This document shows, piece after piece, positions 1 through 64,000 of a stretch of DNA of 64,000 nucleotides. A program made the position numbers and the translations under genes. Below the pieces are notes generated by a model. That model worked only from the letters and a program-made list of their open reading frames with translations, did no database searches and had not been told where the DNA came from. Every line of letters begins with the position of its first letter. The stretch's first letter is position 1. This DNA comes from Candidatus Binatia bacterium. Its GTDB lineage: Bacteria; Desulfobacterota; Binatia; HRBIN30. The DNA lies in the NCBI GenBank assembly GCA_023150935.1, contig JAKLJW010000004.1, forward strand, positions 124,001-188,000. The letters run 5' to 3'.

Positions 1-757
1 GCAGGCGCCGCAGCCGCAGCCATCCCCAGCGCACCGGACCGGAAGCTGCGTAGCACCAGAATACGGCGAACAACATGATCTGCGGCTCGGCAATCAGCAG
101 CATCAGGAGCACGATGCCGGCGATCAGCAGCGAGAAAGGGTGGCGTCGGTAAAGGTCTCCCTCTTTGAAGCTGAAGAACTTGACCGCGCTGACCATCAGT
201 CCGGCAAGGGCGTAAGTCACAAACAACAGCAAGAGGTTAGCGTAGGTCGGACCGTCGCCGCCGAACCGGTAGTAAACGAGGACGCTCGACGCGATGACCT
301 CGGCGGCCGCCGGGATCGGAAGCCCGGTGAAAAGCCGCTTCTCGCCGACGTCGTACTGGACGTTGAAGCGCGCCAGTCGCAGCGCCCCACACGTAACGTA
401 CAGAGACGCCGCCAGCCAGCCCCACGTGCGAAGGGGCTCCAGCGCCCAGCGATAAACCAGGATGCCCGGGGCGACACCGAAGGCCACCAGGTCCGACAGC
501 GAGTCGTATTCGATGCCGAATCGGCTGGTGGTGCGCGTCAACCGCGCGATCCGCCCGTCGAGGACATCGAACACGTTGGCGACCAGCACGGCGATGGCCG
601 CCGACAGGAAGTCGCCGCGCATACTGGCGATGATCGAATAGAACCCGGCGAACAACCCGCCTGTGGTGAGGAGATTCGGGAGCAAATAGACACCCCGATG
701 CAGAGGGCGGCGCGGTCCGTCGGGACGAACCGGCGCGGCGGCGGATGCGAAACCCAT
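1..757 (-). CDS. pssA: CDP-diacylglycerol--serine O-phosphatidyltransferase (partial)
   Basis: Integral membrane enzyme that makes phosphatidylserine from CDP-diacylglycerol and serine, the step before Psd. The frame is open for 252 codons from ATG 757 to the window edge, so only the extreme C-terminus is missing. The CDP-alcohol phosphotransferase signature is visible around residues 55-80: DGRIARL, then FGIEYDSLSD, giving the DG-x2-AR-x8-G-x3-D-x3-D pattern. Several hydrophobic helices follow. Its ATG overlaps the TGA of psd by one base, so the two are probably translationally coupled in one phosphatidylethanolamine operon downstream of ilvC. Family assignment is secure from the motif. Confidence 0.93.
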   Translation of the reverse strand, partial: MGFASAAAPVRPDGPRRPLHRGVYLLPNLLTTGGLFAGFYSIIASMRGDFLSAAIAVLVANVFDVLDGRIARLTRTTSRFGIEYDSLSDLVAFGVAPGILVYRWALEPLRTWGWLAASLYVTCGALRLARFNVQYDVGEKRLFTGLPIPAAAEVIASSVLVYYRFGGDGPTYANLLLLFVTYALAGLMVSAVKFFSFKEGDLYRRHPFSLLIAGIVLLMLLIAEPQIMLFAVFWCYAASGPVRWGWLRLRRL

Positions 758-1386
758 CAAGGCCACTCCGCCAGTACCGTTTCGCCGGCAACGGCACGGT
801 CACCCACCGCAACACGAACGCGAGCCGCCCGGGGCAGATAAACGTCGGCGCGCGAGCCGAACTTGATCATGCCGTAACGCGATCCTTGCTCGACCCGGTC
901 TCCGGGTCGCAGTCGGCAGACGATGCGCCGCGCGACAAACCCGGCGATCTGTACGCAGCACAGCCTCCTGCCCGCATCGTCTTCGAGCAATACCGCCGTT
1001 TGTTCGTTATCGAGCGAGGCCTTGTCGGCAAAAGCACGGAAGTATTTTCCCGGATGGTGGTGCACATCGAGAACCCGGCCGCTAACCGGGGCACGATTCA
1101 CGTGCACGTTCAGAGGCGACATGAAGATGCTCACGATAGTCGCGTCCGTATGGAGAAAGCGCTCGTCCCGGACCGTCCCCATCTTGATAATACGCCCGTC
1201 GGCCGGGGCGAGGATCAGGCGAGGATCCGCGGGGCAGTTCCGTTCCGGGTCGCGAAAGAAACTGACGGCGAACACCGTCGCGGCGGCTGCGACGGACGCG
1301 GCGACCGTCCAGCCGAGGACGTACAACACCGCCGTTGCCAGCGCGGCGGCGGCGATCGAGTGCAGGCCGTCGCGGGCAATGGGCAC
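757..1386 (-). CDS. psd: Phosphatidylserine decarboxylase, short type
   Basis: Decarboxylates phosphatidylserine to phosphatidylethanolamine at the inner membrane. This is the short proenzyme form (about 209 residues) found in Deltaproteobacteria and many other bacteria. An N-terminal membrane helix is followed by PADGRI near residue 60, and the self-cleavage site is in YGMIKFGSR (Gly-Ser), which yields the pyruvoyl group. I placed the start at GTG 1386, giving the usual IARDG-type N-terminus. An upstream CTG at 1419, overlapping the ilvC stop and preceded by AGGAG, is also possible. It sits between ilvC and pssA and is coupled to pssA by a one-base overlap. Confidence 0.9.
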   Translation of the reverse strand: MPIARDGLHSIAAAALATAVLYVLGWTVAASVAAAATVFAVSFFRDPERNCPADPRLILAPADGRIIKMGTVRDERFLHTDATIVSIFMSPLNVHVNRAPVSGRVLDVHHHPGKYFRAFADKASLDNEQTAVLLEDDAGRRLCCVQIAGFVARRIVCRLRPGDRVEQGSRYGMIKFGSRADVYLPRAARVRVAVGDRAVAGETVLAEWP

Positions 1387-1415
1387 ACGCCAGCCACGCG
1401 CGGAATTCGTTGCCG

Positions 1416-2432
1416 TCAGCTCTTGCTCCTGTCGACGAGGCGGTCGCTCGTCAGCCACGGCATCATCTCTCGTAGCCGGGCGCCCACCTCCTCGATCGGG
1501 TGACGGGCCGCCTCCCGGCGCAGTTCGCGGAAGTGAGGCATGCCGCAGCGGTACTCCGTAATCCATTCCTCGGCGAACCTGCCGCTCTGGATTTCTTCGA
1601 GAATGGCCCGCATTGCGGCACGGGTCTCTTCGCCGATCACACGCCGGCCGCGCGTCATGTCGCCGTACTCGGCCGTGTTGCTGATCGAGTAACGCATGTT
1701 GGCGATGCCGCCCTCATAAATGAGGTCGACGATGAGCTTCACTTCGTGCACGCACTCGAAGTACGCCATCTCCGGTGCGTAGCCCGCAGCGATGAGGGTC
1801 TCGTAACCGGCGCGCATCAGTTCCGTGAGGCCACCGCAGAGAACGGCTTGCTCGCCGAAAAGGTCCGTTTCGGTTTCTTCTTTGAACGTGGTTTCGAGGA
1901 CGGCCGCGCGCGTACCGCCGATGCCCTTGGCGTAGGCGAGACCGATCTCCCTGGTGTTGCCGGTGGGGTCCTGATGGATGGCCAGCAAGCACGGCACGCC
2001 CCGACCCTTCTGAAACTCGCTGCGCACGAGGTGCCCGGGTCCCTTTGGCGAAACCATGAAGACGTTAACGCCGGGTGGCGGCACCACGCGTCCGAAGTGG
2101 ATGTTGAAACCGTGCGCAAAAGCCAGGTACTTCCCGTCCCGCGCGCCCGGAGCGATATCCCTGGCGTACATCTCCCCGCACAGCTCGTCGGGGACCACGA
2201 TCATGATCACTTCCGCGGCGGCCACCGCAGCCGCCGTTTCCATGACGTGCAGTCCGGCGGCGGCCGCCTTCGCCCATGACGGTCCGTCCCGGCGCAACCC
2301 AACCACGACATCGATGCCGCTGTCGTGGAGGTTGTTGGCGTGAGCGTGGCCCTGACTGCCGTACCCGATGATCGCGACTTTCTTGCCGCCGAGGTGTCGC
2401 AGATTCGCGTCGGCGTCACCGTATACGGTCAT
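1416..2432 (-). CDS. ilvC: Ketol-acid reductoisomerase (class I)
   Basis: Converts acetolactate or acetohydroxybutyrate to the dihydroxy acids of valine, leucine and isoleucine synthesis, using NADPH and Mg. The length of 338 residues is standard for class I. The Rossmann dinucleotide loop is seen as [14 protein letters not shown] near residue 22. The metal-binding acidic residues lie in [13 protein letters not shown] and in [12 protein letters not shown]. The start ATG overlaps the ilvN stop as ATGA, so the two are co-translated. No dihydroxyacid dehydratase or ilvB is nearby. Confidence 0.97.
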
Positions 2433-2950
2433 GCCGCACGTCCTGCCTCCGCCTCTTCGCGGGCGTTCAGCACGCGCGTGCCCCGGTGCATGGCGACTCG
2501 GCCAGTGCGGGCAATCTCCTTGATGCCGATCGGACGCAAGAGCTCGATCATTGCCTTGACCTTCTCTTCGCTACCCGTGACCTCGATAATGAACGACCGC
2601 GGACCGACATCGACGATCTTGGAACGGAATATGTCCACGATGTTCATGAGTTCAGCCCGTGCCGCGCCTTCGGCCGCAACTTTGATCAGCGCCATTTCGC
2701 GTTCGACGTGCTGGGTCTCGGCATAGTCCGATACGGTAATGACGGCGATGAGCTTGTTGAGTTGCTTCTCGATCTGGTCGACCACCGCATCGTCCCCGCG
2801 CGTTACCAGCGTGATGCGCGAAACGGTGGGATCGAGCGTCTCGGCCACCGTGAGACTCTCGATGTTGAAGCCACGAACGCTGAACAGACCGGCAACCCGC
2901 GCGAGGACGCCGAATTCGTTTTCCACCAGCACGGATATGGTGTGTTGCAT
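2429..2950 (-). CDS. ilvN: Acetolactate synthase small (regulatory) subunit
   Basis: Regulatory subunit that activates acetolactate synthase and confers valine feedback inhibition. It has an N-terminal ACT domain ([17 protein letters not shown]) and a C-terminal ACT-like domain, 173 residues, normal for the IlvH/IlvN family. I chose the internal ATG at 2950 over an upstream one because the family starts at the ACT strand and a purine-rich GGAAAGGGA lies just before it. The expected catalytic partner ilvB is not upstream; a DUF465 gene lies there instead. Confidence 0.94.
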
Positions 2951-3019
2951 AGGATCCCTTTCCGGCACCCGCGACGGTGCCGTCAGGAAGCGCCGAGGTA
3001 TTGGCGATGCGGATACGGC

Positions 3020-3265
3020 TCAGCCCGCTGCGGCTCGGCGTACGCCGGCACGATGCTGTTCCAGAATCTGCATGATCTTGTCTTTACCGCTGAGCTTGCG
3101 CTTCTGCAGTTGCTTGCGCTCGATCTCCTGCTCCGGACTCAGATAGAGCCGGTGATTGAACTCCTCGAGTTGTCGCTCGAGATCGAGGTGCTCCTCGTAA
3201 AACGTCTTGAGCTCGGCGTCTTGGTCGAGGAGCGTCCGGATGAAATCTTCGTCTTTCTTCTCCAT
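3020..3265 (-). CDS. DUF465 (YdcH-like) small coiled-coil protein
   Basis: An 81-residue, highly charged, probably all-helical protein. It matches the DUF465 family pattern (FxxLxxxHxxLxxxL followed by KxxKLxxKDKI): here EEHLDLERQLEEF and KRKLSGKDKIMQIL. Its function is unknown in this family. The start at ATG 3265 removes a poorly conserved upstream extension. It lies between ilvN and tsaB on the same strand with short gaps and may be co-transcribed with either. Confidence 0.8.
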   Translation of the reverse strand: MEKKDEDFIRTLLDQDAELKTFYEEHLDLERQLEEFNHRLYLSPEQEIERKQLQKRKLSGKDKIMQILEQHRAGVRRAAAG

Positions 3266-3363
3266 CGCGCGTTCTCCGTCGGTCGGGGGACGATGAGCTT
3301 TAGCGCACCCCCGGCGGCGTGTCAAACGGTGCGGAATCGGCAAAATGCAAGCAATTCAATGGC

Positions 3364-4041
3364 TTAGCGAATCTGCGCCTGTGCGTCGGGCGCACGGACG
3401 TAGAATGGTTCCAGCCCTCGGCCGGCGGCGGCGATGCCGCTGCGCAGCCGCGCAAGGGCCAGCCGCGCCACGATGCTTGCGCGCGGACCGTACTCCGGCC
3501 ACGGCAGAACAGTGGCGCCATGGCCGAGCCTCTCCGTGAGGAAGGTGCCATAACGCACCACCGCATCGCCGAGAATCGTGCATGGCGCAGGAAGCGTCGT
3601 TACCAGCCGTTCGGGAGTGAGCAGACGGGCTTCGAGATGCGTTCGCCACTCGGTACCCGCCCGCTCGAAGCATGCCGCGTATACTTCGCCCATGCGGGCG
3701 TCGAGCAGCGGACACACGGCGCCCCCTGCCATCGGGGCGGCGTGGGCCAGAGCCTCGAGAGTCGAGATGGGCACGACTTGCGCTCCCGTGGCGCAGGCGA
3801 TCCCCTGCGCCACGCTCAAGCCTACCCGCAATCCCGTAAACGATCCGGGACCTGCCGATACCGCGATGGCCTCGACGCTCTCGATGCCACACCCACCCTC
3901 CTGCAACACTGCGTCGATCAGGGGCAAGATCGCGGTCGTGTGGCTGCTGCTGTCGACGGTGACCTCAGCCAGAACCAGATCGTCCTCCACGACGGCGACC
4001 GTTGCCCGGCGCGTCGCTGTGTCGACCCCGAGGACACGCAT
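3364..4041 (-). CDS. tsaB: tRNA threonylcarbamoyladenosine biosynthesis protein TsaB
   Basis: Partner of TsaD in the t6A37 tRNA modification complex. The protein has 225 residues with the ASKHA-fold start MRVLGVDTAT and the family motif SAGPGSFTGLRVG near residue 70. A much longer reading frame extends upstream but runs antisense-like through rseP; ATG 4041 lies only 5 bases past the rseP stop and gives the usual length. TsaB normally lacks the full metal site of TsaD and acts as a dimerisation and regulatory partner. Confidence 0.94.
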   Translation of the reverse strand: MRVLGVDTATRRATVAVVEDDLVLAEVTVDSSSHTTAILPLIDAVLQEGGCGIESVEAIAVSAGPGSFTGLRVGLSVAQGIACATGAQVVPISTLEALAHAAPMAGGAVCPLLDARMGEVYAACFERAGTEWRTHLEARLLTPERLVTTLPAPCTILGDAVVRYGTFLTERLGHGATVLPWPEYGPRASIVARLALARLRSGIAAAGRGLEPFYVRAPDAQAQIR

Positions 4042-4046
4042 CGATA

Positions 4047-5123
4047 TCAGCCCCAGCCCTGAACGACGCGCAGGATGTCGTTGTAGAAAGCGAAGGCCAT
4101 CAGGGCGATGAGGAGAACCAACCCGACCTGCTGGGCGATCTCGCGATGGCGCGTGTCGAGCGGCCGGCGCAGGATTGCCTCGGCGGCAAAGAACAGCAAG
4201 TGGCCGCCGTCGAGGATCGGAATGGGCAGGAGGTTGAGCACCCCGAGGTTGACGCTGATCACGGCCATGAAGTGCAGCAGATATTCCAGGCCCAACCGCG
4301 CCTGCTGACCGGCCGCCTGCGCAATCAGGATCGGCCCACCGATCTGATCGCGCGGGATGCGTCCCTGTACCATCTTGACGAGGCTCACGAACAGCGTCTC
4401 GATCCACCAACCGGTCTGCTGCACTCCCATCGCGGCGCCTTCGAGAACACCGACGTCCTGCTTGTCGAAGCCGCGTTCGATGCCGATGACGTACGCGGTT
4501 CCGACCGTCTCGCCGAAGATATTCTTGTCGGGCCGAGCCTCCGGGGTAACCGACAGATCGAACGACCCGCCGTCGCGAGAAACCGTGAGCTGCAGCGGTT
4601 TCCCGCCGCTGCCGCGAATGAGCTCGGACAGACGGTCCCACTGCGACACCGGGGCGCCGTCCACGGCGGTGATGACGTCGTCCGCCTTCAGACCGGCGGC
4701 GGCGGCCGGCATGTTCTCCATGACCCCACCGACCTTGGCGACCTCGGTGGGGATACGCGCGCCGTACACCATGAACACCAGGCTGAAGGCGATCGCGGCG
4801 AAAAGGAGGTTGGCCCCGGGACCGGCGAGGACGATCGCCATCCGGGTCCAGATTGACTGGGTCTGAAAAGCGATGTCGCGGTCGGCCGGAGCGACCTCTT
4901 CTTCCGGGTCCTCGCCGACCATTTTGACGTAGCCGCCAAGGGGAATGGCGCTGATGACGTATTCCGTTTGGCCGATCTGCTTGCCGACGATCTTCGGCCC
5001 GAAGCCGATCGAGAACTTGAGGACGCCGACGCCGGCGCGCTTGGCAACGAGGAAATGGCCGAGCTCGTGAAAGAGAATGAGGAAGCCCAGCACGAAGACG
5101 GCTGCGACGATGGTGGTGACCAT
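4047..5123 (-). CDS. rseP: RIP metalloprotease RseP (site-2 protease)
   Basis: Inner-membrane zinc protease that cleaves membrane-embedded anti-sigma factors and signal-peptide remnants. The zinc motif HELGH is at residues 19-23 within the first transmembrane helix. A single PDZ domain follows (around residues 125-200), and the second metal-ligand motif is NLLPIPILDGGHL near residue 300. At 358 residues it is shorter than E. coli RseP, which has two PDZ domains. It is placed after cdsA. The dxr gene often found between cdsA and rseP is absent here. Confidence 0.95.
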   Translation of the reverse strand: MVTTIVAAVFVLGFLILFHELGHFLVAKRAGVGVLKFSIGFGPKIVGKQIGQTEYVISAIPLGGYVKMVGEDPEEEVAPADRDIAFQTQSIWTRMAIVLAGPGANLLFAAIAFSLVFMVYGARIPTEVAKVGGVMENMPAAAAGLKADDVITAVDGAPVSQWDRLSELIRGSGGKPLQLTVSRDGGSFDLSVTPEARPDKNIFGETVGTAYVIGIERGFDKQDVGVLEGAAMGVQQTGWWIETLFVSLVKMVQGRIPRDQIGGPILIAQAAGQQARLGLEYLLHFMAVISVNLGVLNLLPIPILDGGHLLFFAAEAILRRPLDTRHREIAQQVGLVLLIALMAFAFYNDILRVVQGWG

Positions 5124-5147
5124 TAGCGCTCCTGGGGAGTCCGTGGC

Positions 5148-5951
5148 TCAGGGGGTCAGATACAAATAATAGTACAGAAAGGTGACCGGAAAAAGGAGAC
5201 TATCGAGCCGGTCGAGGAAGCCGCCGTGGCCTGGGAACATCCAGCCGGACTCCTTGACCCCGAACGTGCGCTTCATCGCCGATTCGCTCAAATCCCCGAC
5301 CTGGCCCAGCACGTCCATGACCGCCGCGATGCCGACCGCTTGTGCCCAGCCGATGGTCGGCAAGAAGAGCAACTTGGCGAGCGCCCCTGCGGCCAGGCTG
5401 GCAATGAACATCCCGACCGCGCCTTCGATCGTCTTGCCGGGGCTGACTCGCGGGATGAGCTTGTGGCGTCCCCAGGTGCGGCCGACGAAGTACCCGGCGG
5501 TGTCGCCGGCCATGGCAATGAGGAGTACGAAGATGACCCACCGCGGTCCGGCTACCGATTCGGCGCCGTGCAGCCAGACGAAGTGCGGCATCAGGAGTCC
5601 GACGTAGAGCAGGCCAACGAGAGCCAGGCCGGCATCGTGGAGGCCGCGTTCGAAATCGGCGCGAAAGACCACTACCCACACCAGCAGCGTCACGACGGCC
5701 AGCGCGACCGCACCCGCGAGCAGTTGCGCGTCGTGCCGGCTGACGCCGGCTACGACCATCGCGGCTCCGAGAGCAACGGTAATCGTGCGTTCGGCCGGGC
5801 GGCTCGGAAACGCCATGACCGCGTATTCGAGGATGCCACCGACGGCGATCACGCCGACGACGGCTGCAAAGAGGAGCGGTGGGCCCGACAGGATCAGAAG
5901 AAGGAGTAGCGGGATGACAACGGCAGCCGTCGCCAACCTAGCGCGCAGCAC
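5148..5951 (-). CDS. cdsA: Phosphatidate cytidylyltransferase
   Basis: Multi-pass membrane enzyme forming CDP-diacylglycerol, the precursor used by PssA. It has 267 residues, many hydrophobic helices, and the C-terminal CDS signature SAMKRTFGVKESGWMFPGHG followed by GFLDR, with KES in place of the more usual KDS. I selected GTG 5951 because it gives the normal N-terminus (LRARLATAAVVIPLL) and overlaps the uppS end by 14 bases, as in the conserved operon order. Confidence 0.93.
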   Translation of the reverse strand: MLRARLATAAVVIPLLLLLILSGPPLLFAAVVGVIAVGGILEYAVMAFPSRPAERTITVALGAAMVVAGVSRHDAQLLAGAVALAVVTLLVWVVVFRADFERGLHDAGLALVGLLYVGLLMPHFVWLHGAESVAGPRWVIFVLLIAMAGDTAGYFVGRTWGRHKLIPRVSPGKTIEGAVGMFIASLAAGALAKLLFLPTIGWAQAVGIAAVMDVLGQVGDLSESAMKRTFGVKESGWMFPGHGGFLDRLDSLLFPVTFLYYYLYLTP

Positions 5952-6711
5952 GCAACTGTTCCCTCTCGGCGCCGGGGTCTGGTACGCGCCCGAATCGACG
6001 TTGCCGCTGCTGGTAGTGCTGCAACGCCGCGACAAACTGCTTCTCTCGAAATTCCGGCCATAACGTCGGCGTGATGTAAATTTCGCTGTACGCCAACTGC
6101 CAGAGAAAGAAGTTCGACACCCGCATCTCGCCGCTGGTGCGAATCAGCAAATCGGGGTCGGGAATCCCGGCGGTGTCGAGGTAGCCTTCGAAAAGCCGCT
6201 CGTCGATCTCGTCGGCCTTCAGTCGCCCGTCGCGCACCTCCTGCGCCAGGGTCCGGGCCGCCGTTACGACGTCCTGCCGGCCGCCGTAACTGACGGCGAG
6301 AACCACGGTCATGGTGCGATTACGCTTCGTGGCCTCGATCGCGGCGCGGAGGTCCTCTTGCAGCGGCAGCGGCAGACGCTTGATGTTGCCGATGGCGCGC
6401 AAGCGGATGTCGTTCTTCATCATCTTGCCGAGTTCGCTGCGCAGGTAGCGCCGCAGCAACGCCATCAGGGCGTTCACTTCGCGGCGCGGGCGGTGCCAGT
6501 TCTCGGTGGAGAAGGCGAACAGGCTGAGATACTCGATGCCCAGACGGCGGCTAGCTTCGACGACGGCGCGGACCGAGTCCTTGCCGCGGCGGTGCCCCTC
6601 GATACGGCTGAGTCCGCGTTGCTCGGCCCAACGCCCGTTGCCATCCATGATCACGGCAACGTGACGGGGCAATCGGTCGAGGTCCAGATTGGCCGTGAGA
6701 ACGTTTGGCAC
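5938..6711 (-). CDS. uppS: Undecaprenyl diphosphate synthase (isoprenyl transferase)
   Basis: Cis-prenyltransferase that makes C55 undecaprenyl diphosphate, the lipid carrier for peptidoglycan. It has 257 residues. The catalytic aspartate lies in VIMDGNGRWA (Asp23), with the conserved FAFSTENW and the C-terminal RTSGEMRVSNF. It starts 3 bases after frr ends and overlaps cdsA, so it is part of the rpsB-to-rseP operon. Confidence 0.96.
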   Translation of the reverse strand: MPNVLTANLDLDRLPRHVAVIMDGNGRWAEQRGLSRIEGHRRGKDSVRAVVEASRRLGIEYLSLFAFSTENWHRPRREVNALMALLRRYLRSELGKMMKNDIRLRAIGNIKRLPLPLQEDLRAAIEATKRNRTMTVVLAVSYGGRQDVVTAARTLAQEVRDGRLKADEIDERLFEGYLDTAGIPDPDLLIRTSGEMRVSNFFLWQLAYSEIYITPTLWPEFREKQFVAALQHYQQRQRRFGRVPDPGAEREQLRAAR

Positions 6712-6714
6712 TCC

Positions 6715-7272
6715 TCAGACCTCCATGATCTCGGCTTCTTTGCCCTTGAGCACCTGATCGACCCGCTCGATACCCGCATGGGTTATGGCATCGATCTTTT
6801 CCTGGGCGCGATGGAGGTCGTCTTCGGTGATCTCGCCGTCTTTCTGCAACGTCTTGAGCATGTCGATCGAGTCGCGCCGGTGGTTCCGTACGGAGACGCG
6901 GTAGTCCTCGGCGAGCTTACGCACGTGCTTGACGATGTCGCGGCGGCGCTCTTCGGTCAACTCGGGGATGGGAACCCGCACCACCTTGCCGTCGTTGATC
7001 GGTGTCAGCCCCAGATCGGATTGTTGGATAGCCTTTTCGATCTGGGCGAGGACGCTCTTATCGTACGGCTGGATCAGCAACAGACGCGGCTCCGGGGCTG
7101 AAAGCCCGGCGAGCTGATTCAACGGCGTGCGAGTACCGTAATAATCCACCGTGATGCCTTCGAGGAGGGCAGTCGAGGCGCGGCCGGTGCGGGTGCGCGC
7201 CAATTCGCGGCGGAACGCCGTGACGGTCCGTTCCGTTTCCTTCTTGAGCTCTTCGATCACCTCGTCGGTCAT
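6715..7272 (-). CDS. frr: Ribosome recycling factor
   Basis: Splits post-termination ribosomes together with EF-G. The standard 185 residues, including the long helices of domain I with ELARTRTGRAS, the DYYGTRTPLNQLA segment and the C-terminal helix. It follows pyrH with a 5-base gap in the conserved translation operon. Confidence 0.97.
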   Translation of the reverse strand: MTDEVIEELKKETERTVTAFRRELARTRTGRASTALLEGITVDYYGTRTPLNQLAGLSAPEPRLLLIQPYDKSVLAQIEKAIQQSDLGLTPINDGKVVRVPIPELTEERRRDIVKHVRKLAEDYRVSVRNHRRDSIDMLKTLQKDGEITEDDLHRAQEKIDAITHAGIERVDQVLKGKEAEIMEV

Positions 7273-7277
7273 GGCCG

Positions 7278-8033
7278 TCAGTGTACGATCGTGCCGATGG
7301 CGTCGCCGCGGACCGCGCGGCCGATGTTGCCGCGGGTGTTGAGGTCGAAGACGATGACCGGCAGCTTGTTGTCCATGCAGAGGGTAATGGCGGTCGAATC
7401 CATCACCTTGAGGTGGCGGTTCAGGAAGTCAATATACGACAGTTCGACGAACTTCTTGGCCGTCGGAGTCTTCTTGGGGTCGGCGTCGTATATGCCGTCG
7501 ACGTTGGTGGCCTTCAGTATGACCTGGGCATTGATTTCCACGGCGCGCAGGCTGGCGGCCGTGTCGGTGGTGAAGAACGGGTTCCCGGTTCCGGCCGCAA
7601 AGATAACGATGCGGCGCTTTTCGAGGTGCCGAGTAGCCCGCCGGCGGATGTAAGGCTCCGCGATCTGTTGCATGCTGATGGCGGACATGACCCGTGTAAG
7701 CACACCGGCGCGCTCGAGGGCGTCTTGCAAGGCCAGGGCATTGATCACCGTGGCGAGCATTCCCATGTAATCGGCGCTGGCCCGTTCCATCCCACGGGCC
7801 GTGCCGGCGACCCCGCGGAAGATGTTACCGCCACCGATCACGATGGCCAGTTCGCACCCGAGGCTATGGACGTGCTGGATTTCGCCGGCAATGTCGGCGA
7901 GGGTGCCGGGGTCGATGCCATACCCGTTCGCGGGCATAAGCGCCTCGCCGCTCAGCTTGAGCAGGACGCGCCGGTACCGCAGTTCCGCCGGCTCCCGACC
8001 TGGCGGGGCCGCGCTCGATGACGCCGGATCCAC
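7278..8033 (-). CDS. pyrH: UMP kinase
   Basis: Hexameric bacterial kinase converting UMP to UDP. Amino-acid-kinase fold motifs are present: [19 protein letters not shown] and [12 protein letters not shown]. The GTG start at 8033 gives about 20 residues before the first strand, slightly longer than usual, so a later start cannot be excluded. It lies between tsf and frr as in most Proteobacteria. Confidence 0.96.
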
Positions 8034-8040
8034 TCTCGCC

Positions 8041-8655
8041 TCAATCCGCCTGCTCCGCCGTTTCTCCGAGTTGAAACCGCGCGAAGCGTCGGACGACGAT
8101 GTTCTCGCCCAACGACGCTACCGCGTCGGTCACGAGCTGCGCCACGGTCTTTTGCGGGTCCTTGATGAACGCCTGCTCCAGGAGACACACGTCGGCGAAG
8201 TACTTCTCGACCTTGCCGTCCACGATCTTCTCGACCACCGCGGCGGGCTTGCCACTGCCGGCCGCCTGTGCCCGGTAAATCTGACGCTCCGCTTCGATGG
8301 TGGCGGGGTCGACGTCCTCGCGGCGGACAACGCGCGGGTTGGCCGCCGCCACCTGCATGGAAAGATCCTTCACCAGCGCCTGGAACTGCGGGGTCCGCGC
8401 GACGAAATCCGTCTCGCAATTAACTTCGACGAGCACCCCGATCTTGCCGTTCGCATGTATATACGAACCGACCAGCCCCTCGCTGGCAGCCCGGGAGGAC
8501 TTCTTCGCTGCCGCGGCGAGCCCCTTCTCCCGTAAGTAAGTGACCGCCTTTTCCAGGTCGCCAGCGCTCTCGGCCAGTGCGCGCTTGCAGTCCATGATGC
8601 CGGCCCCCGTCTTTTCGCGGAGGTCGCGCACCTGGGTGGCGCTGACTTCGCTCAT
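8041..8655 (-). CDS. tsf: Elongation factor Ts, short form
   Basis: Guanine-nucleotide exchange factor for EF-Tu. It has 204 residues, the short type with a single core subdomain. The N-terminal UBA-like segment [18 protein letters not shown] and the TDFVAR motif are clear. Its ATG overlaps the rpsB stop by four bases, indicating coupled translation with ribosomal protein S2. Confidence 0.96.
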
Positions 8656-9443
8656 CCCGCCTCTCCTTCCGCGCCGGAGGGCGCGGATTCCCCCGGAGCG
8701 GCAGCCTCGGCAGCGGGCGCGACTTCGGGGGCGCTGTCACCCTTCGCCTTCTCCTCCAGTACCGAGCGGCCCTCGATTATGGCGTCGGCGATCGCCGTGC
8801 AAAACAGCCGGATGGCGCGGATCGCATCGTCGTTACCCGGGATCTTGTAGTCGATCACGTCGGGATCGCAGTTGGTGTCGACCACCGCAACGACGGGGAT
8901 GCGGAGCTTGTTAGCTTCCTTTATGGCGATCTCTTCCTTCTTGGGATCGATGACAAAGAGGGCGTCCGGCAACTTGCGCATCGCCTTGATGCCGCCGAGC
9001 GACCCGAGCAGCTTGTCGCGCTCGCGCGAGATCCCGAGCATCTCCTTCTTCGTCAGTGCGTCGGCCATCGCCGGGTCTTCGAGAATCTCCTCGCACTTCT
9101 TCAGACGGTCGATGCTCTGCTTGATGGTCTGGAAATTCGTCAGCGTGCCCCCCAGCCAACGGGTGTTCACGTAGAACGCACCGCCGCGCTCGGCTTCTTC
9201 CCGAATGGCGTCCTGGGCCTGCTTCTTGGTGCCGACGAAGAGAATCAAGCCTCCCTTGCCGGCAAGGTCGCGCACGAAATTATACGCGGTCTCGAACAAC
9301 TTGACGGTGCGTTGGAGATCGATGATGTAAATCCCGTTGCGGGCGCCGAAGATGTAAGGCTTCATCTTCGGGTTCCAGCGGCTGGTCTGGTGGCCGAAAT
9401 GGACACCGGCCTCCAAGAGCTGCTTCATGCTGACTTCCGGCAT
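8652..9443 (-). CDS. rpsB: 30S ribosomal protein S2
   Basis: Small-subunit protein S2, first gene of the operon. Motifs include [20 protein letters not shown] at the start and [12 protein letters not shown] near residue 190. It has 263 residues, with an Ala/Glu-rich C-terminal tail of about 35 residues that is common in this family. A promoter-like sequence lies in the 75-bp gap between it and rho. Confidence 0.97.
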
Positions 9444-9483
9444 ATCGAGGGTCTCCGTTCGTCCGTTTCCTTAAAAATCCATC

Positions 9484-9511
9484 GTTATCAGAAAGCTCTG
9501 TCGCCTCGCAA
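9484..9511 (-). promoter_or_regulatory. Possible sigma70-type promoter for the rpsB operon
   Basis: On the minus strand TTGCGA and GATAAC are separated by 16 bases, about 40 bases before the rpsB start codon. The match is moderate (both boxes deviate from consensus). Placement between the convergently ordered end of rho and the operon start makes it plausible. Confidence 0.35.
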
Positions 9512-9518
9512 CCTCGTC

Positions 9519-10946
9519 CTACTGGTTCATCGAGTCGAGGAACTCCTGATTGTCCTTGGTGTCCTGAATCTTGTCGATCAAGAACTCCATCGCCTCGACG
9601 GGGTTCAACTGCGACAACAGCTTGCGCAAAATCCAGACCCGGGCGAGCTTGTCCTTGCCCAGTAGGAGTTCTTCCTTCCGCGTCCCGGATCGGTTGATGT
9701 CGATCGCCGGGAAGATGCGTTTGTCGATCAGCCGGCGATCCAGATGGATCTCCATGTTGCCCGTGGCCTTGAACTCCTCGAAGATCACCTCGTCCATGCG
9801 GCTGCCGGTGTCGACCAGGGCAGTCCCCATGATGGTCAGGCTGCCGCCGTCCTCGATGTTGCGGGCGGCACCGAGGAACTTCTTGGGCTTGTGCAGGGCA
9901 TTGGAGTCCACGCCGCCGGAGAGGATCTTGCCGCTCGGCGGGACCACCGTGTTGTAGGCGCGCGCCAGCCGCGTGATGCTGTCGAGCAAGATCACCACAT
10001 CGCGCCCGTGCTCGACCAGCCGCTTGGCCTTTTCGATCACCATTTCGGCGACCTGCACGTGCCGGGTGGCCGGTTCGTCGAACGTCGAACTGATCACCTC
10101 GCCCTGCACCGAGCGCTGCATGTCGGTCACTTCCTCGGGCCGTTCGTCGATGAGCAGCACGATGAGGACGACTTCCTTGTGGTTGCGCGTGATGCCGTGG
10201 GCGATGTTCTGCAGCATCATCGTCTTGCCGGTACGCGGCGGGGCGACGATGAGCCCGCGGGTGCCTTTGCCGATGGGGGTGAACAGATCGATGAGCCTAG
10301 TCGTGTACTCCTCGGGATCGTGCTCCAGTCGCAACTGCTCGTTCGGGTAAAGCGGCGTCAGGTTGTCGAAGAGAATCTTGTCGCGCGCCTTCTCCGGCTC
10401 CTCGTAATTGATCTTCTCGACCTTGAGGAGCGCGAAGTACCGCTCGCCCTCCTTCGGGGGACGAATCTGGCCTTCGACGACATCGCCAGTGCGCAGATTG
10501 AACCGGCGAATCTGGCTGGGCGATATGTAGATGTCGTCCGGACCGGGAAGATAGTTGTAATCCGGTGCCCGGAGAAAACCGAAGCCGTCGGGCAAGATCT
10601 CCAACACGCCCTCGCCAAACACCGATCCGTTTTGCTCGGTCTGTGCGCCCAGGATCGCGAAGATCAACTCCTGCTTGCGCATGTTCGAGGCGCCCTCGAC
10701 GTTGAGGTCCTTGGCGATCTGCGCCAAATCGCCGATCTTCTTCTCTTTGAGAACCTTGAGGTTGAGGGAGCCTTCTTTGCCGGGCAAGACCGCAGAGGCC
10801 GCGTGACTCTCGACTTGATGAACCTCCGCCTTCACCGGGCGGACATCGGCGGTTTCTTCAGTGTCCGCGGAGCGCCGACGGCGCTCGACTCGATGCGCAC
10901 CTCCAGCGGCGGCTTGTTTGGTCCTCCCGACGGCTTCGTCGGCCAT
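9519..10946 (-). CDS. rho: Transcription termination factor Rho
   Basis: Hexameric RNA helicase ending untranslated transcripts. It has 475 residues: an N-terminal basic, low-complexity extension of about 55 residues, the Rho N domain, an RNA-binding cold-shock-like domain ([14 protein letters not shown]), then the ATPase with Walker [11 protein letters not shown] and the [13 protein letters not shown] loop. The long basic N-terminus is typical of high-GC lineages. Confidence 0.97.
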
Positions 10947-11086
10947 GCGTGGTTCCCCTCTCTGGGCAGTTGGAGTGGTATGGGAGTGTTGGGCGCCGCG
11001 ATCGGCTCAGTCGACGCCGGCGCAAGAGGCGATGGTCGATATTACCGATGCGACGCGGCGGAACGTAGTTAATGCCCATACGGTTG

Positions 11087-12010
11087 TCAAGCCGACTTGC
11101 GCTTCAGCGTCTCGCGTAACCCCGCCATGTCCGCCGGCAGCGGCGCCCGGAACGCGACGGCGGCCCCAGTGCGCGGATGGCGAAACGCCAGCTGCTCGGC
11201 GTGCAACGCCTGACGGCCGGCCACGCTCGGCCGTCCGCCGTGGCCGTACAACTTGTCTCCCACGATCGGATGGCCGATGGCCGCGAGATGGACCCGCAAT
11301 TGGTGGGTTCGGCCGGTGTGCGGGAAGAGCCGCAGCAGCGTCACTCCGTCGATTCGTTCGAGGACCTCGAACTCCGTTACCGCTTCTCGTCCCGCCGGCC
11401 GCACCGCCATGCGCTTCCGCTCTACTGGATGGCGGCCGATGCGAGCGGCGATCGTGCCGCGGTCCTTGCGCACCCGTCCCCAGACGAACGCCACGTATTG
11501 CTTGGTCACCTTTCGCGCCCGGAACTGCGCCGCCAGGTCTGCCAGCGTGATCGCGTCCTTGGCGACCACGAGAACCCCCGAAGTGTCCTTGTCGAGTCGA
11601 TGGACGATGCCGGGGCGCGCCGGGTCGAGCCCCGGGCGCGGACCGTGCCAGTGGTTCAGCAGGGCGTTGACCACCGTCCCGCGCCAGTTCCCGGGCGCGG
11701 GATGCACCACCAACCCGGGGGGCTTGTCTATCACCAGGATCCAGTCGTCCTCGTAAAGGATGTCCAGGTCGATCGCCTCCGGTGCCGCTTCGGCTGGGGC
11801 GAGCTGGGCGGGCACGGCGACCACGCTAATCCGCTGCCCGACGCGCAGCAGCGTGCCGGCCTTCACGACCGCTTCGTCGACACGGACATGGCCGGCGGCG
11901 ATCAGGCGCTGCACCTGGGCCCGGGAACCCCAGCTGCCCCTGGCCGCGAGAAAACGATCCAGACGCTCTCCGGCAGCCGCCGCCTCGACAACGATTATCT
12001 GCGCGGTCAC
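11087..12010 (-). CDS. rluD: Pseudouridine synthase, RluA/RluD family
   Basis: Isomerises uridines in 23S rRNA helix 69 if it is a true RluD; the paralogue assignment is inferred. It has an N-terminal S4 RNA-binding domain (SRAQVQRLIAAGHVRV) and the catalytic motif HRLDKDTSGVLVVAK with the active Asp near residue 140, followed by RTHQLRVHLA. The length of 307 residues fits. The start is GTG, overlapping the ribF stop as GTGA, so the two are co-translated. Confidence 0.9.
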   Translation of the reverse strand: MTAQIIVVEAAAAGERLDRFLAARGSWGSRAQVQRLIAAGHVRVDEAVVKAGTLLRVGQRISVVAVPAQLAPAEAAPEAIDLDILYEDDWILVIDKPPGLVVHPAPGNWRGTVVNALLNHWHGPRPGLDPARPGIVHRLDKDTSGVLVVAKDAITLADLAAQFRARKVTKQYVAFVWGRVRKDRGTIAARIGRHPVERKRMAVRPAGREAVTEFEVLERIDGVTLLRLFPHTGRTHQLRVHLAAIGHPIVGDKLYGHGGRPSVAGRQALHAEQLAFRHPRTGAAVAFRAPLPADMAGLRETLKRKSA

Positions 12011-12942
12011 CGGGTTTTTGGGTTGGTCAGCAGGGCGCGCGCCGCGGCGACGTCGCGGGCGATCTGTTCGGCCAGCGCCGCCGGACTTGAAAAGCGCTGT
12101 TCACCCCGCAGTTGCTTGACGAAAGTGATATCGAGGCGCTGGCGGTACAGATCGCCGCGCCAATCGAGCAGATGGACCTCGAGGCTGCGCTTCATGTCCG
12201 CAAAGGTCGGTCGTACACCGATGTTGGCGACACCCAGGCGCTGCCCCGCGCCGGTGCGCACGCGCACCGCGTAAACTCCATCGGGCGGCAGTACGAGGCC
12301 CGGCACCCGCAGGTTGGCGGTCGGGAATCCGAGGCCGTGGCCGCGCGCCGCGCCATGAACGACGTGGCCGGCAACGCTGGGTGGACGCCCGAGGAGAAGC
12401 GCGGCACGTTCGAGGTCGCCGTGACCGATCGCGTGCCGAACCGCCGAGCTGCTCACCAGCATGCCGCCCGCTTCGACGGGTCCGACGATCTCCACGTCGA
12501 AACCGTATTGGACACCCCATTGGCGCAGCGAATCGCCGTGCCCCTCCCGGTTGTGACCGAAGTTCACACGGTGGCCTACGACCACGGCGCGGACGCCGAG
12601 GTTCTCGATCAGCAGTCGGCGAACGAAATCCTCGGCGGTTACGGCGGCAAACTCGCGGGTGAAGCGCTGGACGACGATGGCCTCGATGCCGAACTCTGCG
12701 ATCAGCTCGAGGCGAGCCCGCCAGTCGGTGATCAGGCGCGGCGCGCGCTCGGGTGTCAGCACTGCCGCGGGGTGTGGACGGAACGTGATGACGATCGGGT
12801 CGCCGTCGAGTGCACGGGCGCGGGTCACCAGCCGCCGGAGGATCTCCTGATGGCCACGGTGCACGCCGTCGAAATTGCCGAGGGTGAGCACCGGCGCCCG
12901 GAACCGACGACCGATTCGCTCGAGGTGGCGCAGAATCGTCAT
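12007..12942 (-). CDS. ribF: Bifunctional riboflavin kinase / FAD synthetase
   Basis: Makes FMN and then FAD from riboflavin. The N-terminal adenylyltransferase has LGNFDGVHRGHQ and SSSAVRHAI. The C-terminal flavokinase has GHGLGFPTANLRV and the Glu of SLEVHLLDW. It has 311 residues, standard for the bacterial fusion enzyme. It is coupled to the pseudouridine synthase gene by a four-base overlap. Confidence 0.96.
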   Translation of the reverse strand: MTILRHLERIGRRFRAPVLTLGNFDGVHRGHQEILRRLVTRARALDGDPIVITFRPHPAAVLTPERAPRLITDWRARLELIAEFGIEAIVVQRFTREFAAVTAEDFVRRLLIENLGVRAVVVGHRVNFGHNREGHGDSLRQWGVQYGFDVEIVGPVEAGGMLVSSSAVRHAIGHGDLERAALLLGRPPSVAGHVVHGAARGHGLGFPTANLRVPGLVLPPDGVYAVRVRTGAGQRLGVANIGVRPTFADMKRSLEVHLLDWRGDLYRQRLDITFVKQLRGEQRFSSPAALAEQIARDVAAARALLTNPKTR

Positions 12943-12981
12943 GACGTGCGACCGGCCTGGCGCCGCGGCCCGCGCCGCGCG

Positions 12982-13788
12982 TCAATCGCCGAGGGCCTGC
13001 AACTTGCGCCGCGCCTGCTCGGCTTCCGGCGCCGAACCGTGCTGGCTGATCAGTTTCTGGAGCACCAGGCGGGCGTCTATCTTGTCGCCCGAATCCGCAA
13101 ACGCGTCCGCCATCAGCAGCAGGGCTGCCGGCACGCGATCGCCCTTCGGATACTTCAAGACCAGGTCGTTCAGTTCGATGATGGCGCGGCTGTAATCGCG
13201 CTGAGAGTAGTAACAGGAACCTATCCAGTATTGAGCGTTGTCGGCGATCGCGTTCTTCGGATTGCGCCGGATGAGGTCGCGCAGCTTCGGCACCGCCTGG
13301 TTGCAGCGCCGCTCCCGCACCAGCCCGAGCGCCTCCCGATACTCGTTCTCGACCTGGCCCTCGGGCAGCGCGGCCTCCTCCCGGTTCAACGCGGCATCCA
13401 TTCCGGAAGCCTGTATCGGCGTCGGTTCCGGCGTCGCCGCCTCGGCCCCCGGCGGGGTCTCGTTCGCGAGCGGCGTCTCCGTGGCGGTCGGCGTCGGTGG
13501 GATCACGCCCCGCCGGTCTTCGAGCGCCGTGACGCGTGCGTCAAGGGAGTTCATGCGCTGCAGGACGGTGCCGGACGGCGCCCCACTACCCGCCCGGCCG
13601 CCTCCCATATCGCCGCGGAGGATTTCCATGCGCCGGCGCAAGCCGTCGATGGCGACCTGCTGATCCGCAACCAGCGCCCGGGTTTCGCGCAACTCTTGCT
13701 TGATCTGAAGGTAATCGGCGCGCGTAGCGCAGCCCACCGCAGCCAGCGGTAGCAAGACGACCCACAGCAGCCGGCGACGAGAAATCAC
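12982..13788 (-). CDS. cpoB: Tol-Pal associated TPR protein CpoB/YbgF-like
   Basis: Periplasmic coordinator of peptidoglycan synthesis and outer-membrane constriction in the Tol system. A hydrophobic leader ends in AAVGC, so it may be lipid-anchored, unlike E. coli CpoB. A coiled-coil segment (LRETRALVADQQVAIDGLRR) is followed by a Pro/Thr-rich linker and C-terminal TPR repeats (NAQYWIGSCYYSQRDYSRAI). GTG 13788 was chosen, 5 bases after the pal stop; a longer frame upstream is antisense noise across pal. Confidence 0.88.
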   Translation of the reverse strand: MISRRRLLWVVLLPLAAVGCATRADYLQIKQELRETRALVADQQVAIDGLRRRMEILRGDMGGGRAGSGAPSGTVLQRMNSLDARVTALEDRRGVIPPTPTATETPLANETPPGAEAATPEPTPIQASGMDAALNREEAALPEGQVENEYREALGLVRERRCNQAVPKLRDLIRRNPKNAIADNAQYWIGSCYYSQRDYSRAIIELNDLVLKYPKGDRVPAALLLMADAFADSGDKIDARLVLQKLISQHGSAPEAEQARRKLQALGD

Positions 13789-13792
13789 GCGT

Positions 13793-14314
13793 TCACTGGT
13801 TGAGGACCACGAAGTGGCAACGCCGGTTCTCCGCCCAGCACTCCTCGGTGTGCTCGCGGCACAGCGGTAGCTCCTCGCCATAGCTGATCGTGCCGAGGCG
13901 GTCCGCAGCGATGCCAAGTGTAACCAAATAGTCCTTCGCCGACCTGGCGCGTTTGGCGCCAAGAGCGAGGTTGTATTCGACCGTGCCACGCTCGTCGCAA
14001 TGCCCTTCGATTTCCACACGCGATTTCGGGTGATCCTTGAGCCACTCCGCACTACCACGGAGCACGCTGCGGGCGTCATCGTCAAGCTCGTACGAGTCGA
14101 AAGCGAAGTTGATGTCCTTGAGAGGACCTTCCTCGGCACCGAGGTCTTCGCCTTCCTTGAAGCGTTCCAAGCTTCCGCCCGGTGTCACACCTTCTTCGCT
14201 TATGCCGGTGCCCGTACCTTCGTCGCCGGCGCCCTTCTTCTTGCTCGAACAACCGGCGCTGCCGGCGATCAGTACCACGGCGACCAGCGCCACCGATACC
14301 AGCCGCTCAAACAT
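13793..14314 (-). CDS. pal: Peptidoglycan-associated lipoprotein Pal
   Basis: Outer-membrane lipoprotein that anchors the outer membrane to peptidoglycan. Signal peptide with lipobox GSAGC near residue 22, a short acidic linker, then an OmpA-like domain (residues 65-173) with the diaminopimelate-binding pattern EGHCDERGTVEYNLALG. Sits between tolB and cpoB as in the conserved cluster. Confidence 0.96.
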   Translation of the reverse strand: MFERLVSVALVAVVLIAGSAGCSSKKKGAGDEGTGTGISEEGVTPGGSLERFKEGEDLGAEEGPLKDINFAFDSYELDDDARSVLRGSAEWLKDHPKSRVEIEGHCDERGTVEYNLALGAKRARSAKDYLVTLGIAADRLGTISYGEELPLCREHTEECWAENRRCHFVVLNQ

Positions 14315-14338
14315 ACTCCTCCTCCCTAGGCCCGCCGA

Positions 14339-15664
14339 TCAATCGAGCCACCCCGACCAGGCGGGGGAGCTATCATCTCCCCCCCCATCAGTCAATTGAA
14401 CCTGGGTCGCGCCCGACTCGTCGGTTGCAAACAGCTTCTTGCTACCCGTGCGCGACGAGCTGAAAACCAGGTAGCGCCCGTCCGGCGACCAACTCGGGTC
14501 CTCGTTGTTGCCGCTTCCCCGCGTCAGCTGTCGCGGGTCAGTGCCTTCCGGAGTCACCGTAAACACGTTGAACTCCCCACCGCCGCGGTTGACGTAGGCG
14601 ATGCGATCCCCCTTTGGAGACCACGCCGGCGAGGTGTTGTAATTGCCGCTGTGGGTAATGCGGCGCGGTTCGCCACCGTCGGCATTGACGATGTAGATTT
14701 GTGGTCCACCGCTGCGGTTCGAGCAGAAGGCCAGTCGCCGCCCGTCCGGAGACCAGGTCGGCGATACGTCGATGCCCCAGTGGCTGGTTACGCGGCGCAG
14801 CAACTGACCGTCCGCACTGAGGACGGCGATCTCGACGTTGCCCTCGTCCTCGATCGCAACCGCGATGCGGGAGCCGTCCGGGGACACCTGACCGCCGAGG
14901 TTCAGACCACGTCGGTTCGACACCATGGTTTCACGGCCGCTGCGCAAATCGAGCCGGAACAGATCGGGGTTGCCCCGCCGGTACCCCGTGAAGAGGAGAC
15001 CCTGCGCCGCATCGGTCCACGCAGGGGACACATGGATCGTCCGGCCGCGGGTGACCTGGCGGACGTCGCCGCCGTCGGGGCTCATGACGTAGATCTCCTT
15101 GAACCGCCCGCCGCGCGTCGAGACAAAGGCGAGACGCGAATCGAAGGGGCCCCGCTCGCCTGTAAACACCGTGAGTATCTCGTCGGCAAAGCGGTTGGCG
15201 ATGCGGCGCACGTCGCTGCGGCTCCCCCCGTAACGCCGCCCGACCAGCAAGCGGCGTTGCATGACGTCGAACAGGCGAACCTCGATCGTTACCCGGTCGC
15301 CCTCGACGCTACACGCGCCCTTGACCAGAGCCAACGCGCCGAGCACGGACCAACTGCCGAAGTCGATCGAGTCCTCTGTATGGCCGGAGGTTTCCGCTTT
15401 CTCGATGAACGTCGATTTGTCGAGGACCTTGAACAGGCCGGCGATGACCATATCGCGTTCGAGGACCTCGGCAAATGTCCTGGCGGCGTCGCGTGCGGCC
15501 GTACCCCCGGCGAGCGGCTTTAGAGGCGCCACGGCGATCGGGTAACTGCGCGACCCCGGCCCGAAGATGGTGCCGCGCACCTGTGCCGTAGCGCTACCGG
15601 CACCGGCCAGTGTAACCGCGGCGATCGAACCCGCCAGGACCCATCTTCGTGTCATGCCATGCAT
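14339..15664 (-). CDS. tolB: Tol-Pal system beta-propeller protein TolB
   Basis: Periplasmic protein linking Pal and TolA. An N-terminal signal peptide with a twin-Arg start (MTRRWVLAGSI) is followed by a TolB N domain and a C-terminal propeller of repeated units such as SPDGRRLAFCSNRSG, SPKGDRIAYVNRGG and SPDGRYLVFSSSRTG. I chose ATG 15664 (or 15655); a longer upstream frame runs into tolA. About 441 residues, as expected. Confidence 0.95.
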   Translation of the reverse strand: MHGMTRRWVLAGSIAAVTLAGAGSATAQVRGTIFGPGSRSYPIAVAPLKPLAGGTAARDAARTFAEVLERDMVIAGLFKVLDKSTFIEKAETSGHTEDSIDFGSWSVLGALALVKGACSVEGDRVTIEVRLFDVMQRRLLVGRRYGGSRSDVRRIANRFADEILTVFTGERGPFDSRLAFVSTRGGRFKEIYVMSPDGGDVRQVTRGRTIHVSPAWTDAAQGLLFTGYRRGNPDLFRLDLRSGRETMVSNRRGLNLGGQVSPDGSRIAVAIEDEGNVEIAVLSADGQLLRRVTSHWGIDVSPTWSPDGRRLAFCSNRSGGPQIYIVNADGGEPRRITHSGNYNTSPAWSPKGDRIAYVNRGGGEFNVFTVTPEGTDPRQLTRGSGNNEDPSWSPDGRYLVFSSSRTGSKKLFATDESGATQVQLTDGGGDDSSPAWSGWLD

Positions 15665-15735
15665 CGTTACGTACCTTCGCGGTTCGCTCTCCGAGGTGCG
15701 CGTTGCGCGCTCTTCTGGACTTGCCGGGACCATTT

Positions 15736-17052
15736 TCACATCTGCAGGGATTCGGGCGTGAACGTGTACTCGACGTCGCTGAACTCCTGGCGATACTGTT
15801 CCGGCGGTGGCGGCAGCGGATTCAGCGCCCGTACGGCGCGTTCCACCGACGAGTCGTAGCCCGGGTCGCCGCTGCCCTTGACGATGCGAATGTCGACCAC
15901 CTCGCCGGTCGCCGTAATCGAGAACCGTATTACGGTCTCCCGGCCCCTGTCGGTCCCCGCCCACGCCCAGTTCTGCTTGATGCGCGCCTCCAGTTGATTG
16001 CGGTACATCAGGTACTCGATCCCCATCGCGCTACCGCCCGTGCCTTCCCCCGGACCTATGGAGGCGGGTCCGCCCGGGGCGTCGCCCGGCCGGCTGGCGG
16101 CGCCGGCGCCGCGCTCGCCCATTCGTTGCTCGACCCGTCGCACTGCCGCCGCGATCCGGTCGTCGAGCGCCGCCCCGTCGCCGGCTTCCCGCGCTGACGC
16201 AGAAACCGCGCCGGCGGCGGTGGCCGGAGTGGGTCTGGCTGCCGCCACCGGCTTGGGTTCGACAGCGGCGGGCGCCGGCTTGGCAACCACGGCCGCTTGC
16301 GAAGGCTCGGGCTTCTTCTGCGGTTCAGGTTTGCCGGCTTTCTTGACTTCCACGGGCATGGTTTCTTTCGTCTTCGCCTCGGCCTTCTTCTCGGGCGTAT
16401 CCTTTCCGACGGGCTTCGCCGGTTCGGCTCGGGCGGCCGGCGGTGACGGCTTGGTCGCGGGTGCCGGGGGCTTCGCCTCGGCGGGCTTGGCCTTGAGGGC
16501 CATCGCCCGGGGATCGTCCGGCGGCTGCGGCTTTAACTCGGGCTGCCTCGGTGGCGCAGGCCTAGGCTCAGGCTTAGCCTCGGGCTTCGTTTGCGCCCTG
16601 GGCTCGGGCTTAACTTCAGGCTTGGGCTCAGGCTGAGGTTCGGGCTTGGCCTCCGGCTTGGGCTCGGGTTGCCGGGGTGCTGCCGGGGGCGGTTGCTCCG
16701 CCTTTGCTACGGGCGCTGGTTGCTCCACCTTCGGCGGTTCTTGCGCGCGGGGGGGGTCTGGTGGCGGCGCCGGTTTCGCGGCCGGCGCGGGGGCCGGCGC
16801 CGCGGCGACGAGCGGCGGTGCCGCCACACGGCCTTTGCCGCCGGAAACGAGGTTGGTGCCGCCAACTTTGTTCGGGGCCACCAGGTCGACGGTATACGAG
16901 CGCATTTGCGGCGGTGGCCGTAACAGGGCGCCGGGCACGAGCAGCATGCCGGCAACGGCCAACAAGTGCATGGTCGCCGAGAGCGCCACCCATGACCACA
17001 GGTTCCGATCGAATTCGGGTTCGTTGACGATTATCGGTGGGGCGTCGGTCAT
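15736..17052 (-). CDS. tolA: TolA-like TonB-family energy transducer
   Basis: Spans the periplasm, coupling TolQR proton flow to Pal/TolB. A transmembrane anchor (around residues 20-42) is followed by a very long Pro/Glu/Lys/Ala-rich stalk (residues 70-290) containing PEPKPE-type repeats, then a C-terminal TonB-like domain (IKQNWAWAGTDRGRETVIRF). The C-terminus resembles TonB more than E. coli TolA domain III, which is usual outside Gammaproteobacteria. Its position beside tolR and tolB supports TolA function. Confidence 0.9.
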   Translation of the reverse strand: MTDAPPIIVNEPEFDRNLWSWVALSATMHLLAVAGMLLVPGALLRPPPQMRSYTVDLVAPNKVGGTNLVSGGKGRVAAPPLVAAAPAPAPAAKPAPPPDPPRAQEPPKVEQPAPVAKAEQPPPAAPRQPEPKPEAKPEPQPEPKPEVKPEPRAQTKPEAKPEPRPAPPRQPELKPQPPDDPRAMALKAKPAEAKPPAPATKPSPPAARAEPAKPVGKDTPEKKAEAKTKETMPVEVKKAGKPEPQKKPEPSQAAVVAKPAPAAVEPKPVAAARPTPATAAGAVSASAREAGDGAALDDRIAAAVRRVEQRMGERGAGAASRPGDAPGGPASIGPGEGTGGSAMGIEYLMYRNQLEARIKQNWAWAGTDRGRETVIRFSITATGEVVDIRIVKGSGDPGYDSSVERAVRALNPLPPPPEQYRQEFSDVEYTFTPESLQM

Positions 17053-17086
17053 CGGTGCAGCCTGCGACAGGCAAGGCGTCGCCTCG

Positions 17087-17500
<414 letters not shown>

Positions 17501-17573
17501 CGTCAGCGTCCATCCCCGAAACCGATCTCCACGCCCCCCACCACCCCCCGGGCCACCACGCTCATCGAGGCCC

Positions 17574-18311
17574 TCATTTCAGAAAATGCCTCTCCGCAAT
17601 GTTCAGGAACTCCGAGGCGAAATTCTCCATTTCGGCCGAAAGCACGCGAATCTGGCGGGCGAAGTGGTTGTACGCCATGACGGCGGGGATGGCGGCGACG
17701 AGGCCGGTTGCCGTGGCCACCAGCGCTTCGGCGATGCCGGGGGCCACGGCTTGAATGCTCGATGACTGCGTTACACTGAGGCCGCGAAAGGCGTTCATGA
17801 TGCCCCAGACGGTCCCGAACAACCCGATGAACGGCGCCGCGCTGGCGGTGGTGGCGAGGAAAGTCAGCGACTTCTCGAGCCGCGTGATCTCTTGCCTTGC
17901 GGCCCGTTTCATTGCGCGCTCGACGTTGTCGACACCGCCCAGTTCCGTCGTAAGTGCCGGCTCGCCGGCGGCCGGCGGGCGCTTGGCCCGGGTTAGCCGC
18001 ACGAGTTCCTGATACCCGGCGCGGAACACCTGTGCCACCGGGCTCTGTTTGTAATCCTGGCTGGCCGTGTGAATGCTGGTGAGGTTCTTCGTGTCCCAGA
18101 AGACCTCTAAGAACCGCTCCGACTGACGCTGGGCGACGCGAATCTGGCGAAACTTGTAGAACACGATCGCCCAACTGAGGACGGAGAACAGGATCAAGAT
18201 GTAAAGGACGCCCTGGACCACCGGTCCGGAGCCATACACCATGTGCAGCAGACCTTCCGGTTGTACGCCGGTGACCTGCGCAAGCGCCGCGGGCACTATC
18301 CCCACCCCCAT
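17574..18311 (-). CDS. tolQ: TolQ/ExbB-family proton channel protein
   Basis: A 245-residue inner-membrane protein with three helices: about residues 22-45, then the pair LATTASAAPFIGLFGTVWGI and TGLVAAIPAVMAYNHF. First gene of the tol cluster, transcribed leftward. The conserved channel Thr residues are present in the second and third helices. Confidence 0.94.
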   Translation of the reverse strand: MGVGIVPAALAQVTGVQPEGLLHMVYGSGPVVQGVLYILILFSVLSWAIVFYKFRQIRVAQRQSERFLEVFWDTKNLTSIHTASQDYKQSPVAQVFRAGYQELVRLTRAKRPPAAGEPALTTELGGVDNVERAMKRAARQEITRLEKSLTFLATTASAAPFIGLFGTVWGIMNAFRGLSVTQSSSIQAVAPGIAEALVATATGLVAAIPAVMAYNHFARQIRVLSAEMENFASEFLNIAERHFLK

Positions 18312-18675
18312 TCAGCCAACCCTCATCGCCAACCCGGCTCGCGTTGACGAGCCTGCCCTCGGCACCCATGGTGCCGGACACCGCGGAGACATCGTCCGAT
18401 CCTGACGGCGGACGTCGCACTCTATTCGGTCGCCCGCACCCTGCATGTGGCGGTTCGAACGTCCCGGCGGATGTGCGAGCAGGCTAATATGCCCCCTCCG
18501 CCGAGTCAACGCGACCGCCGCCCGCCACCTTGACGGCCCGTCGGATTTCGTGGTTTACGAAGGCCGGTTTTCAGCCGCGACAGGCGCATGAACACCGTGA
18601 CACGTACGGCGTAAGCGCATCCGCTTCTCGACCGTCGACTTCCGACCGCCGACCGACTCGTTCAGAGACCCCGCC
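18312..18675. other. Divergent intergenic region between tolQ and pgk
   Basis: This 364-bp gap must hold promoters for the leftward tol cluster and the rightward glycolytic cluster. A TTGACG at 18530-18535 with a weak TTTACG about 18 bases later could serve pgk. No convincing gene, repeat or riboswitch was seen; open frames here are antisense or short. Confidence 0.4.
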
Positions 18676-19845
<1,170 letters not shown>

Positions 19846-19997
19846 ACGGCGAATCGAGCCGGCCGGGCAATTCGAAGAGTTGACAGCAGGAAAGCCAATC
19901 GCTTTCACGACGGCTGGGTCCGTCCGCCTTCGGACCTGGGACTTGGGACCGTGAACTCGGGACTCATGACTGACGGTAAATATCGGACCGAAAGGCC

Positions 19998-20768
19998 ATG
20001 TCGATGACTCCACAGCGTACGCCCCTGATTGCCGGCAACTGGAAGATGCATTGCACGCGTGCCGAGGCGGAGGCGCTGGTAACGGGCCTCAAGGTGTCGG
20101 TCGCCGAGGTTGCCGACCGCGAGGTGCTGGTGGCGCCACCTTTCACGGCGCTCGCCGCGGCGGCACGGGCGGCGCAGGGGAGCGCGATCCTGTTGGGGGC
20201 GCAGGACATGCACTGGGAGCCGAAGGGAGCGTATACCGGCGCGGTGGCGCCGGGGATGTTGAAGGAGGTCGGTTGCACGCACGTCATTATCGGGCACTCC
20301 GAGCGGCGGCAGTTCTTTGCCGAGACGAACGAGACCGTCAACCGCAAGGTGGAGGCGGCGTTTGTGCATGGGTTGGTGCCGATCATGTGTGTGGGCGAGT
20401 TGCTGGCGGAGCGCGAAGCCGGGGAGACGATGGCGGTGTTGGACAGACAGCTTCGAAATGGCTTGAAGGGCCGGGACGCGGTTGATATCCAACGACTTGT
20501 CGTTGCGTACGAGCCGGTGTGGGCGATCGGTACCGGGAAGGTGGCGACTCCCGAGCAGGCGCAAGAGGCGCATGCTTACATTCGCCAGGTGGTGCAGGAG
20601 ATGTTCGGCCACGCCGCGAGTGTCGGATGCCGGATCTTGTACGGTGGCAGTGTGAAGCCTGACAACGTTGACGAGTTGATGGGCGAGCAGGACATCGACG
20701 GGGCGCTGGTGGGGGGTGCGAGTTTGCAGGTAGAGTCATTCGCCCGCATTGCGCGGTTCGAGGCGTGA
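19998..20768 (+). CDS. tpiA: Triosephosphate isomerase
   Basis: Interconverts dihydroxyacetone phosphate and glyceraldehyde 3-phosphate. It has 256 residues with IAGNWKMH (catalytic Lys), GHSERRQ (catalytic His) and AYEPVWAIGTGK (catalytic Glu). Separated from pgk by 152 bp containing no visible gene, and followed 7 bp later by secG. Confidence 0.97.
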   Translation: MSMTPQRTPLIAGNWKMHCTRAEAEALVTGLKVSVAEVADREVLVAPPFTALAAAARAAQGSAILLGAQDMHWEPKGAYTGAVAPGMLKEVGCTHVIIGHSERRQFFAETNETVNRKVEAAFVHGLVPIMCVGELLAEREAGETMAVLDRQLRNGLKGRDAVDIQRLVVAYEPVWAIGTGKVATPEQAQEAHAYIRQVVQEMFGHAASVGCRILYGGSVKPDNVDELMGEQDIDGALVGGASLQVESFARIARFEA

Positions 20769-20775
20769 GGTTCTG

Positions 20776-21261
20776 ATGTATATCGTTGCGATTGTCGTAC
20801 ACATCGTCACCTGTCTGCTGTTGATTGGCGTGGTGCTGTTGCAGCAGGGCAAGGGTGCGGACATGGGGGCGGTGTTCGGGGGCAGCAGCTCGACGATTTT
20901 CGGCAGCAGCGGGGCGGGCAACTTCCTGACCCGGCTAACGACGGGGCTGGCGGTGGTGTTCATGTTGACGTCGCTGACGTTGACCTACTCGTCGGCGCGC
21001 AGTGTATCGTCGAGCGTGTTCGATGGCGGCCCCCTGGGCGAGCCGCCTCCCCTTGCCGAGCAGGCGGCGCAACCGGGCGCCGAAGGCGGCCAGCCCGCCG
21101 AAGCCAACCCGGCACCGGACCAGCCTGCCGAAGCCAACCCGGCGAAGGTGCCGGCACCGGCTCCCGAGGCGAAGGTGGAGGTGACGGTCGACCAGCCGGT
21201 GGTGGTTGCGCCGGCCGAGCCGGGGCAGGGCGGGGCAGCGCCGCCCGAGACGCAGAAGTAG
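20776..21261 (+). CDS. secG: Protein translocase subunit SecG
   Basis: Auxiliary subunit of the SecYEG channel. Two transmembrane helices flank the conserved LLQQGKGADMGAVFGG segment (residues 22-37). The 161-residue protein has a Pro/Ala/Glu-rich C-terminal tail of about 80 residues containing a direct repeat (QPAEANPA), longer than in E. coli. ATG 20776 was chosen from the GAGG-spaced start and family N-terminus. Confidence 0.92.
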   Translation: MYIVAIVVHIVTCLLLIGVVLLQQGKGADMGAVFGGSSSTIFGSSGAGNFLTRLTTGLAVVFMLTSLTLTYSSARSVSSSVFDGGPLGEPPPLAEQAAQPGAEGGQPAEANPAPDQPAEANPAKVPAPAPEAKVEVTVDQPVVVAPAEPGQGGAAPPETQK

Positions 21262-21296
21262 GGGTCGGCGGCGAGCGGCGAGTCCGTGTTTCACAT

Positions 21297-22622
<1,326 letters not shown>

Positions 22623-22931
22623 TGAGATCAATCACCGTGCCGTCAGCCAGCGGAATCACTTCGTCCCCCGCCGGCCGCTCATCATCTCCATGGATATACC
22701 GCACCACCGCATCCCAAGAGAAGATCGGTCTTCCGCCGGGACCGTGCGGCTTGAAGTAGTGCACGCCGAGCTTGAAGGCGCCGCGCGCCATCATGGTCCG
22801 GATGGCGTCCGGCGTCCACGGCGTGCAGGCCGCAAGCTGCTCGATGTACAGGTACTGGCGCACTGTCGCTCACCGCTCTTCGATTGGCGCCTACAATAGC
22901 CAGCGTCCCCCCTTTCGCCGAGCGTTCCCGT

Positions 22932-22977
22932 TTCGTGGACCGACACAGCGCACCCTCTCGGAGTGTCGGTCCACGAA
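22932..22977. promoter_or_regulatory. 15-bp inverted repeat in the xis-parA divergent region
   Basis: Perfect arms TTCGTGGACCGACAC (22932-22946) and its complement (22963-22977) with a 16-base spacer. It lies between the divergent xis-int and parAB-rep units and is a likely operator. A 12-base part (GTGTCGGTCCAC) recurs at 29462-29473 upstream of another gene of the element. Confidence 0.5.
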
Positions 22978-23037
22978 CTCCGCCCCATCGTCTTGCCGGG
23001 TGAATTCGTCGATCATCTCGACCGCGACATGGAAACT

Positions 23038-23067
23038 TTGACGGTTCTCTTCGTCCTCGCGTACAAT
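23038..23067 (+). promoter_or_regulatory. Likely sigma70-type promoter for parAB-rep
   Basis: TTGACG (23038-23043) and TACAAT (23062-23067) are separated by 18 bases. Predicted transcription would start near 23075, which supports the parA ATG at 23102 rather than the in-frame ATG at 23066. Confidence 0.5.
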
Positions 23068-23101
23068 GAACTCGTTTCTTGACACTTTTTACTTCACCCC
23101 G

Positions 23102-23881
23102 ATGAGCACTCTCATCGCCATCGCCAACCAGAAGGGTGGCGTGGCGAAGACAACGACCTGCCTCAACCTCGGCCACGCCATCGCCGAGCAAGGGCGGAAG
23201 GTGCTCCTCTGCGATCTGGACCCGCAGTCGAGCCTCACCATCAGTCTTGGTCTCGACGTCCGCGATCTCGCGGCGACGATCTACGACGTGCTGCTGGAAA
23301 CGAAGCCCGGCATCACGATCAAGGACATCATCCGCCCCACGGCGATGACAAACGTCCACGTCGCGCCGGCGTCGATCGACCTCTCGAAGGCGGAAATGGA
23401 CCTGTTCTCGGAGATGAACCGCGAGCGGGCCTTCAAGGACGCACTGCGGCCTGTTCTCGAGGACTACGACTTCATTCTGATCGACTGTCCCCCGTCGCTC
23501 GGACTCCTCACGACGAACGCGCTGGCCGCCGCGGACGCCGTCTTGATCCCGCTCCAGAGCGATTACCTGGCGATGCGCGGCGCCGAGCTCTTGCTTGCGA
23601 CCATCAACAAGGTCCGCCGCAAGCTCAATCCGCGGCTCTCACTCTTGGGCGTCCTCGTCACCATGTACCACCCCCGCGCCACCCACTCCAAAGACGTCCT
23701 GGCCGAAGTCCGCGCCGCCTTCGGCGACCAAGCCTTCAAGACGGTGATTCCGTACACCGTGCGCGCCAAGGAGTCGGTCGTCACCGGCCGCTCGATCCTC
23801 GATTACGACCCTAAATCACGCCTGGCGGAGTCCTACCGGACCCTGGCCGGAGAAATCCTGTCCCATGCCAAAGCGGCCTGA
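23102..23881 (+). CDS. parA: ParA partition ATPase
   Basis: Nucleoid-associated ATPase for DNA segregation. It has 259 residues from ATG 23102, starting directly at the deviant Walker A motif NQKGGVAKTTTCLNLG, with Walker B-like FILIDCPPSLG near residue 123. It lacks an N-terminal helix-turn-helix, so it is a type Ib or chromosomal-like ParA. It overlaps parB by 17 bases. Presence in an integrated element suggests the excised form is kept as a replicating circle. Confidence 0.94.
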   Translation: MSTLIAIANQKGGVAKTTTCLNLGHAIAEQGRKVLLCDLDPQSSLTISLGLDVRDLAATIYDVLLETKPGITIKDIIRPTAMTNVHVAPASIDLSKAEMDLFSEMNRERAFKDALRPVLEDYDFILIDCPPSLGLLTTNALAAADAVLIPLQSDYLAMRGAELLLATINKVRRKLNPRLSLLGVLVTMYHPRATHSKDVLAEVRAAFGDQAFKTVIPYTVRAKESVVTGRSILDYDPKSRLAESYRTLAGEILSHAKAA

Positions 23882-24707
23882 CATGTCGGGCTTCCGCCTG
23901 CGCATCCTGGGCGGCAGCGAAGAAGACATCGCCCACCCGATCGACACGTTCACGGACGACGCCGACGCCGGCAAAGTCGTGAACGTCCCGGTCAACTCCA
24001 TCACCCCGAACCCCGACCAACCTCGGAAGTACTTCGATCCGCAGGCGCTCGACGACCTCACCGCGTCCATTCGCGAGCACGGCGTCTTGCAGCCGATCAT
24101 TGTCCGCCAAAACGGCGAGAACGGCTTCACGCTCATCGCCGGCGAGCGCCGCTGGCGCGCTTCCAAGAAAGCCGGCCTCTCCAAGATTCCGGTCCTCATT
24201 CGCCAGAAGGAAGACCCGGCCGAGATCGCGCTCATCGAGAACGTGCAGCGCGAGAACCTGAACCCGATCGAAGAGGCCGAAAGCCTGGCGCTGCTCAAGC
24301 AACGCCGCGCCCTCACTGACCAGCAGCTCGCCAACATCGTCGGCAAATCCCGCGTCATGGTCACGGAAAGCCTGAGCCTCACTCGCCTACCGGAGGCGGT
24401 GAAGGAGCAATGTCTGCGCGCAGACACCTACTACTCGAAGCGCCAACTCTTGCAGGTGTTGCGCGAACCCACGCCCGCCGCGCAGCTCGCGCTCTGGGAA
24501 GCCATCCGCGACGGCGGTCTGAGCGGCGGTCAGGCCCGCGCCGTGCGGGCGATGAACCGTGATCGAGGAACGGGCGCCAAGCCCTACGAGCACAAGTACC
24601 ATGCTCAGGACCGTCGGTTCACCGTGCGCGTCACCTTCCGCAAGTCACGACCGACCAAGGACGAGATTCGCCAAGCGCTCGAAGAGGCGTTCAACGAACT
24701 CGCGTAA
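23865..24707 (+). CDS. parB: ParB/Spo0J-family partition protein
   Basis: CTP-dependent DNA clamp that loads at parS. The N-terminal domain has the GERRWRAS motif (around residue 90) and IENVQRENLNPIEEA. The central helix-turn-helix has TDQQLANIVGKSRVMVTESL. The length of 280 residues is typical. The C-terminal segment is basic and short. A 16-bp palindrome within its own coding sequence (24411-24426) is a parS candidate. Confidence 0.94.
   Translation: MPKRPDMSGFRLRILGGSEEDIAHPIDTFTDDADAGKVVNVPVNSITPNPDQPRKYFDPQALDDLTASIREHGVLQPIIVRQNGENGFTLIAGERRWRASKKAGLSKIPVLIRQKEDPAEIALIENVQRENLNPIEEAESLALLKQRRALTDQQLANIVGKSRVMVTESLSLTRLPEAVKEQCLRADTYYSKRQLLQVLREPTPAAQLALWEAIRDGGLSGGQARAVRAMNRDRGTGAKPYEHKYHAQDRRFTVRVTFRKSRPTKDEIRQALEEAFNELA
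24411..24426. promoter_or_regulatory. parS candidate, copy 1 (inside parB)
   Basis: Perfect 16-bp palindrome TGTCTGCGCGCAGACA. The same 16 bases, within a shared 19-base stretch starting CAATGTC, occur at 27366-27381. parS sites are 16-bp palindromes usually within a few kb of parAB. Function is inferred. Confidence 0.55.
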
Positions 24708-24719
24708 CCCCACGCCCCG

Positions 24720-25820
24720 ATGGACCGCCCGGCGAACCAGCCCACCGTCGTCATCAAGCATGCTGGACTGCGTTCGGTTGGCGCGTTCGCCGCGTTTCCC
24801 ACCAACATCATCCGCAATGGCGCGCTCTCTATTGGCGCGCGTCTGACGTACGGCTTGCTCCTCTCCTACGCCTGGCAGCAAGACTTCTGCTTCCCCGCCC
24901 AGGAGCAGCTCGCCAAGGATCTCAGCGTCACCGACCGCCACGTGCGTCGGTTCCTGATCGAGCTGCGCGACAAGAAACTCATCAGCTGGAAGCAGATGGG
25001 ACTCAACCGCCCGAACATCTACTACATCCTCGACATCGAGCCCGCGAACACCGAATCGGAGCCAGAAAACGAGGAGATTTCCAATGAAGACCTGGACCGG
25101 ACATCTATGTCCGGTCCGGAACGGACATCCACGTCCGCCTCGGATCGGACATTGGCGTCCGCTCAAGAACGGACACCTGCGTCCGACTACAAAGACTCAA
25201 AAACAAATAAACATAACGTCGTTAACGACGTTACGCCTAACGACCCAGATGCACCGAGAAGGGAACGCCGACCAACCGGAACGCCGACCATCTCCGACCG
25301 TGCGCTTCGCTCGAAGTATGGGTTTTCCGACGAGCAGATCGGCCAAGTTCACTGGCTCGTGGATCAGCAACTCACGATTCTTGGGCGGTTCAACGAAAAG
25401 GGCCGCGACAACCACCCCAGCTATGTGAAACGCGCCGCCGAAGCCGTGCAGGCCGGCGACCATCAGTTCCTGGCGCACAAGCTCGGGGATTTCAAAGAGG
25501 CGGCGCCGAAGACCAAGACGCCCGTCGGCTCACGACCGGCCTACTTCCACGCCATGTGGACCGAGGCCCTGCAGCAGCGGGACGGGGCTGATTTGGCGCC
25601 GTCCGCACGGGTGTCAAGCGGCACCCCGCACCGCATCGGTGGCCTCTTTCAGACAAACACCGTCGACCGCGACGACAACGAGAACGACAGGATCGCAAAA
25701 CTCGTTGCCGACGCCGAGCGTCGCGGCCACCCCATACCTGCACACATCCGCACCTCGAATAACCTCGCCCAGGTGAGCCGTTGGTGGGCCACATTGGCCG
25801 ACACCGTCCGACGCACCTAA
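24720..25820 (+). CDS. Replication-initiator-like HTH protein with internal iterons
   Basis: A 366-residue protein in an operon with parAB. The N-terminal winged-helix domain (residues 25-105: SIGARLTYGLLLSYAWQQ, VTDRHVRRFLIELRDKKLI, RPNIYYIL) resembles HTH_36 initiators of plasmids. A hydrophilic linker (residues 125-180) is built of four 8-residue repeats of (D/E)RT-type, encoded by 24-bp DNA palindromes. The C-terminal part is unassigned. By analogy with initiator genes that contain their own origin, it probably starts replication of the excised element. The alternative is a transcriptional regulator. Confidence 0.72.
   Translation: MDRPANQPTVVIKHAGLRSVGAFAAFPTNIIRNGALSIGARLTYGLLLSYAWQQDFCFPAQEQLAKDLSVTDRHVRRFLIELRDKKLISWKQMGLNRPNIYYILDIEPANTESEPENEEISNEDLDRTSMSGPERTSTSASDRTLASAQERTPASDYKDSKTNKHNVVNDVTPNDPDAPRRERRPTGTPTISDRALRSKYGFSDEQIGQVHWLVDQQLTILGRFNEKGRDNHPSYVKRAAEAVQAGDHQFLAHKLGDFKEAAPKTKTPVGSRPAYFHAMWTEALQQRDGADLAPSARVSSGTPHRIGGLFQTNTVDRDDNENDRIAKLVADAERRGHPIPAHIRTSNNLAQVSRWWATLADTVRRT
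25097..25233 (+). other. Putative replication origin inside the initiator gene
   Basis: Four palindromic units with a 24-bp period: 25097-25114, 25122-25137, 25146-25161 and 25170-25185, each with outer CGGAC and GTCCG arms. An AT-rich stretch follows (25186-25216, about three quarters A+T in a GC-rich genome), then a perfect palindrome TAACGTCGTTAACGACGTTA (25214-25233). Iterons next to an AT-rich unwinding region are the standard layout of an initiator-dependent origin. Confidence 0.6.
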
Positions 25821-26040
25821 CCCCACCCCGTCCTTCGTTCGCCGCCCGCCTCCGGCGGTTTAGTCGCGGCTCTCTCCGGGTGGCTCGCTCTACCCGGCGC
25901 GCTTCGCGTTCTTACCGCCGGGTGCCGCTCGCGGGCCATTCCATGCGCGCGGCCGTCGCTTCAGTCGCCGGACATCTCCAGCACGCGAACGATGCGAAAA
26001 GACCGGTTCCGAGGCCGCACTCACGCGCGCCTCGACCCCG

Positions 26041-26075
26041 ATCAGCTTGTGCAATCCTAGATAGCACAAGCTGAT
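26041..26075 (+). terminator. Rho-independent terminator-like hairpin after the par-rep operon
   Basis: A perfect 12-bp stem (ATCAGCTTGTGC, 26041-26052, with 26064-26075), an 11-base loop and a T-rich tail TTTGTCTTT. It lies 220 bp after the initiator gene stop on the same strand. Confidence 0.65.
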
Positions 26076-26114
26076 TTTGTCTTTCCGCCCTGTTCTCGCG
26101 TGCTTCCGCCGTCC

Positions 26115-26270
26115 GTCGCCTTCGCGACCGCCATGCAATCCACCGCGCCCGCACCCAACGTCACTTACTTTCGCTGCGACGTTGGGACCCGACGGGCAGC
26201 GGCTTCGCTTCGCTCGGTCTCGTCACGCTCCGCGCGACTCGACTGTCTTGCATGGCGGTCGCGAAGCGAC
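26115..26270. repeat. Nested long inverted repeat
   Basis: Outer arms 26115-26137 and 26249-26270 match over 18 contiguous bases (CTTCGCGACCGCCATGCA and its complement) plus 4-5 more after a one-base bulge. Inside lies a second perfect repeat, CCCAACGTC (26154-26162) with GACGTTGGG (26178-26186). The whole could fold as a 156-base structure in single-stranded DNA or RNA. Confidence 0.65.
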
Positions 26271-26577
26271 GCCCTGGCACGGGACCGAGGAGCGGTCCCT
26301 ACCGCTCGTCGGCGCCCTCTCGGGCTTGCCTCGCGGGCCAGGGCTGCTTCGGCGACGGCCGCGCGCACTCCGCCTGCGGCTTCGGAAGGTGCCCCCCTTT
26401 CCGCGTGGCCGTCCCCCGTCGGGGGACTACGCGGGCCTCCGCTGCGCTCCGGGTGCCCCCTCTTGGACGGGCGCCCCGTCGGGGCTGTCCGCTTTCGCCT
26501 GCGGCGTTCGGTGGCGCTCCGCGCTCATCCCATTCCCACTTTGACGCGAGGGACTCCGGTGAAAGCGCCGGCAAGAA

Positions 26578-26626
26578 GAAAGGCCCCGAGGTGTAGTACC
26601 CCGAGGCCCGCGACGTTCACCGTCGC
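26578..26626 (-). repeat. Duplicated intergenic module, copy 1, with minus-strand terminator
   Basis: About 49 bases nearly identical to 29315-29364, starting GAAAGGCCCC and ending GTTCACCGTCGC. Read on the minus strand it forms a 10-bp stem (two G-U pairs) followed by TTTCTTC, just after the leftward gene 26666-27127. The other half is a GCGACG/CGTCGC inverted repeat. Confidence 0.6.
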
Positions 26627-26665
26627 CCTGCCGTGGTCAGGAGTGGTCAACCTGCCCCGGCCTGT

Positions 26666-27127
26666 TCAGTGTGCGGCGCGCCGGCCAGAACCGTCAAGGT
26701 CGAGCCGGGCGCGCTCGAGTGCATAACGAGCGGCGCGTTGCATCCGCTCGATGGTGGCCGGCGCATCGGTCCACTGATCCGACGCGATGGCGTCGACCCG
26801 GGCGAGACCGTCGCGAAGCTCGCGGACGGCTGACGCAGAGCGATTGAGCGCCGCACGCAGAACGACGACCGGCGGTGCGTAGGCCACGGCGCGGCCGGTG
26901 TCGTCATCGACGAACAGCAGCGCGACTGGAGCACCGAAGATGCCGTGGCCGGCATCGACGACGGTCGGGCAGGGGTGGCTCTTGTGGAGCTCGCGCAGCC
27001 GCGCCGGCGTCTCGACGTTCTCGACGCCGAATCGCTCGAGGTCGACGCGCTCCAGCACGCGACCACCGAGCAGGTCCCAGAAATCCGCTTGGGCGGGGTC
27101 GATCACCCGCCGATCCGTTGCTTCCAT
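26666..27127 (-). CDS. Hypothetical protein (element backbone)
   Basis: A 153-residue acidic protein with no family recognised. It has a clear Shine-Dalgarno GGAGGGTG 7-8 bases before its ATG, and a minus-strand terminator follows its stop, which supports it over the competing frames. The sequence contains VALLFVDDDTGRAVAY, suggesting a small alpha/beta domain, and a helical C-terminus rich in Ala and Arg. Transcribed opposite to its neighbours. Confidence 0.6.
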   Translation of the reverse strand: MEATDRRVIDPAQADFWDLLGGRVLERVDLERFGVENVETPARLRELHKSHPCPTVVDAGHGIFGAPVALLFVDDDTGRAVAYAPPVVVLRAALNRSASAVRELRDGLARVDAIASDQWTDAPATIERMQRAARYALERARLDLDGSGRRAAH

Positions 27128-27731
27128 CGGTTCACCCTCCGGTTCGGGCCGGGCGAGCGAAGGGACATCCCTAACTCGGGCCGGCCTGGACGAAGGGCGA
27201 GGAAAGATCCTTTCGAAGCGGGACTTTGGGTCGCCGTCGGGAATAGGCCTGAGAGCTCGTATACGCGCGTCAGCGCGTTCTTGATTGCTGCCGTGAGAAA
27301 AGGGGCCACGCGAGCAATTTGAGCAGCAATGGCCGTAACAGGCAGGCCAAGGGCGACCGCATCAATGTCTGCGCGCAGACATCGCGACGTTGAACGTTGC
27401 GGGGACAGCCGCTCGCCCTCCCTCCCCCGTCGGCCACCGACGGAAAGCGGATTGACGTCGAGGCCCCTTGACGTTGACGACGCCGCGCCGCCGTTAGGGC
27501 TTGTCAGTCTAGCGGCCCCGGCGCCCACCGCGGGCGGTCGCGCCCGCGGTCAGAGGAACGGGCGCCGCACCTCGCCGCGTCAAGACTCGTTCGTCCGGTG
27601 GGGCGCTCCAATCTTGACTCGGCGAGGACTCCGGCCGCTGCCTTCAAGCCCTGCGAACGGCGGCCGAACCGGCGTTGCGGGTGACGCCGCCGTCGCACCT
27701 TACAAACTGCAACGAAAGGGGGTGACGCACT
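27128..27731. other. Noncoding region with parS candidate and dyads
   Basis: 604 bp with no convincing gene. It holds the second 16-bp palindrome (27366-27381), a perfect 10-bp stem with a GTCG loop (27527-27550), and a 15-bp inverted repeat with one mismatch (27571-27585 and 27612-27626). Frames through it, including an extension of the 27917 gene, lack codon-usage or family support. It may be a centromere or control region. Confidence 0.45.
27366..27381. promoter_or_regulatory. parS candidate, copy 2
   Basis: The palindrome TGTCTGCGCGCAGACA, identical to 24411-24426. Here it lies in noncoding DNA, so its conservation is not imposed by a protein. Confidence 0.55.
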
Positions 27732-27905
27732 ATGACCATCGACGTCCCGTCCGACGTCTTCGACAGCATCTCGCTCCTCGTCGGGTACCTCTACGCCGAC
27801 GAGGAGAAGCACTGGCGAGAGAACGACCAGCCCGCAGGGCACGTGTTCCCACACATCGAGCGCATCGACGCCTGGCTCCAAGCCAATCAACCGAAACCAT
27901 TCTAA
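27732..27905 (+). CDS. Small hypothetical protein (57 residues)
   Basis: ATG 27732 follows a strong AAAGGGGGTGA ribosome-binding site. The peptide is acidic (MTIDVPSDVFDSISLL at the start, HWRENDQPAGHV later) and ends at TAA 27903-27905. First of four short genes spaced by 1-11 bases, which looks like an operon. No known family was recognised. Confidence 0.6.
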   Translation: MTIDVPSDVFDSISLLVGYLYADEEKHWRENDQPAGHVFPHIERIDAWLQANQPKPF

Positions 27906-27916
27906 CCAAGAACCGT

Positions 27917-28111
27917 ATGAATCAACCAGCACGACGCCGGCGCGGCGACCTCGCCGAGGAACTCGCCCGGCTCGCCAAACCCGCGAGCGCCGACCAGGTC
28001 GCGGCCGTTGCGGCCCGCCACGCCATCAAGCGGCTGAAGCTCGACGACGACAAGCGCACTTGGGCAACGCTCAAGGCGGTCATCGCCGAGGCGATGGAGC
28101 ACACAGTCTAG
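27917..28111 (+). CDS. Small helical hypothetical protein (64 residues)
   Basis: Starts at ATG 27917, 11 bases after the previous stop. A longer upstream frame is rejected. The basic N-terminus NQPARRRRGDLAEELARLA is followed by a helix-rich body (AAVAARHAIKRLKLDDDKRT). Probably a small nucleic-acid-binding or regulatory protein; this is inferred only from charge. Confidence 0.55.
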   Translation: MNQPARRRRGDLAEELARLAKPASADQVAAVAARHAIKRLKLDDDKRTWATLKAVIAEAMEHTV

Positions 28112-28112
28112 T

Positions 28113-28268
28113 ATGTGCCGCTTCTGCCCCCTGTGCGCGCTTGCGCGACGCGTGCGCCGCTGGGCGCGCGGTCGCCGGCCACTGTCGGTCTCCGAGCAAG
28201 TCGAGCGTGACCTGGCGCGGCTCAGTCGCCACGAACGGGCGGCCCGCGAGAACGGCTGGTGGTGGTAG
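28113..28268 (+). CDS. Small Cys- and Arg-rich hypothetical protein (51 residues)
   Basis: ATG 28113 is one base after the previous stop; TAG at 28266-28268 is one base before the next ATG. The start MCRFCPLC resembles half a zinc-binding site, followed by basic and helical segments and a WWW end. Tight packing between neighbours is the main support. Confidence 0.45.
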   Translation: MCRFCPLCALARRVRRWARGRRPLSVSEQVERDLARLSRHERAARENGWWW

Positions 28269-28269
28269 T

Positions 28270-28536
28270 ATGCCGCCAGCCTTTTCCCTCGGGAACATCT
28301 TCATCACGTCCGGCGCCTCGGACGCGCTCAACCACTCGGACGTGCTCGCGGTCCTTGGTCGCCACGCGCGAGGCGACTGGGGGGACGTGTGCGAGGAGGA
28401 CAAGCAGGCGAACGACGGCGCCGTCATCGACGGCGAGCGTTTGCTCTCCGCCTACGTCTGCGACGCCACCCGCGTCTGGGTCATCACCGAGGCGGACCGC
28501 AGCGCCACCACGGTCCTCTTGCCGGACGAGTACTAG
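28270..28536 (+). CDS. Conserved mobile-element-associated small protein (88 residues)
   Basis: An acidic protein containing GRHARGDWGDVCEEDKQANDGA and VITEADRSATTVLLPDEY (each quoted in parts). This pattern is familiar from small proteins on plasmids and integrated elements that are often mislabelled as restriction subunits; the function is unknown. Last gene of the short-gene cluster, followed by a terminator-like hairpin. Confidence 0.75.
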   Translation: MPPAFSLGNIFITSGASDALNHSDVLAVLGRHARGDWGDVCEEDKQANDGAVIDGERLLSAYVCDATRVWVITEADRSATTVLLPDEY

Positions 28537-28554
28537 CGGGCGTTCGTCGACTTC

Positions 28555-28579
28555 GGGGCCGTTTCCCGCAGACGGCCCC
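28555..28579 (+). terminator. Terminator-like hairpin
   Basis: Perfect 8-bp stem GGGGCCGT (28555-28562) with ACGGCCCC (28572-28579). It is followed by GTTGTCC, so the T tail is weak. It lies 19 bases after the small-gene cluster. Confidence 0.4.
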
Positions 28580-28745
28580 GTTGTCCGACGCCGTTGTATC
28601 GACGGGGGCCTCGACGTCTTTTCATCCCCCCGCGATCGGCTGTCCCCGTTGCGCGCTCGCTCGACGCTCGCGCGCCGACCGTCGTCTCGACGGTTTTCCC
28701 ACGGAGGAGGTACACTAAACCGGATTACTCATTCACTTCACCCTC

Positions 28746-29021
28746 GTGTCCCAACCCCTCACCCTCGAACACTTCGACGAGAGCATGCGCTCGATTGCCG
28801 AGGCGCTTGCGGACCACAGCCAACGCTTCGACCGCATCGACGCCACGCTTTCTGAGCACACGACGCTGCTTGCCGACCACACGAAGCGCCTCACGCGCAT
28901 TGAAGACCTGCTCTGGCAGGGCGAGCGCATCATCGAGCTCGAACGCCGCGTCGAGAAACTCGCCGAGCGCACCGGCAACGCGGATTTGGCCGTGCCGCTC
29001 CACCGACCGCTCGGGACGTAA
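28746..29021 (+). CDS. Small coiled-coil protein (91 residues)
   Basis: GTG start. A heptad-rich sequence (HSQRFDRIDATLSEHTTLLA, then HTKRLTRIEDLLWQGERI) predicts a parallel coiled coil through most of the protein. No family was recognised; similar short coiled-coil proteins occur in phage and element control regions. A TACACT element 30 bases upstream (28711-28716) and a terminator after the stop suggest its own transcription unit. Confidence 0.6.
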   Translation: MSQPLTLEHFDESMRSIAEALADHSQRFDRIDATLSEHTTLLADHTKRLTRIEDLLWQGERIIELERRVEKLAERTGNADLAVPLHRPLGT

Positions 29022-29034
29022 CCGCCACGAACCC

Positions 29035-29062
29035 ACCGGCCCCTCACGCGGCCGGTCTTTTG
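29035..29062 (+). terminator. Rho-independent terminator
   Basis: Stem ACCGGCC/GGCCGGT (29035-29041 and 29050-29056) and tail CTTTTGTT, 14 bases after the coiled-coil gene stop. Confidence 0.6.
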
Positions 29063-29314
29063 TTCCCACTTTGACCAGAGGCTCGGGGAAAATCGGGTGT
29101 GGTACACTGACGCAGCTAACTCACCTCACTCGCAACCATCTGTTCGTACCGATAATTCGTCCTGCCCCTGCGAACCCTCGCGTGAAAGGGCACGACGGCA
29201 ATCGTTGCCGACGCTGTCAGCAGTTACGCCGTCAGGGCCAGCGGCGTGGGAACGGCTTCGACGTTCTCCGTATCCACGGCCGCGTCGTGCACCGGGTTCA
29301 GCGCCCGATATAGA

Positions 29315-29364
29315 GAAAGGCCCCGGAGTGTAGAAACCCCGAGGCCCGCGACGTTCACCGTCGC
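29315..29364 (-). repeat. Duplicated intergenic module, copy 2
   Basis: A 50-base near-copy of 26578-26626. It again forms a minus-strand hairpin with G-U pairs and a TTTCTC tail, and again ends in the GCGACG/CGTCGC repeat. No leftward gene with good support lies just upstream here. Confidence 0.55.
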
Positions 29365-29376
29365 AATCGATCCATC

Positions 29377-29397
29377 ACAGCGCCATTCAGGCGCTGT
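29377..29397 (+). terminator. Terminator-like hairpin
   Basis: Perfect 8-bp stem ACAGCGCC/GGCGCTGT with a 5-base loop, followed by TTCCTTGTTC. It could end a short transcript starting near 29110. Confidence 0.45.
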
Positions 29398-29566
29398 TTC
29401 CTTGTTCGCCGGCATGGCTGTCGACGGTCGTTACCGTTGTTACCCACCCAGGGGCGGCGTTGTGTCGGTCCACAAAGATCGCCTGCTTGATACCGCCCGT
29501 GCCTGACGCCAAATAGTCGGGGCAAGGGATGACACCGCGGCAACGGTGCATCCCCCGGAGACGACG

Positions 29567-30646
29567 ATGAGTAAGGCATCGACACCCCGTTCGCCCCGCG
29601 GCCGGAACCGATCGAAATCGGTACCGAGCGCGGAGGAACAGCGTCCATCGGAGGCGACGCAGAAGCCCGCGAAGAGGGACTGGGCGGCATACAAGCGCCA
29701 GCAGCGCGAGAAGCGAATCGCTGAACTCACGCAGCAGTTGATGAAGGCGGGCCACCGAAGACGCAAGGCCGAGCAGCTTGCCGCGGACGCGTTTACCGAG
29801 GAACGGCGGGTGGAACAACGTCGTCGTCGAGCTCGGGTGCAGTTCCCGCGTGTCGAGCGCCTTCACGACGGCTCCCTTCGCCTGCCCAACGGGCGCACCC
29901 GTTACAGCTCCGTGGAGGAGATCAAGCGCGTCCTCGGATTACACGTCTGCGAACCAGCGCAGGACCTTCCATTCGAGCCCCGCTACTTGTGGTACTACGC
30001 GGTGGCGGCATTGCGCCGTGCCGCCACCTGGACACCCCTCGCGCTCTTTTCACGCGAAGAAATCATCGGCTACGCGCATTTCACACTCCTGCCCATTCGG
30101 GACTGCCTGCTACCAGGCCGCTTTCGCGATCGCAGCGTGCAGAGCGTGAGACGATATGCGTGGGACGCGTACCCGGTCATTGCCCAGTATCAGGTTCGCG
30201 CGCCACAGGTTGCCATCGAATGGGCATCAGCATTTACGTTCTTGTCGTCTCTGGTGGATTTGACGAAATCAGTGGATGCAAACCATCCCCACCTCAAGAC
30301 GCTCGCCGCGTACTCGGTCATGTTCGGGACGCACCTCTACGAAACTACGCAGAGCAAGCGCCCGAAGCTGTTTTTTCTGACTGCGAAACACATCGATTCG
30401 CGGTTCACGTACGACGGGTATGGCCTTCGGTGGGCACTTCCGCCTCGTCCAGAATGGATTACGCGCGACTTCCTGAGCTGCGCCGATTGGTTCGAGTCGT
30501 CGATGCGATCTGCGGGGGGCTTTCACGTGCCGCCTGAACCGACCGAGCTGCCCATGCCGATCGTGGAGCACCCACCACTGGCATTGGATGACACGATCCC
30601 CTTCACGCTGCCGAACTTTGTAAGCGCCAAGGACAAGGAAACGTAG
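29567..30646 (+). CDS. Hypothetical protein (359 residues), element backbone
   Basis: ATG 29567 has GGAG six bases upstream. A strongly basic N-terminal third (KRQQREKRIAELTQQLMKAG, ERRVEQRRRRARVQF) is followed by a folded domain rich in aromatic residues (EPRYLWYYAVAALRRA, FTYDGYGLRWALPPRP). No family was recognised. It may bind nucleic acid through the basic region. It is the first gene of the run leading to the VirD4-like ATPase, with a dyad directly upstream of its ribosome-binding site. Confidence 0.65.
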   Translation: MSKASTPRSPRGRNRSKSVPSAEEQRPSEATQKPAKRDWAAYKRQQREKRIAELTQQLMKAGHRRRKAEQLAADAFTEERRVEQRRRRARVQFPRVERLHDGSLRLPNGRTRYSSVEEIKRVLGLHVCEPAQDLPFEPRYLWYYAVAALRRAATWTPLALFSREEIIGYAHFTLLPIRDCLLPGRFRDRSVQSVRRYAWDAYPVIAQYQVRAPQVAIEWASAFTFLSSLVDLTKSVDANHPHLKTLAAYSVMFGTHLYETTQSKRPKLFFLTAKHIDSRFTYDGYGLRWALPPRPEWITRDFLSCADWFESSMRSAGGFHVPPEPTELPMPIVEHPPLALDDTIPFTLPNFVSAKDKET

Positions 30647-30786
30647 ATGCACGTGGTCTGAAAAGAACAAAAGAAGTGCCGGGTGGTGCAGTTGGCGCTG
30701 CACTCACCCGGCGCGCAAACCCGAGAGATCGGCCCCCGCGGAGCTTCGTCGGCACTTCGGGGGCAGATCCAGAAAGGAGCTTGCCC

Positions 30787-32070
30787 ATGAATTCCACACC
30801 CAAGAGGGGCGCTTCGTCAAGTGGGCCGTCGGCCGCGCGCGGGAACGGTGCCGCGCATCCCGCGGGCGACATTGATGATGACGTGTTCGTCCTCGGCGAC
30901 GACGACGTGGTGCCGGAGCCTCGACGAGGCATCCAGGCCAACGCGTTTGGTGCACTCGCCGACCGCGGAGATGTCGGCGTTCTCGTTGAGACGACCATGC
31001 AGGCCCGTCTCGACGAATTGGCGAAGGAGACCGCCCCGGTCAAAGTCTCCGGTCTCTTCCCCCGTTTGGTGCGGCTGCTCTTCGGACCGTCGGGCAAGCG
31101 CGAACGCCTCAACGCCACCGACCAGGCTCGCGCCGCGATTCGTGAGGCAACGTCCCTGACCAAAGAGGCCACGAAGTTTGTGGCCGCTGGCAACAAGCTC
31201 AACGGCCAGCGCATCAAGCGCGCCAACACGAGAGAGTACTACGACCTCGCCCGCGAGAAGATCGCCGCTGACACCTCAGCCGCGCGCGTCCAGCGAGCCC
31301 GCTCAGAAGCCGAGATTCACGAGCTGGAGACGCGTCCCGACAAAGAAGCCGAAATCCGCCGTCGGGTTGAGGAAACCACCACCGCGCTGAAACGCGAGGC
31401 AGACGCGTTGGTGCAACGCGCCCGAACAGAGGCCGCCGCCGAAATCAAAGCGTTGAAGCAGGATGCCGCGACGGTCCTCCGCGCGCTGGAGCGCGATCGC
31501 GATGACGAGATCGTGAAGGTGCGCAACGCCGGGCTCGAGCTCATGGCCGCCATGCAGCGACTCGAAGCCGATCGCCAGCACGCCGTGGGACGCGTCACCG
31601 AGATGGAGCAGCGGATTGCAGAGTTGAAGGAGCAAGCCATCCAAGCGGCCTGGGTGGCGGAGGAGCAGCGGCAGCGCGCGGAGCGCCTGCAAGCCGAAGT
31701 GCACCGCCTGACCGCGGAGATCGAGCGGCTGAATGCACCGGCACACCTTCGCGAGGAGACGTGCGCCAACGCGCGCGTGCGCACTGAGATGGCGAAGGCC
31801 GACGCCGAGATCGCCAAGTACCGCGCAGAGGCCAAGCAGGGGCAACGCAAAGAAGCGTCGTCCGGAGCCGCCGGGTACGCCACCAAGGTCCGCAAACGCT
31901 GGCGCCAAGCACAGCGCCGCCAGCGCGTTCTCGACGAGTTCCGGCGCGAAGCCAGCCAGGACCTGGCAAAGACTGCCGCACAGTTCGGCGAAGACAGCGA
32001 GGAGTATCGGAACCAGGCCAACACGTTCGACGCGTTGCAACAGGAGTTCGAAGAGGAGGGACAGTCATGA
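30787..32070 (+). CDS. Long coiled-coil protein, partner of the VirD4-like ATPase
   Basis: A 427-residue protein starting at ATG 30787 after AAAGGAG. The acidic N-terminus (DIDDDVFVLGDDDVVPEP) and a short middle domain precede a continuous charged coiled coil from about residue 110 to 340 (RRRVEETTTALKREADALVQ and similar heptads). The C-terminus is basic then acidic. No transmembrane segment is apparent. Its stop overlaps the ATPase start by four bases, so the two are co-translated and probably interact. Confidence 0.7.
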   Translation: MNSTPKRGASSSGPSAARGNGAAHPAGDIDDDVFVLGDDDVVPEPRRGIQANAFGALADRGDVGVLVETTMQARLDELAKETAPVKVSGLFPRLVRLLFGPSGKRERLNATDQARAAIREATSLTKEATKFVAAGNKLNGQRIKRANTREYYDLAREKIAADTSAARVQRARSEAEIHELETRPDKEAEIRRRVEETTTALKREADALVQRARTEAAAEIKALKQDAATVLRALERDRDDEIVKVRNAGLELMAAMQRLEADRQHAVGRVTEMEQRIAELKEQAIQAAWVAEEQRQRAERLQAEVHRLTAEIERLNAPAHLREETCANARVRTEMAKADAEIAKYRAEAKQGQRKEASSGAAGYATKVRKRWRQAQRRQRVLDEFRREASQDLAKTAAQFGEDSEEYRNQANTFDALQQEFEEEGQS

Positions 32071-34427
32071 AACGCAAACCCTTGGTCATTGGTACGATCC
32101 GCGGCACCAACGAACCTTTAATCCTGACGCCGAGTGCACGTTCCACCGGCGTCCACATCATGGGGGCGCCCGGCAGCGGGAAGTCAAGACTCCTAGAGCA
32201 TATCGGCCGTTACGACATTCGTAGCGGGAACGGGCTCTTGGTCATCGACCCGCATGGCGACTCCGTCCGCGAGCTCACGCGCTTCGGCGCTCGTTATCGG
32301 CTCCGCCGCAACATTTACGTCTTGGACGTAAGCTCCGGCGATCAGGTGCTCGGGCTCGACTGCTTTGGTCCGCAGCCCGGGACCGACATCTCGACGCGAG
32401 TTGAGCGTGCCGTCAACGCCAGCCTCAAGGCATGGAGCGTCGACGATCCGAACCAGACGCCGCGCATGCTTCGTTGGCTTCGAAACACGTTCACCGTTGC
32501 CATCGAAGCTCACCGGTCGGTGCCGGAGCTCGCACCGCTCTTTGAGTTCGGGAACGAGGCGGTGCGGCGGTACCTGACGCGAAACACGTCCGTCGCGACC
32601 GAGTGGGAAGCCTTGAATCAGCTGCGCACCCTCAGTCAGTTCGACGACCAAATCCAGTCGACTAAGAACCGCCTCGATGCGCTGACGCGCTCGCGGACCA
32701 CGCGGCGGTTCTTCGCGATGACCGAACCGACGCTCACCCTCAACCTGGCGCGCGCCATGGACGCCGGCGACATCATCCTGGTGAATCTCCAGCCATCGCC
32801 GAACCTCGACCCGCGGAACGCTCGATTGTTCGGGTCGCTCTTGGTGTCGCAGGTGTTCGACACGCTGCGGCAGCGCGTTGCGCGACGCGGTCGCCCGCTA
32901 CGGCCGTTCTCCGTGATCATCGACGAAGCGCAAAACTTCCTGTCGAGCGACATCCCGGAACTCTTCGCGCAGGGCAGAAAGTACGGACTCTACCTCACCA
33001 TCGCCCATCAGTTTGCGCAGCAGATGCGCGAAGAGGACGAGCGGGTCTGGGCGGCGTTGAACGGTGCTGCCCGCACCAAGATCCTCTTCGCCGTCGGCAG
33101 CGACGCCGATGCCAAGGAAATGGTGCACGAGATGTTCCCCGGTCAGATCAACTACACCGAGGTGAAGCATCGCACCTGGCAAACGAAGTTTCGGCCGGTG
33201 CAGGGGTGGGTGGAAACGACTAGTCAGACCGTAGGCGGCAGCAGCGGCACGACGCGTGGTACCGACGAATCTCGTGGCCACTCGGTGAGTCACGGAACGA
33301 GCCGGAGCGCCACGCACACGACGGGCAAGAGCACCGGCCACACGACCGGGCACGACGTCGGCCACAGCGACAGCGTGACCGAAAGCCACAGTCAGGCGCA
33401 CGCTCACGGGAAGACGGCCGGTTGGTCGGTCGGTCGCACCGTCGGCCACGCACGATCGACCGCAGTCTCGGACGCTACGTCCGAGACGTACACGGACGGG
33501 CACAGCCGGACCTCGGGGGTGTCCCATGCGGAAGGGGTGACGCATGCCCTCGGTCACGCCATCGGCCAAAGCCAGGCGGGCAGCGCCACGCGCTCGCTCG
33601 ACGCGGACGGCAACGTCCTCGTGAGCGCAACCGACGGGGACGGCTCGTCGATTGTCGCCGCCGAGACGTCCGGCATCTCGAGTGTCGACACCGCAAGCGA
33701 GAGCGAGACCGAATCGGAAAGCCACTCCGTCGGGACCAGCCACGTCGAGACACACGCTGAGTCGGAAAGCGAGTCCGAGTCCGCCGCATGGTCCGAGTCG
33801 GAATCGGAGACCGAGACGGATACGGACGGACGGTCCGAGGGCAGAAGCGATTCAGAATCGTGGTCGGAGTCCGACACCGAGACGGACTCAGAAAGCCACG
33901 CCGAGACGGACGGCACGTCGCGGGCCTCGACTGAGAGCCGGACGAACGGCTCCAGCCGGAGCCGTTCCGAAGGTCGCAATTGGTCCAAAGCGGTGAGCCG
34001 CGTCCCGATCACGGGCCACCAAGAGTTTTCTGAGCGGATAGACGAGTTTCACACGCTCGAAGAGCAACGGCAGCGCGCCGCCGATGCCCTCCGTTTGCAG
34101 CCGCAACGCGTGTTTACGATTCGGACGCCGGACGGCCGCGCCTGCCAAGTGGAGGCGCCATTCATTCCGCCGATTCGCCTGTCGGACCACATCGTGGACG
34201 CTTACCGCGCCGAGTTGTCCCGGAAGACCGGCGCGCTATCCGCGGCCGTCGTCGACGCGCTCATCGACGACAAAGTCCAACGGCTCCACCAGGAGGCCGC
34301 CACTTTTGACGCCCAGGAAACCGAGCCCGTACACTTGATTGGAAAGGACGATGACACCCACCCACCCATCACGCTCAATCCCGGACGCCGCCGCCAAGCG
34401 GCTTCCCGCCGGACGCGTCGGTCGTAA
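32067..34427 (+). CDS. HerA/VirD4-type DNA-translocase ATPase with Ser-rich insertion
   Basis: A 786-residue P-loop ATPase. Walker A GAPGSGKS is at residues 33-40, followed by VIDPHGDSVRELTRF. Walker B is SVIIDEAQNF near residue 285, followed by a TraM/TraD-like GRKYGLYLTIAHQF sensor region. Residues 381-643 are an extraordinary low-complexity insertion dominated by Ser with His/Gly/Thr first and Glu/Asp later (ESESESESAAWSESESETET). A C-terminal domain of about 140 residues follows. It probably moves element DNA during transfer. It lacks N-terminal membrane helices, unlike classical VirD4. Confidence 0.85.
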   Translation: MKRKPLVIGTIRGTNEPLILTPSARSTGVHIMGAPGSGKSRLLEHIGRYDIRSGNGLLVIDPHGDSVRELTRFGARYRLRRNIYVLDVSSGDQVLGLDCFGPQPGTDISTRVERAVNASLKAWSVDDPNQTPRMLRWLRNTFTVAIEAHRSVPELAPLFEFGNEAVRRYLTRNTSVATEWEALNQLRTLSQFDDQIQSTKNRLDALTRSRTTRRFFAMTEPTLTLNLARAMDAGDIILVNLQPSPNLDPRNARLFGSLLVSQVFDTLRQRVARRGRPLRPFSVIIDEAQNFLSSDIPELFAQGRKYGLYLTIAHQFAQQMREEDERVWAALNGAARTKILFAVGSDADAKEMVHEMFPGQINYTEVKHRTWQTKFRPVQGWVETTSQTVGGSSGTTRGTDESRGHSVSHGTSRSATHTTGKSTGHTTGHDVGHSDSVTESHSQAHAHGKTAGWSVGRTVGHARSTAVSDATSETYTDGHSRTSGVSHAEGVTHALGHAIGQSQAGSATRSLDADGNVLVSATDGDGSSIVAAETSGISSVDTASESETESESHSVGTSHVETHAESESESESAAWSESESETETDTDGRSEGRSDSESWSESDTETDSESHAETDGTSRASTESRTNGSSRSRSEGRNWSKAVSRVPITGHQEFSERIDEFHTLEEQRQRAADALRLQPQRVFTIRTPDGRACQVEAPFIPPIRLSDHIVDAYRAELSRKTGALSAAVVDALIDDKVQRLHQEAATFDAQETEPVHLIGKDDDTHPPITLNPGRRRQAASRRTRRS

Positions 34428-35514
34428 GGATCGGCGACGGCGGTTTCAGGCGAGCGGCGACGTCGTGGTGCACGTGACGCGCGACGACGTGGTCCTCTTC
34501 CAACTCGTCCGCCACCACCGGTTGATGACCTCTCAGCAGCTCTACGCCGCCGCCGGCGGCGACCGGAACCTGCGCGCCTTCACGCATCGTTTGGCGCTGC
34601 TTTTTCACGCCGGGTACCTCGACCGCCCGCGCCTGCAAGTCCGCCCCGGCGAACCTGCGCGGCCGTTTGTCTACGCGCTTGGTCCCCGCGGGTGGGACGC
34701 GTTGGACGGCGAGGACGGCGTCACCCGCCGCCCTCGCCGCGATCGCCGCATGGAGAACCAGCGCCTGAAACCGATGGCCATCGACCATGACGTCGCCGTC
34801 ACGGAAACTGTCCTGGCTTTCCAGTTAGCCGCCATTCGCCGTGGTTGGTCCTGTGCTGCCACCAGCGGCGACGCCTTCCGTCGGCAGACCGGTCTGCCCC
34901 GTCGCGTGAAGGTTCGGTCCCGCGATGACGTCGCCGGGACACTACCCTTGAACCCCGACGCCTATCTGCGCCTCACGGATGACGCCGGCGCCACCCGCTC
35001 GTACTTTCTGGAGGTGGATCTCGCCACCGAGCCGCAAGTACGACGATCGCTTCGCGTGTCGAGCATTCTGCAGAAGCTCTACGCCTATTGGGAAGTGTTC
35101 CGATGGCAGCGCGGCTTCGCTCAGAACGCCCTCTTCGTCACGACGACGCCGACGCGCCTTGAGAACATGATTGCCGTGGCCCGTGCCGTCGACCCGAAAG
35201 GCTCCGGTTCGGCGTTCTTCCACTTCGCGCTCCTGGCCGATTGCACGGTGGCAGACCCTGATCGCGTGCTCGACGGCCACGTGTGGCGGTCCGCCCACGT
35301 GGCGCATGAGAACCCCCGAGCGTTGCTCTTGCCGTCGTGCGAAGGCTGCGGCGGCTTCGTTGATCCAGCGAACGACCTGCACGTGATTGTAAACGGCGGC
35401 ACCCCGCTCACGTTGGCTCCGGCCTCGACGCTCCTACCGGACTTTTTGCCCGACGATCGTCCCCGCTACGCCCATGTGCACTGCAACAAACAACATTCAA
35501 AGGAGGCCTTATGA
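34351..35514 (+). CDS. Replication-relaxation family protein
   Basis: A 387-residue protein of the Replic_Relax type: an N-terminal winged helix (LVRHHRLMTSQQLYAAAGGD, then HRLALLFHAGYLDRP and FVYALGPRGWDAL) and a nuclease-like or PD-(D/E)XK-like second half (PDAYLRL, RSYFLEVDLATE). Family members are associated with plasmid mobilisation and relaxation. A late Cys pair (SCEGCGG) is unusual. It overlaps the ATPase gene and starts at ATG 34351 within its end. Confidence 0.75.
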   Translation: MTPTHPSRSIPDAAAKRLPAGRVGRKDRRRRFQASGDVVVHVTRDDVVLFQLVRHHRLMTSQQLYAAAGGDRNLRAFTHRLALLFHAGYLDRPRLQVRPGEPARPFVYALGPRGWDALDGEDGVTRRPRRDRRMENQRLKPMAIDHDVAVTETVLAFQLAAIRRGWSCAATSGDAFRRQTGLPRRVKVRSRDDVAGTLPLNPDAYLRLTDDAGATRSYFLEVDLATEPQVRRSLRVSSILQKLYAYWEVFRWQRGFAQNALFVTTTPTRLENMIAVARAVDPKGSGSAFFHFALLADCTVADPDRVLDGHVWRSAHVAHENPRALLLPSCEGCGGFVDPANDLHVIVNGGTPLTLAPASTLLPDFLPDDRPRYAHVHCNKQHSKEAL

Positions 35515-36041
35515 AAACCGAAATGACCATCGGCGTTCGCGTCGCTGGTCAATACGCGAAGTACGATCAGTTCGACCCATTGAAAGAGAAGATTGAGCTC
35601 TTCCACGAAGAGTGCGCCGGTGGCGACGTGACCGTGGTCTACGGGAATGAGTTCCAGTTTGCCTGTTACGCGTGCAAGACCGAGTCCGGCCTGTACCCAC
35701 GTTCCGACGTCCGCCGTGCTCTTCGTGTCGTAATGGTTTGTAAAACGAGCCAATGCATCTGCTGCAGTGACACCAGCGTCGAATTGATTCCACTTCCCCC
35801 GCCGCCTCCACTACCATTGTGCCGCAAGTGTAAGCAGCCAGTTGATCTGACGAAGAACGAGCACGCCGTCTTCCACTTTGCTGATGGACCGCTGGTGCAC
35901 CTCCACACCGCCTGCGCCACGGCGAAGCCGAAGGAGGCGGCAGCAACGTCCGACGAGGGACGTCTCAACGACCTTCTCAAGGAGTTGCAGGACATCGCCC
36001 GGCAGCAGGCAGAACCGGTTCCAACAGAGGTCGCGAAGTGA
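35511..36041 (+). CDS. Cys-rich hypothetical protein (176 residues)
   Basis: ATGA overlap with the preceding gene. Cys/His pattern: ACYACK, then CKTSQCICCSD, a polyproline spacer (PLPPPPPLPLC), CRKC and HLHTAC, suggesting two zinc ribbons. No named family. Its position as the last gene of the transfer-like operon suggests a role with the ATPase and the replication-relaxation protein. Confidence 0.65.
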   Translation: MKTEMTIGVRVAGQYAKYDQFDPLKEKIELFHEECAGGDVTVVYGNEFQFACYACKTESGLYPRSDVRRALRVVMVCKTSQCICCSDTSVELIPLPPPPPLPLCRKCKQPVDLTKNEHAVFHFADGPLVHLHTACATAKPKEAAATSDEGRLNDLLKELQDIARQQAEPVPTEVAK

Positions 36042-36058
36042 GCGGCCGGCGTACCCCC

Positions 36059-36087
36059 TTCACGGATTTCTCGGTCGGTCGTACACT
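36059..36087 (+). promoter_or_regulatory. Promoter-like sequence before gene 36254
   Basis: TTCACG (36059-36064) and TACACT (36082-36087) with an ideal 17-base spacer. About 170 bases of leader follow, containing a 7-bp hairpin (36103-36124). The TACACT box resembles those at 28711, 29103 and 39252. Confidence 0.45.
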
Positions 36088-36253
36088 GTCGCCACGAGTC
36101 GCCGTTCCCGTTGTTTTGGGAACGAGCATCGCCCACCTCGGTTTGCGCCCGGAACCCGCCCGGCGCGAAGCCGAGCACCGCGAGGCCCTGCCCAAGCGAC
36201 GGCCGTGGCCAACACCAACACGCACCTTCAACCCGGAAAGGAGGAACCCAACG

Positions 36254-36454
36254 ATGGCAGGAAAACGGCCCGACTACGTCGTCAGTACCGTGGTCGGCGC
36301 CAACGGTGGTCAGTCCGACCGTTGGCGGGAAATCGGCGTCGGGTTCGTGAACGAGAAGGGCTCCATCACCGTCCTTCTCGACGCGCTACCCGTCTCCGGC
36401 AAGCTCGTGCTCACCGTTCCCAAGGAACGCACGCGCTCGGAGAGCGCCACGTGA
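36254..36454 (+). CDS. Small conserved element protein (66 residues), paralogue of 58819
   Basis: Strong AAAGGAGG before ATG 36254. Sequence landmarks GKRPDYVV, DRWREIGVGF, ITVLLDALPVSGK and PKERT are shared almost position for position with the 65-residue protein at 58819-59016. A probable small beta-rich fold; function unknown. Homologues of this kind sit near radC in mobile elements, and both copies here do. Confidence 0.72.
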   Translation: MAGKRPDYVVSTVVGANGGQSDRWREIGVGFVNEKGSITVLLDALPVSGKLVLTVPKERTRSESAT

Positions 36455-36463
36455 GCACACCAC

Positions 36464-36502
36464 GGAGCGGAGTCCAGGCACACCAGCCGACGACTCCGCT
36501 CC
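36464..36502 (+). terminator. Terminator-like hairpin
   Basis: Perfect 11-bp stem GGAGCGGAGTC/GACTCCGCTCC with a 17-base loop, 10 bases after the stop of the 66-residue protein. The same stem sequence is used at 59132-59160. Confidence 0.5.
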
Positions 36503-36523
36503 ATCAACTTCCCCACTTCGCCT

Positions 36524-36742
36524 ATGACCACGCAATTCACCACCTCGATTCCAGCGCCTCAATCAATCGCCCCGTTGCGTTTGGTGCCTGCTGATCCCGC
36601 CCGCTCAGCCGCAGCGGCCATGAGGCGGTTTCAGGAGGAGCTCGAGGTGTACCGCATGGACGCGCAGCACCTCACCGGCGAGAAGTGCGCCGAACGGTGC
36701 CGCACGTTGTCGCTCCTCTTGACCATGGCGATGGACGGGTAG
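36524..36742 (+). CDS. Small hypothetical protein (72 residues)
   Basis: Contains MRRFQEELEVYRMDAQHLTG and KCAERCRTLSLLL, a helical, slightly amphipathic sequence. No clear Shine-Dalgarno precedes ATG 36524; an internal ATG near 36617 is an alternative. It ends 9 bases before the NYN gene, suggesting co-transcription. Confidence 0.45.
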   Translation: MTTQFTTSIPAPQSIAPLRLVPADPARSAAAAMRRFQEELEVYRMDAQHLTGEKCAERCRTLSLLLTMAMDG

Positions 36743-36751
36743 GCCGTCGCG

Positions 36752-37246
36752 ATGAAGAAGCCTCTCACCAACTTCGCCTTCATCGACGGGCAGAACCTGC
36801 ACCGCGGCATGGCCGCGATCGGATGGGCGCTCGACTATGAGCGCTTCCGTCGGTACCTGGCCGAGAAGCATGGTGTCGGCACCGCCTACATGTTCATCGG
36901 CTACCTGCCCGAGTATCAGGGGTTGTACCAGTCGCTTCAGAAAGCCGGGTATGTGCTCGTCTTCAAGGAAGTGCTGCGCCGCGCCGACAAACAAGTGAAA
37001 GGTAACGTTGACGCCGAGCTCGTGCTCCAAGCCATGATCGACTACCCGAACTACGCCGAGGCCGTCATCGTCACGAGCGACGGCGACTTCGCCTGCCTCG
37101 TGCGGTACCTCCGCGAGCAGCAGAAACTGCGCGCCGTGGTGAGCCCGCTCCGCGACCATTGCTCGGTGCTGCTGCGGAAGGCCGCGCGGCACCACATCCA
37201 ATTCCTCGACCGGCTGCGGTCCCGCCTCGAATACCAGAAAAAGTGA
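36752..37246 (+). CDS. NYN-domain (PIN-like) protein
   Basis: A 164-residue protein of the LabA/DUF88 NYN type, a PIN-like metal-dependent RNase fold. The acidic metal-site motifs are all present: FIDGQNLH near residue 10, GNVDAELVLQAM near residue 88, and VIVTSDGDFACLV near residue 107. NYN proteins act on RNA, so it may be a defence or regulatory nuclease of the element. A strong terminator follows. Confidence 0.85.
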   Translation: MKKPLTNFAFIDGQNLHRGMAAIGWALDYERFRRYLAEKHGVGTAYMFIGYLPEYQGLYQSLQKAGYVLVFKEVLRRADKQVKGNVDAELVLQAMIDYPNYAEAVIVTSDGDFACLVRYLREQQKLRAVVSPLRDHCSVLLRKAARHHIQFLDRLRSRLEYQKK

Positions 37247-37247
37247 A

Positions 37248-37268
37248 AGGCACCCGGAAAGGGTGCCT
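37248..37268 (+). terminator. Rho-independent terminator
   Basis: 8-bp stem AGGCACCC/GGGTGCCT with loop GGAAA, followed by CTTC, starting right after the NYN gene stop. Confidence 0.6.
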
Positions 37269-37434
37269 CTTCAAAAAAGGAGCGGGCACAGTGGGCGGAC
37301 AGAACCGCCGAGTGAACCCGCTCATCGTGATGCTGGTCGGAAGGGTACCGGCAGCTCGCGAATCCGTCAAGGACGCACCCTTTACGGATTCTCCAATCTG
37401 AAGTTCACTATAAGCGCTCGCCTCGTCCCCCTCC

Positions 37435-37482
37435 GTGGCTGGACGCGACCCGGCATGTCGCCGGCGTCGATCGCCCCGCCTC
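37435..37482 (+). promoter_or_regulatory. Structured 5' leader motif, copy 1
   Basis: Outer pairing GTGGCTGG (37435-37442) with CCCGCCTC (37475-37482), conserved ACGCGA (37443-37448), and inner hairpin CCGGC-ATGTC-GCCGG (37450-37464). It lies four bases before AGGAGG (37486-37491) and the DUF2958-type start codon. Related copies lie at 39069, 59190 and 59499 with compensating changes. Confidence 0.65.
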
Positions 37483-37496
37483 GCCAGGAGGATGAG

Positions 37497-37883
37497 ATGG
37501 TTCCTTCCACCAAAGGCGACAACGTCGCCGACATCTTGCGAGAGCACCGCGAGGACGAAGCTCTCGCCCGCGAGCAGGCCAGACAGGCCCACACGCTGAT
37601 GCCGACGGAGATCGCGGCGCAGCTTCCGCCGCTCTACGCGAACGACGGCCAGGGCGAGGAGGCGATCGCCCACCTCAAGCTCTTCACCCCGTGGACCAGC
37701 TGGACGTGGTACGCGTCCGAGTACGATCCCGCTGAGCGACTCTGCTTCGGCGTTGTCGTTGGTCACGAGCGCGAGCTTGGTTACTTCTCGCTCGTCGAGT
37801 TGGAGGAGATCCGCGGCCCCGGAGGGCTCAAGATCGAGCGCGACCTCTACTGGAAGCCGTGCCCACTCAAGGACTGCCGGTGA
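37497..37883 (+). CDS. DUF2958 family protein
   Basis: A 128-residue protein matching the DUF2958 pattern: MPTEIAAQLPPLYAND, KLFTPWTSWTWYASEYDP, CFGVVVGHERELGYFSL and GLKIERDLYW. Function unknown; common on plasmids and integrated elements beside radC. ATG 37497 was chosen for AGGAGG spacing. The stop TGA overlaps the radC ATG by one base. Confidence 0.82.
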   Translation: MVPSTKGDNVADILREHREDEALAREQARQAHTLMPTEIAAQLPPLYANDGQGEEAIAHLKLFTPWTSWTWYASEYDPAERLCFGVVVGHERELGYFSLVELEEIRGPGGLKIERDLYWKPCPLKDCR

Positions 37884-38392
37884 TGGCGGTCCGCGATTCC
37901 GACGGCCCCCAGCTCCGACTTCCCCTCGGTCGCACGGCAACACCGTCGAGAAAGTCCGTTCTCACGCCGGCGCGCGTGCGTGTTGAGCTCGTCCGCGAGG
38001 CCGAGCCCATGCAGCCGATCCCTTTCCGGGGATCAGCCGACATCTACGCGCTTCTCCGCGAGGAAGCGGCCACGTGGGATCGCGAGCGGTTCATCACGCT
38101 CATCCTCGACAACAAGCACAACCTGATCGGCGTCGAGGAAGTGAGCGTCGGCACCCTCACGGCCGCGCTCGTCCACCCGCGCGAGGTGTTCAAAGCGTTG
38201 CTCCTCGCCAACGCCGCGGCGTTCGTCGTCGCCCACAACCACCCGTCGGGCGACCCGACGCCGTCGAAGGAGGACATCGAGATTACCCGTCGCCTCCGGG
38301 AAGTCGCCGACCTCTTCGGCATCCGGATGCTCGACCACGTCGTCATCGGCCGCGATCGCTACGTCTCGTTCGTCGACGACGGGTACTGGTAA
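37883..38392 (+). CDS. radC: Short RadC/JAMM-domain protein (copy 1)
   Basis: A 169-residue MPN/JAB domain protein. The metal motif is HNHPSGDPTPSKED (H-x-H-x7-S-x2-D) near residue 113, with LDNKHNLIG and HVVIGRDRYVSF. It lacks the N-terminal helix-hairpin-helix of full RadC, present in the second copy (59563-60390). RadC is a marker of integrated elements and its function remains unsettled. Coupled to the DUF2958 gene by a one-base overlap. Confidence 0.9.
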   Translation: MAVRDSDGPQLRLPLGRTATPSRKSVLTPARVRVELVREAEPMQPIPFRGSADIYALLREEAATWDRERFITLILDNKHNLIGVEEVSVGTLTAALVHPREVFKALLLANAAAFVVAHNHPSGDPTPSKEDIEITRRLREVADLFGIRMLDHVVIGRDRYVSFVDDGYW

Positions 38393-38413
38393 AAGGTCGT
38401 TATTCGTTATCAG

Positions 38414-38443
38414 AGAGCCGCCCACGCTCTTCCGGGCGGCTCT
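38414..38443 (+). terminator. Rho-independent terminator after radC copy 1
   Basis: Perfect 10-bp stem AGAGCCGCCC/GGGCGGCTCT with a 10-base loop and tail TCCCTTT, then the recurring TTCCCACTTTGA (38449-38460). Confidence 0.65.
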
Positions 38444-38512
38444 TCCCTTTCCCACTTTGAATCGAGGGCTCATGTGAACATGGCTCCCGTCCCAAGTTGC
38501 ACAACAACCTTG

Positions 38513-38544
38513 AAGCCCCCGAACCGTTCACGGCTCGGGGGCTT
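38513..38544. terminator. Bidirectional terminator-like hairpin
   Basis: 10-bp stem AAGCCCCCGA/TCGGGGGCTT with a small inner CCG/CGG stem, between the convergent radC and the leftward pair 38554-39053. Confidence 0.55.
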
Positions 38545-38553
38545 GATTCTGTC

Positions 38554-38748
38554 CTACTTTCCGTCCCAAAGGTCCTGGGCGGTGACGCCCCGGCGCCGGA
38601 ACTCAATCACGGCGCTCTTGAGGTTCTGGAACTTCCGATCGCAGGTCCAGATCATCGAATGCCGCTCGTGCAGGACTAACTCTTCGGCCGCGCGAAGAAG
38701 TCTTTCGATGAGTTCGCCGTCTTCTCGTTGGACGAGTCGCCGTTTCAT
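38554..38748 (-). CDS. Small hypothetical protein (64 residues)
   Basis: Second gene of a leftward pair, start overlapping the previous stop as ATGA. Sequence: REDGELIERLLRAAEELVLH, TCDRKFQNLKSAVIEFRRRG, then a C-terminal QDLWDGK. Helical, no family recognised. A terminator-like hairpin follows. Confidence 0.55.
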   Translation of the reverse strand: MKRRLVQREDGELIERLLRAAEELVLHERHSMIWTCDRKFQNLKSAVIEFRRRGVTAQDLWDGK

Positions 38749-39053
38749 GGTTGGAACCTTTTACGAAAGGTGCGCAGCGCGCGCTTGGCGTGAAATTCAC
38801 GCTCTTGCTCCACTCGAAGCATGAAGAGATCGAGGATCACCTCGTAGAAGTCCGCGACCCCGCGAAGCTGCTGGGGATCGTCCCCGGCCCGAGCGAGCAG
38901 CTCGCGCGCATCCCGCCGCGCGTCGGCCACGAGATCTCGCATCGCACTGAAGTCCTCCACGATCCGTGTCGACGCTTCGCCCACGCCGCGCCGAATGGCT
39001 TCAGCACATTCGATCCAGCCCCGTCGGTAGTCTTCAGAAACGTCTTGCTCCAT
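38745..39053 (-). CDS. Hypothetical helical protein (102 residues)
   Basis: An acidic then basic helical protein (EDYRRGWIECAEAIRRGVGE, ADFYEVILDLFMLRVEQERE). No family recognised. It is preceded on its own strand by a copy of the structured leader (39069-39117), showing that this RNA motif also serves genes other than radC-linked ones. Confidence 0.6.
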   Translation of the reverse strand: MEQDVSEDYRRGWIECAEAIRRGVGEASTRIVEDFSAMRDLVADARRDARELLARAGDDPQQLRGVADFYEVILDLFMLRVEQEREFHAKRALRTFRKRFQP

Positions 39054-39068
39054 CGCCTCATCCCCCGA

Positions 39069-39117
39069 ACGGTTCCGCGTCTCGGCCCGGCGACATGCCG
39101 GAGTCGCGTGGAACCGA
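39069..39117 (-). promoter_or_regulatory. Structured 5' leader motif, copy 4 (minus strand)
   Basis: Read leftward: TCGGTTCC (39117-39110), ACGCGA (39109-39104), hairpin CCGGC-ATGTC-GCCGG (39101-39087), closing GGAACCGT (39076-39069). The outer stem differs in sequence from the other copies but still pairs at 7 of 8 positions. The gene start follows at 39053. Confidence 0.65.
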
Positions 39118-39475
39118 CGCGAGGGACAAGGGTGAGCTTCCTCGACTCGTCACAGCCTGCACCCGCACGGTCGAATCCGTCAAGGGATGTCCAACCCACG
39201 GAACGACATGGCCATCCGCCGTCGCCTCTGCCGCGTTTTTCCGAAACGCGGTACACTATTTTCCACCAGCTCGTCAGCGTGATCGCCGGCGCTCGTGAAT
39301 TCCGACCGCGGTTGCCCTCAGGCAGGGGGCTTGCGGGCACGGATTGGCCCGGCTGTGGAGCCGGTCCGGGCTTTCCGCCGTCGCCACCACAGCCGGCGGG
39401 GGCAGCCCCCACTTCATCAGGAGGGGGGTGAAAGTCCCGGCGATCGCACGCGCTGGTTCCCGTCACTTCTAACCG
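39118..39475. other. Intergenic region before the S74 surface-protein gene
   Basis: About 360 bp, divergent between the leftward pair and the rightward surface-protein genes. Contains GGTACACT (39250-39257), a promoter-like box seen at other element genes, and GC-rich dyads. Frames here are short and unconvincing. Confidence 0.35.
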
Positions 39476-39547
39476 ATCCGTCGTCTGTCCAATCGTCGCA
39501 CTCCATTCTTCACCGCCGCTCTCGTCGCCCTCCTCGCGCTTGGGGGA

Positions 39548-42500
39548 ATGGCCCCGCGTCTCGATGCGGCACCGTCCGCCATCCTCGCCTACCAGGGTCG
39601 CCTCACGGACCCTGCGGGCGCCATCCTCGTCGGCAACTACTTCGTGCGCTTCTCAATCTACACGGACGACACCGTGGGCGCTCCGGACCTCAAGCTCTGG
39701 CCCACAGGCACGCCTTCCGCGATGCCGGTCACCGTCACGAACGGCGTCTTCAACGTCGGCATCGGCGACACGGCCGGAAACGGTGACGCCCTCACCCTCG
39801 ATTTCGAATCGAACAGCGCCTACTACCTCCAGGTCGAAGTCTCCTCGAACGGCTCGACGTTCGAGACCCTCACCCCTCGTCAGCGCCTTGACGTCGCAAG
39901 CTACGCGGTCAACGCCGATACCGTGGACGGCGCCCACGCGGGCACGAGCGCGAACAACGTCCTCGAGCTTGGTAATTCCGGCGAGATCAGTATCTCCGGG
40001 TTCATCAGCACCTTGAGCCGCCTCATTCTTGGTTCATCACTCGGCGCCGGGGGCGGCACGGCGCTCCTCGTCAACACCGCCGCACCGTTTGATGGCACGC
40101 TCCTCAATCTCCAGGTAAACGGCTCGTCGCGAGTATCCGTGGCGAGCTCCGGGCTCCTCACCGCCACGAACGGCCTGACCGTTTCCGGCGGCTCTGTGAG
40201 CTTTCCCGCCGGCTCCATCACCGACTCCGCCATCGCTTCCGCGCTGACGGGCAAGACCTACAACGGCCTCTCGCTTACGAGCGCGGCCGACGGGTTCACT
40301 ATCGCTGGCGGCACGACATCTCGTACCCTCACCGTGTCCGGAGCCGACGTCTCCCTCAACCAGAACCTCCTCACGACGTCCTCGCCAACGTTCACCGCAA
40401 TCAACGCCAAGACCATCCAGTCCACGAGTAACGACCTCCGTATTTCCGGGGCGAGCGGCCAAGGCATAACCGTCCTGACGGACGGGGTGAGCGACGCTGC
40501 CTACATCGCAGGCGATATCCGTGACTCACAGAACAATCCGTACGCGCCAGAAACAAAGGCCACCGTCGCCGGCGCCTACTGGTTCGACGCCCGCTACGGC
40601 ATCAGAACCAACGCGACCGACAGCGTCGCCAAGAACGTCTACCTCTCGGGGCAGAATCAGCGGCTCAACAACGCCACAAACCTCTCCGGTGGCGACGTGC
40701 TCATCCACGGCGGTCTTGGCGCGAGCGGTTCTGCCGGTGCCGCCCATGGCGGCAACGTGAAAATCGATGGTGGACAAGCCTTTGGGACGGGGCACGCCGG
40801 CCACGTCCTCATTGGCACGGAGCAAGCGAGCGACGTCGGCATCGGAACATCCGATCCGCTGGAGAAACTCCACGTTGCTGGCCAAGGAAGTGACGTGGCT
40901 GTCGCGATTTTGAGCGGCGCCGATGCGACGAATGGAAGTCTGAAGGTTGGCGAGCTTGCCAACAGCCTCGGGTATCTCAACTATGACGGCACCGACAATC
41001 GTTGGGAGTTCGGCACAGAGTACAACAGCGCAGCAACCGAGGCGTTTTACATCGTGCGCGGCTCGCAGACCGTGTTCTTCAACGGCACCGTCGACGTCAC
41101 GACCACGCTGAATGTGCGACAGTCTCTATACGCCGGAGCTGGAACCATTGATGCTGGCGTTTCTAACATGATCAACAACTTCCAAAACAATACCGGACTT
41201 CTAATCAAGCCGACGGCGGCAGGTACCGGAACCCGGGTTTCGGTCGTCGACGAGAACGGAGACAGCGAATTCATTGTGAAGGACGGCGGCAACGTCGGCA
41301 TCGGTACCGCTGATCCTGCCGAGAAATTGACTGTTGCCGGGAACGTCTCCGCCACCGGAACAGCGACGTTCCAGCACCTCTACCTCACCCAGGGTGCCCT
41401 CAATGGATCTAACCTCATTGCGCCCACCACCACCGATGGTGCCGACCAGGAGTCCATCAAAATCGGTGGTGGTGGCTTGCCCGGCCAACCGTCGCGCGGC
41501 CCGTCGCTTGAACTCTACGGGAACGAAGTGAGCGGCTTTAACCTCTACGGAGACGCCGTTATTCGGCTTGGTGACGGGGACGGTGCCACGTACAAGGGTG
41601 ATTTCCGCATCTTCGGTAGCAGCGACCTCTTCGTCGTGAAGAACGACGGGTCGGTCGGCATCGGCGACACAAGTCCATCATCTAAGCTAGTCGTCAATAG
41701 CGCCTCCTTCTTCAGCCCGTCCCTAACGTTCAATTCAGCTGCTCACTTCAATTTGAAGACTGGCGGAGGCGAGTTGGTTGGCGGGGAACAAGCGGGTTCT
41801 CCCTATGGCTTCTGGTTGCAGTCCAGGAGCTGGGCAAGCACGGCGTTCCCGCTCATGTTGAATCCCCTCGGTGGCAACGTAGGTATAGGTACGACCAGCC
41901 CGACCGGTACACTCCACGTGTCCTCCGAGGTCCCCCAGATTATCGTCGACAACCCGACGGGCGGTGCGAGCGAATTGGCACGGCTCCAGTTTTCCAAGAA
42001 CGGAACGGCCAAGTGGTACCTCGATGCCCGCAACGGCAACGAAGGCTTAGGTGACGACCTCTGGATCGCGGACACCTCCAACAACTACTTCGTTTTCGAT
42101 GATGGCACGGGTAGGTTTGGCATCGGCACTACCGGCCCATCCGACAAACTTCACGTCTCCGGCGGCGAGATCCGCACCAACTCCTGCGTGAAGAATTCCG
42201 GCGGCACCGCCATCGCCGGCACCTGTTCCTCCGACGAGCGTCTGAAGCAGAACATTCGGTCCCTCGACGTCTCTCTCGACGACATCGTGGCCCTCGACCC
42301 CGTGACCTATGAGTGGCGCGCTGACGAGTATCCCGAGTTCTCCTTCGGATCCGGCACAAACATCGGACTCGTGGCTCAGCAGGTTGAAGGCCACATCCCC
42401 GAACTTGTCGCCGAGGGCGAGCACGGCTTCAAGGCGGTGAAGTTTCAAGAGCTGCCGTTCTACCTGCTCCAGGGCCTCAAGGAACTGCGCCTCGAAGTCC

Positions 42501-42715
42501 AAGAACTCGCCACCCAAACGACTGCCGCGACCGCTACCGGTTTCACCGGCCTCCTCGACTGGCTGCGCGACAAGTCGATCAGCGTCGCGGGCCTGACCGT
42601 GGGCTCGAACGATCGTCCCTCTGGCGTCACCACCTACGACCGCTCAACGGGCGAACCATATTGCCTCGCCGTCGACAACGGCCAGCCGACGATCACGCCT
42701 GGAGTTTGCCCGTAA
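39548..42715 (+). CDS. Large surface protein with C-terminal S74 (ICA) self-chaperone domain
   Basis: 1055 residues from ATG 39548. The frame is open back to 39473 and encodes a typical signal peptide (RRTPFFTAALVALLALGG) if translation begins at a non-AUG codon such as CTG 39485. A beta-rich stalk carries five GIGTT-type repeats near residues 428, 581, 700, 776 and 855 (e.g. NVGIGTTSPTGTLHVSS). The C-terminal peptidase S74 chaperone starts at SSDERLKQNI near residue 893, with the catalytic Ser/Lys pattern. Such domains trimerise tail fibres and adhesins, then cleave themselves off. No phage genes are nearby, so an adhesin-like role is inferred. Confidence 0.85.
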   Translation: MAPRLDAAPSAILAYQGRLTDPAGAILVGNYFVRFSIYTDDTVGAPDLKLWPTGTPSAMPVTVTNGVFNVGIGDTAGNGDALTLDFESNSAYYLQVEVSSNGSTFETLTPRQRLDVASYAVNADTVDGAHAGTSANNVLELGNSGEISISGFISTLSRLILGSSLGAGGGTALLVNTAAPFDGTLLNLQVNGSSRVSVASSGLLTATNGLTVSGGSVSFPAGSITDSAIASALTGKTYNGLSLTSAADGFTIAGGTTSRTLTVSGADVSLNQNLLTTSSPTFTAINAKTIQSTSNDLRISGASGQGITVLTDGVSDAAYIAGDIRDSQNNPYAPETKATVAGAYWFDARYGIRTNATDSVAKNVYLSGQNQRLNNATNLSGGDVLIHGGLGASGSAGAAHGGNVKIDGGQAFGTGHAGHVLIGTEQASDVGIGTSDPLEKLHVAGQGSDVAVAILSGADATNGSLKVGELANSLGYLNYDGTDNRWEFGTEYNSAATEAFYIVRGSQTVFFNGTVDVTTTLNVRQSLYAGAGTIDAGVSNMINNFQNNTGLLIKPTAAGTGTRVSVVDENGDSEFIVKDGGNVGIGTADPAEKLTVAGNVSATGTATFQHLYLTQGALNGSNLIAPTTTDGADQESIKIGGGGLPGQPSRGPSLELYGNEVSGFNLYGDAVIRLGDGDGATYKGDFRIFGSSDLFVVKNDGSVGIGDTSPSSKLVVNSASFFSPSLTFNSAAHFNLKTGGGELVGGEQAGSPYGFWLQSRSWASTAFPLMLNPLGGNVGIGTTSPTGTLHVSSEVPQIIVDNPTGGASELARLQFSKNGTAKWYLDARNGNEGLGDDLWIADTSNNYFVFDDGTGRFGIGTTGPSDKLHVSGGEIRTNSCVKNSGGTAIAGTCSSDERLKQNIRSLDVSLDDIVALDPVTYEWRADEYPEFSFGSGTNIGLVAQQVEGHIPELVAEGEHGFKAVKFQELPFYLLQGLKELRLEVQELATQTTAATATGFTGLLDWLRDKSISVAGLTVGSNDRPSGVTTYDRSTGEPYCLAVDNGQPTITPGVCP

Positions 42716-42717
42716 AT

Positions 42718-43353
42718 ATGCGCCGCCTAGTTCTCGCGGCGGCGACAGTGGCGCTTCTGGCCCCGCTCGTCGTCAACGCCACCGACTCCACGAGCACATC
42801 GTTCCGCGTCAGCAACCCCGTGGTTGAACCTGGTGCCTCGTACAGCGCCTCGACCAGCTACCGGCTCAACGCGACCATCGGCCAACCAGCCCAGGGCGCA
42901 TCATTGAGCACGAGCTACCGGCTCAAGTCCGGTTTCCTGTACTTCACCACGCCATCGAGCGGTTCAAGTTCCAGCACGCCGGGGGCCGCCTGGCCGCCGG
43001 GAAAGCCTCTTCCGATCACCGACCCTTCATCCGTCGCGTCGGCCGCACCCATCCCCCAACAGAAGCCACCCGCTTCCCCGGAACCCTCGACGACGTCGTT
43101 TAAGCGCGACCTCGACGCCGAGCGCACGGCGATCCGAACCTTCACCCGTCTCTTCCCCCGCGTTCCCAAGTCCGTAGGCGACTGGCGCGCCGTGAACTAT
43201 CTCGCCTACGGCGGTACGCGGCCAGAGCGTTCCCTTACGGCAGAGACGCGCGCCGTCGCCCGCTTCGTCCGTATCTTCCGTCGCCTGCCACGCGACACGA
43301 ACGACTGGCGCGCTGTGCACGTCCTTGCCTACCCGGCGCTGTCGACATCGTGA
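42718..43353 (+). CDS. Secreted protein with tandem DWRAV repeats
   Basis: A 211-residue protein starting 2 bases after the S74 gene stop. Signal peptide MRRLVLAAATVALLAPLVVN. The N-terminal half has repeated STSYRL-type strands ending SGFLYF. A Pro/Ser linker follows, then two copies of a 40-residue unit: AIRTFTRLFPRVPK with DWRAVNYLAYGG, and AVARFVRIFRRLPR with DWRAVHVLAYP. The repeat is reminiscent of domains in secreted proteins of candidate-phyla bacteria. Co-translation with the S74 protein suggests joint surface function. Confidence 0.7.
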   Translation: MRRLVLAAATVALLAPLVVNATDSTSTSFRVSNPVVEPGASYSASTSYRLNATIGQPAQGASLSTSYRLKSGFLYFTTPSSGSSSSTPGAAWPPGKPLPITDPSSVASAAPIPQQKPPASPEPSTTSFKRDLDAERTAIRTFTRLFPRVPKSVGDWRAVNYLAYGGTRPERSLTAETRAVARFVRIFRRLPRDTNDWRAVHVLAYPALSTS

Positions 43354-43379
43354 TCGACGACCTCGCTCCTGCTTTGACA

Positions 43380-43407
43380 GAGTATGATAAAGGACCTTAT
43401 CATACAC
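43380..43407. other. dif-like recombination site
   Basis: An 11-6-11 layout: GAGTATGATAA, centre AGGACC, TTATCATACAC. The inner arm ends ATAA and TTAT match those of Xer dif sites, and the inner 9 bases are perfectly palindromic. It lies 55 bp before the start of a Xer-type recombinase. Confidence 0.5.
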
Positions 43408-43462
43408 ATGTATAGAACGTCTTCCCGCCATTAGAAGCATCGCCCAAGTCGGCCTCGATCGA

Positions 43463-44389
43463 GTGCCGGCGATGGTTGCGCGGCAGGGTGATCGGGCGGC
43501 TTGGCGGTTCATCGAGTTCTTCACCGCCAACATTCGGAACCCGAACACGCGTCGGGCGTACGCGCGAGCCGTTGGCGATTTCTTCCGCTGGTGCGAACAG
43601 CGCCGCGTTCGCGACGTCGCGCAGATCAACCCGACGCTCGTCGCCGCGTACGTCGAGCACCGCAGCCGCACGCACGCCAAGCCGACCGTGAAGCAAGAAC
43701 TCGCAGCGGTGCGGATGCTCTTCGACTGGCTCGTCGTCGGCCACGTGATGGACGCCAGCCCCGCGCACGCCGTCCGCGGACCGAAACACGTCATCAAGCG
43801 CGGCAAGACGCCGGTGCTTACGCGCGAAGAGACGCGCGAGCTTTTAGACGCCATCGAGACCAACGACATCGCCGGCCTTCGCGACCGCGCGTTGATCGGC
43901 TTGCTCGTCTTCAGCTTCGCCCGCATCGGCGCCGCGCTGTCCCTGAAGGTCGACGACTACTTCCCCGAGGGCAAGCGCTGGAAGCTGCGGCTGCACGAGA
44001 AGGGCGGCAAGGAGCACGTCGTCCCCGTTCACCACACCCTTGAGGAGTACCTCGACGCCTACATCCACACGGCCCGCATCCGCGATCAGGCGGGCGGTCC
44101 CCTCTTCAGGACACTGGCCACTGCCCCCGGCAGGCCGCTATCGCTGAAGTCGATGAGTCAGCCGGACGCGTGGCGCATGATCCGCCGGCGCGCTCGCGCC
44201 GCGGGAATCCCGACGAAGATCGGCTGCCACACGTTCCGCGCCACCGGCATCACCGCCTACCTCGAGAATGGTGGCACCCTGGAGCACGCCCAGCAGATCG
44301 CCGCACACGAATCGCCGCGCACAACCAAGCTCTACGACCGCACCACAGACCAAGTCAGCCTCGACGAGATCGAGAGGATTGCGATCTGA
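43463..44389 (+). CDS. Xer-like tyrosine recombinase (second recombinase)
   Basis: 308 residues, GTG start. A SAM-like N-terminal domain (NPNTRRAYARAVGDFFRWCE) precedes a catalytic domain with Arg in SFARIGAAL, Lys in LHEKGGKEHVVPV, HTFRATGIT, IAAHESPRTT and nucleophile Tyr in LYDRT. All catalytic residues are present. It lacks the arm-binding domain of the element integrase. Similar proteins are common in accessory regions. It lies between the surface-protein genes and the metal cluster, which suggests one of these blocks was a separate insertion. Confidence 0.9.
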   Translation: MPAMVARQGDRAAWRFIEFFTANIRNPNTRRAYARAVGDFFRWCEQRRVRDVAQINPTLVAAYVEHRSRTHAKPTVKQELAAVRMLFDWLVVGHVMDASPAHAVRGPKHVIKRGKTPVLTREETRELLDAIETNDIAGLRDRALIGLLVFSFARIGAALSLKVDDYFPEGKRWKLRLHEKGGKEHVVPVHHTLEEYLDAYIHTARIRDQAGGPLFRTLATAPGRPLSLKSMSQPDAWRMIRRRARAAGIPTKIGCHTFRATGITAYLENGGTLEHAQQIAAHESPRTTKLYDRTTDQVSLDEIERIAI

Positions 44390-44488
44390 CCATCGTCACC
44401 TTCCCTCTGTCCCATCGGGAGCCACCCATCGGAACCCATCGGTCTGCTGCTTGACAACGCGGTGGTTGGCTGCGAAATGTGTTGGGTA

Positions 44489-44905
44489 ATGCCGTCCTCG
44501 CTGTTCGCTGCTGGTATTCGTGTCTTGGTGTTGGCGCTTCAGCTTTTCGGTGGCATTTTTCCTAGCTCAATTCTAGTCTTATGCGTCGCCGCGGATGGGC
44601 ACACAGATGTCGAAGTAGCTCACGCTGGTGGGCGGTGCCTCACCGACTACCAACGGCATCACCCCGAGGTGACCGGCGCCTGCGCCCTCGATCAGCACGG
44701 CTGCGTCGACGTTATTCTCTCCCAGCAGCCGTTGTGCTCAACGGTGGCCAGCGAGGGCAGCGCGATTAACCAAGGTCCGGCCCTTCCCGGCGCGACCCTT
44801 GAACTCTTCCCACCCACTGCCCCACCATTCCATCGCAACACCGTTGCAACCCGCACCGTCGATTCACACCTCTCCGCGCGCCGGACGATCGTCCTGATCG
44901 TCTGA
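44489..44905 (+). CDS. Small secreted Cys/His-containing protein upstream of czc
   Basis: About 138 residues from ATG 44489. A hydrophobic leader (FAAGIRVLVLALQLFGGIF) is followed by LCVAADGHTDVEVAHAGGRC, HHPEVTGACALDQHGCVDV and a Pro/Thr-rich tail. Small periplasmic Cys/His proteins with the CVAADGH-type sequence are seen upstream of czc operons in Deltaproteobacteria-like genomes; a metal-binding role is inferred. Confidence 0.55.
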   Translation: MPSSLFAAGIRVLVLALQLFGGIFPSSILVLCVAADGHTDVEVAHAGGRCLTDYQRHHPEVTGACALDQHGCVDVILSQQPLCSTVASEGSAINQGPALPGATLELFPPTAPPFHRNTVATRTVDSHLSARRTIVLIV

Positions 44906-44996
44906 TTTCATCGTCCCCCGATCAGCCGCCCTAGCTCCGGCGCCGGACGCAGCTGCGCTCGGCGCCCCCTCTTCTTCGTTCCACGGGGTGACCACG

Positions 44997-46283
44997 ATGA
45001 GGCGCTCTCAAGGCAGGCTCGTCCTGCTGCTACTGTTCGATGTTCTTTTTGCCATTCCTGCGACCGCTGCTGACCTCCCGTCGCCAGCGGGGCCGCTCAC
45101 GCTCCGCGAAGCACTCGCCACAGCGCTGCTAGGAAGTCCCGAACTCGCTGTTTTCTCGTGGGAACTCCGCGCAAAGGAGGCAGAGGTCCTGCAAGCCGGC
45201 CTGCTTCCTAACCCGGAGCTGAGCACCGAAATCGAAGACTTCGGTGGGACCGGCGACCGCCTCGCTTTCGAGCAGACTCAGATCACGGTCAGCCTGGCGC
45301 AGCTCATCGAGCTCGGTGGCAAGCGAGCCAAACGATTGCGGCTCGCAGCCCTCGACCGTGATCTGGCCACGTGGGACTACGAGGTCGCACGCCTCAATGT
45401 CGTTGCCGGCGTCAGCAAGGCCTTCACCGCGACGCTCGCCGCGCAACAGCGCCTGCAGCTATTCGGTGAGCTGGTGGGGCTGGCGCGCCGATCCGTCGCC
45501 GCGGTTGCCACACAGGTCAAGGCGGGCGCCACGTCTCCCGTCGAACTCATGCGAGCGGAGGCCGCGCTAGGGCGAACCGAAACTCAACTCCGGCAAGCCG
45601 AGCGGGATCTTGCCAATGCTCGCACCGCACTTGCGGTCACCTGGGGAAGCGCCACCCCCGGTTTCACCGCAGCCGTCGGCGATCTCGTCCCAGTTATCAC
45701 TCCCCCGTCCGTCGGGAATCTCCTGGACGCGATTCAGAGCAATCCCGACGTGGCGCGCTGGGTTACGGAGATCGAGCAGCGCACGGCTGCCCTCGCCGTC
45801 GAGAAGGCTCGCGCCATCCCCAGTCTCACCGTGGGCCTCGGGGGACGCCAGTTCACGGATAACGGCGACAAGGCGCTCGTAGCAGGCTTCTCGCTTCCGC
45901 TTCCGCTCTTCAACCGCAATCAGGGCAACATCCTCGCAGCTGACCGGTGGTTGGCCCAAGCCGAAGCAGCACGCGACCGTGCGACGGTCGCCATACAGCG
46001 AGCACTCGCTGCCGCCTACGAAGACCTGCGTGCGGCATACGCGCAAGTCGTCACACTGCGCGACGAGGTGCTCCCGAAGGCCGAGGGCGCCTTCGCGGGC
46101 GCGCGCGACGCTTACCAGCGCGGGTTGTTGCGCTTTCTCGACGTGCTCGACGCGCAGCGCACTCTCTTCGAAACCAGAGATCAATACGTACAGACGCTGG
46201 CCGCCTACCACATCGCGGCGGCCGACATCGAGCGCCTGAGTGGAATTCCACTCACTGGCACCGACTTGGAGGAAGGAAAATGA
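44997..46283 (+). CDS. czcC: CzcC-type outer-membrane efflux protein
   Basis: TolC-family channel of a tripartite metal exporter. Signal peptide (LVLLLLFDVLFAIPATAA) then two repeats of the outer-membrane factor fold: SLAQLIELGGKRAKRLRLAA and FSLPLPLFNRNQGNILAADR. 428 residues from ATG 44997. Its stop overlaps czcB by four bases. Confidence 0.9.
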   Translation: MRRSQGRLVLLLLFDVLFAIPATAADLPSPAGPLTLREALATALLGSPELAVFSWELRAKEAEVLQAGLLPNPELSTEIEDFGGTGDRLAFEQTQITVSLAQLIELGGKRAKRLRLAALDRDLATWDYEVARLNVVAGVSKAFTATLAAQQRLQLFGELVGLARRSVAAVATQVKAGATSPVELMRAEAALGRTETQLRQAERDLANARTALAVTWGSATPGFTAAVGDLVPVITPPSVGNLLDAIQSNPDVARWVTEIEQRTAALAVEKARAIPSLTVGLGGRQFTDNGDKALVAGFSLPLPLFNRNQGNILAADRWLAQAEAARDRATVAIQRALAAAYEDLRAAYAQVVTLRDEVLPKAEGAFAGARDAYQRGLLRFLDVLDAQRTLFETRDQYVQTLAAYHIAAADIERLSGIPLTGTDLEEGK

Positions 46284-47218
46284 TCGCAGCTCGCTTTCTC
46301 GCGCATGCGCTCCTCGTCGCTGCGCTCGTTGCCCGGGCGGCCTTGGCTGAAGAAGAGCACAGCCGCCACGATCACAGCGACAGTGAGAGCACCGAGGATC
46401 ATGATGACGACCACGCGATTCGCCTGACCGCTGCGCAGCTCGCTGCCTTCGGCGTCACAGTCGCGACCGCCGGCCCGGCCAAGATCGACCACGGGGTCGA
46501 GTTGCTCGGTGAAGTCCGTCCGAATGGCGACACTCTCGCCCACATCGTTCCGCGGTTTCCCGGGATCGTCCGTCAGGTCCGCGCCACCGTGGGAGACGAG
46601 GTCCGGGCGGGCAATGTCCTTGCCACCATCGAGAGCAACGAGAGCTTAGCCCCGTATGAGCTCAAGACGCAGCTCGACGGGACCGTCATCGAGCGGCACA
46701 TTACCCGTGGGGAATCCGTCGACCGCGAGAAGCAGGCCTTCGTCATCGCTGATCTGTCCTCGGTCTGGGTCGACCTCGCCGTCTATCAGAAAGATCTCGA
46801 TCACGTCCGTGTCGGCCAGAGTGTGCTCGTCTCTTCAGGTTCGGCTGAGGCGGAAGGGAAGATCTCCTACATCGCCCCCGTCGTCGACGAGCCGACGCGC
46901 ACGGCAATCGCACGCGTCGTTTTGCCCAACCCCGAGCACGCTTGGCGTCCGGGCCTGTTCGTCACCGCCAGGGTTCTTGATCCGATTCCGGCGGAAGTGG
47001 CGATCGAGCGTAGCGCCATCCAAACCATCGAGGGCCGCGCCACCGTTTTCGTCGAAGCCCGCGAAGGCTTCGAGCCTCATCCGGTGACGCTCGGGCGCAC
47101 CGGCGAGACGCTCGTCGAAGTCCTCGACGGCCTCGGTGCTGGCACTCGCTATGTCGCCACCAATTCATTTCTACTCAAAGCTGAGCTCGGCAAGGGCGAG
47201 GCCGAACACGAACACTGA
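46280..47218 (+). CDS. czcB: CzcB-type membrane-fusion protein
   Basis: Periplasmic adaptor (312 residues) joining CzcA and CzcC. Signal peptide, then a His/Asp-rich metal-binding stretch (SRHDHSDSESTEDHDDDH, residues 28-46), barrel-sandwich domain (VPRFPGIVRQVRATVGDEV) and beta-barrel region. It is shorter than most family members, with little of the helical hairpin. The true start at 46280 overlaps czcC. Confidence 0.9.
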   Translation: MIAARFLAHALLVAALVARAALAEEEHSRHDHSDSESTEDHDDDHAIRLTAAQLAAFGVTVATAGPAKIDHGVELLGEVRPNGDTLAHIVPRFPGIVRQVRATVGDEVRAGNVLATIESNESLAPYELKTQLDGTVIERHITRGESVDREKQAFVIADLSSVWVDLAVYQKDLDHVRVGQSVLVSSGSAEAEGKISYIAPVVDEPTRTAIARVVLPNPEHAWRPGLFVTARVLDPIPAEVAIERSAIQTIEGRATVFVEAREGFEPHPVTLGRTGETLVEVLDGLGAGTRYVATNSFLLKAELGKGEAEHEH

Positions 47219-47231
47219 ACGGAGGCCTGTG

Positions 47232-50200
47232 ATGCTTGAACGTGTGCTCAAGTTTTCCGTCGAGCACCGCGCCTTCGTGGTGCTCGTAACCCTCGTGGCA
47301 GCTGCTCTTGGCGTCGTGTCGTTGCTTCGCCTCCCCATCGACGCCGTCCCTGACATCACCAACAATCAGGTGCAGATCAACGCAGTTGTCCCCTCGCTGT
47401 CGCCGGTCGAGATCGAGAAGCAGGTGACCTTCCCGATCGAGACCGCCCTGGCTGGCATCCCCGGCCTCGAGTACACACGATCGCTCTCGCGGAACGGTTT
47501 CTCTCAGGTCACGGCCGTCTTTGGCGATGACGTCAATATCTACTTCGCCCGACAACAAGTGACGGAACGGCTCGCCGAGGCCCGGGAAAAGCTCCCGCCC
47601 GGTGCCGAGCCGCGCCTTGGCCCGATCTCCACTGGTCTCGGCGAAGTCTACATGTGGACAGTCGAGTACGCGCACCCGGACGGGCGCGGCGCGACGGTGG
47701 AGGATGGACAGGCTGGCTGGCAGAGCGATGGCACCTATCTCACGCCCGAAGGCGAGCTGCTCCGCACCGACGTGGAGCGCGCCTCGTATCTCCGTACGGT
47801 TCAGGATTGGATCATCCGGCCGCAGATGAAAAGCGTGCCGGGGGTGGCAGGAGTGGACGCCATCGGCGGCTACGTAAAGCAGTACCACGTCCAGCCAGAC
47901 CCGAGAAAGCTGGTCGCCTACGGCCTGACCTTCGGGGATCTCCTGTCTGCTCTCGAGCGCAACAATCTGAGCACGGGTGCCGGCTACATCGAGCACAATG
48001 GCGAGTCCTATGTTGTGCGCGCGACGGGCCGCGTCGAGCGGCCCGAACAAATCGCAGCCATGGTGATCGGCGAGCGGTTCGGCACGCCCATCTACGTGCG
48101 CGATGTTGCCACGGTCGGCCAGGGTCGCGAGCTGCGGACCGGTAGCGCCAGCGAGAATGGCGAAGAGGTAGTGGTCGGCACTGCCCTCATGCTCATCGGC
48201 GCCAACAGCCGTACCGTCTCCGCCGCTGTCCATGAACGTATGACCGAGGTGAACCGCACGCTGCCCCCTGACATTCACGCCAAGACCGTGCTCAACCGGA
48301 CGGCCCTTGTCGATGCGACGATCCGGACAGTCGAGCGCAACCTCGTCGAAGGCGCGGTGCTCGTTGTCGTTGTGCTCTTTGTGCTCCTAGGACACTTCCG
48401 CGCTGCCCTGATCACTGCCCTGGCCATCCCACTCTCCATGCTCTTCACCGCCATTGGCATGGTGCAGACCAAGACGAGCGGCAACCTCATGAGCCTCGGT
48501 GCCATCGATTTCGGCCTCATCGTCGACGGAGCGGTGATCATCGTCGAGAATTGCCTGCGCCTCTTGGCGGAGAAGCAGCACAGCCTCGGCAGGCCGCTCA
48601 CCCTTCAGGAGCGAATCGCCGTCGTCTTTCAAGCCAGCAAACAGGTGCGCAGCGCCACGGCCTTCGGCGAAGCGATCATCATGATCGTCTACGTACCGAT
48701 TCTCTTTCTCACTGGCGTAGAGGGGAAGATGTTCCGGCCGATGGCCCTCACGGTCATCTTCGCCCTGGCTGCGGCCTTCGTGCTCTCGCTTACCTTCGTG
48801 CCCGCGATGGTGGCGCTCTGCGTCACCGGCCGCGTCGTCGAGCGAGAGAACATCCTCATCCGGTTGGCCAAACGCTTCTACGACCCCGTCCTGACGTTCG
48901 TGTTGCGAGCCCGCGTGCTCGTCGTTGCCACCGCCGTGGTCGTGTTCGCGGGCTCGCTGCTGCTCTTCGCGCGTCTGGGGCAGGAGTTCGTTCCGACCTT
49001 GAGCGAGCTAGACTTCGCTGTTCACGCCATCCGCATCCCCAGTACCAGCCTCTCCCAGTCCACCGACATGCAATTTGCCGTCGAGCGGACGATCAAGGGC
49101 TTGCCGGAAGTCTCATTCGTATTCTCAAAGACCGGTACCGCAGAGATCGCTGCCGATCCGATGCCGCCGAACGTCTCCGACACGTTCGTCGTCCTCAAGC
49201 CGAGGGAAGAGTGGCCCAACCCAAGCGATACTAAGGAAGACGTCCGGCGCCGGATCGAGGAGACTATCGACCAGCTGCCCGGCAACAACTACGAGTTCAC
49301 GCAACCGATCCAGATGCGCTTCAACGAACTCATCGCCGGTGTCCGCGGCGATGTTGCAGTGAAGGTGTTCGGAGACGACTTCACCTCTATTCTGCCGGCC
49401 GCTGAGCAGATTGCCTCCATCTTGCGCGATACGCGCGGTGCCGCCGATACCCGTGTGGAGCAGATTACAGGTCTGCCCACGCTCAGTGTCGACGTCGACC
49501 GGGCGGCCATCGCACGCTACGGGCTGACTGTCGCGGACGTCCAGGACGTCGTCTCGATCGCCATCGGCGGACGCGAGGCCGGCCTCGTCTTCGAGGGCGA
49601 CCGCCGCTTCGACATCGTCGTTCGCCTACCGGAGCAGTTCCGCCGCAATCTGCACGCCCTGGAGAACCTGCCTGTGCCGCTTCCCCCGCACGAGGAGGAA
49701 GCTGTGCGCACGGTAGTGCACGGCGATGAAACGGCTCGCCCAGGATTCAATTTCCTACCCCTTGGTGCGGTCGCCCGCATCAACGTCACAGAAGGCCCCA
49801 ATCAGGTCAGCCGGGAGAACGGCAAGCGACGCATCGTAGTACAGACGAACGTTCGCGGGCGAGACATCGGTTCCTTCGTCGAGGAGGCGCAAGCGCGCAT
49901 CCAGCGAGACGTGAAGCTGCCATCCGGGAGCTGGCTATCGTGGGGCGGACAGTTCCAGAACCTAGTGGAAGCAAAGCAGCGTCTGACTCTCGTGGTACCG
50001 GCGTGCTTTCTGCTCATCTTCCTGCTTCTCTATCGAACCTTCGGATCAGTCCGGGACGCACTGCTCGTCTTCTCCGGCGTACCGCTCGCGCTCACGGGCG
50101 GCATCGTCAGTTTGTGGCTGCGCGACATGCCGTTCTCCATCTCGGCAGCCGTGGGTTTCATCGCCCTCTCGGGTGTTGCTGTCCTGAACGGCCTCGTGCT

Positions 50201-50531
50201 CGTCACGTTTGTCAACCAGCTCCGCGAGCAGGGCATGGCTCTGGAGGCCGCCATCCATCATGGCTGCCTGACGCGGCTCCGTCCGGTGCTTATGACAGCC
50301 CTGGTCGCTTCGCTCGGGTTCGTGCCCATGGCACTCGCGACCGGTACGGGCGCCGAGGTCCAGCGCCCGCTCGCTACCGTTGTCATCGGCGGCATTGCGT
50401 CCTCGACGGCGCTCACCCTTCTGGTTCTGCCGGCGCTGTATCGCCTCTTTCACCGCAACACCACCGTGCCTCCACCCCCCGACGTCGCGAGCGGAGCGGA
50501 GCAAGCCCATGGCGAAATACAAACGGTATAG
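47232..50531 (+). CDS. czcA: CzcA-type heavy-metal RND efflux pump
   Basis: 1099 residues, proton-driven inner-membrane exporter. Twelve-helix RND architecture with two large periplasmic loops. The transmembrane-4 motif DFGLIVDGAVIIVEN begins at Asp426 and matches the HME class for Zn/Co/Cd rather than the Cu/Ag CusA type. GGAGGCC precedes ATG 47232. The end overlaps the VKOR-DsbA gene by 23 bases. Confidence 0.95.
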   Translation: MLERVLKFSVEHRAFVVLVTLVAAALGVVSLLRLPIDAVPDITNNQVQINAVVPSLSPVEIEKQVTFPIETALAGIPGLEYTRSLSRNGFSQVTAVFGDDVNIYFARQQVTERLAEAREKLPPGAEPRLGPISTGLGEVYMWTVEYAHPDGRGATVEDGQAGWQSDGTYLTPEGELLRTDVERASYLRTVQDWIIRPQMKSVPGVAGVDAIGGYVKQYHVQPDPRKLVAYGLTFGDLLSALERNNLSTGAGYIEHNGESYVVRATGRVERPEQIAAMVIGERFGTPIYVRDVATVGQGRELRTGSASENGEEVVVGTALMLIGANSRTVSAAVHERMTEVNRTLPPDIHAKTVLNRTALVDATIRTVERNLVEGAVLVVVVLFVLLGHFRAALITALAIPLSMLFTAIGMVQTKTSGNLMSLGAIDFGLIVDGAVIIVENCLRLLAEKQHSLGRPLTLQERIAVVFQASKQVRSATAFGEAIIMIVYVPILFLTGVEGKMFRPMALTVIFALAAAFVLSLTFVPAMVALCVTGRVVERENILIRLAKRFYDPVLTFVLRARVLVVATAVVVFAGSLLLFARLGQEFVPTLSELDFAVHAIRIPSTSLSQSTDMQFAVERTIKGLPEVSFVFSKTGTAEIAADPMPPNVSDTFVVLKPREEWPNPSDTKEDVRRRIEETIDQLPGNNYEFTQPIQMRFNELIAGVRGDVAVKVFGDDFTSILPAAEQIASILRDTRGAADTRVEQITGLPTLSVDVDRAAIARYGLTVADVQDVVSIAIGGREAGLVFEGDRRFDIVVRLPEQFRRNLHALENLPVPLPPHEEEAVRTVVHGDETARPGFNFLPLGAVARINVTEGPNQVSRENGKRRIVVQTNVRGRDIGSFVEEAQARIQRDVKLPSGSWLSWGGQFQNLVEAKQRLTLVVPACFLLIFLLLYRTFGSVRDALLVFSGVPLALTGGIVSLWLRDMPFSISAAVGFIALSGVAVLNGLVLVTFVNQLREQGMALEAAIHHGCLTRLRPVLMTALVASLGFVPMALATGTGAEVQRPLATVVIGGIASSTALTLLVLPALYRLFHRNTTVPPPPDVASGAEQAHGEIQTV

Positions 50532-51759
50532 CCGGCTGCGGACACCGCTTTCGCCCCGCGCCCTTTCTCACACGCAAAGGTCCGTATTCCTGGGCCTGGC
50601 AGCGATTGGCTTCGTCACCAGCCTCTACCTTACCTACATCCACCACCGAGTCGGACTCGATCCGAAGTGGGCGAGCATCTGTGCCATCAGTCCGGCACTC
50701 AACTGCGATACTGTCGTCGCCAGCCCTTACGGCTCGCTCCTCGGAGCGCCGCTGTCAGCCTATGCAGCGTGGTTCTACGCCGTGGTCGTGGCACTTGCGC
50801 TCAGGCGCAGCCGGCCGCACCGCCATCTGCCACGATCTCCTGCGTTGCTCCTTCTCCTTGGCGGCACCCTCGCCGTCGCGTTTTCCGTCGTCCTGGCCTT
50901 TGTATCCGCGGCTTGGATCGGCTCTATCTGCTTGCTCTGCGGCGTGCTGTATCTCGTGAATCTCGGTGTAGCCCTTGTCGCCTGGCTTGCCCTTCGCGCC
51001 ACCGGCGAGCATGTGCGAACCGCTCTTCGTGCAGAACTCCTCAGCGCCCGCCGGCGTCCGGTTTCTGCTGCAGTCCTCAGCACCTTTAGCCTGGCATTCC
51101 TCGCGGCGATCCCTTGGGCGTACTTACGCCAGCCGTCGCAGCCGGCTTCTGCCTGCAAGCTGCTGGCAGACCCGTCCTTCGCCCCGCCAGTGAGCCTGGT
51201 GATCTACAGCGACTTCCAATGCCCACACTGCCGCACCCTCGACCGTAGCCTTCGGCCCCTGCGCGGTATCACGGGTCTGCGGATCGTTGCGCGGCAGTAC
51301 CCACTCGACAGCGCATGCAATTCACAGGTGAAGCGTTCTCGTCACCCCGGAGCCTGCCTCCAGGCTCGTGCTGCGATCTGCGCCGCCGCGCAGGAACGCT
51401 ACGATGACCTCAGCGACCGGCTTTTCGACGAACAGGCGGCCGACGTCGCCGCCGTCGTCGCATTGGCCCGTTCACTCGGCTTGGACAAGGCCCGCTTCGA
51501 GTCCTGCCTCTGGTCGGAACAGACCACTGACGAGTTGTCGGCACACATCCGCGAAGCCATTGCCGCGGGTGCACGCGGTACACCCACGGTTCTCATCAAC
51601 GGAAAGCGTCATGCCGGCGGCTTCGGTCCCGAGGAACTCGCCTGCCTGGAACAAGCAGCGAACCGTGCGAGCACACCGTCAAACTCCAGCAGAAGAACGC
51701 GGCGACGGCGGCCATGGTACACTTTCACAGGTCCCCTCCTGCCGCGCTGGGACGCGTAG
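50509..51759 (+). CDS. VKOR-DsbA fusion (disulfide-forming enzyme)
   Basis: 416 residues. The N-terminal half is a vitamin-K-epoxide-reductase-like membrane domain with helices and Cys pairs in ISPALNCDTVVAS and ICLLCGVL. The C-terminal half is a DsbA/thioredoxin domain with active site QCPHC near residue 237 and cis-Pro in GTPTVLING. It recycles and delivers disulfides on the outside of the membrane. Its translational overlap with czcA suggests it supports folding or redox tolerance of metal-export proteins under stress. The basic C-terminal tail (RRTRRRRPW) is unusual. Confidence 0.88.
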   Translation: MAKYKRYSRLRTPLSPRALSHTQRSVFLGLAAIGFVTSLYLTYIHHRVGLDPKWASICAISPALNCDTVVASPYGSLLGAPLSAYAAWFYAVVVALALRRSRPHRHLPRSPALLLLLGGTLAVAFSVVLAFVSAAWIGSICLLCGVLYLVNLGVALVAWLALRATGEHVRTALRAELLSARRRPVSAAVLSTFSLAFLAAIPWAYLRQPSQPASACKLLADPSFAPPVSLVIYSDFQCPHCRTLDRSLRPLRGITGLRIVARQYPLDSACNSQVKRSRHPGACLQARAAICAAAQERYDDLSDRLFDEQAADVAAVVALARSLGLDKARFESCLWSEQTTDELSAHIREAIAAGARGTPTVLINGKRHAGGFGPEELACLEQAANRASTPSNSSRRTRRRRPWYTFTGPLLPRWDA

Positions 51760-51774
51760 GACCGGAGAACCACC

Positions 51775-53688
51775 ATGCCAGAAAACTCACACCACGAAAC
51801 ATACGAAGGCCCTTGGTGGCGGTATCCCCTATTGCGCAACGCGCTCCTCGCTGCAGTCGTTGCCGCAACTGGTTTCGCGCTCGCGCATGTCGGCGTCATC
51901 ACTGAAGTCGTCGAGCGCTTCTTCTACTTCACCGCCATCCCGATCGGCGGCTACCACTGGGCTCGTGAGGCAATCGAGGACTTCTTTCGTGAGCACACGG
52001 TCGGCATCGATATCTTGATGCTCGCCGCCACGTTCGGCTCCGGCGTACTCGGCCTTTGGGACGAAGCCGCAGCACTGGTGATTCTCTACGGATCGGCCGA
52101 GGGCTTGGAAGAGTACACCTACGCTCGAACCCGCTCGGCCATCCGCGCACTACTCGATCTAGCCCCTAAGGAAGCTCACGTCCTGCGTGAGGGCAAAGAG
52201 GTGACCATCCTCGCCGCGCAGCTCGGGCCGGGTGATCGCTTTCTCGTTCGACCCGGCGAATCCGTCCCGACTGACGGCGTCATTCGAGTAGGCACCTCTT
52301 CCGTCGATGAGTCCCCCATCACCGGTGAGTCCATTCCGGTGGACAAGAGGCCTGGCATGAAGGTATTCGCCGCGACGCTCAACCATCAGGGCGCGCTCGA
52401 AGTCGAGGCGACGGCGACGTTCGCAGACAACACCCTCAGTAAGATCATCCACCTGGTCGAGACTGCACAGGAGCAAAAGGGTCGCGCTCAACAGTGGATC
52501 GAGCGCTTCGGTGAACGCTACAGCCCGGTTGTCCTGCTAGCCTCACTGCTCTTCATCATCGTTCCCTGGTTGCTCGGCCTTCCGATCGCTATTTGGGCGG
52601 AGCGCGGGGTGGTTCTCCTCGTCGCTGCCGCCCCCTGCGCCCTCGTGATGTCCACTCCGGTCGCCATGGCCGCAGGGATCACGGCCGCCGGCCGACGCGG
52701 CATTCTAATCAAAGGCGGAGCCCACCTCGAACACCTCGGCAACGTGCGCGCGATTGCTTTCGACAAGACGGGCACGCTCACCTACGGCCGGCCGGCGGTT
52801 GTCGACGTCATCCCGCTCGTGGGTACTGCCGATGATCTTCTCTCGCTCGCCGCCGGCGTCGAGCACTGGTCCGAGCATCCTCTTGCACGATCCATTGTGA
52901 ACCATGCCGAAACGCGCGCTATCGCTCCGATGCGCACCGAGCAGTTCCAGGCCCTCACCGGTGCGGGCGCCCGGGCTCTGGCCGGAACAACCTGGTATGT
53001 GGGAAGTCCTGCATTATTCGAGTCCCTCGGCGTCTCGCTCGACACCATTGCAGAAGAGGTCGGCCGTCTCGAAGCGCGGGGCAAGACCGTAGTGCTCACC
53101 GGTAACCAACATGAGATCCGCGGGCTGATCGCGCTCCAAGACAGCGTGCGACCCGAAGCAGCTCCGCTCATCGCTGCCCTTCAGGCCGCTGGAATTCAGA
53201 CAGCCATGCTCAGCGGCGACAATGAACGTACCGCCCGCGCTGTCGCCGCCGCCTGCGGCATCGATGAGGTGCATGCCGGCCTCGCGCCCGAGGAAAAGGT
53301 GCGCCTCGTGCACACGCTCGTGGCCCGTCACCGTACCGTCCTCATGATCGGGGATGGCGTGAACGACGCCCCGGCACTCGCCGCAGCGACCTGCGGGGTC
53401 GCCATGGGCGTCGCTGGCACCGACGCCGCAATCGAAGCCGCGGACATCGCATTGATGGCGGACGACCTCTCCAAACTTCAAGAAGCCCTTGCACTCGCTC
53501 GGCGGACGCAGCAAATCAGCCGGCAGAACATCGCCTTCTCGCTCATTCTCCTCGCCGTCCTCATCCCTGCAGCCCTTCTGGGCGTAATGACCATCGCGGT
53601 CGCTGTGATCGCCCACGAAGTGAGCGAGTTGCTCGCCGTCGCCAACGGCTTGAGAGTGCCAAGCGTCCGGTCCGTACCCTCCGCCTGA
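51775..53688 (+). CDS. P1B-type heavy-metal ATPase with APC motif
   Basis: 637 residues. ATP-driven exporter with actuator TGES, phosphorylation motif DKTGT at Asp330, the ion-path motif APCALV at Cys288 (Ala where Zn/Cd pumps have CPC), GDGVNDAPAL, and the last helix region HEVSELLAVANGLR. There is no N-terminal HMA domain. The APC form is known from Mn/Zn-type exporters such as mycobacterial CtpC, so the substrate should not be assumed to be Cd. Last gene of the metal module. Confidence 0.92.
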   Translation: MPENSHHETYEGPWWRYPLLRNALLAAVVAATGFALAHVGVITEVVERFFYFTAIPIGGYHWAREAIEDFFREHTVGIDILMLAATFGSGVLGLWDEAAALVILYGSAEGLEEYTYARTRSAIRALLDLAPKEAHVLREGKEVTILAAQLGPGDRFLVRPGESVPTDGVIRVGTSSVDESPITGESIPVDKRPGMKVFAATLNHQGALEVEATATFADNTLSKIIHLVETAQEQKGRAQQWIERFGERYSPVVLLASLLFIIVPWLLGLPIAIWAERGVVLLVAAAPCALVMSTPVAMAAGITAAGRRGILIKGGAHLEHLGNVRAIAFDKTGTLTYGRPAVVDVIPLVGTADDLLSLAAGVEHWSEHPLARSIVNHAETRAIAPMRTEQFQALTGAGARALAGTTWYVGSPALFESLGVSLDTIAEEVGRLEARGKTVVLTGNQHEIRGLIALQDSVRPEAAPLIAALQAAGIQTAMLSGDNERTARAVAAACGIDEVHAGLAPEEKVRLVHTLVARHRTVLMIGDGVNDAPALAAATCGVAMGVAGTDAAIEAADIALMADDLSKLQEALALARRTQQISRQNIAFSLILLAVLIPAALLGVMTIAVAVIAHEVSELLAVANGLRVPSVRSVPSA

Positions 53689-53694
53689 CACTCA

Positions 53695-53712
53695 TTGGCC
53701 CCTAGGGGCCAA
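53695..53712. terminator. 18-bp perfect palindrome after the metal module
   Basis: TTGGCCCCTAGGGGCCAA directly after the ATPase stop, followed by a second short dyad (53714-53731). It could end transcription or be an arm site for the integrase, as it lies within 90 bp of the attachment core. Confidence 0.45.
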
Positions 53713-53782
53713 ATGGCGCCACACAGCGCCACATGGTGCAACACGAGCGTCGAAAAACCTCAATCATTTCAAGCGCCTCTTC

Positions 53783-53805
53783 GGGTTCAAGTCCCCCTCC
53801 TCGCA
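53783..53805 (+). repeat. Right attachment site (attR core)
   Basis: Exact copy of the 3' 23 bases of tRNA-Leu (21358-21380). No tRNA 5' half is present here, so this is an attachment remnant and not a second gene. Confidence 0.9.
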
Positions 53806-53992
53806 TTCCCCTCCGCTATGCCTACGGGGAATGCGACAGTCCAAAGTCCCAGGTGCAAGGTCCCGGATCGCAAGGCTGGTGCGGGGCTCTTTCGTCGCGG
53901 CTCGTCCTGTGTCTGACCGGCAGGACTTCGTATCCGCCCGGCTGAGTGCTCGACACCGTTGCGACAGCGGCCGGAGCGCGGTATCAAGAGCT

Positions 53993-54250
53993 ATGCGTCA
54001 TAATGTTCGGGTCGCTATTTCGCTTCCCCAGCCGGTTGTGAATGCCGTAGATGAGTTGGCCGAGCAACGCGGTCAGAGCCGTAGCCACTTCATCGCGTCC
54101 TTGCTCGCTCGTGTCGCCGCAGCCAAGCGTGACCGCGAGATCCGTGCCGAGATCGACGCGTTGTTCGCCGACCCCACGGTGCGCGCCGAGCAGAAGGACA
54201 CCGCCGAGGCGTTCCTCGGCGTCAGCCCATGGCTGCGAGAGACGCGGTAA
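53993..54250 (+). CDS. Ribbon-helix-helix antitoxin
   Basis: 85 residues from ATG 53993. The N-terminal strand and helices VRVAISLPQPVVNAVDELAE and GQSRSHFIASLL form a MetJ/CopG-type DNA-binding domain. The acidic C-terminal part is the presumed toxin-neutralising segment. It overlaps the MazF-like gene by 22 bases. This is the first gene after the right attachment site. Confidence 0.82.
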   Translation: MRHNVRVAISLPQPVVNAVDELAEQRGQSRSHFIASLLARVAAAKRDREIRAEIDALFADPTVRAEQKDTAEAFLGVSPWLRETR

Positions 54251-54600
54251 TCCGGCAAGGCGATGTCTTCTGGGTGCGCCTCGGCGGCACCACCGGTTCC
54301 GAGCCGTGGGGGCGCCGCCCGGCGGTTGTCCTCCAGCACGATCGATTCAATCAGACCAAGCTGAACACGGTGGTCGTCCTCGCCATCACGACCAACCTCG
54401 AACTCGCCGCTTTCCGAGGTAACGTTCGCCTGCGTAAGGGCGAAGCCAATCTCCGCAAAGCCAGTGTCGTCAACGTTACCCAGATTCAGACGATCGACCG
54501 GGAGCGACTCGAGGACAAGATTGGTTCCCTGACACGGACACGTTTGCGAGAAATCTGGCGCGGAGTATTGCTCGTCGTCGAAGTCAACGGCAACGAGTGA
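54229..54600 (+). CDS. mazF: MazF/PemK-type toxin
   Basis: 123 residues with the PemK fold: IRQGDVFWVRLG, GRRPAVVLQHDRFNQ, NTVVVLAITTNLELA and VNVTQIQTIDRERL. The family cleaves mRNA at short sequences. Partner antitoxin is upstream and overlapping. It may stabilise the accessory region. Confidence 0.9.
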   Translation: MAARDAVIRQGDVFWVRLGGTTGSEPWGRRPAVVLQHDRFNQTKLNTVVVLAITTNLELAAFRGNVRLRKGEANLRKASVVNVTQIQTIDRERLEDKIGSLTRTRLREIWRGVLLVVEVNGNE

Positions 54601-54697
54601 CGCAGTCGGATTCAGGGGCTACCCGACGTACCCGTGCTTGGTCTGCTTAGCGCGAAGAAAGAGCCCGCCGGTCGAAACCGAAGCGGGCTTGTTTGAA

Positions 54698-55504
54698 TCA
54701 GGAACGTGTTGTGACCTGCACCAGTGTCTCGTCGACCTGTTGCTGGTCCCCGAGGCACACCGGCAGGTAGTCGCAGTAGCCGCACCATTTGCCGGGCCGT
54801 TTGTAGTAGTGGCCGGCGGTGATGGCGCGGCCGACGAGGTCGGCCTTGGCGAGGTACTCGGCGAGGTGTGCCGGCTGCCGGGCGCTGAGGTGCCAGTCGA
54901 TCCGCGGCTCTTTGGTCCGGACGAAGACGCACAGCGCGACTTGCTGTGCCTCCGGCTCGGCGAGCTGGTAGGCGGTCAGTTGGTCGGAAAGCTGCACGTC
55001 GTGGTCCTGGTAGGCGGCGGTGGTGGTCTTGAAGTCGATCACCGTCGGCACATCGTCGAGTTCGGCGACGAGGTCGATGACGCCGACCAGTGAAAGGTTG
55101 AGGGAAGTGATGCGCAACGTGAAAGGCTTTTCGATCGCCGTCACATTCCCGAGTCGCGGGACTTCTTCCTCCAGAAACTTCGTGAGTAGCGCGATGGCCT
55201 TCGCTCGCAAGATCTCCCAGGAGTCGCGCTGGCTGTAATTCAACGGCTCGTTGTGGAGTACGCTCCACGCATTGGCGAACGAATCGGCCGGCAGCACGCC
55301 CTTCCGGAAGAAATGGGCGATGGCCTCGTGCACGAGCTGGCCGAAAATCAATGCGGCATCTTGTACCTTCGGCCGCAACCGTTCGACGTAATACAGTCGG
55401 TACTGCTCGGGACAGTGGAGGTAGCGGTTCACCCGGGAGTGAGAGAGGTAGGGCGTCTCCGAAGAGACGCCCCTGGTTTCCGATCCGGCAACACTCCCAT
55501 TCAT
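54698..55504 (-). CDS. PD-(D/E)XK nuclease with Fe-S-type cysteines (Cas4/RecB-like)
   Basis: 268 residues. Start PYLSHSRVNRYLHCPEQYRL carries the first Cys. The nuclease core has GVIDLVAEL and TVIDFKTTT (D...DxK). The C-terminal Cys set WCGYCDYLPVC completes a likely 4Fe-4S site, as in Cas4 and AddB. It overlaps the SWIM-domain gene by four bases. No cas genes or CRISPR array are nearby, so it is a stand-alone accessory exonuclease. Confidence 0.85.
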   Translation of the reverse strand: MNGSVAGSETRGVSSETPYLSHSRVNRYLHCPEQYRLYYVERLRPKVQDAALIFGQLVHEAIAHFFRKGVLPADSFANAWSVLHNEPLNYSQRDSWEILRAKAIALLTKFLEEEVPRLGNVTAIEKPFTLRITSLNLSLVGVIDLVAELDDVPTVIDFKTTTAAYQDHDVQLSDQLTAYQLAEPEAQQVALCVFVRTKEPRIDWHLSARQPAHLAEYLAKADLVGRAITAGHYYKRPGKWCGYCDYLPVCLGDQQQVDETLVQVTTRS

Positions 55505-56424
55505 GACCAGCTCCTGCTCGGCTGTCGCTGGCCATTCGCCGGCAGCACGCGGTCGACGTTGGTGTACTTGCCGTCGGGGCTGGGCTTGGTGATCACCCGG
55601 CACGGCAGGTTGAGATTGGTCCCTTCCTGGATCTCGACACCGTTGAAGCCGGCTGCGGCCACCGCGGCGGCGAGTTCCTCGGGCTTGCCGAAGAGCTTCA
55701 AGGTCTTGCCGTTCACCTGCACGTTGATGAAGAGACGGCGACCCCACTTGCCGTCCATTCCGGCGACGTTGAGCAACTGCGCGGGTACGCCCAGTGACAC
55801 GGCTTGATCCCCATTTGCGGACGCTACGGGCGTGGGCCGCGGAGTGGGCCCGTTCGGTTGCGGGACCGCCCGTGTTGCAGGCGGTGCTTCACGACGGCTG
55901 AGAAAGCCGCCGACGATCGACGACTGGAGCGCGATGAGCTGTTGGGCTCGATCGCGGACCGCATCGTCCGCCAGGTTGTCGAGCGGAGCGGAAAACTCCA
56001 CCGACAACGAGTCGATACGCCCGTCCGGACTGACACTGCGCTTGACGAGCATGTGAGCCCTACTGGTGGCTCCGTTGCCGTTGCTGTTCCCGCCCACGGC
56101 CTTCCGTTTCCGCGGTGCGCGGCTCTCCTCCTGGATCGCCCGTCGTTCTTCGGCCTCGACCGGGTCGGTTTTGGCCGCTGCACCGTTTCCGGCTTCTTGT
56201 TGTCCCAGGACGGCCAGGATGTGCTTGCAGCGCCACGTTGGGTCGGCTGCATGCAGTCCGAAGTCCGGGCACGTGCAGGACGGCTGCTCCGCGCTTCCCG
56301 TCACGCGATAGGCTCGTTTCGGGTCGGTGGGTGCGTACACCCTGAACCCTCCTTGCGCCTGCGTGATGACGTACGTCTCACGCACGGCGCGGTCCTGTCG
56401 CTTTGCCAACTCTTCGTTGGTCAT
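55501..56424 (-). CDS. SWIM-zinc-finger protein, partner of the nuclease
   Basis: 307 residues from ATG 56424 (GGAGGG upstream). The N-terminal SWIM motif is CTCPDF...WRCKHIL (C-x-C-xn-C-x-H), residues about 50-75, a predicted DNA- or protein-binding zinc finger. A basic, Asn/Gly-rich linker and a C-terminal domain (LFINVQVNGKTLKLFGKPEE) of unknown type follow. The pairing with a Cas4-like nuclease suggests a DNA-processing or plasmid-maintenance unit. Confidence 0.75.
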   Translation of the reverse strand: MTNEELAKRQDRAVRETYVITQAQGGFRVYAPTDPKRAYRVTGSAEQPSCTCPDFGLHAADPTWRCKHILAVLGQQEAGNGAAAKTDPVEAEERRAIQEESRAPRKRKAVGGNSNGNGATSRAHMLVKRSVSPDGRIDSLSVEFSAPLDNLADDAVRDRAQQLIALQSSIVGGFLSRREAPPATRAVPQPNGPTPRPTPVASANGDQAVSLGVPAQLLNVAGMDGKWGRRLFINVQVNGKTLKLFGKPEELAAAVAAAGFNGVEIQEGTNLNLPCRVITKPSPDGKYTNVDRVLPANGQRQPSRSWS

Positions 56425-56599
56425 GGTTCGTCCCTCCTTCTGTTGGTGTTGGTTTGGGTTGACTGAGAAAAAGAACTGACAAGCAGTGTAGGACGGGAGC
56501 GAAATCCGCATAGGATGCGGGTCTGGCCGCCTGCGGCAGGCGTCGCGCCCTTCGCCCAAAGCTCGGCGGCGCGCATCATGAAGAGACATCCACAGATTA

Positions 56600-56685
56600 C
56601 ACAGATGGCCACAGATTCTGCTTGTGTGCTTTCCGCTTCGTAGCCGTTGTGACTCCCTATCCGTGGTCATCTGCGGCCATCTGTG
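56600..56685. repeat. Inverted CACAGATGGCC repeat between divergent genes
   Basis: 17-base arms at 56600-56616 and 56669-56685 match with one difference (CACAGATGGCCACAGAT). They lie between the SWIM gene and the broken ATPase, both transcribed away, and may be an operator. Confidence 0.45.
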
Positions 56686-56709
56686 GATTCGACCCCCTAT
56701 TTTCTGACC

Positions 56710-57894
56710 ATGAACACCAACAACGAGGACGCGGTGACCGTGCTCGGGTGCACAACCTACCGAGGGACCCGACGAGTGTTCGGCATTCGCAGGGCCGATC
56801 GCCGCGCGCACATGTTGCTCGTCGGCAAAACAGGTACAGGGAAGTCGACGCTCTTGGAGACGATGCTGCTCCAGAACCTGGCTACCGGCGAAGGCTTTGC
56901 AGTCCTCGATCCGCACGGCGATTTGGTGGATCGACTGATCGCCCACGTGTCCGAATCACGATGCGATGACGTGATCTACCTCGATGTACCGAACCCCACC
57001 CAGCCATGGGGTTTCAACCCACTTGCCGATGTCCCTGTCGAACGTCGGCCACTGGTCGCCTCTCAACTGCTCGACGTCTTCAAGAAGCTCTGGATCGACT
57101 CCTGGGGACCACGAGTCGAGCATCTCCTGCGGCACACCCTGCTCGCGCTGCTCGACCAAGCGCAGCCGACCTTCGCGGACGTGCCGCAACTGCTTGCCGA
57201 CCGGGACTTCCGTCGCGACGCCATGACACACGTGCGCAGCCGGCAGGTGCGCGCCTTCTGGCTCCGGGAGTACGAAGACTATCCTAGTCGCTTGCGCGCG
57301 GAGGTGATTGCCCCGCTGCAGAATAAGGTCGGCGCCTTTCTCGCCAATCCACTGCTCAATCGGATTCTCACCCAGCCGCAACAAATGCTCGACCTGCGAC
57401 GGCTGATGGACGACGGCAAGGTGCTCGTCGTCAACCTTGCCAAAGGAAGAATCGGCGAGGACACCGCGGCGCTGCTCGGCTCACTGCTTGTCGCGAGCAT
57501 CGGCACCGCGGCGTTGAGCCGCGCCGATCAGCTACCGCACGAGCGCCGCGACTATTGGCTATATCTCGATGAATTCTCCACGTTCACGACGCTCAGCCTA
57601 GCCACGATGCTTTCCGAGTTGCGCAAGTTCAGAACTGGGCTCATCTGCAGCCTGCGGTACACCGCCGCACTCTCCGCGCCCATGCAGGCGGCCGTCTTCG
57701 GGAACGTCGGCACACTCATCTGATTTCGCGTCGGCGGCCCGGATGCCGAGTTGCTCGCGCGGGAGTTTCATCCGACGCTGCGGCAGGCCGATCTCGTCAG
57801 CCTGCCCAACCACCGCATGTACGTCGAGCTGCTCGTCGATGGGATGCCGACGGAGCCGTTCAGCGCGGCGACGTTGCCGCCGCTGTCGTGCTGA
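56710..57894 (+). pseudogene. VirD4/TraD-like conjugative ATPase interrupted by TGA
   Basis: Walker A GKTGTGKS near residue 40, FAVLDPHGDLVDRLI, and Walker B-like YLYLDEFSTF. At 57721-57723 an in-frame TGA follows FGNVGTLI; the same frame continues FRVGGPDAELLAREF to TGA 57892-57894. Intact relatives have an uninterrupted ISFRVG-type sequence there. Thus a single nonsense change removes about 57 C-terminal residues. It is distinct from the ATPase at 32067, being nearer the TraD/DUF87 type without the Ser-rich insertion. Confidence 0.75.
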
Positions 57895-57982
57895 GTCCAC
57901 AGTGCAATGCACCATCCGCTCGAACTGGACATACACAGCCGAGGAATTTGACCCACGAACCGCTTGGGTCTACGCTGTCGTC

Positions 57983-58177
57983 ATGGCAATACGAGCCGTC
58001 GATTTGGAAGGCGTGCCCGAAGACCAGGCCCGAGCGATTGAAGAGCAGGCCCGCTACTGGCGGGACCTGACAGCGCGAAAGCGGCCGGCAAAGATCCGCG
58101 ACCTGCCGCAGTGGCCTGGCATCGCGCCACGTCCTGAGAAGCTCCGCCGGCGCGAGATCTATGACGATGTCGGCTGA
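57983..58177 (+). CDS. VapB-like antitoxin
   Basis: 64 residues: AIRAVDLEGVPEDQARAIEE, then RKRPAKIRDLPQWPG and a C-terminal RRREIYDDVG. Overlaps the VapC gene by 17 bases. The DNA-binding fold is not obvious, so the antitoxin role rests on position, size and charge. Confidence 0.65.
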   Translation: MAIRAVDLEGVPEDQARAIEEQARYWRDLTARKRPAKIRDLPQWPGIAPRPEKLRRREIYDDVG

Positions 58178-58661
58178 TCGAGCGCTGCTGGATACCAACA
58201 TCCTCATCTATGCTCTCGATCCCACATCCGAGTTCCACGCGGCGAGTGATGCGCTTTTGGAACGGACCAAGACGGCCGGTGCCGGCCTGTGCATCGCGCC
58301 GCAGAACCTTGCCGAGTTTTTTGCCATCGTAACAAACGCTCGCCGGGTAGCCACTCCGCGCCAGCCCGAGGAGGCGTTGGCGGTTATCGAGCAGTTACTG
58401 GAACGACCTGGGTTGGAATTGCTCCCGGTGCCCACAGACGTGGTCGCGCGATGGATCACGCTCGCGCGGCGCCGTCCGGTAGCTGGCGGCGATCTCTTCG
58501 ATATCCAGCTCATCGCCACAATGCTCGGAAACGGCATCACCCGGATCTTTACCTTCAATCGCGACGACTTCGTCCCCTTCTCCGAGCTTGACGTAATAAC
58601 ACCGACCGCCGGTGAGCCGGAGCCGAGCCCAGCTACAGAACGCCCCCCGAAAAACACGTAG
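58161..58661 (+). CDS. vapC: VapC-type PIN-domain toxin
   Basis: 166 residues. PIN-domain acidic residues: LLDTNILIYA (Asp11), NLAEFFAI (Glu near 52), GDLFDIQLIATM (two Asp near 110) and FNRDDF. Family members cleave tRNA or rRNA. The pair sits just after the broken ATPase. Confidence 0.88.
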   Translation: MTMSADRALLDTNILIYALDPTSEFHAASDALLERTKTAGAGLCIAPQNLAEFFAIVTNARRVATPRQPEEALAVIEQLLERPGLELLPVPTDVVARWITLARRRPVAGGDLFDIQLIATMLGNGITRIFTFNRDDFVPFSELDVITPTAGEPEPSPATERPPKNT

Positions 58662-58684
58662 TGGCACCAACGTGTTTAGGCCAC

Positions 58685-58710
58685 GAGCCGCCAGCAACTC
58701 CTGGCGGCTC
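58685..58710 (+). terminator. Rho-independent terminator after vapC
   Basis: 9-bp stem GAGCCGCCA/TGGCGGCTC, 8-base loop, tail TTTTCGTTTC. Confidence 0.7.
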
Positions 58711-58818
58711 TTTTCGTTTCGAATCCTCGTCGCCTCGACCGTGCCGGAGCCGGCCCGATTCACCTCCTTCGCAGATTTCTCATGGTGCTGTTCACTGAGG
58801 CACAAAGGAGGTGATCCT

Positions 58819-59016
58819 ATGAAAGGCAAGAGGCCAGACTTCAGCGTCAACACGGTGATTGCCACCGACAATGGTGACCGCTGGCGTGAAATCGGCGTTG
58901 CGTTCGCGAGCGAGCGGGGCGGAACGATCACCGTGCTGCTCGATGCGCTGCCGGTCGCCGGCAAGTGGGTGCTGACACCGCCGAAGGAGCGGACGGCGAG
59001 CCCCAACGAGGGCTGA
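58819..59016 (+). CDS. Small conserved element protein (65 residues), paralogue of 36254
   Basis: Near-perfect Shine-Dalgarno AAAGGAGGTGAT before ATG 58819. GKRPDFSV, DRWREIGVAF, ITVLLDALPVAGK and PKERT match the 66-residue protein in the first element. Probably a conserved accessory protein of this element family. A hairpin terminator follows within 120 bases. Confidence 0.72.
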   Translation: MKGKRPDFSVNTVIATDNGDRWREIGVAFASERGGTITVLLDALPVAGKWVLTPPKERTASPNEG

Positions 59017-59131
59017 GTCCTGCGGACGGCGTCCGTTCTACGGGCCGCTCGCCGCTGGCTCGCTGCGGGCGTCCCCGCGCGGACCTCGACGGCGGGTCGA
59101 CTTGATCACGCGCTCCGAGCCGTTCTCGCGT

Positions 59132-59160
59132 GGAGCGGAGTCCGTCAACGACTCCGCTCC
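59132..59160 (+). terminator. Terminator-like hairpin
   Basis: 11-bp stem GGAGCGGAGTC/GACTCCGCTCC with a 7-base loop, followed by ATCTCTATC. The same stem as 36464-36502 in the first element. Confidence 0.5.
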
Positions 59161-59189
59161 ATCTCTATCTCAACCACTCGTCCCTCTCC

Positions 59190-59236
59190 GCAGCTGGACG
59201 CGATGTCGCATGACGCGGCACCGATCGCCTGGCCAC
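59190..59236 (+). promoter_or_regulatory. Structured 5' leader motif, copy 2
   Basis: GCAGCTGG (59190-59197), ACGCGA (59198-59203), inner hairpin TGTCGC-ATGAC-GCGGCA (59204-59220) and closing CTGGCCAC (59229-59236, with two wobble and two unpaired positions). AGGAGG follows at 59240-59245, before a GTG start. Confidence 0.6.
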
Positions 59237-59252
59237 GCAAGGAGGACGAGCA

Positions 59253-59429
59253 GTGCAAAACAGAAGCGGACGCAGAGACATCGATTGGCTCAGGCGCGTC
59301 GTCAGAGGGCACTTCAAGCGCTCATGGCGCCGCGTCTTCGCCAAGCTCGATGCGCGGCAACCGGAAATGACGCCGGTACCATCAATCGCGCACACCAAGG
59401 AACGGCGGACGAACGCCACCCGGCGCTAA
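59253..59429 (+). CDS. Small basic hypothetical protein (58 residues, GTG start)
   Basis: GTG 59253 lies 7 bases after AGGAGG. The peptide is very basic (RDIDWLRRVVRGHFKRSWRR) and could bind nucleic acid. It is framed by the structured leader upstream and a 13-bp terminator stem downstream, which is the main support for a real gene. Confidence 0.5.
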   Translation: MQNRSGRRDIDWLRRVVRGHFKRSWRRVFAKLDARQPEMTPVPSIAHTKERRTNATRR

Positions 59430-59443
59430 CGCGGTTCCTCACC

Positions 59444-59479
59444 AGAGCGGAGTCTGTCCTCCTCCCCAGACTCCGCTCT
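59444..59479 (+). terminator. Rho-independent terminator
   Basis: Perfect 13-bp stem AGAGCGGAGTCTG/CAGACTCCGCTCT, 10-base loop and TTTCC tail, between the 58-residue gene and radC. Confidence 0.65.
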
Positions 59480-59498
59480 TTCCATTTCGCCCTTCCCC

Positions 59499-59547
59499 GC
59501 GACCGGACGCGACCCCGACATGTCGTCGGCGCCGAACGCCCGGCCGC
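59499..59547 (+). promoter_or_regulatory. Structured 5' leader motif, copy 3
   Basis: GCGACCGG (59499-59506) pairs with CCGGCCGC (59540-59547) at 7 of 8 positions. ACGCGA at 59507-59512. The inner hairpin CCGAC-ATGTC-GTCGG (59515-59529) shows a G-C to A-T compensating change relative to copy 1. AGGAGG at 59551-59556 precedes the radC ATG. Confidence 0.65.
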
Positions 59548-59562
59548 GCCAGGAGGGTGACG

Positions 59563-60390
59563 ATGCCAACGTCTCCAGAAGGCCCCCAACTCGAACTGCC
59601 CTTTGAAGCTCCAAAGCAATCTGTGCTCGTACGCGATGCGGAAAATGCTGGGTACATCGGCAATACAGCGCGCCCAAGCACGACCGTAATTCCCCTCCGC
59701 AGAGTACCTACCGCCATCGAAGACTGGCCACGAGCCGACCGGCCGCGCGACAAGCTACTCGACCGTGGTCCTGGCGCACTCACGAACACCGAGCTTCTCG
59801 CCATCATCCTGAGGGCCGGTACACGCGGACGGACCGCTCTTGATCAGGCACGCGCACTGTTCGCGCACTGCAACGATGACTGGCGCCGGCTCGGCATGCT
59901 TGGCGCCGGCGATCTCCGTCGGTGTGGCCTCGGACCGGTGCAAGCTGCCGAGATTCTTGCCGTCATCGAAATCGCCAAACGCTACGGCGAACACGAGTTC
60001 AAGCCTGGGCAGCCGCTTCGCGGATCCGCCGATGTGTACGCCCACTACCGCGAGCGCCTCGCGGCCGAGACGCGCGAACATTTCCTCTGCATTCTGCTGG
60101 ACAACAAGCACCGTAAGATCAAGGAAATCACGGTGTCGCAGGGCTCGCTCACGGCGAGCATCGTCCACCCGCGTGACGTCTTCGCGGCAATAGTGCGCGA
60201 GGCAACGCCGGCGGCAGCGGTCATCTTCGTCCACAACCACCCCAGCGGGTGCCCCATCCCGAGCAAGGAGGACATCGAAATCACCCGCCGACTCCGCGAG
60301 GCCGGCGAGATCATGGGTGTGCGTGTGCCCGATCACATCATCATTGGTCGCGGGCGCTACGTGAGCTTTGTGGACGAGGGCTATTGGTAA
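59563..60390 (+). CDS. radC: Full-length RadC (copy 2)
   Basis: 275 residues. N-terminal extension, helix-hairpin-helix part (RPRDKLLDRGPGALTNTELL, LGPVQAAEILAVIEIAKRY), then the JAMM domain with HNHPSGCPIPSKED and HIIIGRGRYVSF. ATG 59563 was chosen for AGGAGG spacing. It is longer than copy 1 (37883-38392), which lacks the HhH half; the two share their closing residues almost exactly. Confidence 0.93.
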   Translation: MPTSPEGPQLELPFEAPKQSVLVRDAENAGYIGNTARPSTTVIPLRRVPTAIEDWPRADRPRDKLLDRGPGALTNTELLAIILRAGTRGRTALDQARALFAHCNDDWRRLGMLGAGDLRRCGLGPVQAAEILAVIEIAKRYGEHEFKPGQPLRGSADVYAHYRERLAAETREHFLCILLDNKHRKIKEITVSQGSLTASIVHPRDVFAAIVREATPAAAVIFVHNHPSGCPIPSKEDIEITRRLREAGEIMGVRVPDHIIIGRGRYVSFVDEGYW

Positions 60391-60419
60391 TCAGCAGAAT
60401 CGCGCCAAGAACAAGCTAC

Positions 60420-60443
60420 GCGCCATCCCCCAACGGATGGCGC
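60420..60443 (+). terminator. Rho-independent terminator after radC copy 2
   Basis: 9-bp stem GCGCCATCC/GGATGGCGC, 6-base loop, tail GTTTTCC. Confidence 0.7.
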
Positions 60444-60535
60444 GTTTTCCATTCGCATGGAGATGTTCCGATCGGGATCAACGATGGTCACAACCGTGGT
60501 GACACGCTTCAGTATACTCGACTGCCGTACTATGA

Positions 60536-61567
60536 ATGCCGAGCATTGCCGAAATCACCTGCCCATTCTGTTTTCCGGATGTCAATCGAATCTTCCACGC
60601 AGGGGAACTGGTGCTCGGTTTGTGGGACGGGTATCCCGTTTCGCCCGGCCATGCGCTCCTCGTCCCGCGTCGCCATGTTGCGAGCTGGTTTGACGCCTCG
60701 TCGACTGAACGTGAGGAGCTTGCAGCGGCGGTCGCAATCGCGCGCACGACGATACTACGCGGGCATCGCCCCGATGGCTTCAACATCGGCATCAATGTCG
60801 GCTCGGCCGCCGGCCAGACGGTGTTTCATCTGCATATCCACGTCATCCCACGTTACGCGGGCGACGTGCCCGATCCACGCGGCGGCGTGCGCCATGTCCT
60901 GCCGTGCAAGCAGCCACAGGTGCCAGCAACCGGCAGCGAGCCGATCATACACGACGCTTCAGCCCCCTGGCTTTCGAGCCTTGCGGAGCAAAGGGATCTC
61001 TCAGCGCACAAAGAAGACGAAGAGCCAGGGATTACTGCGATTCCAAGTCGTGCGGCTGCCAGGTCAGACGCAGCCGCGTTCGGTGAGCGGATCTTGCTCC
61101 TGCTCGACAAGGGGCGCTTTACCACAACCTACAAGTACGCGGTGCTGTTGGCCCTGATCGATCTCTGTCTCGAACAAGGCTCGGCGGTTGGCGGTGCCGC
61201 TTCGTTCACCACCCAGCAACTGGCGGAGAAGATCGTGGAGTTGTACTGGCCGCAGACCGCACCGTATCCGGGCCAGAAAGGCTTGCATGTTCTGGCGCAG
61301 CACCACGGCGGGCAGGCCGAGATCGTGTCGGCGATCCAGAAGTTTCGTGAGCGCTGTGCGGTGTCCGGCGCGGCAATGCGACAGGAGCTCGCGGAGATTG
61401 CGGAGCGAGCTGGGTTCGACCGCCATCCCGAGCGGACGTTGAATGTTGCGCGAACCATCTACTCCCGCCTCCCCGATGACGTGCGGCTGTGGTTGCGGAG
61501 CAGGGAGTTTGTGGCCATGGTGGCGCAGCGCAGCCGGCTGGAGAGCGCGTTGGGCCGCCTCGAATAG
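60536..61567 (+). CDS. HIT-domain protein fused to an unassigned C-terminal domain
   Basis: 343 residues. Residues 1-110 form a HIT nucleotide hydrolase/transferase domain with the His triad HLHIH (H98, H100, H102) and a Cys pair ITCPFC. After a disordered linker, residues 180-343 form a helical domain (LLLLDKGRFTTTYKYAVLLA, TTQQLAEKIVELYWPQT) like one seen beside HNH nucleases. A TATACT box precedes it at 60513-60518. It ends 9 bases before the PLD-helicase gene, so the two form an operon and probably one system. Confidence 0.78.
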   Translation: MPSIAEITCPFCFPDVNRIFHAGELVLGLWDGYPVSPGHALLVPRRHVASWFDASSTEREELAAAVAIARTTILRGHRPDGFNIGINVGSAAGQTVFHLHIHVIPRYAGDVPDPRGGVRHVLPCKQPQVPATGSEPIIHDASAPWLSSLAEQRDLSAHKEDEEPGITAIPSRAAARSDAAAFGERILLLLDKGRFTTTYKYAVLLALIDLCLEQGSAVGGAASFTTQQLAEKIVELYWPQTAPYPGQKGLHVLAQHHGGQAEIVSAIQKFRERCAVSGAAMRQELAEIAERAGFDRHPERTLNVARTIYSRLPDDVRLWLRSREFVAMVAQRSRLESALGRLE

Positions 61568-61576
61568 CATCCCACC

Positions 61577-64000
61577 ATGGCAGACTACGTTCGGGGGCTT
61601 TACGAGGTCCTGCTCACGGAGAAGTTGGCGCTCCTTCTGCAAAACCTCGATCGACGACTGGATCCACGCTGCGACAGTTTACGCACGGCCGACGCCGCCG
61701 ACCGGATCGCCCTTCACCTTGCACGCGTCATCCAGCGTGTCGTGGCCGGGGTGGAGGAGGAACGCCGTGTCGACGTGGGCATCTCGCTGTCCCGACGGCT
61801 TATCGACCTGATCGACGAAGTCATCAGCGATGCAGAGGCCAGACCTGAGGCTCCGGTTGAGGCAGGCAGCGTGTTGCGAGAGATTCTCGCCCGCCTGCCC
61901 GATGGTTCGACCGAAAGCATTCCCCAACCATTGATCCCCCTGCTCGATACAACCTTGCTCACTAATGTTCCTGGGGAACCGCGGGTTGGCAGCCAGCTGA
62001 CGACGGAGATTCAGTCGGCAGATCGTATCGACGTGGTCATGGCGTTCATCCGCCGTAGCGGCATCGCTCCGTTGGTCGATGGACTGCGCCGCCATGCAGA
62101 GAGCGCGCGCGAGTTGCGCGTGCTGACCACCACATACACCGGATCAACCGAGGCCCGAGCGTTGGACGTGCTGCGTGAACTCGGTGCCAACGTCCGGGTC
62201 TCCTACGATACGGGCAGCACGCGGTTGCACGCCAAGGCGTGGTTGTTTCACCGCTCCTCCGGCTTTTCGACTGCTTACATTGGCTCGTCCAACCTTACCC
62301 ATGCTGCGCAGGTGAGCGGGCTCGAATGGAACGTACGTGTATCGGGCGCCCGAAACCCCGATGTCATCACCAAGATGGCCGCTGTATTAGAGGGATACTG
62401 GAACAGCGGCGATTTCGTGCCCTACGATCCGGAACAGTTTGCCGCTGAGACCGAGCGCGGTGCGTCTCGCGGGCCGACCCTGCTGCTGAGCCCGATCGAA
62501 CTGCGGCTGGAGCCGTTCCAAGAGCGTCTCCTGGAACAAATCGAGCTATCGCGGCTGAAGGGGCATCACCACAATTTGCTGGTCGCGGCCACGGGCACGG
62601 GGAAGACGGTCATGGCGGCCGTCGACTACTCGCGGCTGCGATCCCGGCTGCCGCGCGCGCGTCTCCTCTTTGTGGCGCATCGCGAGGAAATCTTGGATCA
62701 GAGCCTCGCGACGTTCCGTCACTGCCTACGCGATCCAGCGTTCGGCGAGCAATGGGTGGGTGGGCACCGCGCCGAGTGGCTTCAACACGTCTTCGCGTCG
62801 ATCCAGAGCATTCGTGCGGCAGGCCTCCGTGATCTCGACCCACGCCACTTCGATATCGTCGTCGTCGACGAGTTCCATCACGCAGCCGCACCGTCGTATC
62901 GGGCATTGTTGGAGCACGTCCAGCCTATCGAACTGCTCGGGCTTACCGCCACGCCTGAACGCAGCGACGGCTTACCGCTGCTGCACTGGTTCGACAATCG
63001 AATCGCCGCTGAGTTGCGCTTGTGGGATGCCATCGACCAGCATCGGCTCTCACCGTTCGTCTACTACGGCATCCACGACGGGCTGGATTTGCGTGACATC
63101 CCATGGCGGCGGGGCCGCGGGTACGATGTCGACGGCCTCTCCAACCTGTATACGGCCAATGACGTCTGGGCCAAACAGGTTCTTCAGCAACTCAAAACGC
63201 GGGTGGACGATCCCCATAAGGTACGGGCGCTTGGGTTCTGCGTGAGCGTTGACCACGCTCGCTACATGGCTCGGGTGTTCAATGATGCCGGCGTTCCGGC
63301 GGTTGCCGTGTGGGGTGACAGCCCGGACGACGAGCGGCTGGCGGCGCTCTCGAACCTGGCCAACGGGCGCATCAACGTCGTGTTCTCGGTCGACCTGTTC
63401 AATGAGGGGATCGACGTGCCCGTCATCGACACTCTTCTGTTACTCCGTCCGACCGACAGCCCGACGCTGTTTCTGCAGCAACTCGGACGCGGGCTGCGTC
63501 GGACCCCCGGCAAGGACGTCTGCACGGTGCTGGACTTCGTCGGTTGCCACCGTACGGAGTTCCAATTCGACCGGCGCTTTCGGGCGTTGCTGGGGGGCAC
63601 GCGAAGAGACCTGGTGCAGCAGATCGAGCGGGGGTTCCCGTTCTTACCTGCGGGCTGCCATATGGAGCTTGACGCGGTTGCTGCCGAGATCGTGCTCTCC
63701 AACATTCGCGAGGCGATTCCATCTCGCTGGCAGCTGAAGGTTGAGGAGCTGCGCCAGCTGCTCAAAGCCGGAACCCCGGTGAGCCTCGGCGATTTCTTGA
63801 AAGAGACAGGGTTCGAGTTGGAGGACGTGTACACTGGCCCCAAGAGCTGGTCCGATCTCCGCGAGGATGCTGGCGTCTCAACTCAGCCGGCCGGCCCCAA
63901 TGAAGAGGTGTTGCGCCGCGCCTGCGGGCGCTTATTGCACATCGACGATGTCGAGCGGATCAACGCCTACAAAGCAGTGTTGATGGCCGACGCTCCACCG
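61577..64000 (+). CDS. PLD-nuclease/SF2-helicase protein, DUF3427 type (partial)
   Basis: Open for 808 codons from ATG 61577 to the window end. An N-terminal helical region is followed by a phospholipase-D-like module near residues 150-250 (TRLHAKAWLF, YIGSSNLTHA), then an SF2 helicase with AATGTGKTVMAA (near 336), VVVDEFHHA (near 428), GLTATPERSDG and QLGRGLRRTPG (near 633). The remaining C-terminal part fits the start of a DUF3427-like region. Such proteins are frequent in defence islands. With the HIT-domain partner it is a candidate anti-phage or DNA-processing system; the role is inferred. Confidence 0.85.
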   Translation, partial: MADYVRGLYEVLLTEKLALLLQNLDRRLDPRCDSLRTADAADRIALHLARVIQRVVAGVEEERRVDVGISLSRRLIDLIDEVISDAEARPEAPVEAGSVLREILARLPDGSTESIPQPLIPLLDTTLLTNVPGEPRVGSQLTTEIQSADRIDVVMAFIRRSGIAPLVDGLRRHAESARELRVLTTTYTGSTEARALDVLRELGANVRVSYDTGSTRLHAKAWLFHRSSGFSTAYIGSSNLTHAAQVSGLEWNVRVSGARNPDVITKMAAVLEGYWNSGDFVPYDPEQFAAETERGASRGPTLLLSPIELRLEPFQERLLEQIELSRLKGHHHNLLVAATGTGKTVMAAVDYSRLRSRLPRARLLFVAHREEILDQSLATFRHCLRDPAFGEQWVGGHRAEWLQHVFASIQSIRAAGLRDLDPRHFDIVVVDEFHHAAAPSYRALLEHVQPIELLGLTATPERSDGLPLLHWFDNRIAAELRLWDAIDQHRLSPFVYYGIHDGLDLRDIPWRRGRGYDVDGLSNLYTANDVWAKQVLQQLKTRVDDPHKVRALGFCVSVDHARYMARVFNDAGVPAVAVWGDSPDDERLAALSNLANGRINVVFSVDLFNEGIDVPVIDTLLLLRPTDSPTLFLQQLGRGLRRTPGKDVCTVLDFVGCHRTEFQFDRRFRALLGGTRRDLVQQIERGFPFLPAGCHMELDAVAAEIVLSNIREAIPSRWQLKVEELRQLLKAGTPVSLGDFLKETGFELEDVYTGPKSWSDLREDAGVSTQPAGPNEEVLRRACGRLLHIDDVERINAYKAVLMADAPP

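Follow-up and report, generated by a model that had tools for sequence, protein, structure and literature searches.

The replication origin of the phage lambda is located inside its O initiator gene (PMC7466680; PMC3349717), and those of the Gram-positive plasmids pSK41 and pPR9 are also inside initiator genes (PMC5703833). In the lambda record, four iterons (39034-39118) are followed by 40 bp at 77.5% A+T and a 22-bp imperfect palindrome. In the case of pPR9, the C-domain has stayed fixed while the HTH_36 N-domain and the origin were exchanged together as one module (PMC5703833). That is, initiator-embedded origins are already established, a point on which the earlier note on the DNA described here was silent.

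We analyzed a 64-kb stretch of DNA (hereafter, the window) in which a palindromic array lies within the coding sequence of a predicted replication initiator gene, rep. We think that the segment 25098-25233 is very probably the replication origin of a 32.4-kb element that is integrated at tRNA-Leu, carries int, parA, parB and rep, and holds this origin within its own initiator gene. This reading, made from sequence and by analogy, is based on the anatomy of the segment, on a conservation of its DNA that exceeds what the peptide requires, on the initiator family, and on the borders of the element. The features are listed in Table 1.

Table 1. Positions in the window of the features of the element and of the putative origin.
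Feature	Position	Strand	Remarks
tRNA-Leu(gag), integration site	21297..21381	+	attL in its 3' end, 21358-21380
Tyrosine integrase	21324..22631	-	overlaps tRNA-Leu 3' end; Phage_integrase, Arm-DNA-bind_2
parA, partition ATPase	23066..23881	+	AAA_31 1.8e-61
parB, partition protein	23865..24707	+	ParB_N, HTH_ParB, parB_part
Candidate parS TGTCTGCGCGCAGACA	24411..24426		perfect 16-bp palindrome, inside parB
rep, predicted replication initiator gene	24720..25820	+	HTH_36 match, PHROG families, AlphaFold model, Foldseek top match 5kbj
Predicted layout of Rep			HTH_36 winged-helix N-domain, about aa 20-104; disordered linker, aa 108-189; helical C-domain, aa 190-366
Iteron 1 CGGACATCTATGTCCG	25098..25113		extended palindrome 25094-25117
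Iteron 2 CGGACATCCACGTCCG	25122..25137
Iteron 3 CGGACATTGGCGTCCG	25146..25161
Iteron 4 CGGACACCTGCGTCCG	25170..25185
A+T-rich stretch, presumed DNA unwinding element	25186..25215		77% A+T
Perfect 20-bp palindrome TAACGTCGTTAACGACGTTA	25214..25233		P=5e-4 given its peptide
Second copy of candidate parS TGTCTGCGCGCAGACA	27366..27381
attR	53783..53805		23-bp exact repeat of tRNA-Leu 3' end

Each of the four iterons (25098-25185, 88 bp) has the core CGGAC-N6-GTCCG, and the period is strictly 24 bp. The array is followed by 28 bp at 75% A+T and then by the 20-bp palindrome. The earlier note described four 24-bp palindromic units at this place; the four palindromes and the 24-bp period stand, but the palindromic core is 16 bp, and the 24 bp is the period of the repeat. 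When extended, iteron 1 forms the palindrome GGACCGGACATCTATGTCCGGTCC, whose 11-bp arms are the longest among the palindromes found in the window. The note also placed an A+T-rich stretch and a perfect palindrome of 20 bp in the linker-coding part of rep, and both were located there. Its statement that the DNA period equals eight codons, so that the repeat is visible as (D/E)RT peptide units, agrees with the translation of iterons 1 to 4 (DRTSMSGP, ERTSTSAS, DRTLASAQ and ERTPASDY).

The pattern CGGAC-N6-GTCCG was seen five times in the window against an expected number of 0.32, and none of 100 shuffles reached five. Throughout the 5.3-Mb genome it occurs at 25 places, four of which are within the 88 bp of the array, and the reversed control pattern occurs at 16. 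The period of eight codons and the predicted disorder of the linker would also suit a mere peptide repeat. That is, the linker may have grown by tandem duplication of eight codons, a single chance palindrome would thereby have become four, and the DNA palindromes would be a by-product. In a synonymous resampling, in which the linker peptide was fixed and codons were drawn from local usage, the 20 of 20 arm matches of the window array were reached in none of 60,000 draws. The 19 of 20 arm matches in the array of L012, a related rep gene, were likewise reached in none of 60,000, and the three perfect palindromes of another relative, L014, gave P=6e-4. A phased scan of entire genes (five periods by five spacers, codons permuted within the gene) picked period 24 and spacer 6 in the window rep (codon 127, P=1e-4), in L012 (codon 121, P=1e-4) and in L014 (codon 123, P=0.02). 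Among 13 control genes, one gave a low value (a TraG-like gene with a Ser/Glu repeat, P=0.005), because the null ignores the local reuse of codons in peptide repeats. The phased scan misses ori-lambda, of which the iteron spacing is irregular, and ori-lambda was also missed by gene-wide counts of palindromes or half-sites, which are underpowered.

The columns of the array show the same tendency. As the earlier note had remarked, the arms are kept while the middle codons vary: all 10 arm columns are the same in each of the four units, compared with 3 of 14 others (P=1.5e-4). The Thr residue that opens the spacer is encoded by ACA in all four units, and ACA makes up 4.7% of Thr codons. Both the invariance of the arms beside mostly diverged columns and the repeated use of a rare codon argue against the mere repetition of a peptide. 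The palindromes with other arms in L012 and L014 argue against it as well, and the out-of-frame repeats of L013, described below, contradict it. We therefore consider that a peptide repeat is a very unlikely explanation, and that the array and palindromes of the window go beyond peptide constraint.

Four full-length members of the rep family were found, in four genomes of the class, and one more member that is cut by a contig end. No relative was found in viral contigs, in plasmids searched with the window protein or in the first scan of genome contigs, and a second scan of genome contigs gave the L013 record alone; the family thus looks rare. L012, which comes from the same order and has 46-48% identity, possesses CGAC-N6-GTCG units with 24-bp spacing, of which three are perfect and one is broken. 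L014 possesses three CGGAA-N5/6-TTCCG units at 23-24 bp. Both arrays are at the same place as that of the window, while the linker peptides have diverged and the arms are altered on both sides together. The expectation, expressed in the earlier note, that the palindromes would persist despite divergence of the linker was borne out, as period, spacer and place are kept in both relatives.

L013, which belongs to the same taxonomic family, shares its C-domain and A+T stretch with the window rep. Its N-domain is Phage_rep_O (39.9 bits, compared with a cutoff of 28.7), and L031 is also above this cutoff. The linker of L013 contains four GTCCG-AAAAT-CGGAC-like A-tract copies that are exactly 23 bp apart, and L031 is alike. 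Since 23 is not a multiple of three, the copies of L013 are read in three frames, and they are translated as KSD, ENQT, KIGH and KSDT. That is, the DNA repeats but the peptide does not, and therefore a peptide repeat cannot be what is conserved. These repeats offer a clean proof, from sequence only, that selection in such linkers acts on DNA and not on peptide. Among distant HTH_36 homologues, L037 (G338), L039 (G171) and L043 (G222) possess linker palindromes or repeats and then A+T-rich DNA; an example from the L039 linker is CGGAAAAATTTTCCG. No clear linker palindromes or tandem repeats were seen in L033, L034 and L036, distant HTH_36 homologues of the phylum, and the distant HTH_36 homologues of the phylum were left out as proof.

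The A+T-rich stretch of the window has the highest A+T content of any 30-mer across the whole 32-kb element. In all four complete genes of the family, the 30 bp richest in A+T (70-73%; gene mean near 40%) come directly after the array. The third-position A+T of this stretch exceeds the demand of the peptide in each of the four genes (P=1.6e-4 in the window, and 2.9e-3, 3.4e-3 and 5.3e-3 in the others). These values also bear on the idea that the palindromes bind Rep for autoregulation, as an operator or a transcriptional roadblock, and not for replication. Such regulation would suit Rep, which possesses a winged-helix DNA-binding domain and whose own gene contains the sites. However, an adjoining A+T stretch with a third-position A+T excess fits an origin and not an operator, no iteron copy was found near the parA promoter, the one further copy in the window (55955) falls beyond the borders of the element, and the close precedents are origins. 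We judge autoregulation in place of replication to be clearly unlikely, although the two roles could coexist.

The inverted repeats might also be regarded as RNA hairpins in the rep mRNA for control of translation or of the transcript, as the segment folds much better than its shuffles (z about -7). Such good folding, however, is expected of any palindrome. The arm sequence is identical across the units, which a protein site needs but hairpins do not. Furthermore, the folding of L014 is weak (z -1.8), the predicted folds differ among the homologues, and the Rfam matches were tRNA only. Hairpins are thus an extremely improbable explanation of the array.

The properties of Rep are consistent with an origin in this segment. 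Its N-domain is above the Pfam cutoff for HTH_36 (29.2 bits, cutoff 25), and PHROG profiles of replication initiation and O-like proteins cover residues 22-182. Pfam RepA_N (PF06970) gave no match with the window Rep (the L012 N-domain scored 13.7 bits, cutoff 30), and the score of the window Rep for Phage_rep_O (PF04492) was 12.4 bits, below the cutoff of 28.7. The sequence of the L012 N-domain matches the RepA_N initiator structures 4pql, 5kbj and 4pt7 (E 2e-6). In a Foldseek search with the model of the window Rep, 5kbj, a Rep-DNA complex, ranked first (E 9e-3, low TM); the E value is weak because the model is mostly linker. The AlphaFold model shows a folded N-domain, a helical C-domain and a disordered part between them, which is the part encoded by the iteron array and the A+T stretch. 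These sequence matches and models support the identity of the product as an initiator, and suggest a resemblance between its N-domain and the domain by which RepA_N plasmid initiators bind DNA (PDB 5kbj, 4pql). The earlier reading of an origin-like array inside an initiator gene is supported by the homologues and by the sequence and fold of the initiator. The C-domain alone had no recognisable relative in sequence or fold searches, so that recruitment of a helicase by this domain gains no support from them.

The borders of the element (21358-53805, 32.4 kb) are marked by the integrase at the tRNA gene and by the far direct repeat of the tRNA 3' end, and pgk and tpi are in its left flank. Besides parA, parB and rep, the element carries genes for a TraG/TraD-like ATPase, a Replic_Relax protein, an RND efflux set, VKOR-DsbA and a P-type ATPase. 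The RND efflux set (44988-50531) together with VKOR-DsbA and the P-type ATPase possibly confers metal resistance. A second tyrosine recombinase gene (43463-44389) is located inside the element just ahead of the efflux genes, which suggests a nested insertion. The C-terminal half of the TraG/TraD-like ATPase (32067-34427) is interrupted by a long low-complexity insertion rich in His, Ser, Glu and Thr (33260-34000). In this otherwise plasmid-like element, a 1055-aa ORF (39548-42715) has a C-terminal Peptidase_S74 endosialidase-chaperone domain, which is usual in phage tail spikes. The element of L014 has the same layout, with an integrase at tRNA-Glu and then parA, parB, rep and Replic_Relax; no attR was found within the 19 kb examined.

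The 20-bp palindrome is perfect and is 0.5 kb from parB, and might therefore be the parS centromere of the adjacent ParA/ParB, in which case the segment would serve partition. The palindrome inside parB is the better candidate for parS. It has two copies in the entire 5.3-Mb genome, both within 3 kb of rep, and three related parB genes have, at the corresponding codons, palindromes similar to it of the form TGTC-N8-GACA (TGTCGGTCGTCCGACA, with one mismatch, TGTCAGACGTCTGACA and TGTCGGACGTCCGACA); a second copy of this type is at 12421 in L022. No known parS motif was found near rep. The 20-bp palindrome is present in a single copy in the window and, as such, is not kept in L012, L013 or L014. 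Judging from these sequences, the palindrome inside parB is likely to be parS, and the partition role of the 20-bp palindrome is highly improbable.

If the segment is the origin, the integrase would excise the element, and theta replication would then begin. By analogy with lambda O and the Rep proteins of pSK41/pPR9, dimers of Rep may use the winged-helix N-domain to occupy the four CGGAC-N6-GTCCG iterons, the Rep-iteron complex would melt the adjoining A+T-rich stretch, and the C-domain of Rep might recruit the host helicase or primase machinery. We incline, by a modest degree, to a wider view of parA-parB-rep as a cassette in which both cis-sites are inside the genes of their reader proteins, so that moving the coding sequences would move a complete replicon. 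In such a cassette, the DNA-binding domain would be swapped together with its iterons as a single module, either HTH_36 and CGGAC-type palindromes or Phage_rep_O and 23-bp A-tract iterons, while the lineage-specific C-domain would stay constant. The putative double embedding, with parS in parB and the origin in rep, and the out-of-frame repeats are what is unusual here. The close relatives may be regarded as natural experiments, since their half-sites differ (CGGAC, GCGAC and CGGAA) and in one case the same C-domain even bears a swapped N-domain, so that site recognition could be studied separately from host recruitment. The origin-inside-initiator design would extend to an uncultivated proteobacterium-like lineage and its integrative elements.

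Compared with lambda O and ori-lambda, the putative origin is likewise situated between the N- and C-domains of the initiator, its four palindromic iterons, A+T-rich stretch and palindrome come in the same order and at similar size, and the family includes a member, L013, with a true Phage_rep_O N-domain. In contrast, the window N-domain is below the Phage_rep_O cutoff, no relationship was detected between the C-domain and lambda O, the iterons are regular at 24 bp with GC-rich arms, and rep belongs to a parAB operon carried by an integrative element. The iterons of lambda and RepA_N systems usually have a central A-tract, whereas the centres of the window iterons do not. The repABC plasmids are alike in having partition genes upstream of an initiator gene, repC, with an A+T-rich origin inside (PMC3155836), but repC is without iterons, while the array in the window rep is clear, and Rep is not RepC (the L012 N-domain scored 13.9 bits, cutoff 24.4). 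The RepA of Vibrio PLE, a satellite in a Gram-negative host, is also a RepA_N-like initiator that belongs to an integrated element and is found outside Firmicutes, but the PLE origin is noncoding and not within a gene (PMC7145576). The RepA_N plasmids pSK41 and pPR9 differ in that the window Rep is not Pfam RepA_N by score, its C-domain is without a detected relative, and its host is GC-rich and proteobacterium-like, with an integrative element bearing ParA/ParB. They are alike in the three-part initiator, the origin-encoded linker with four Rep boxes and the lineage-specific C-domain, and in the N-domain and origin being swapped together on the same C-domain; pPR9 is also Pfam HTH_36 (PMC5703833). 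Two marks of the embedded-origin design of lambda O and RepA_N are seen in the window rep: tandem repeats resembling binding sites, in the part of the coding sequence that joins two folded domains, and an A+T-rich stretch adjoining these repeats.
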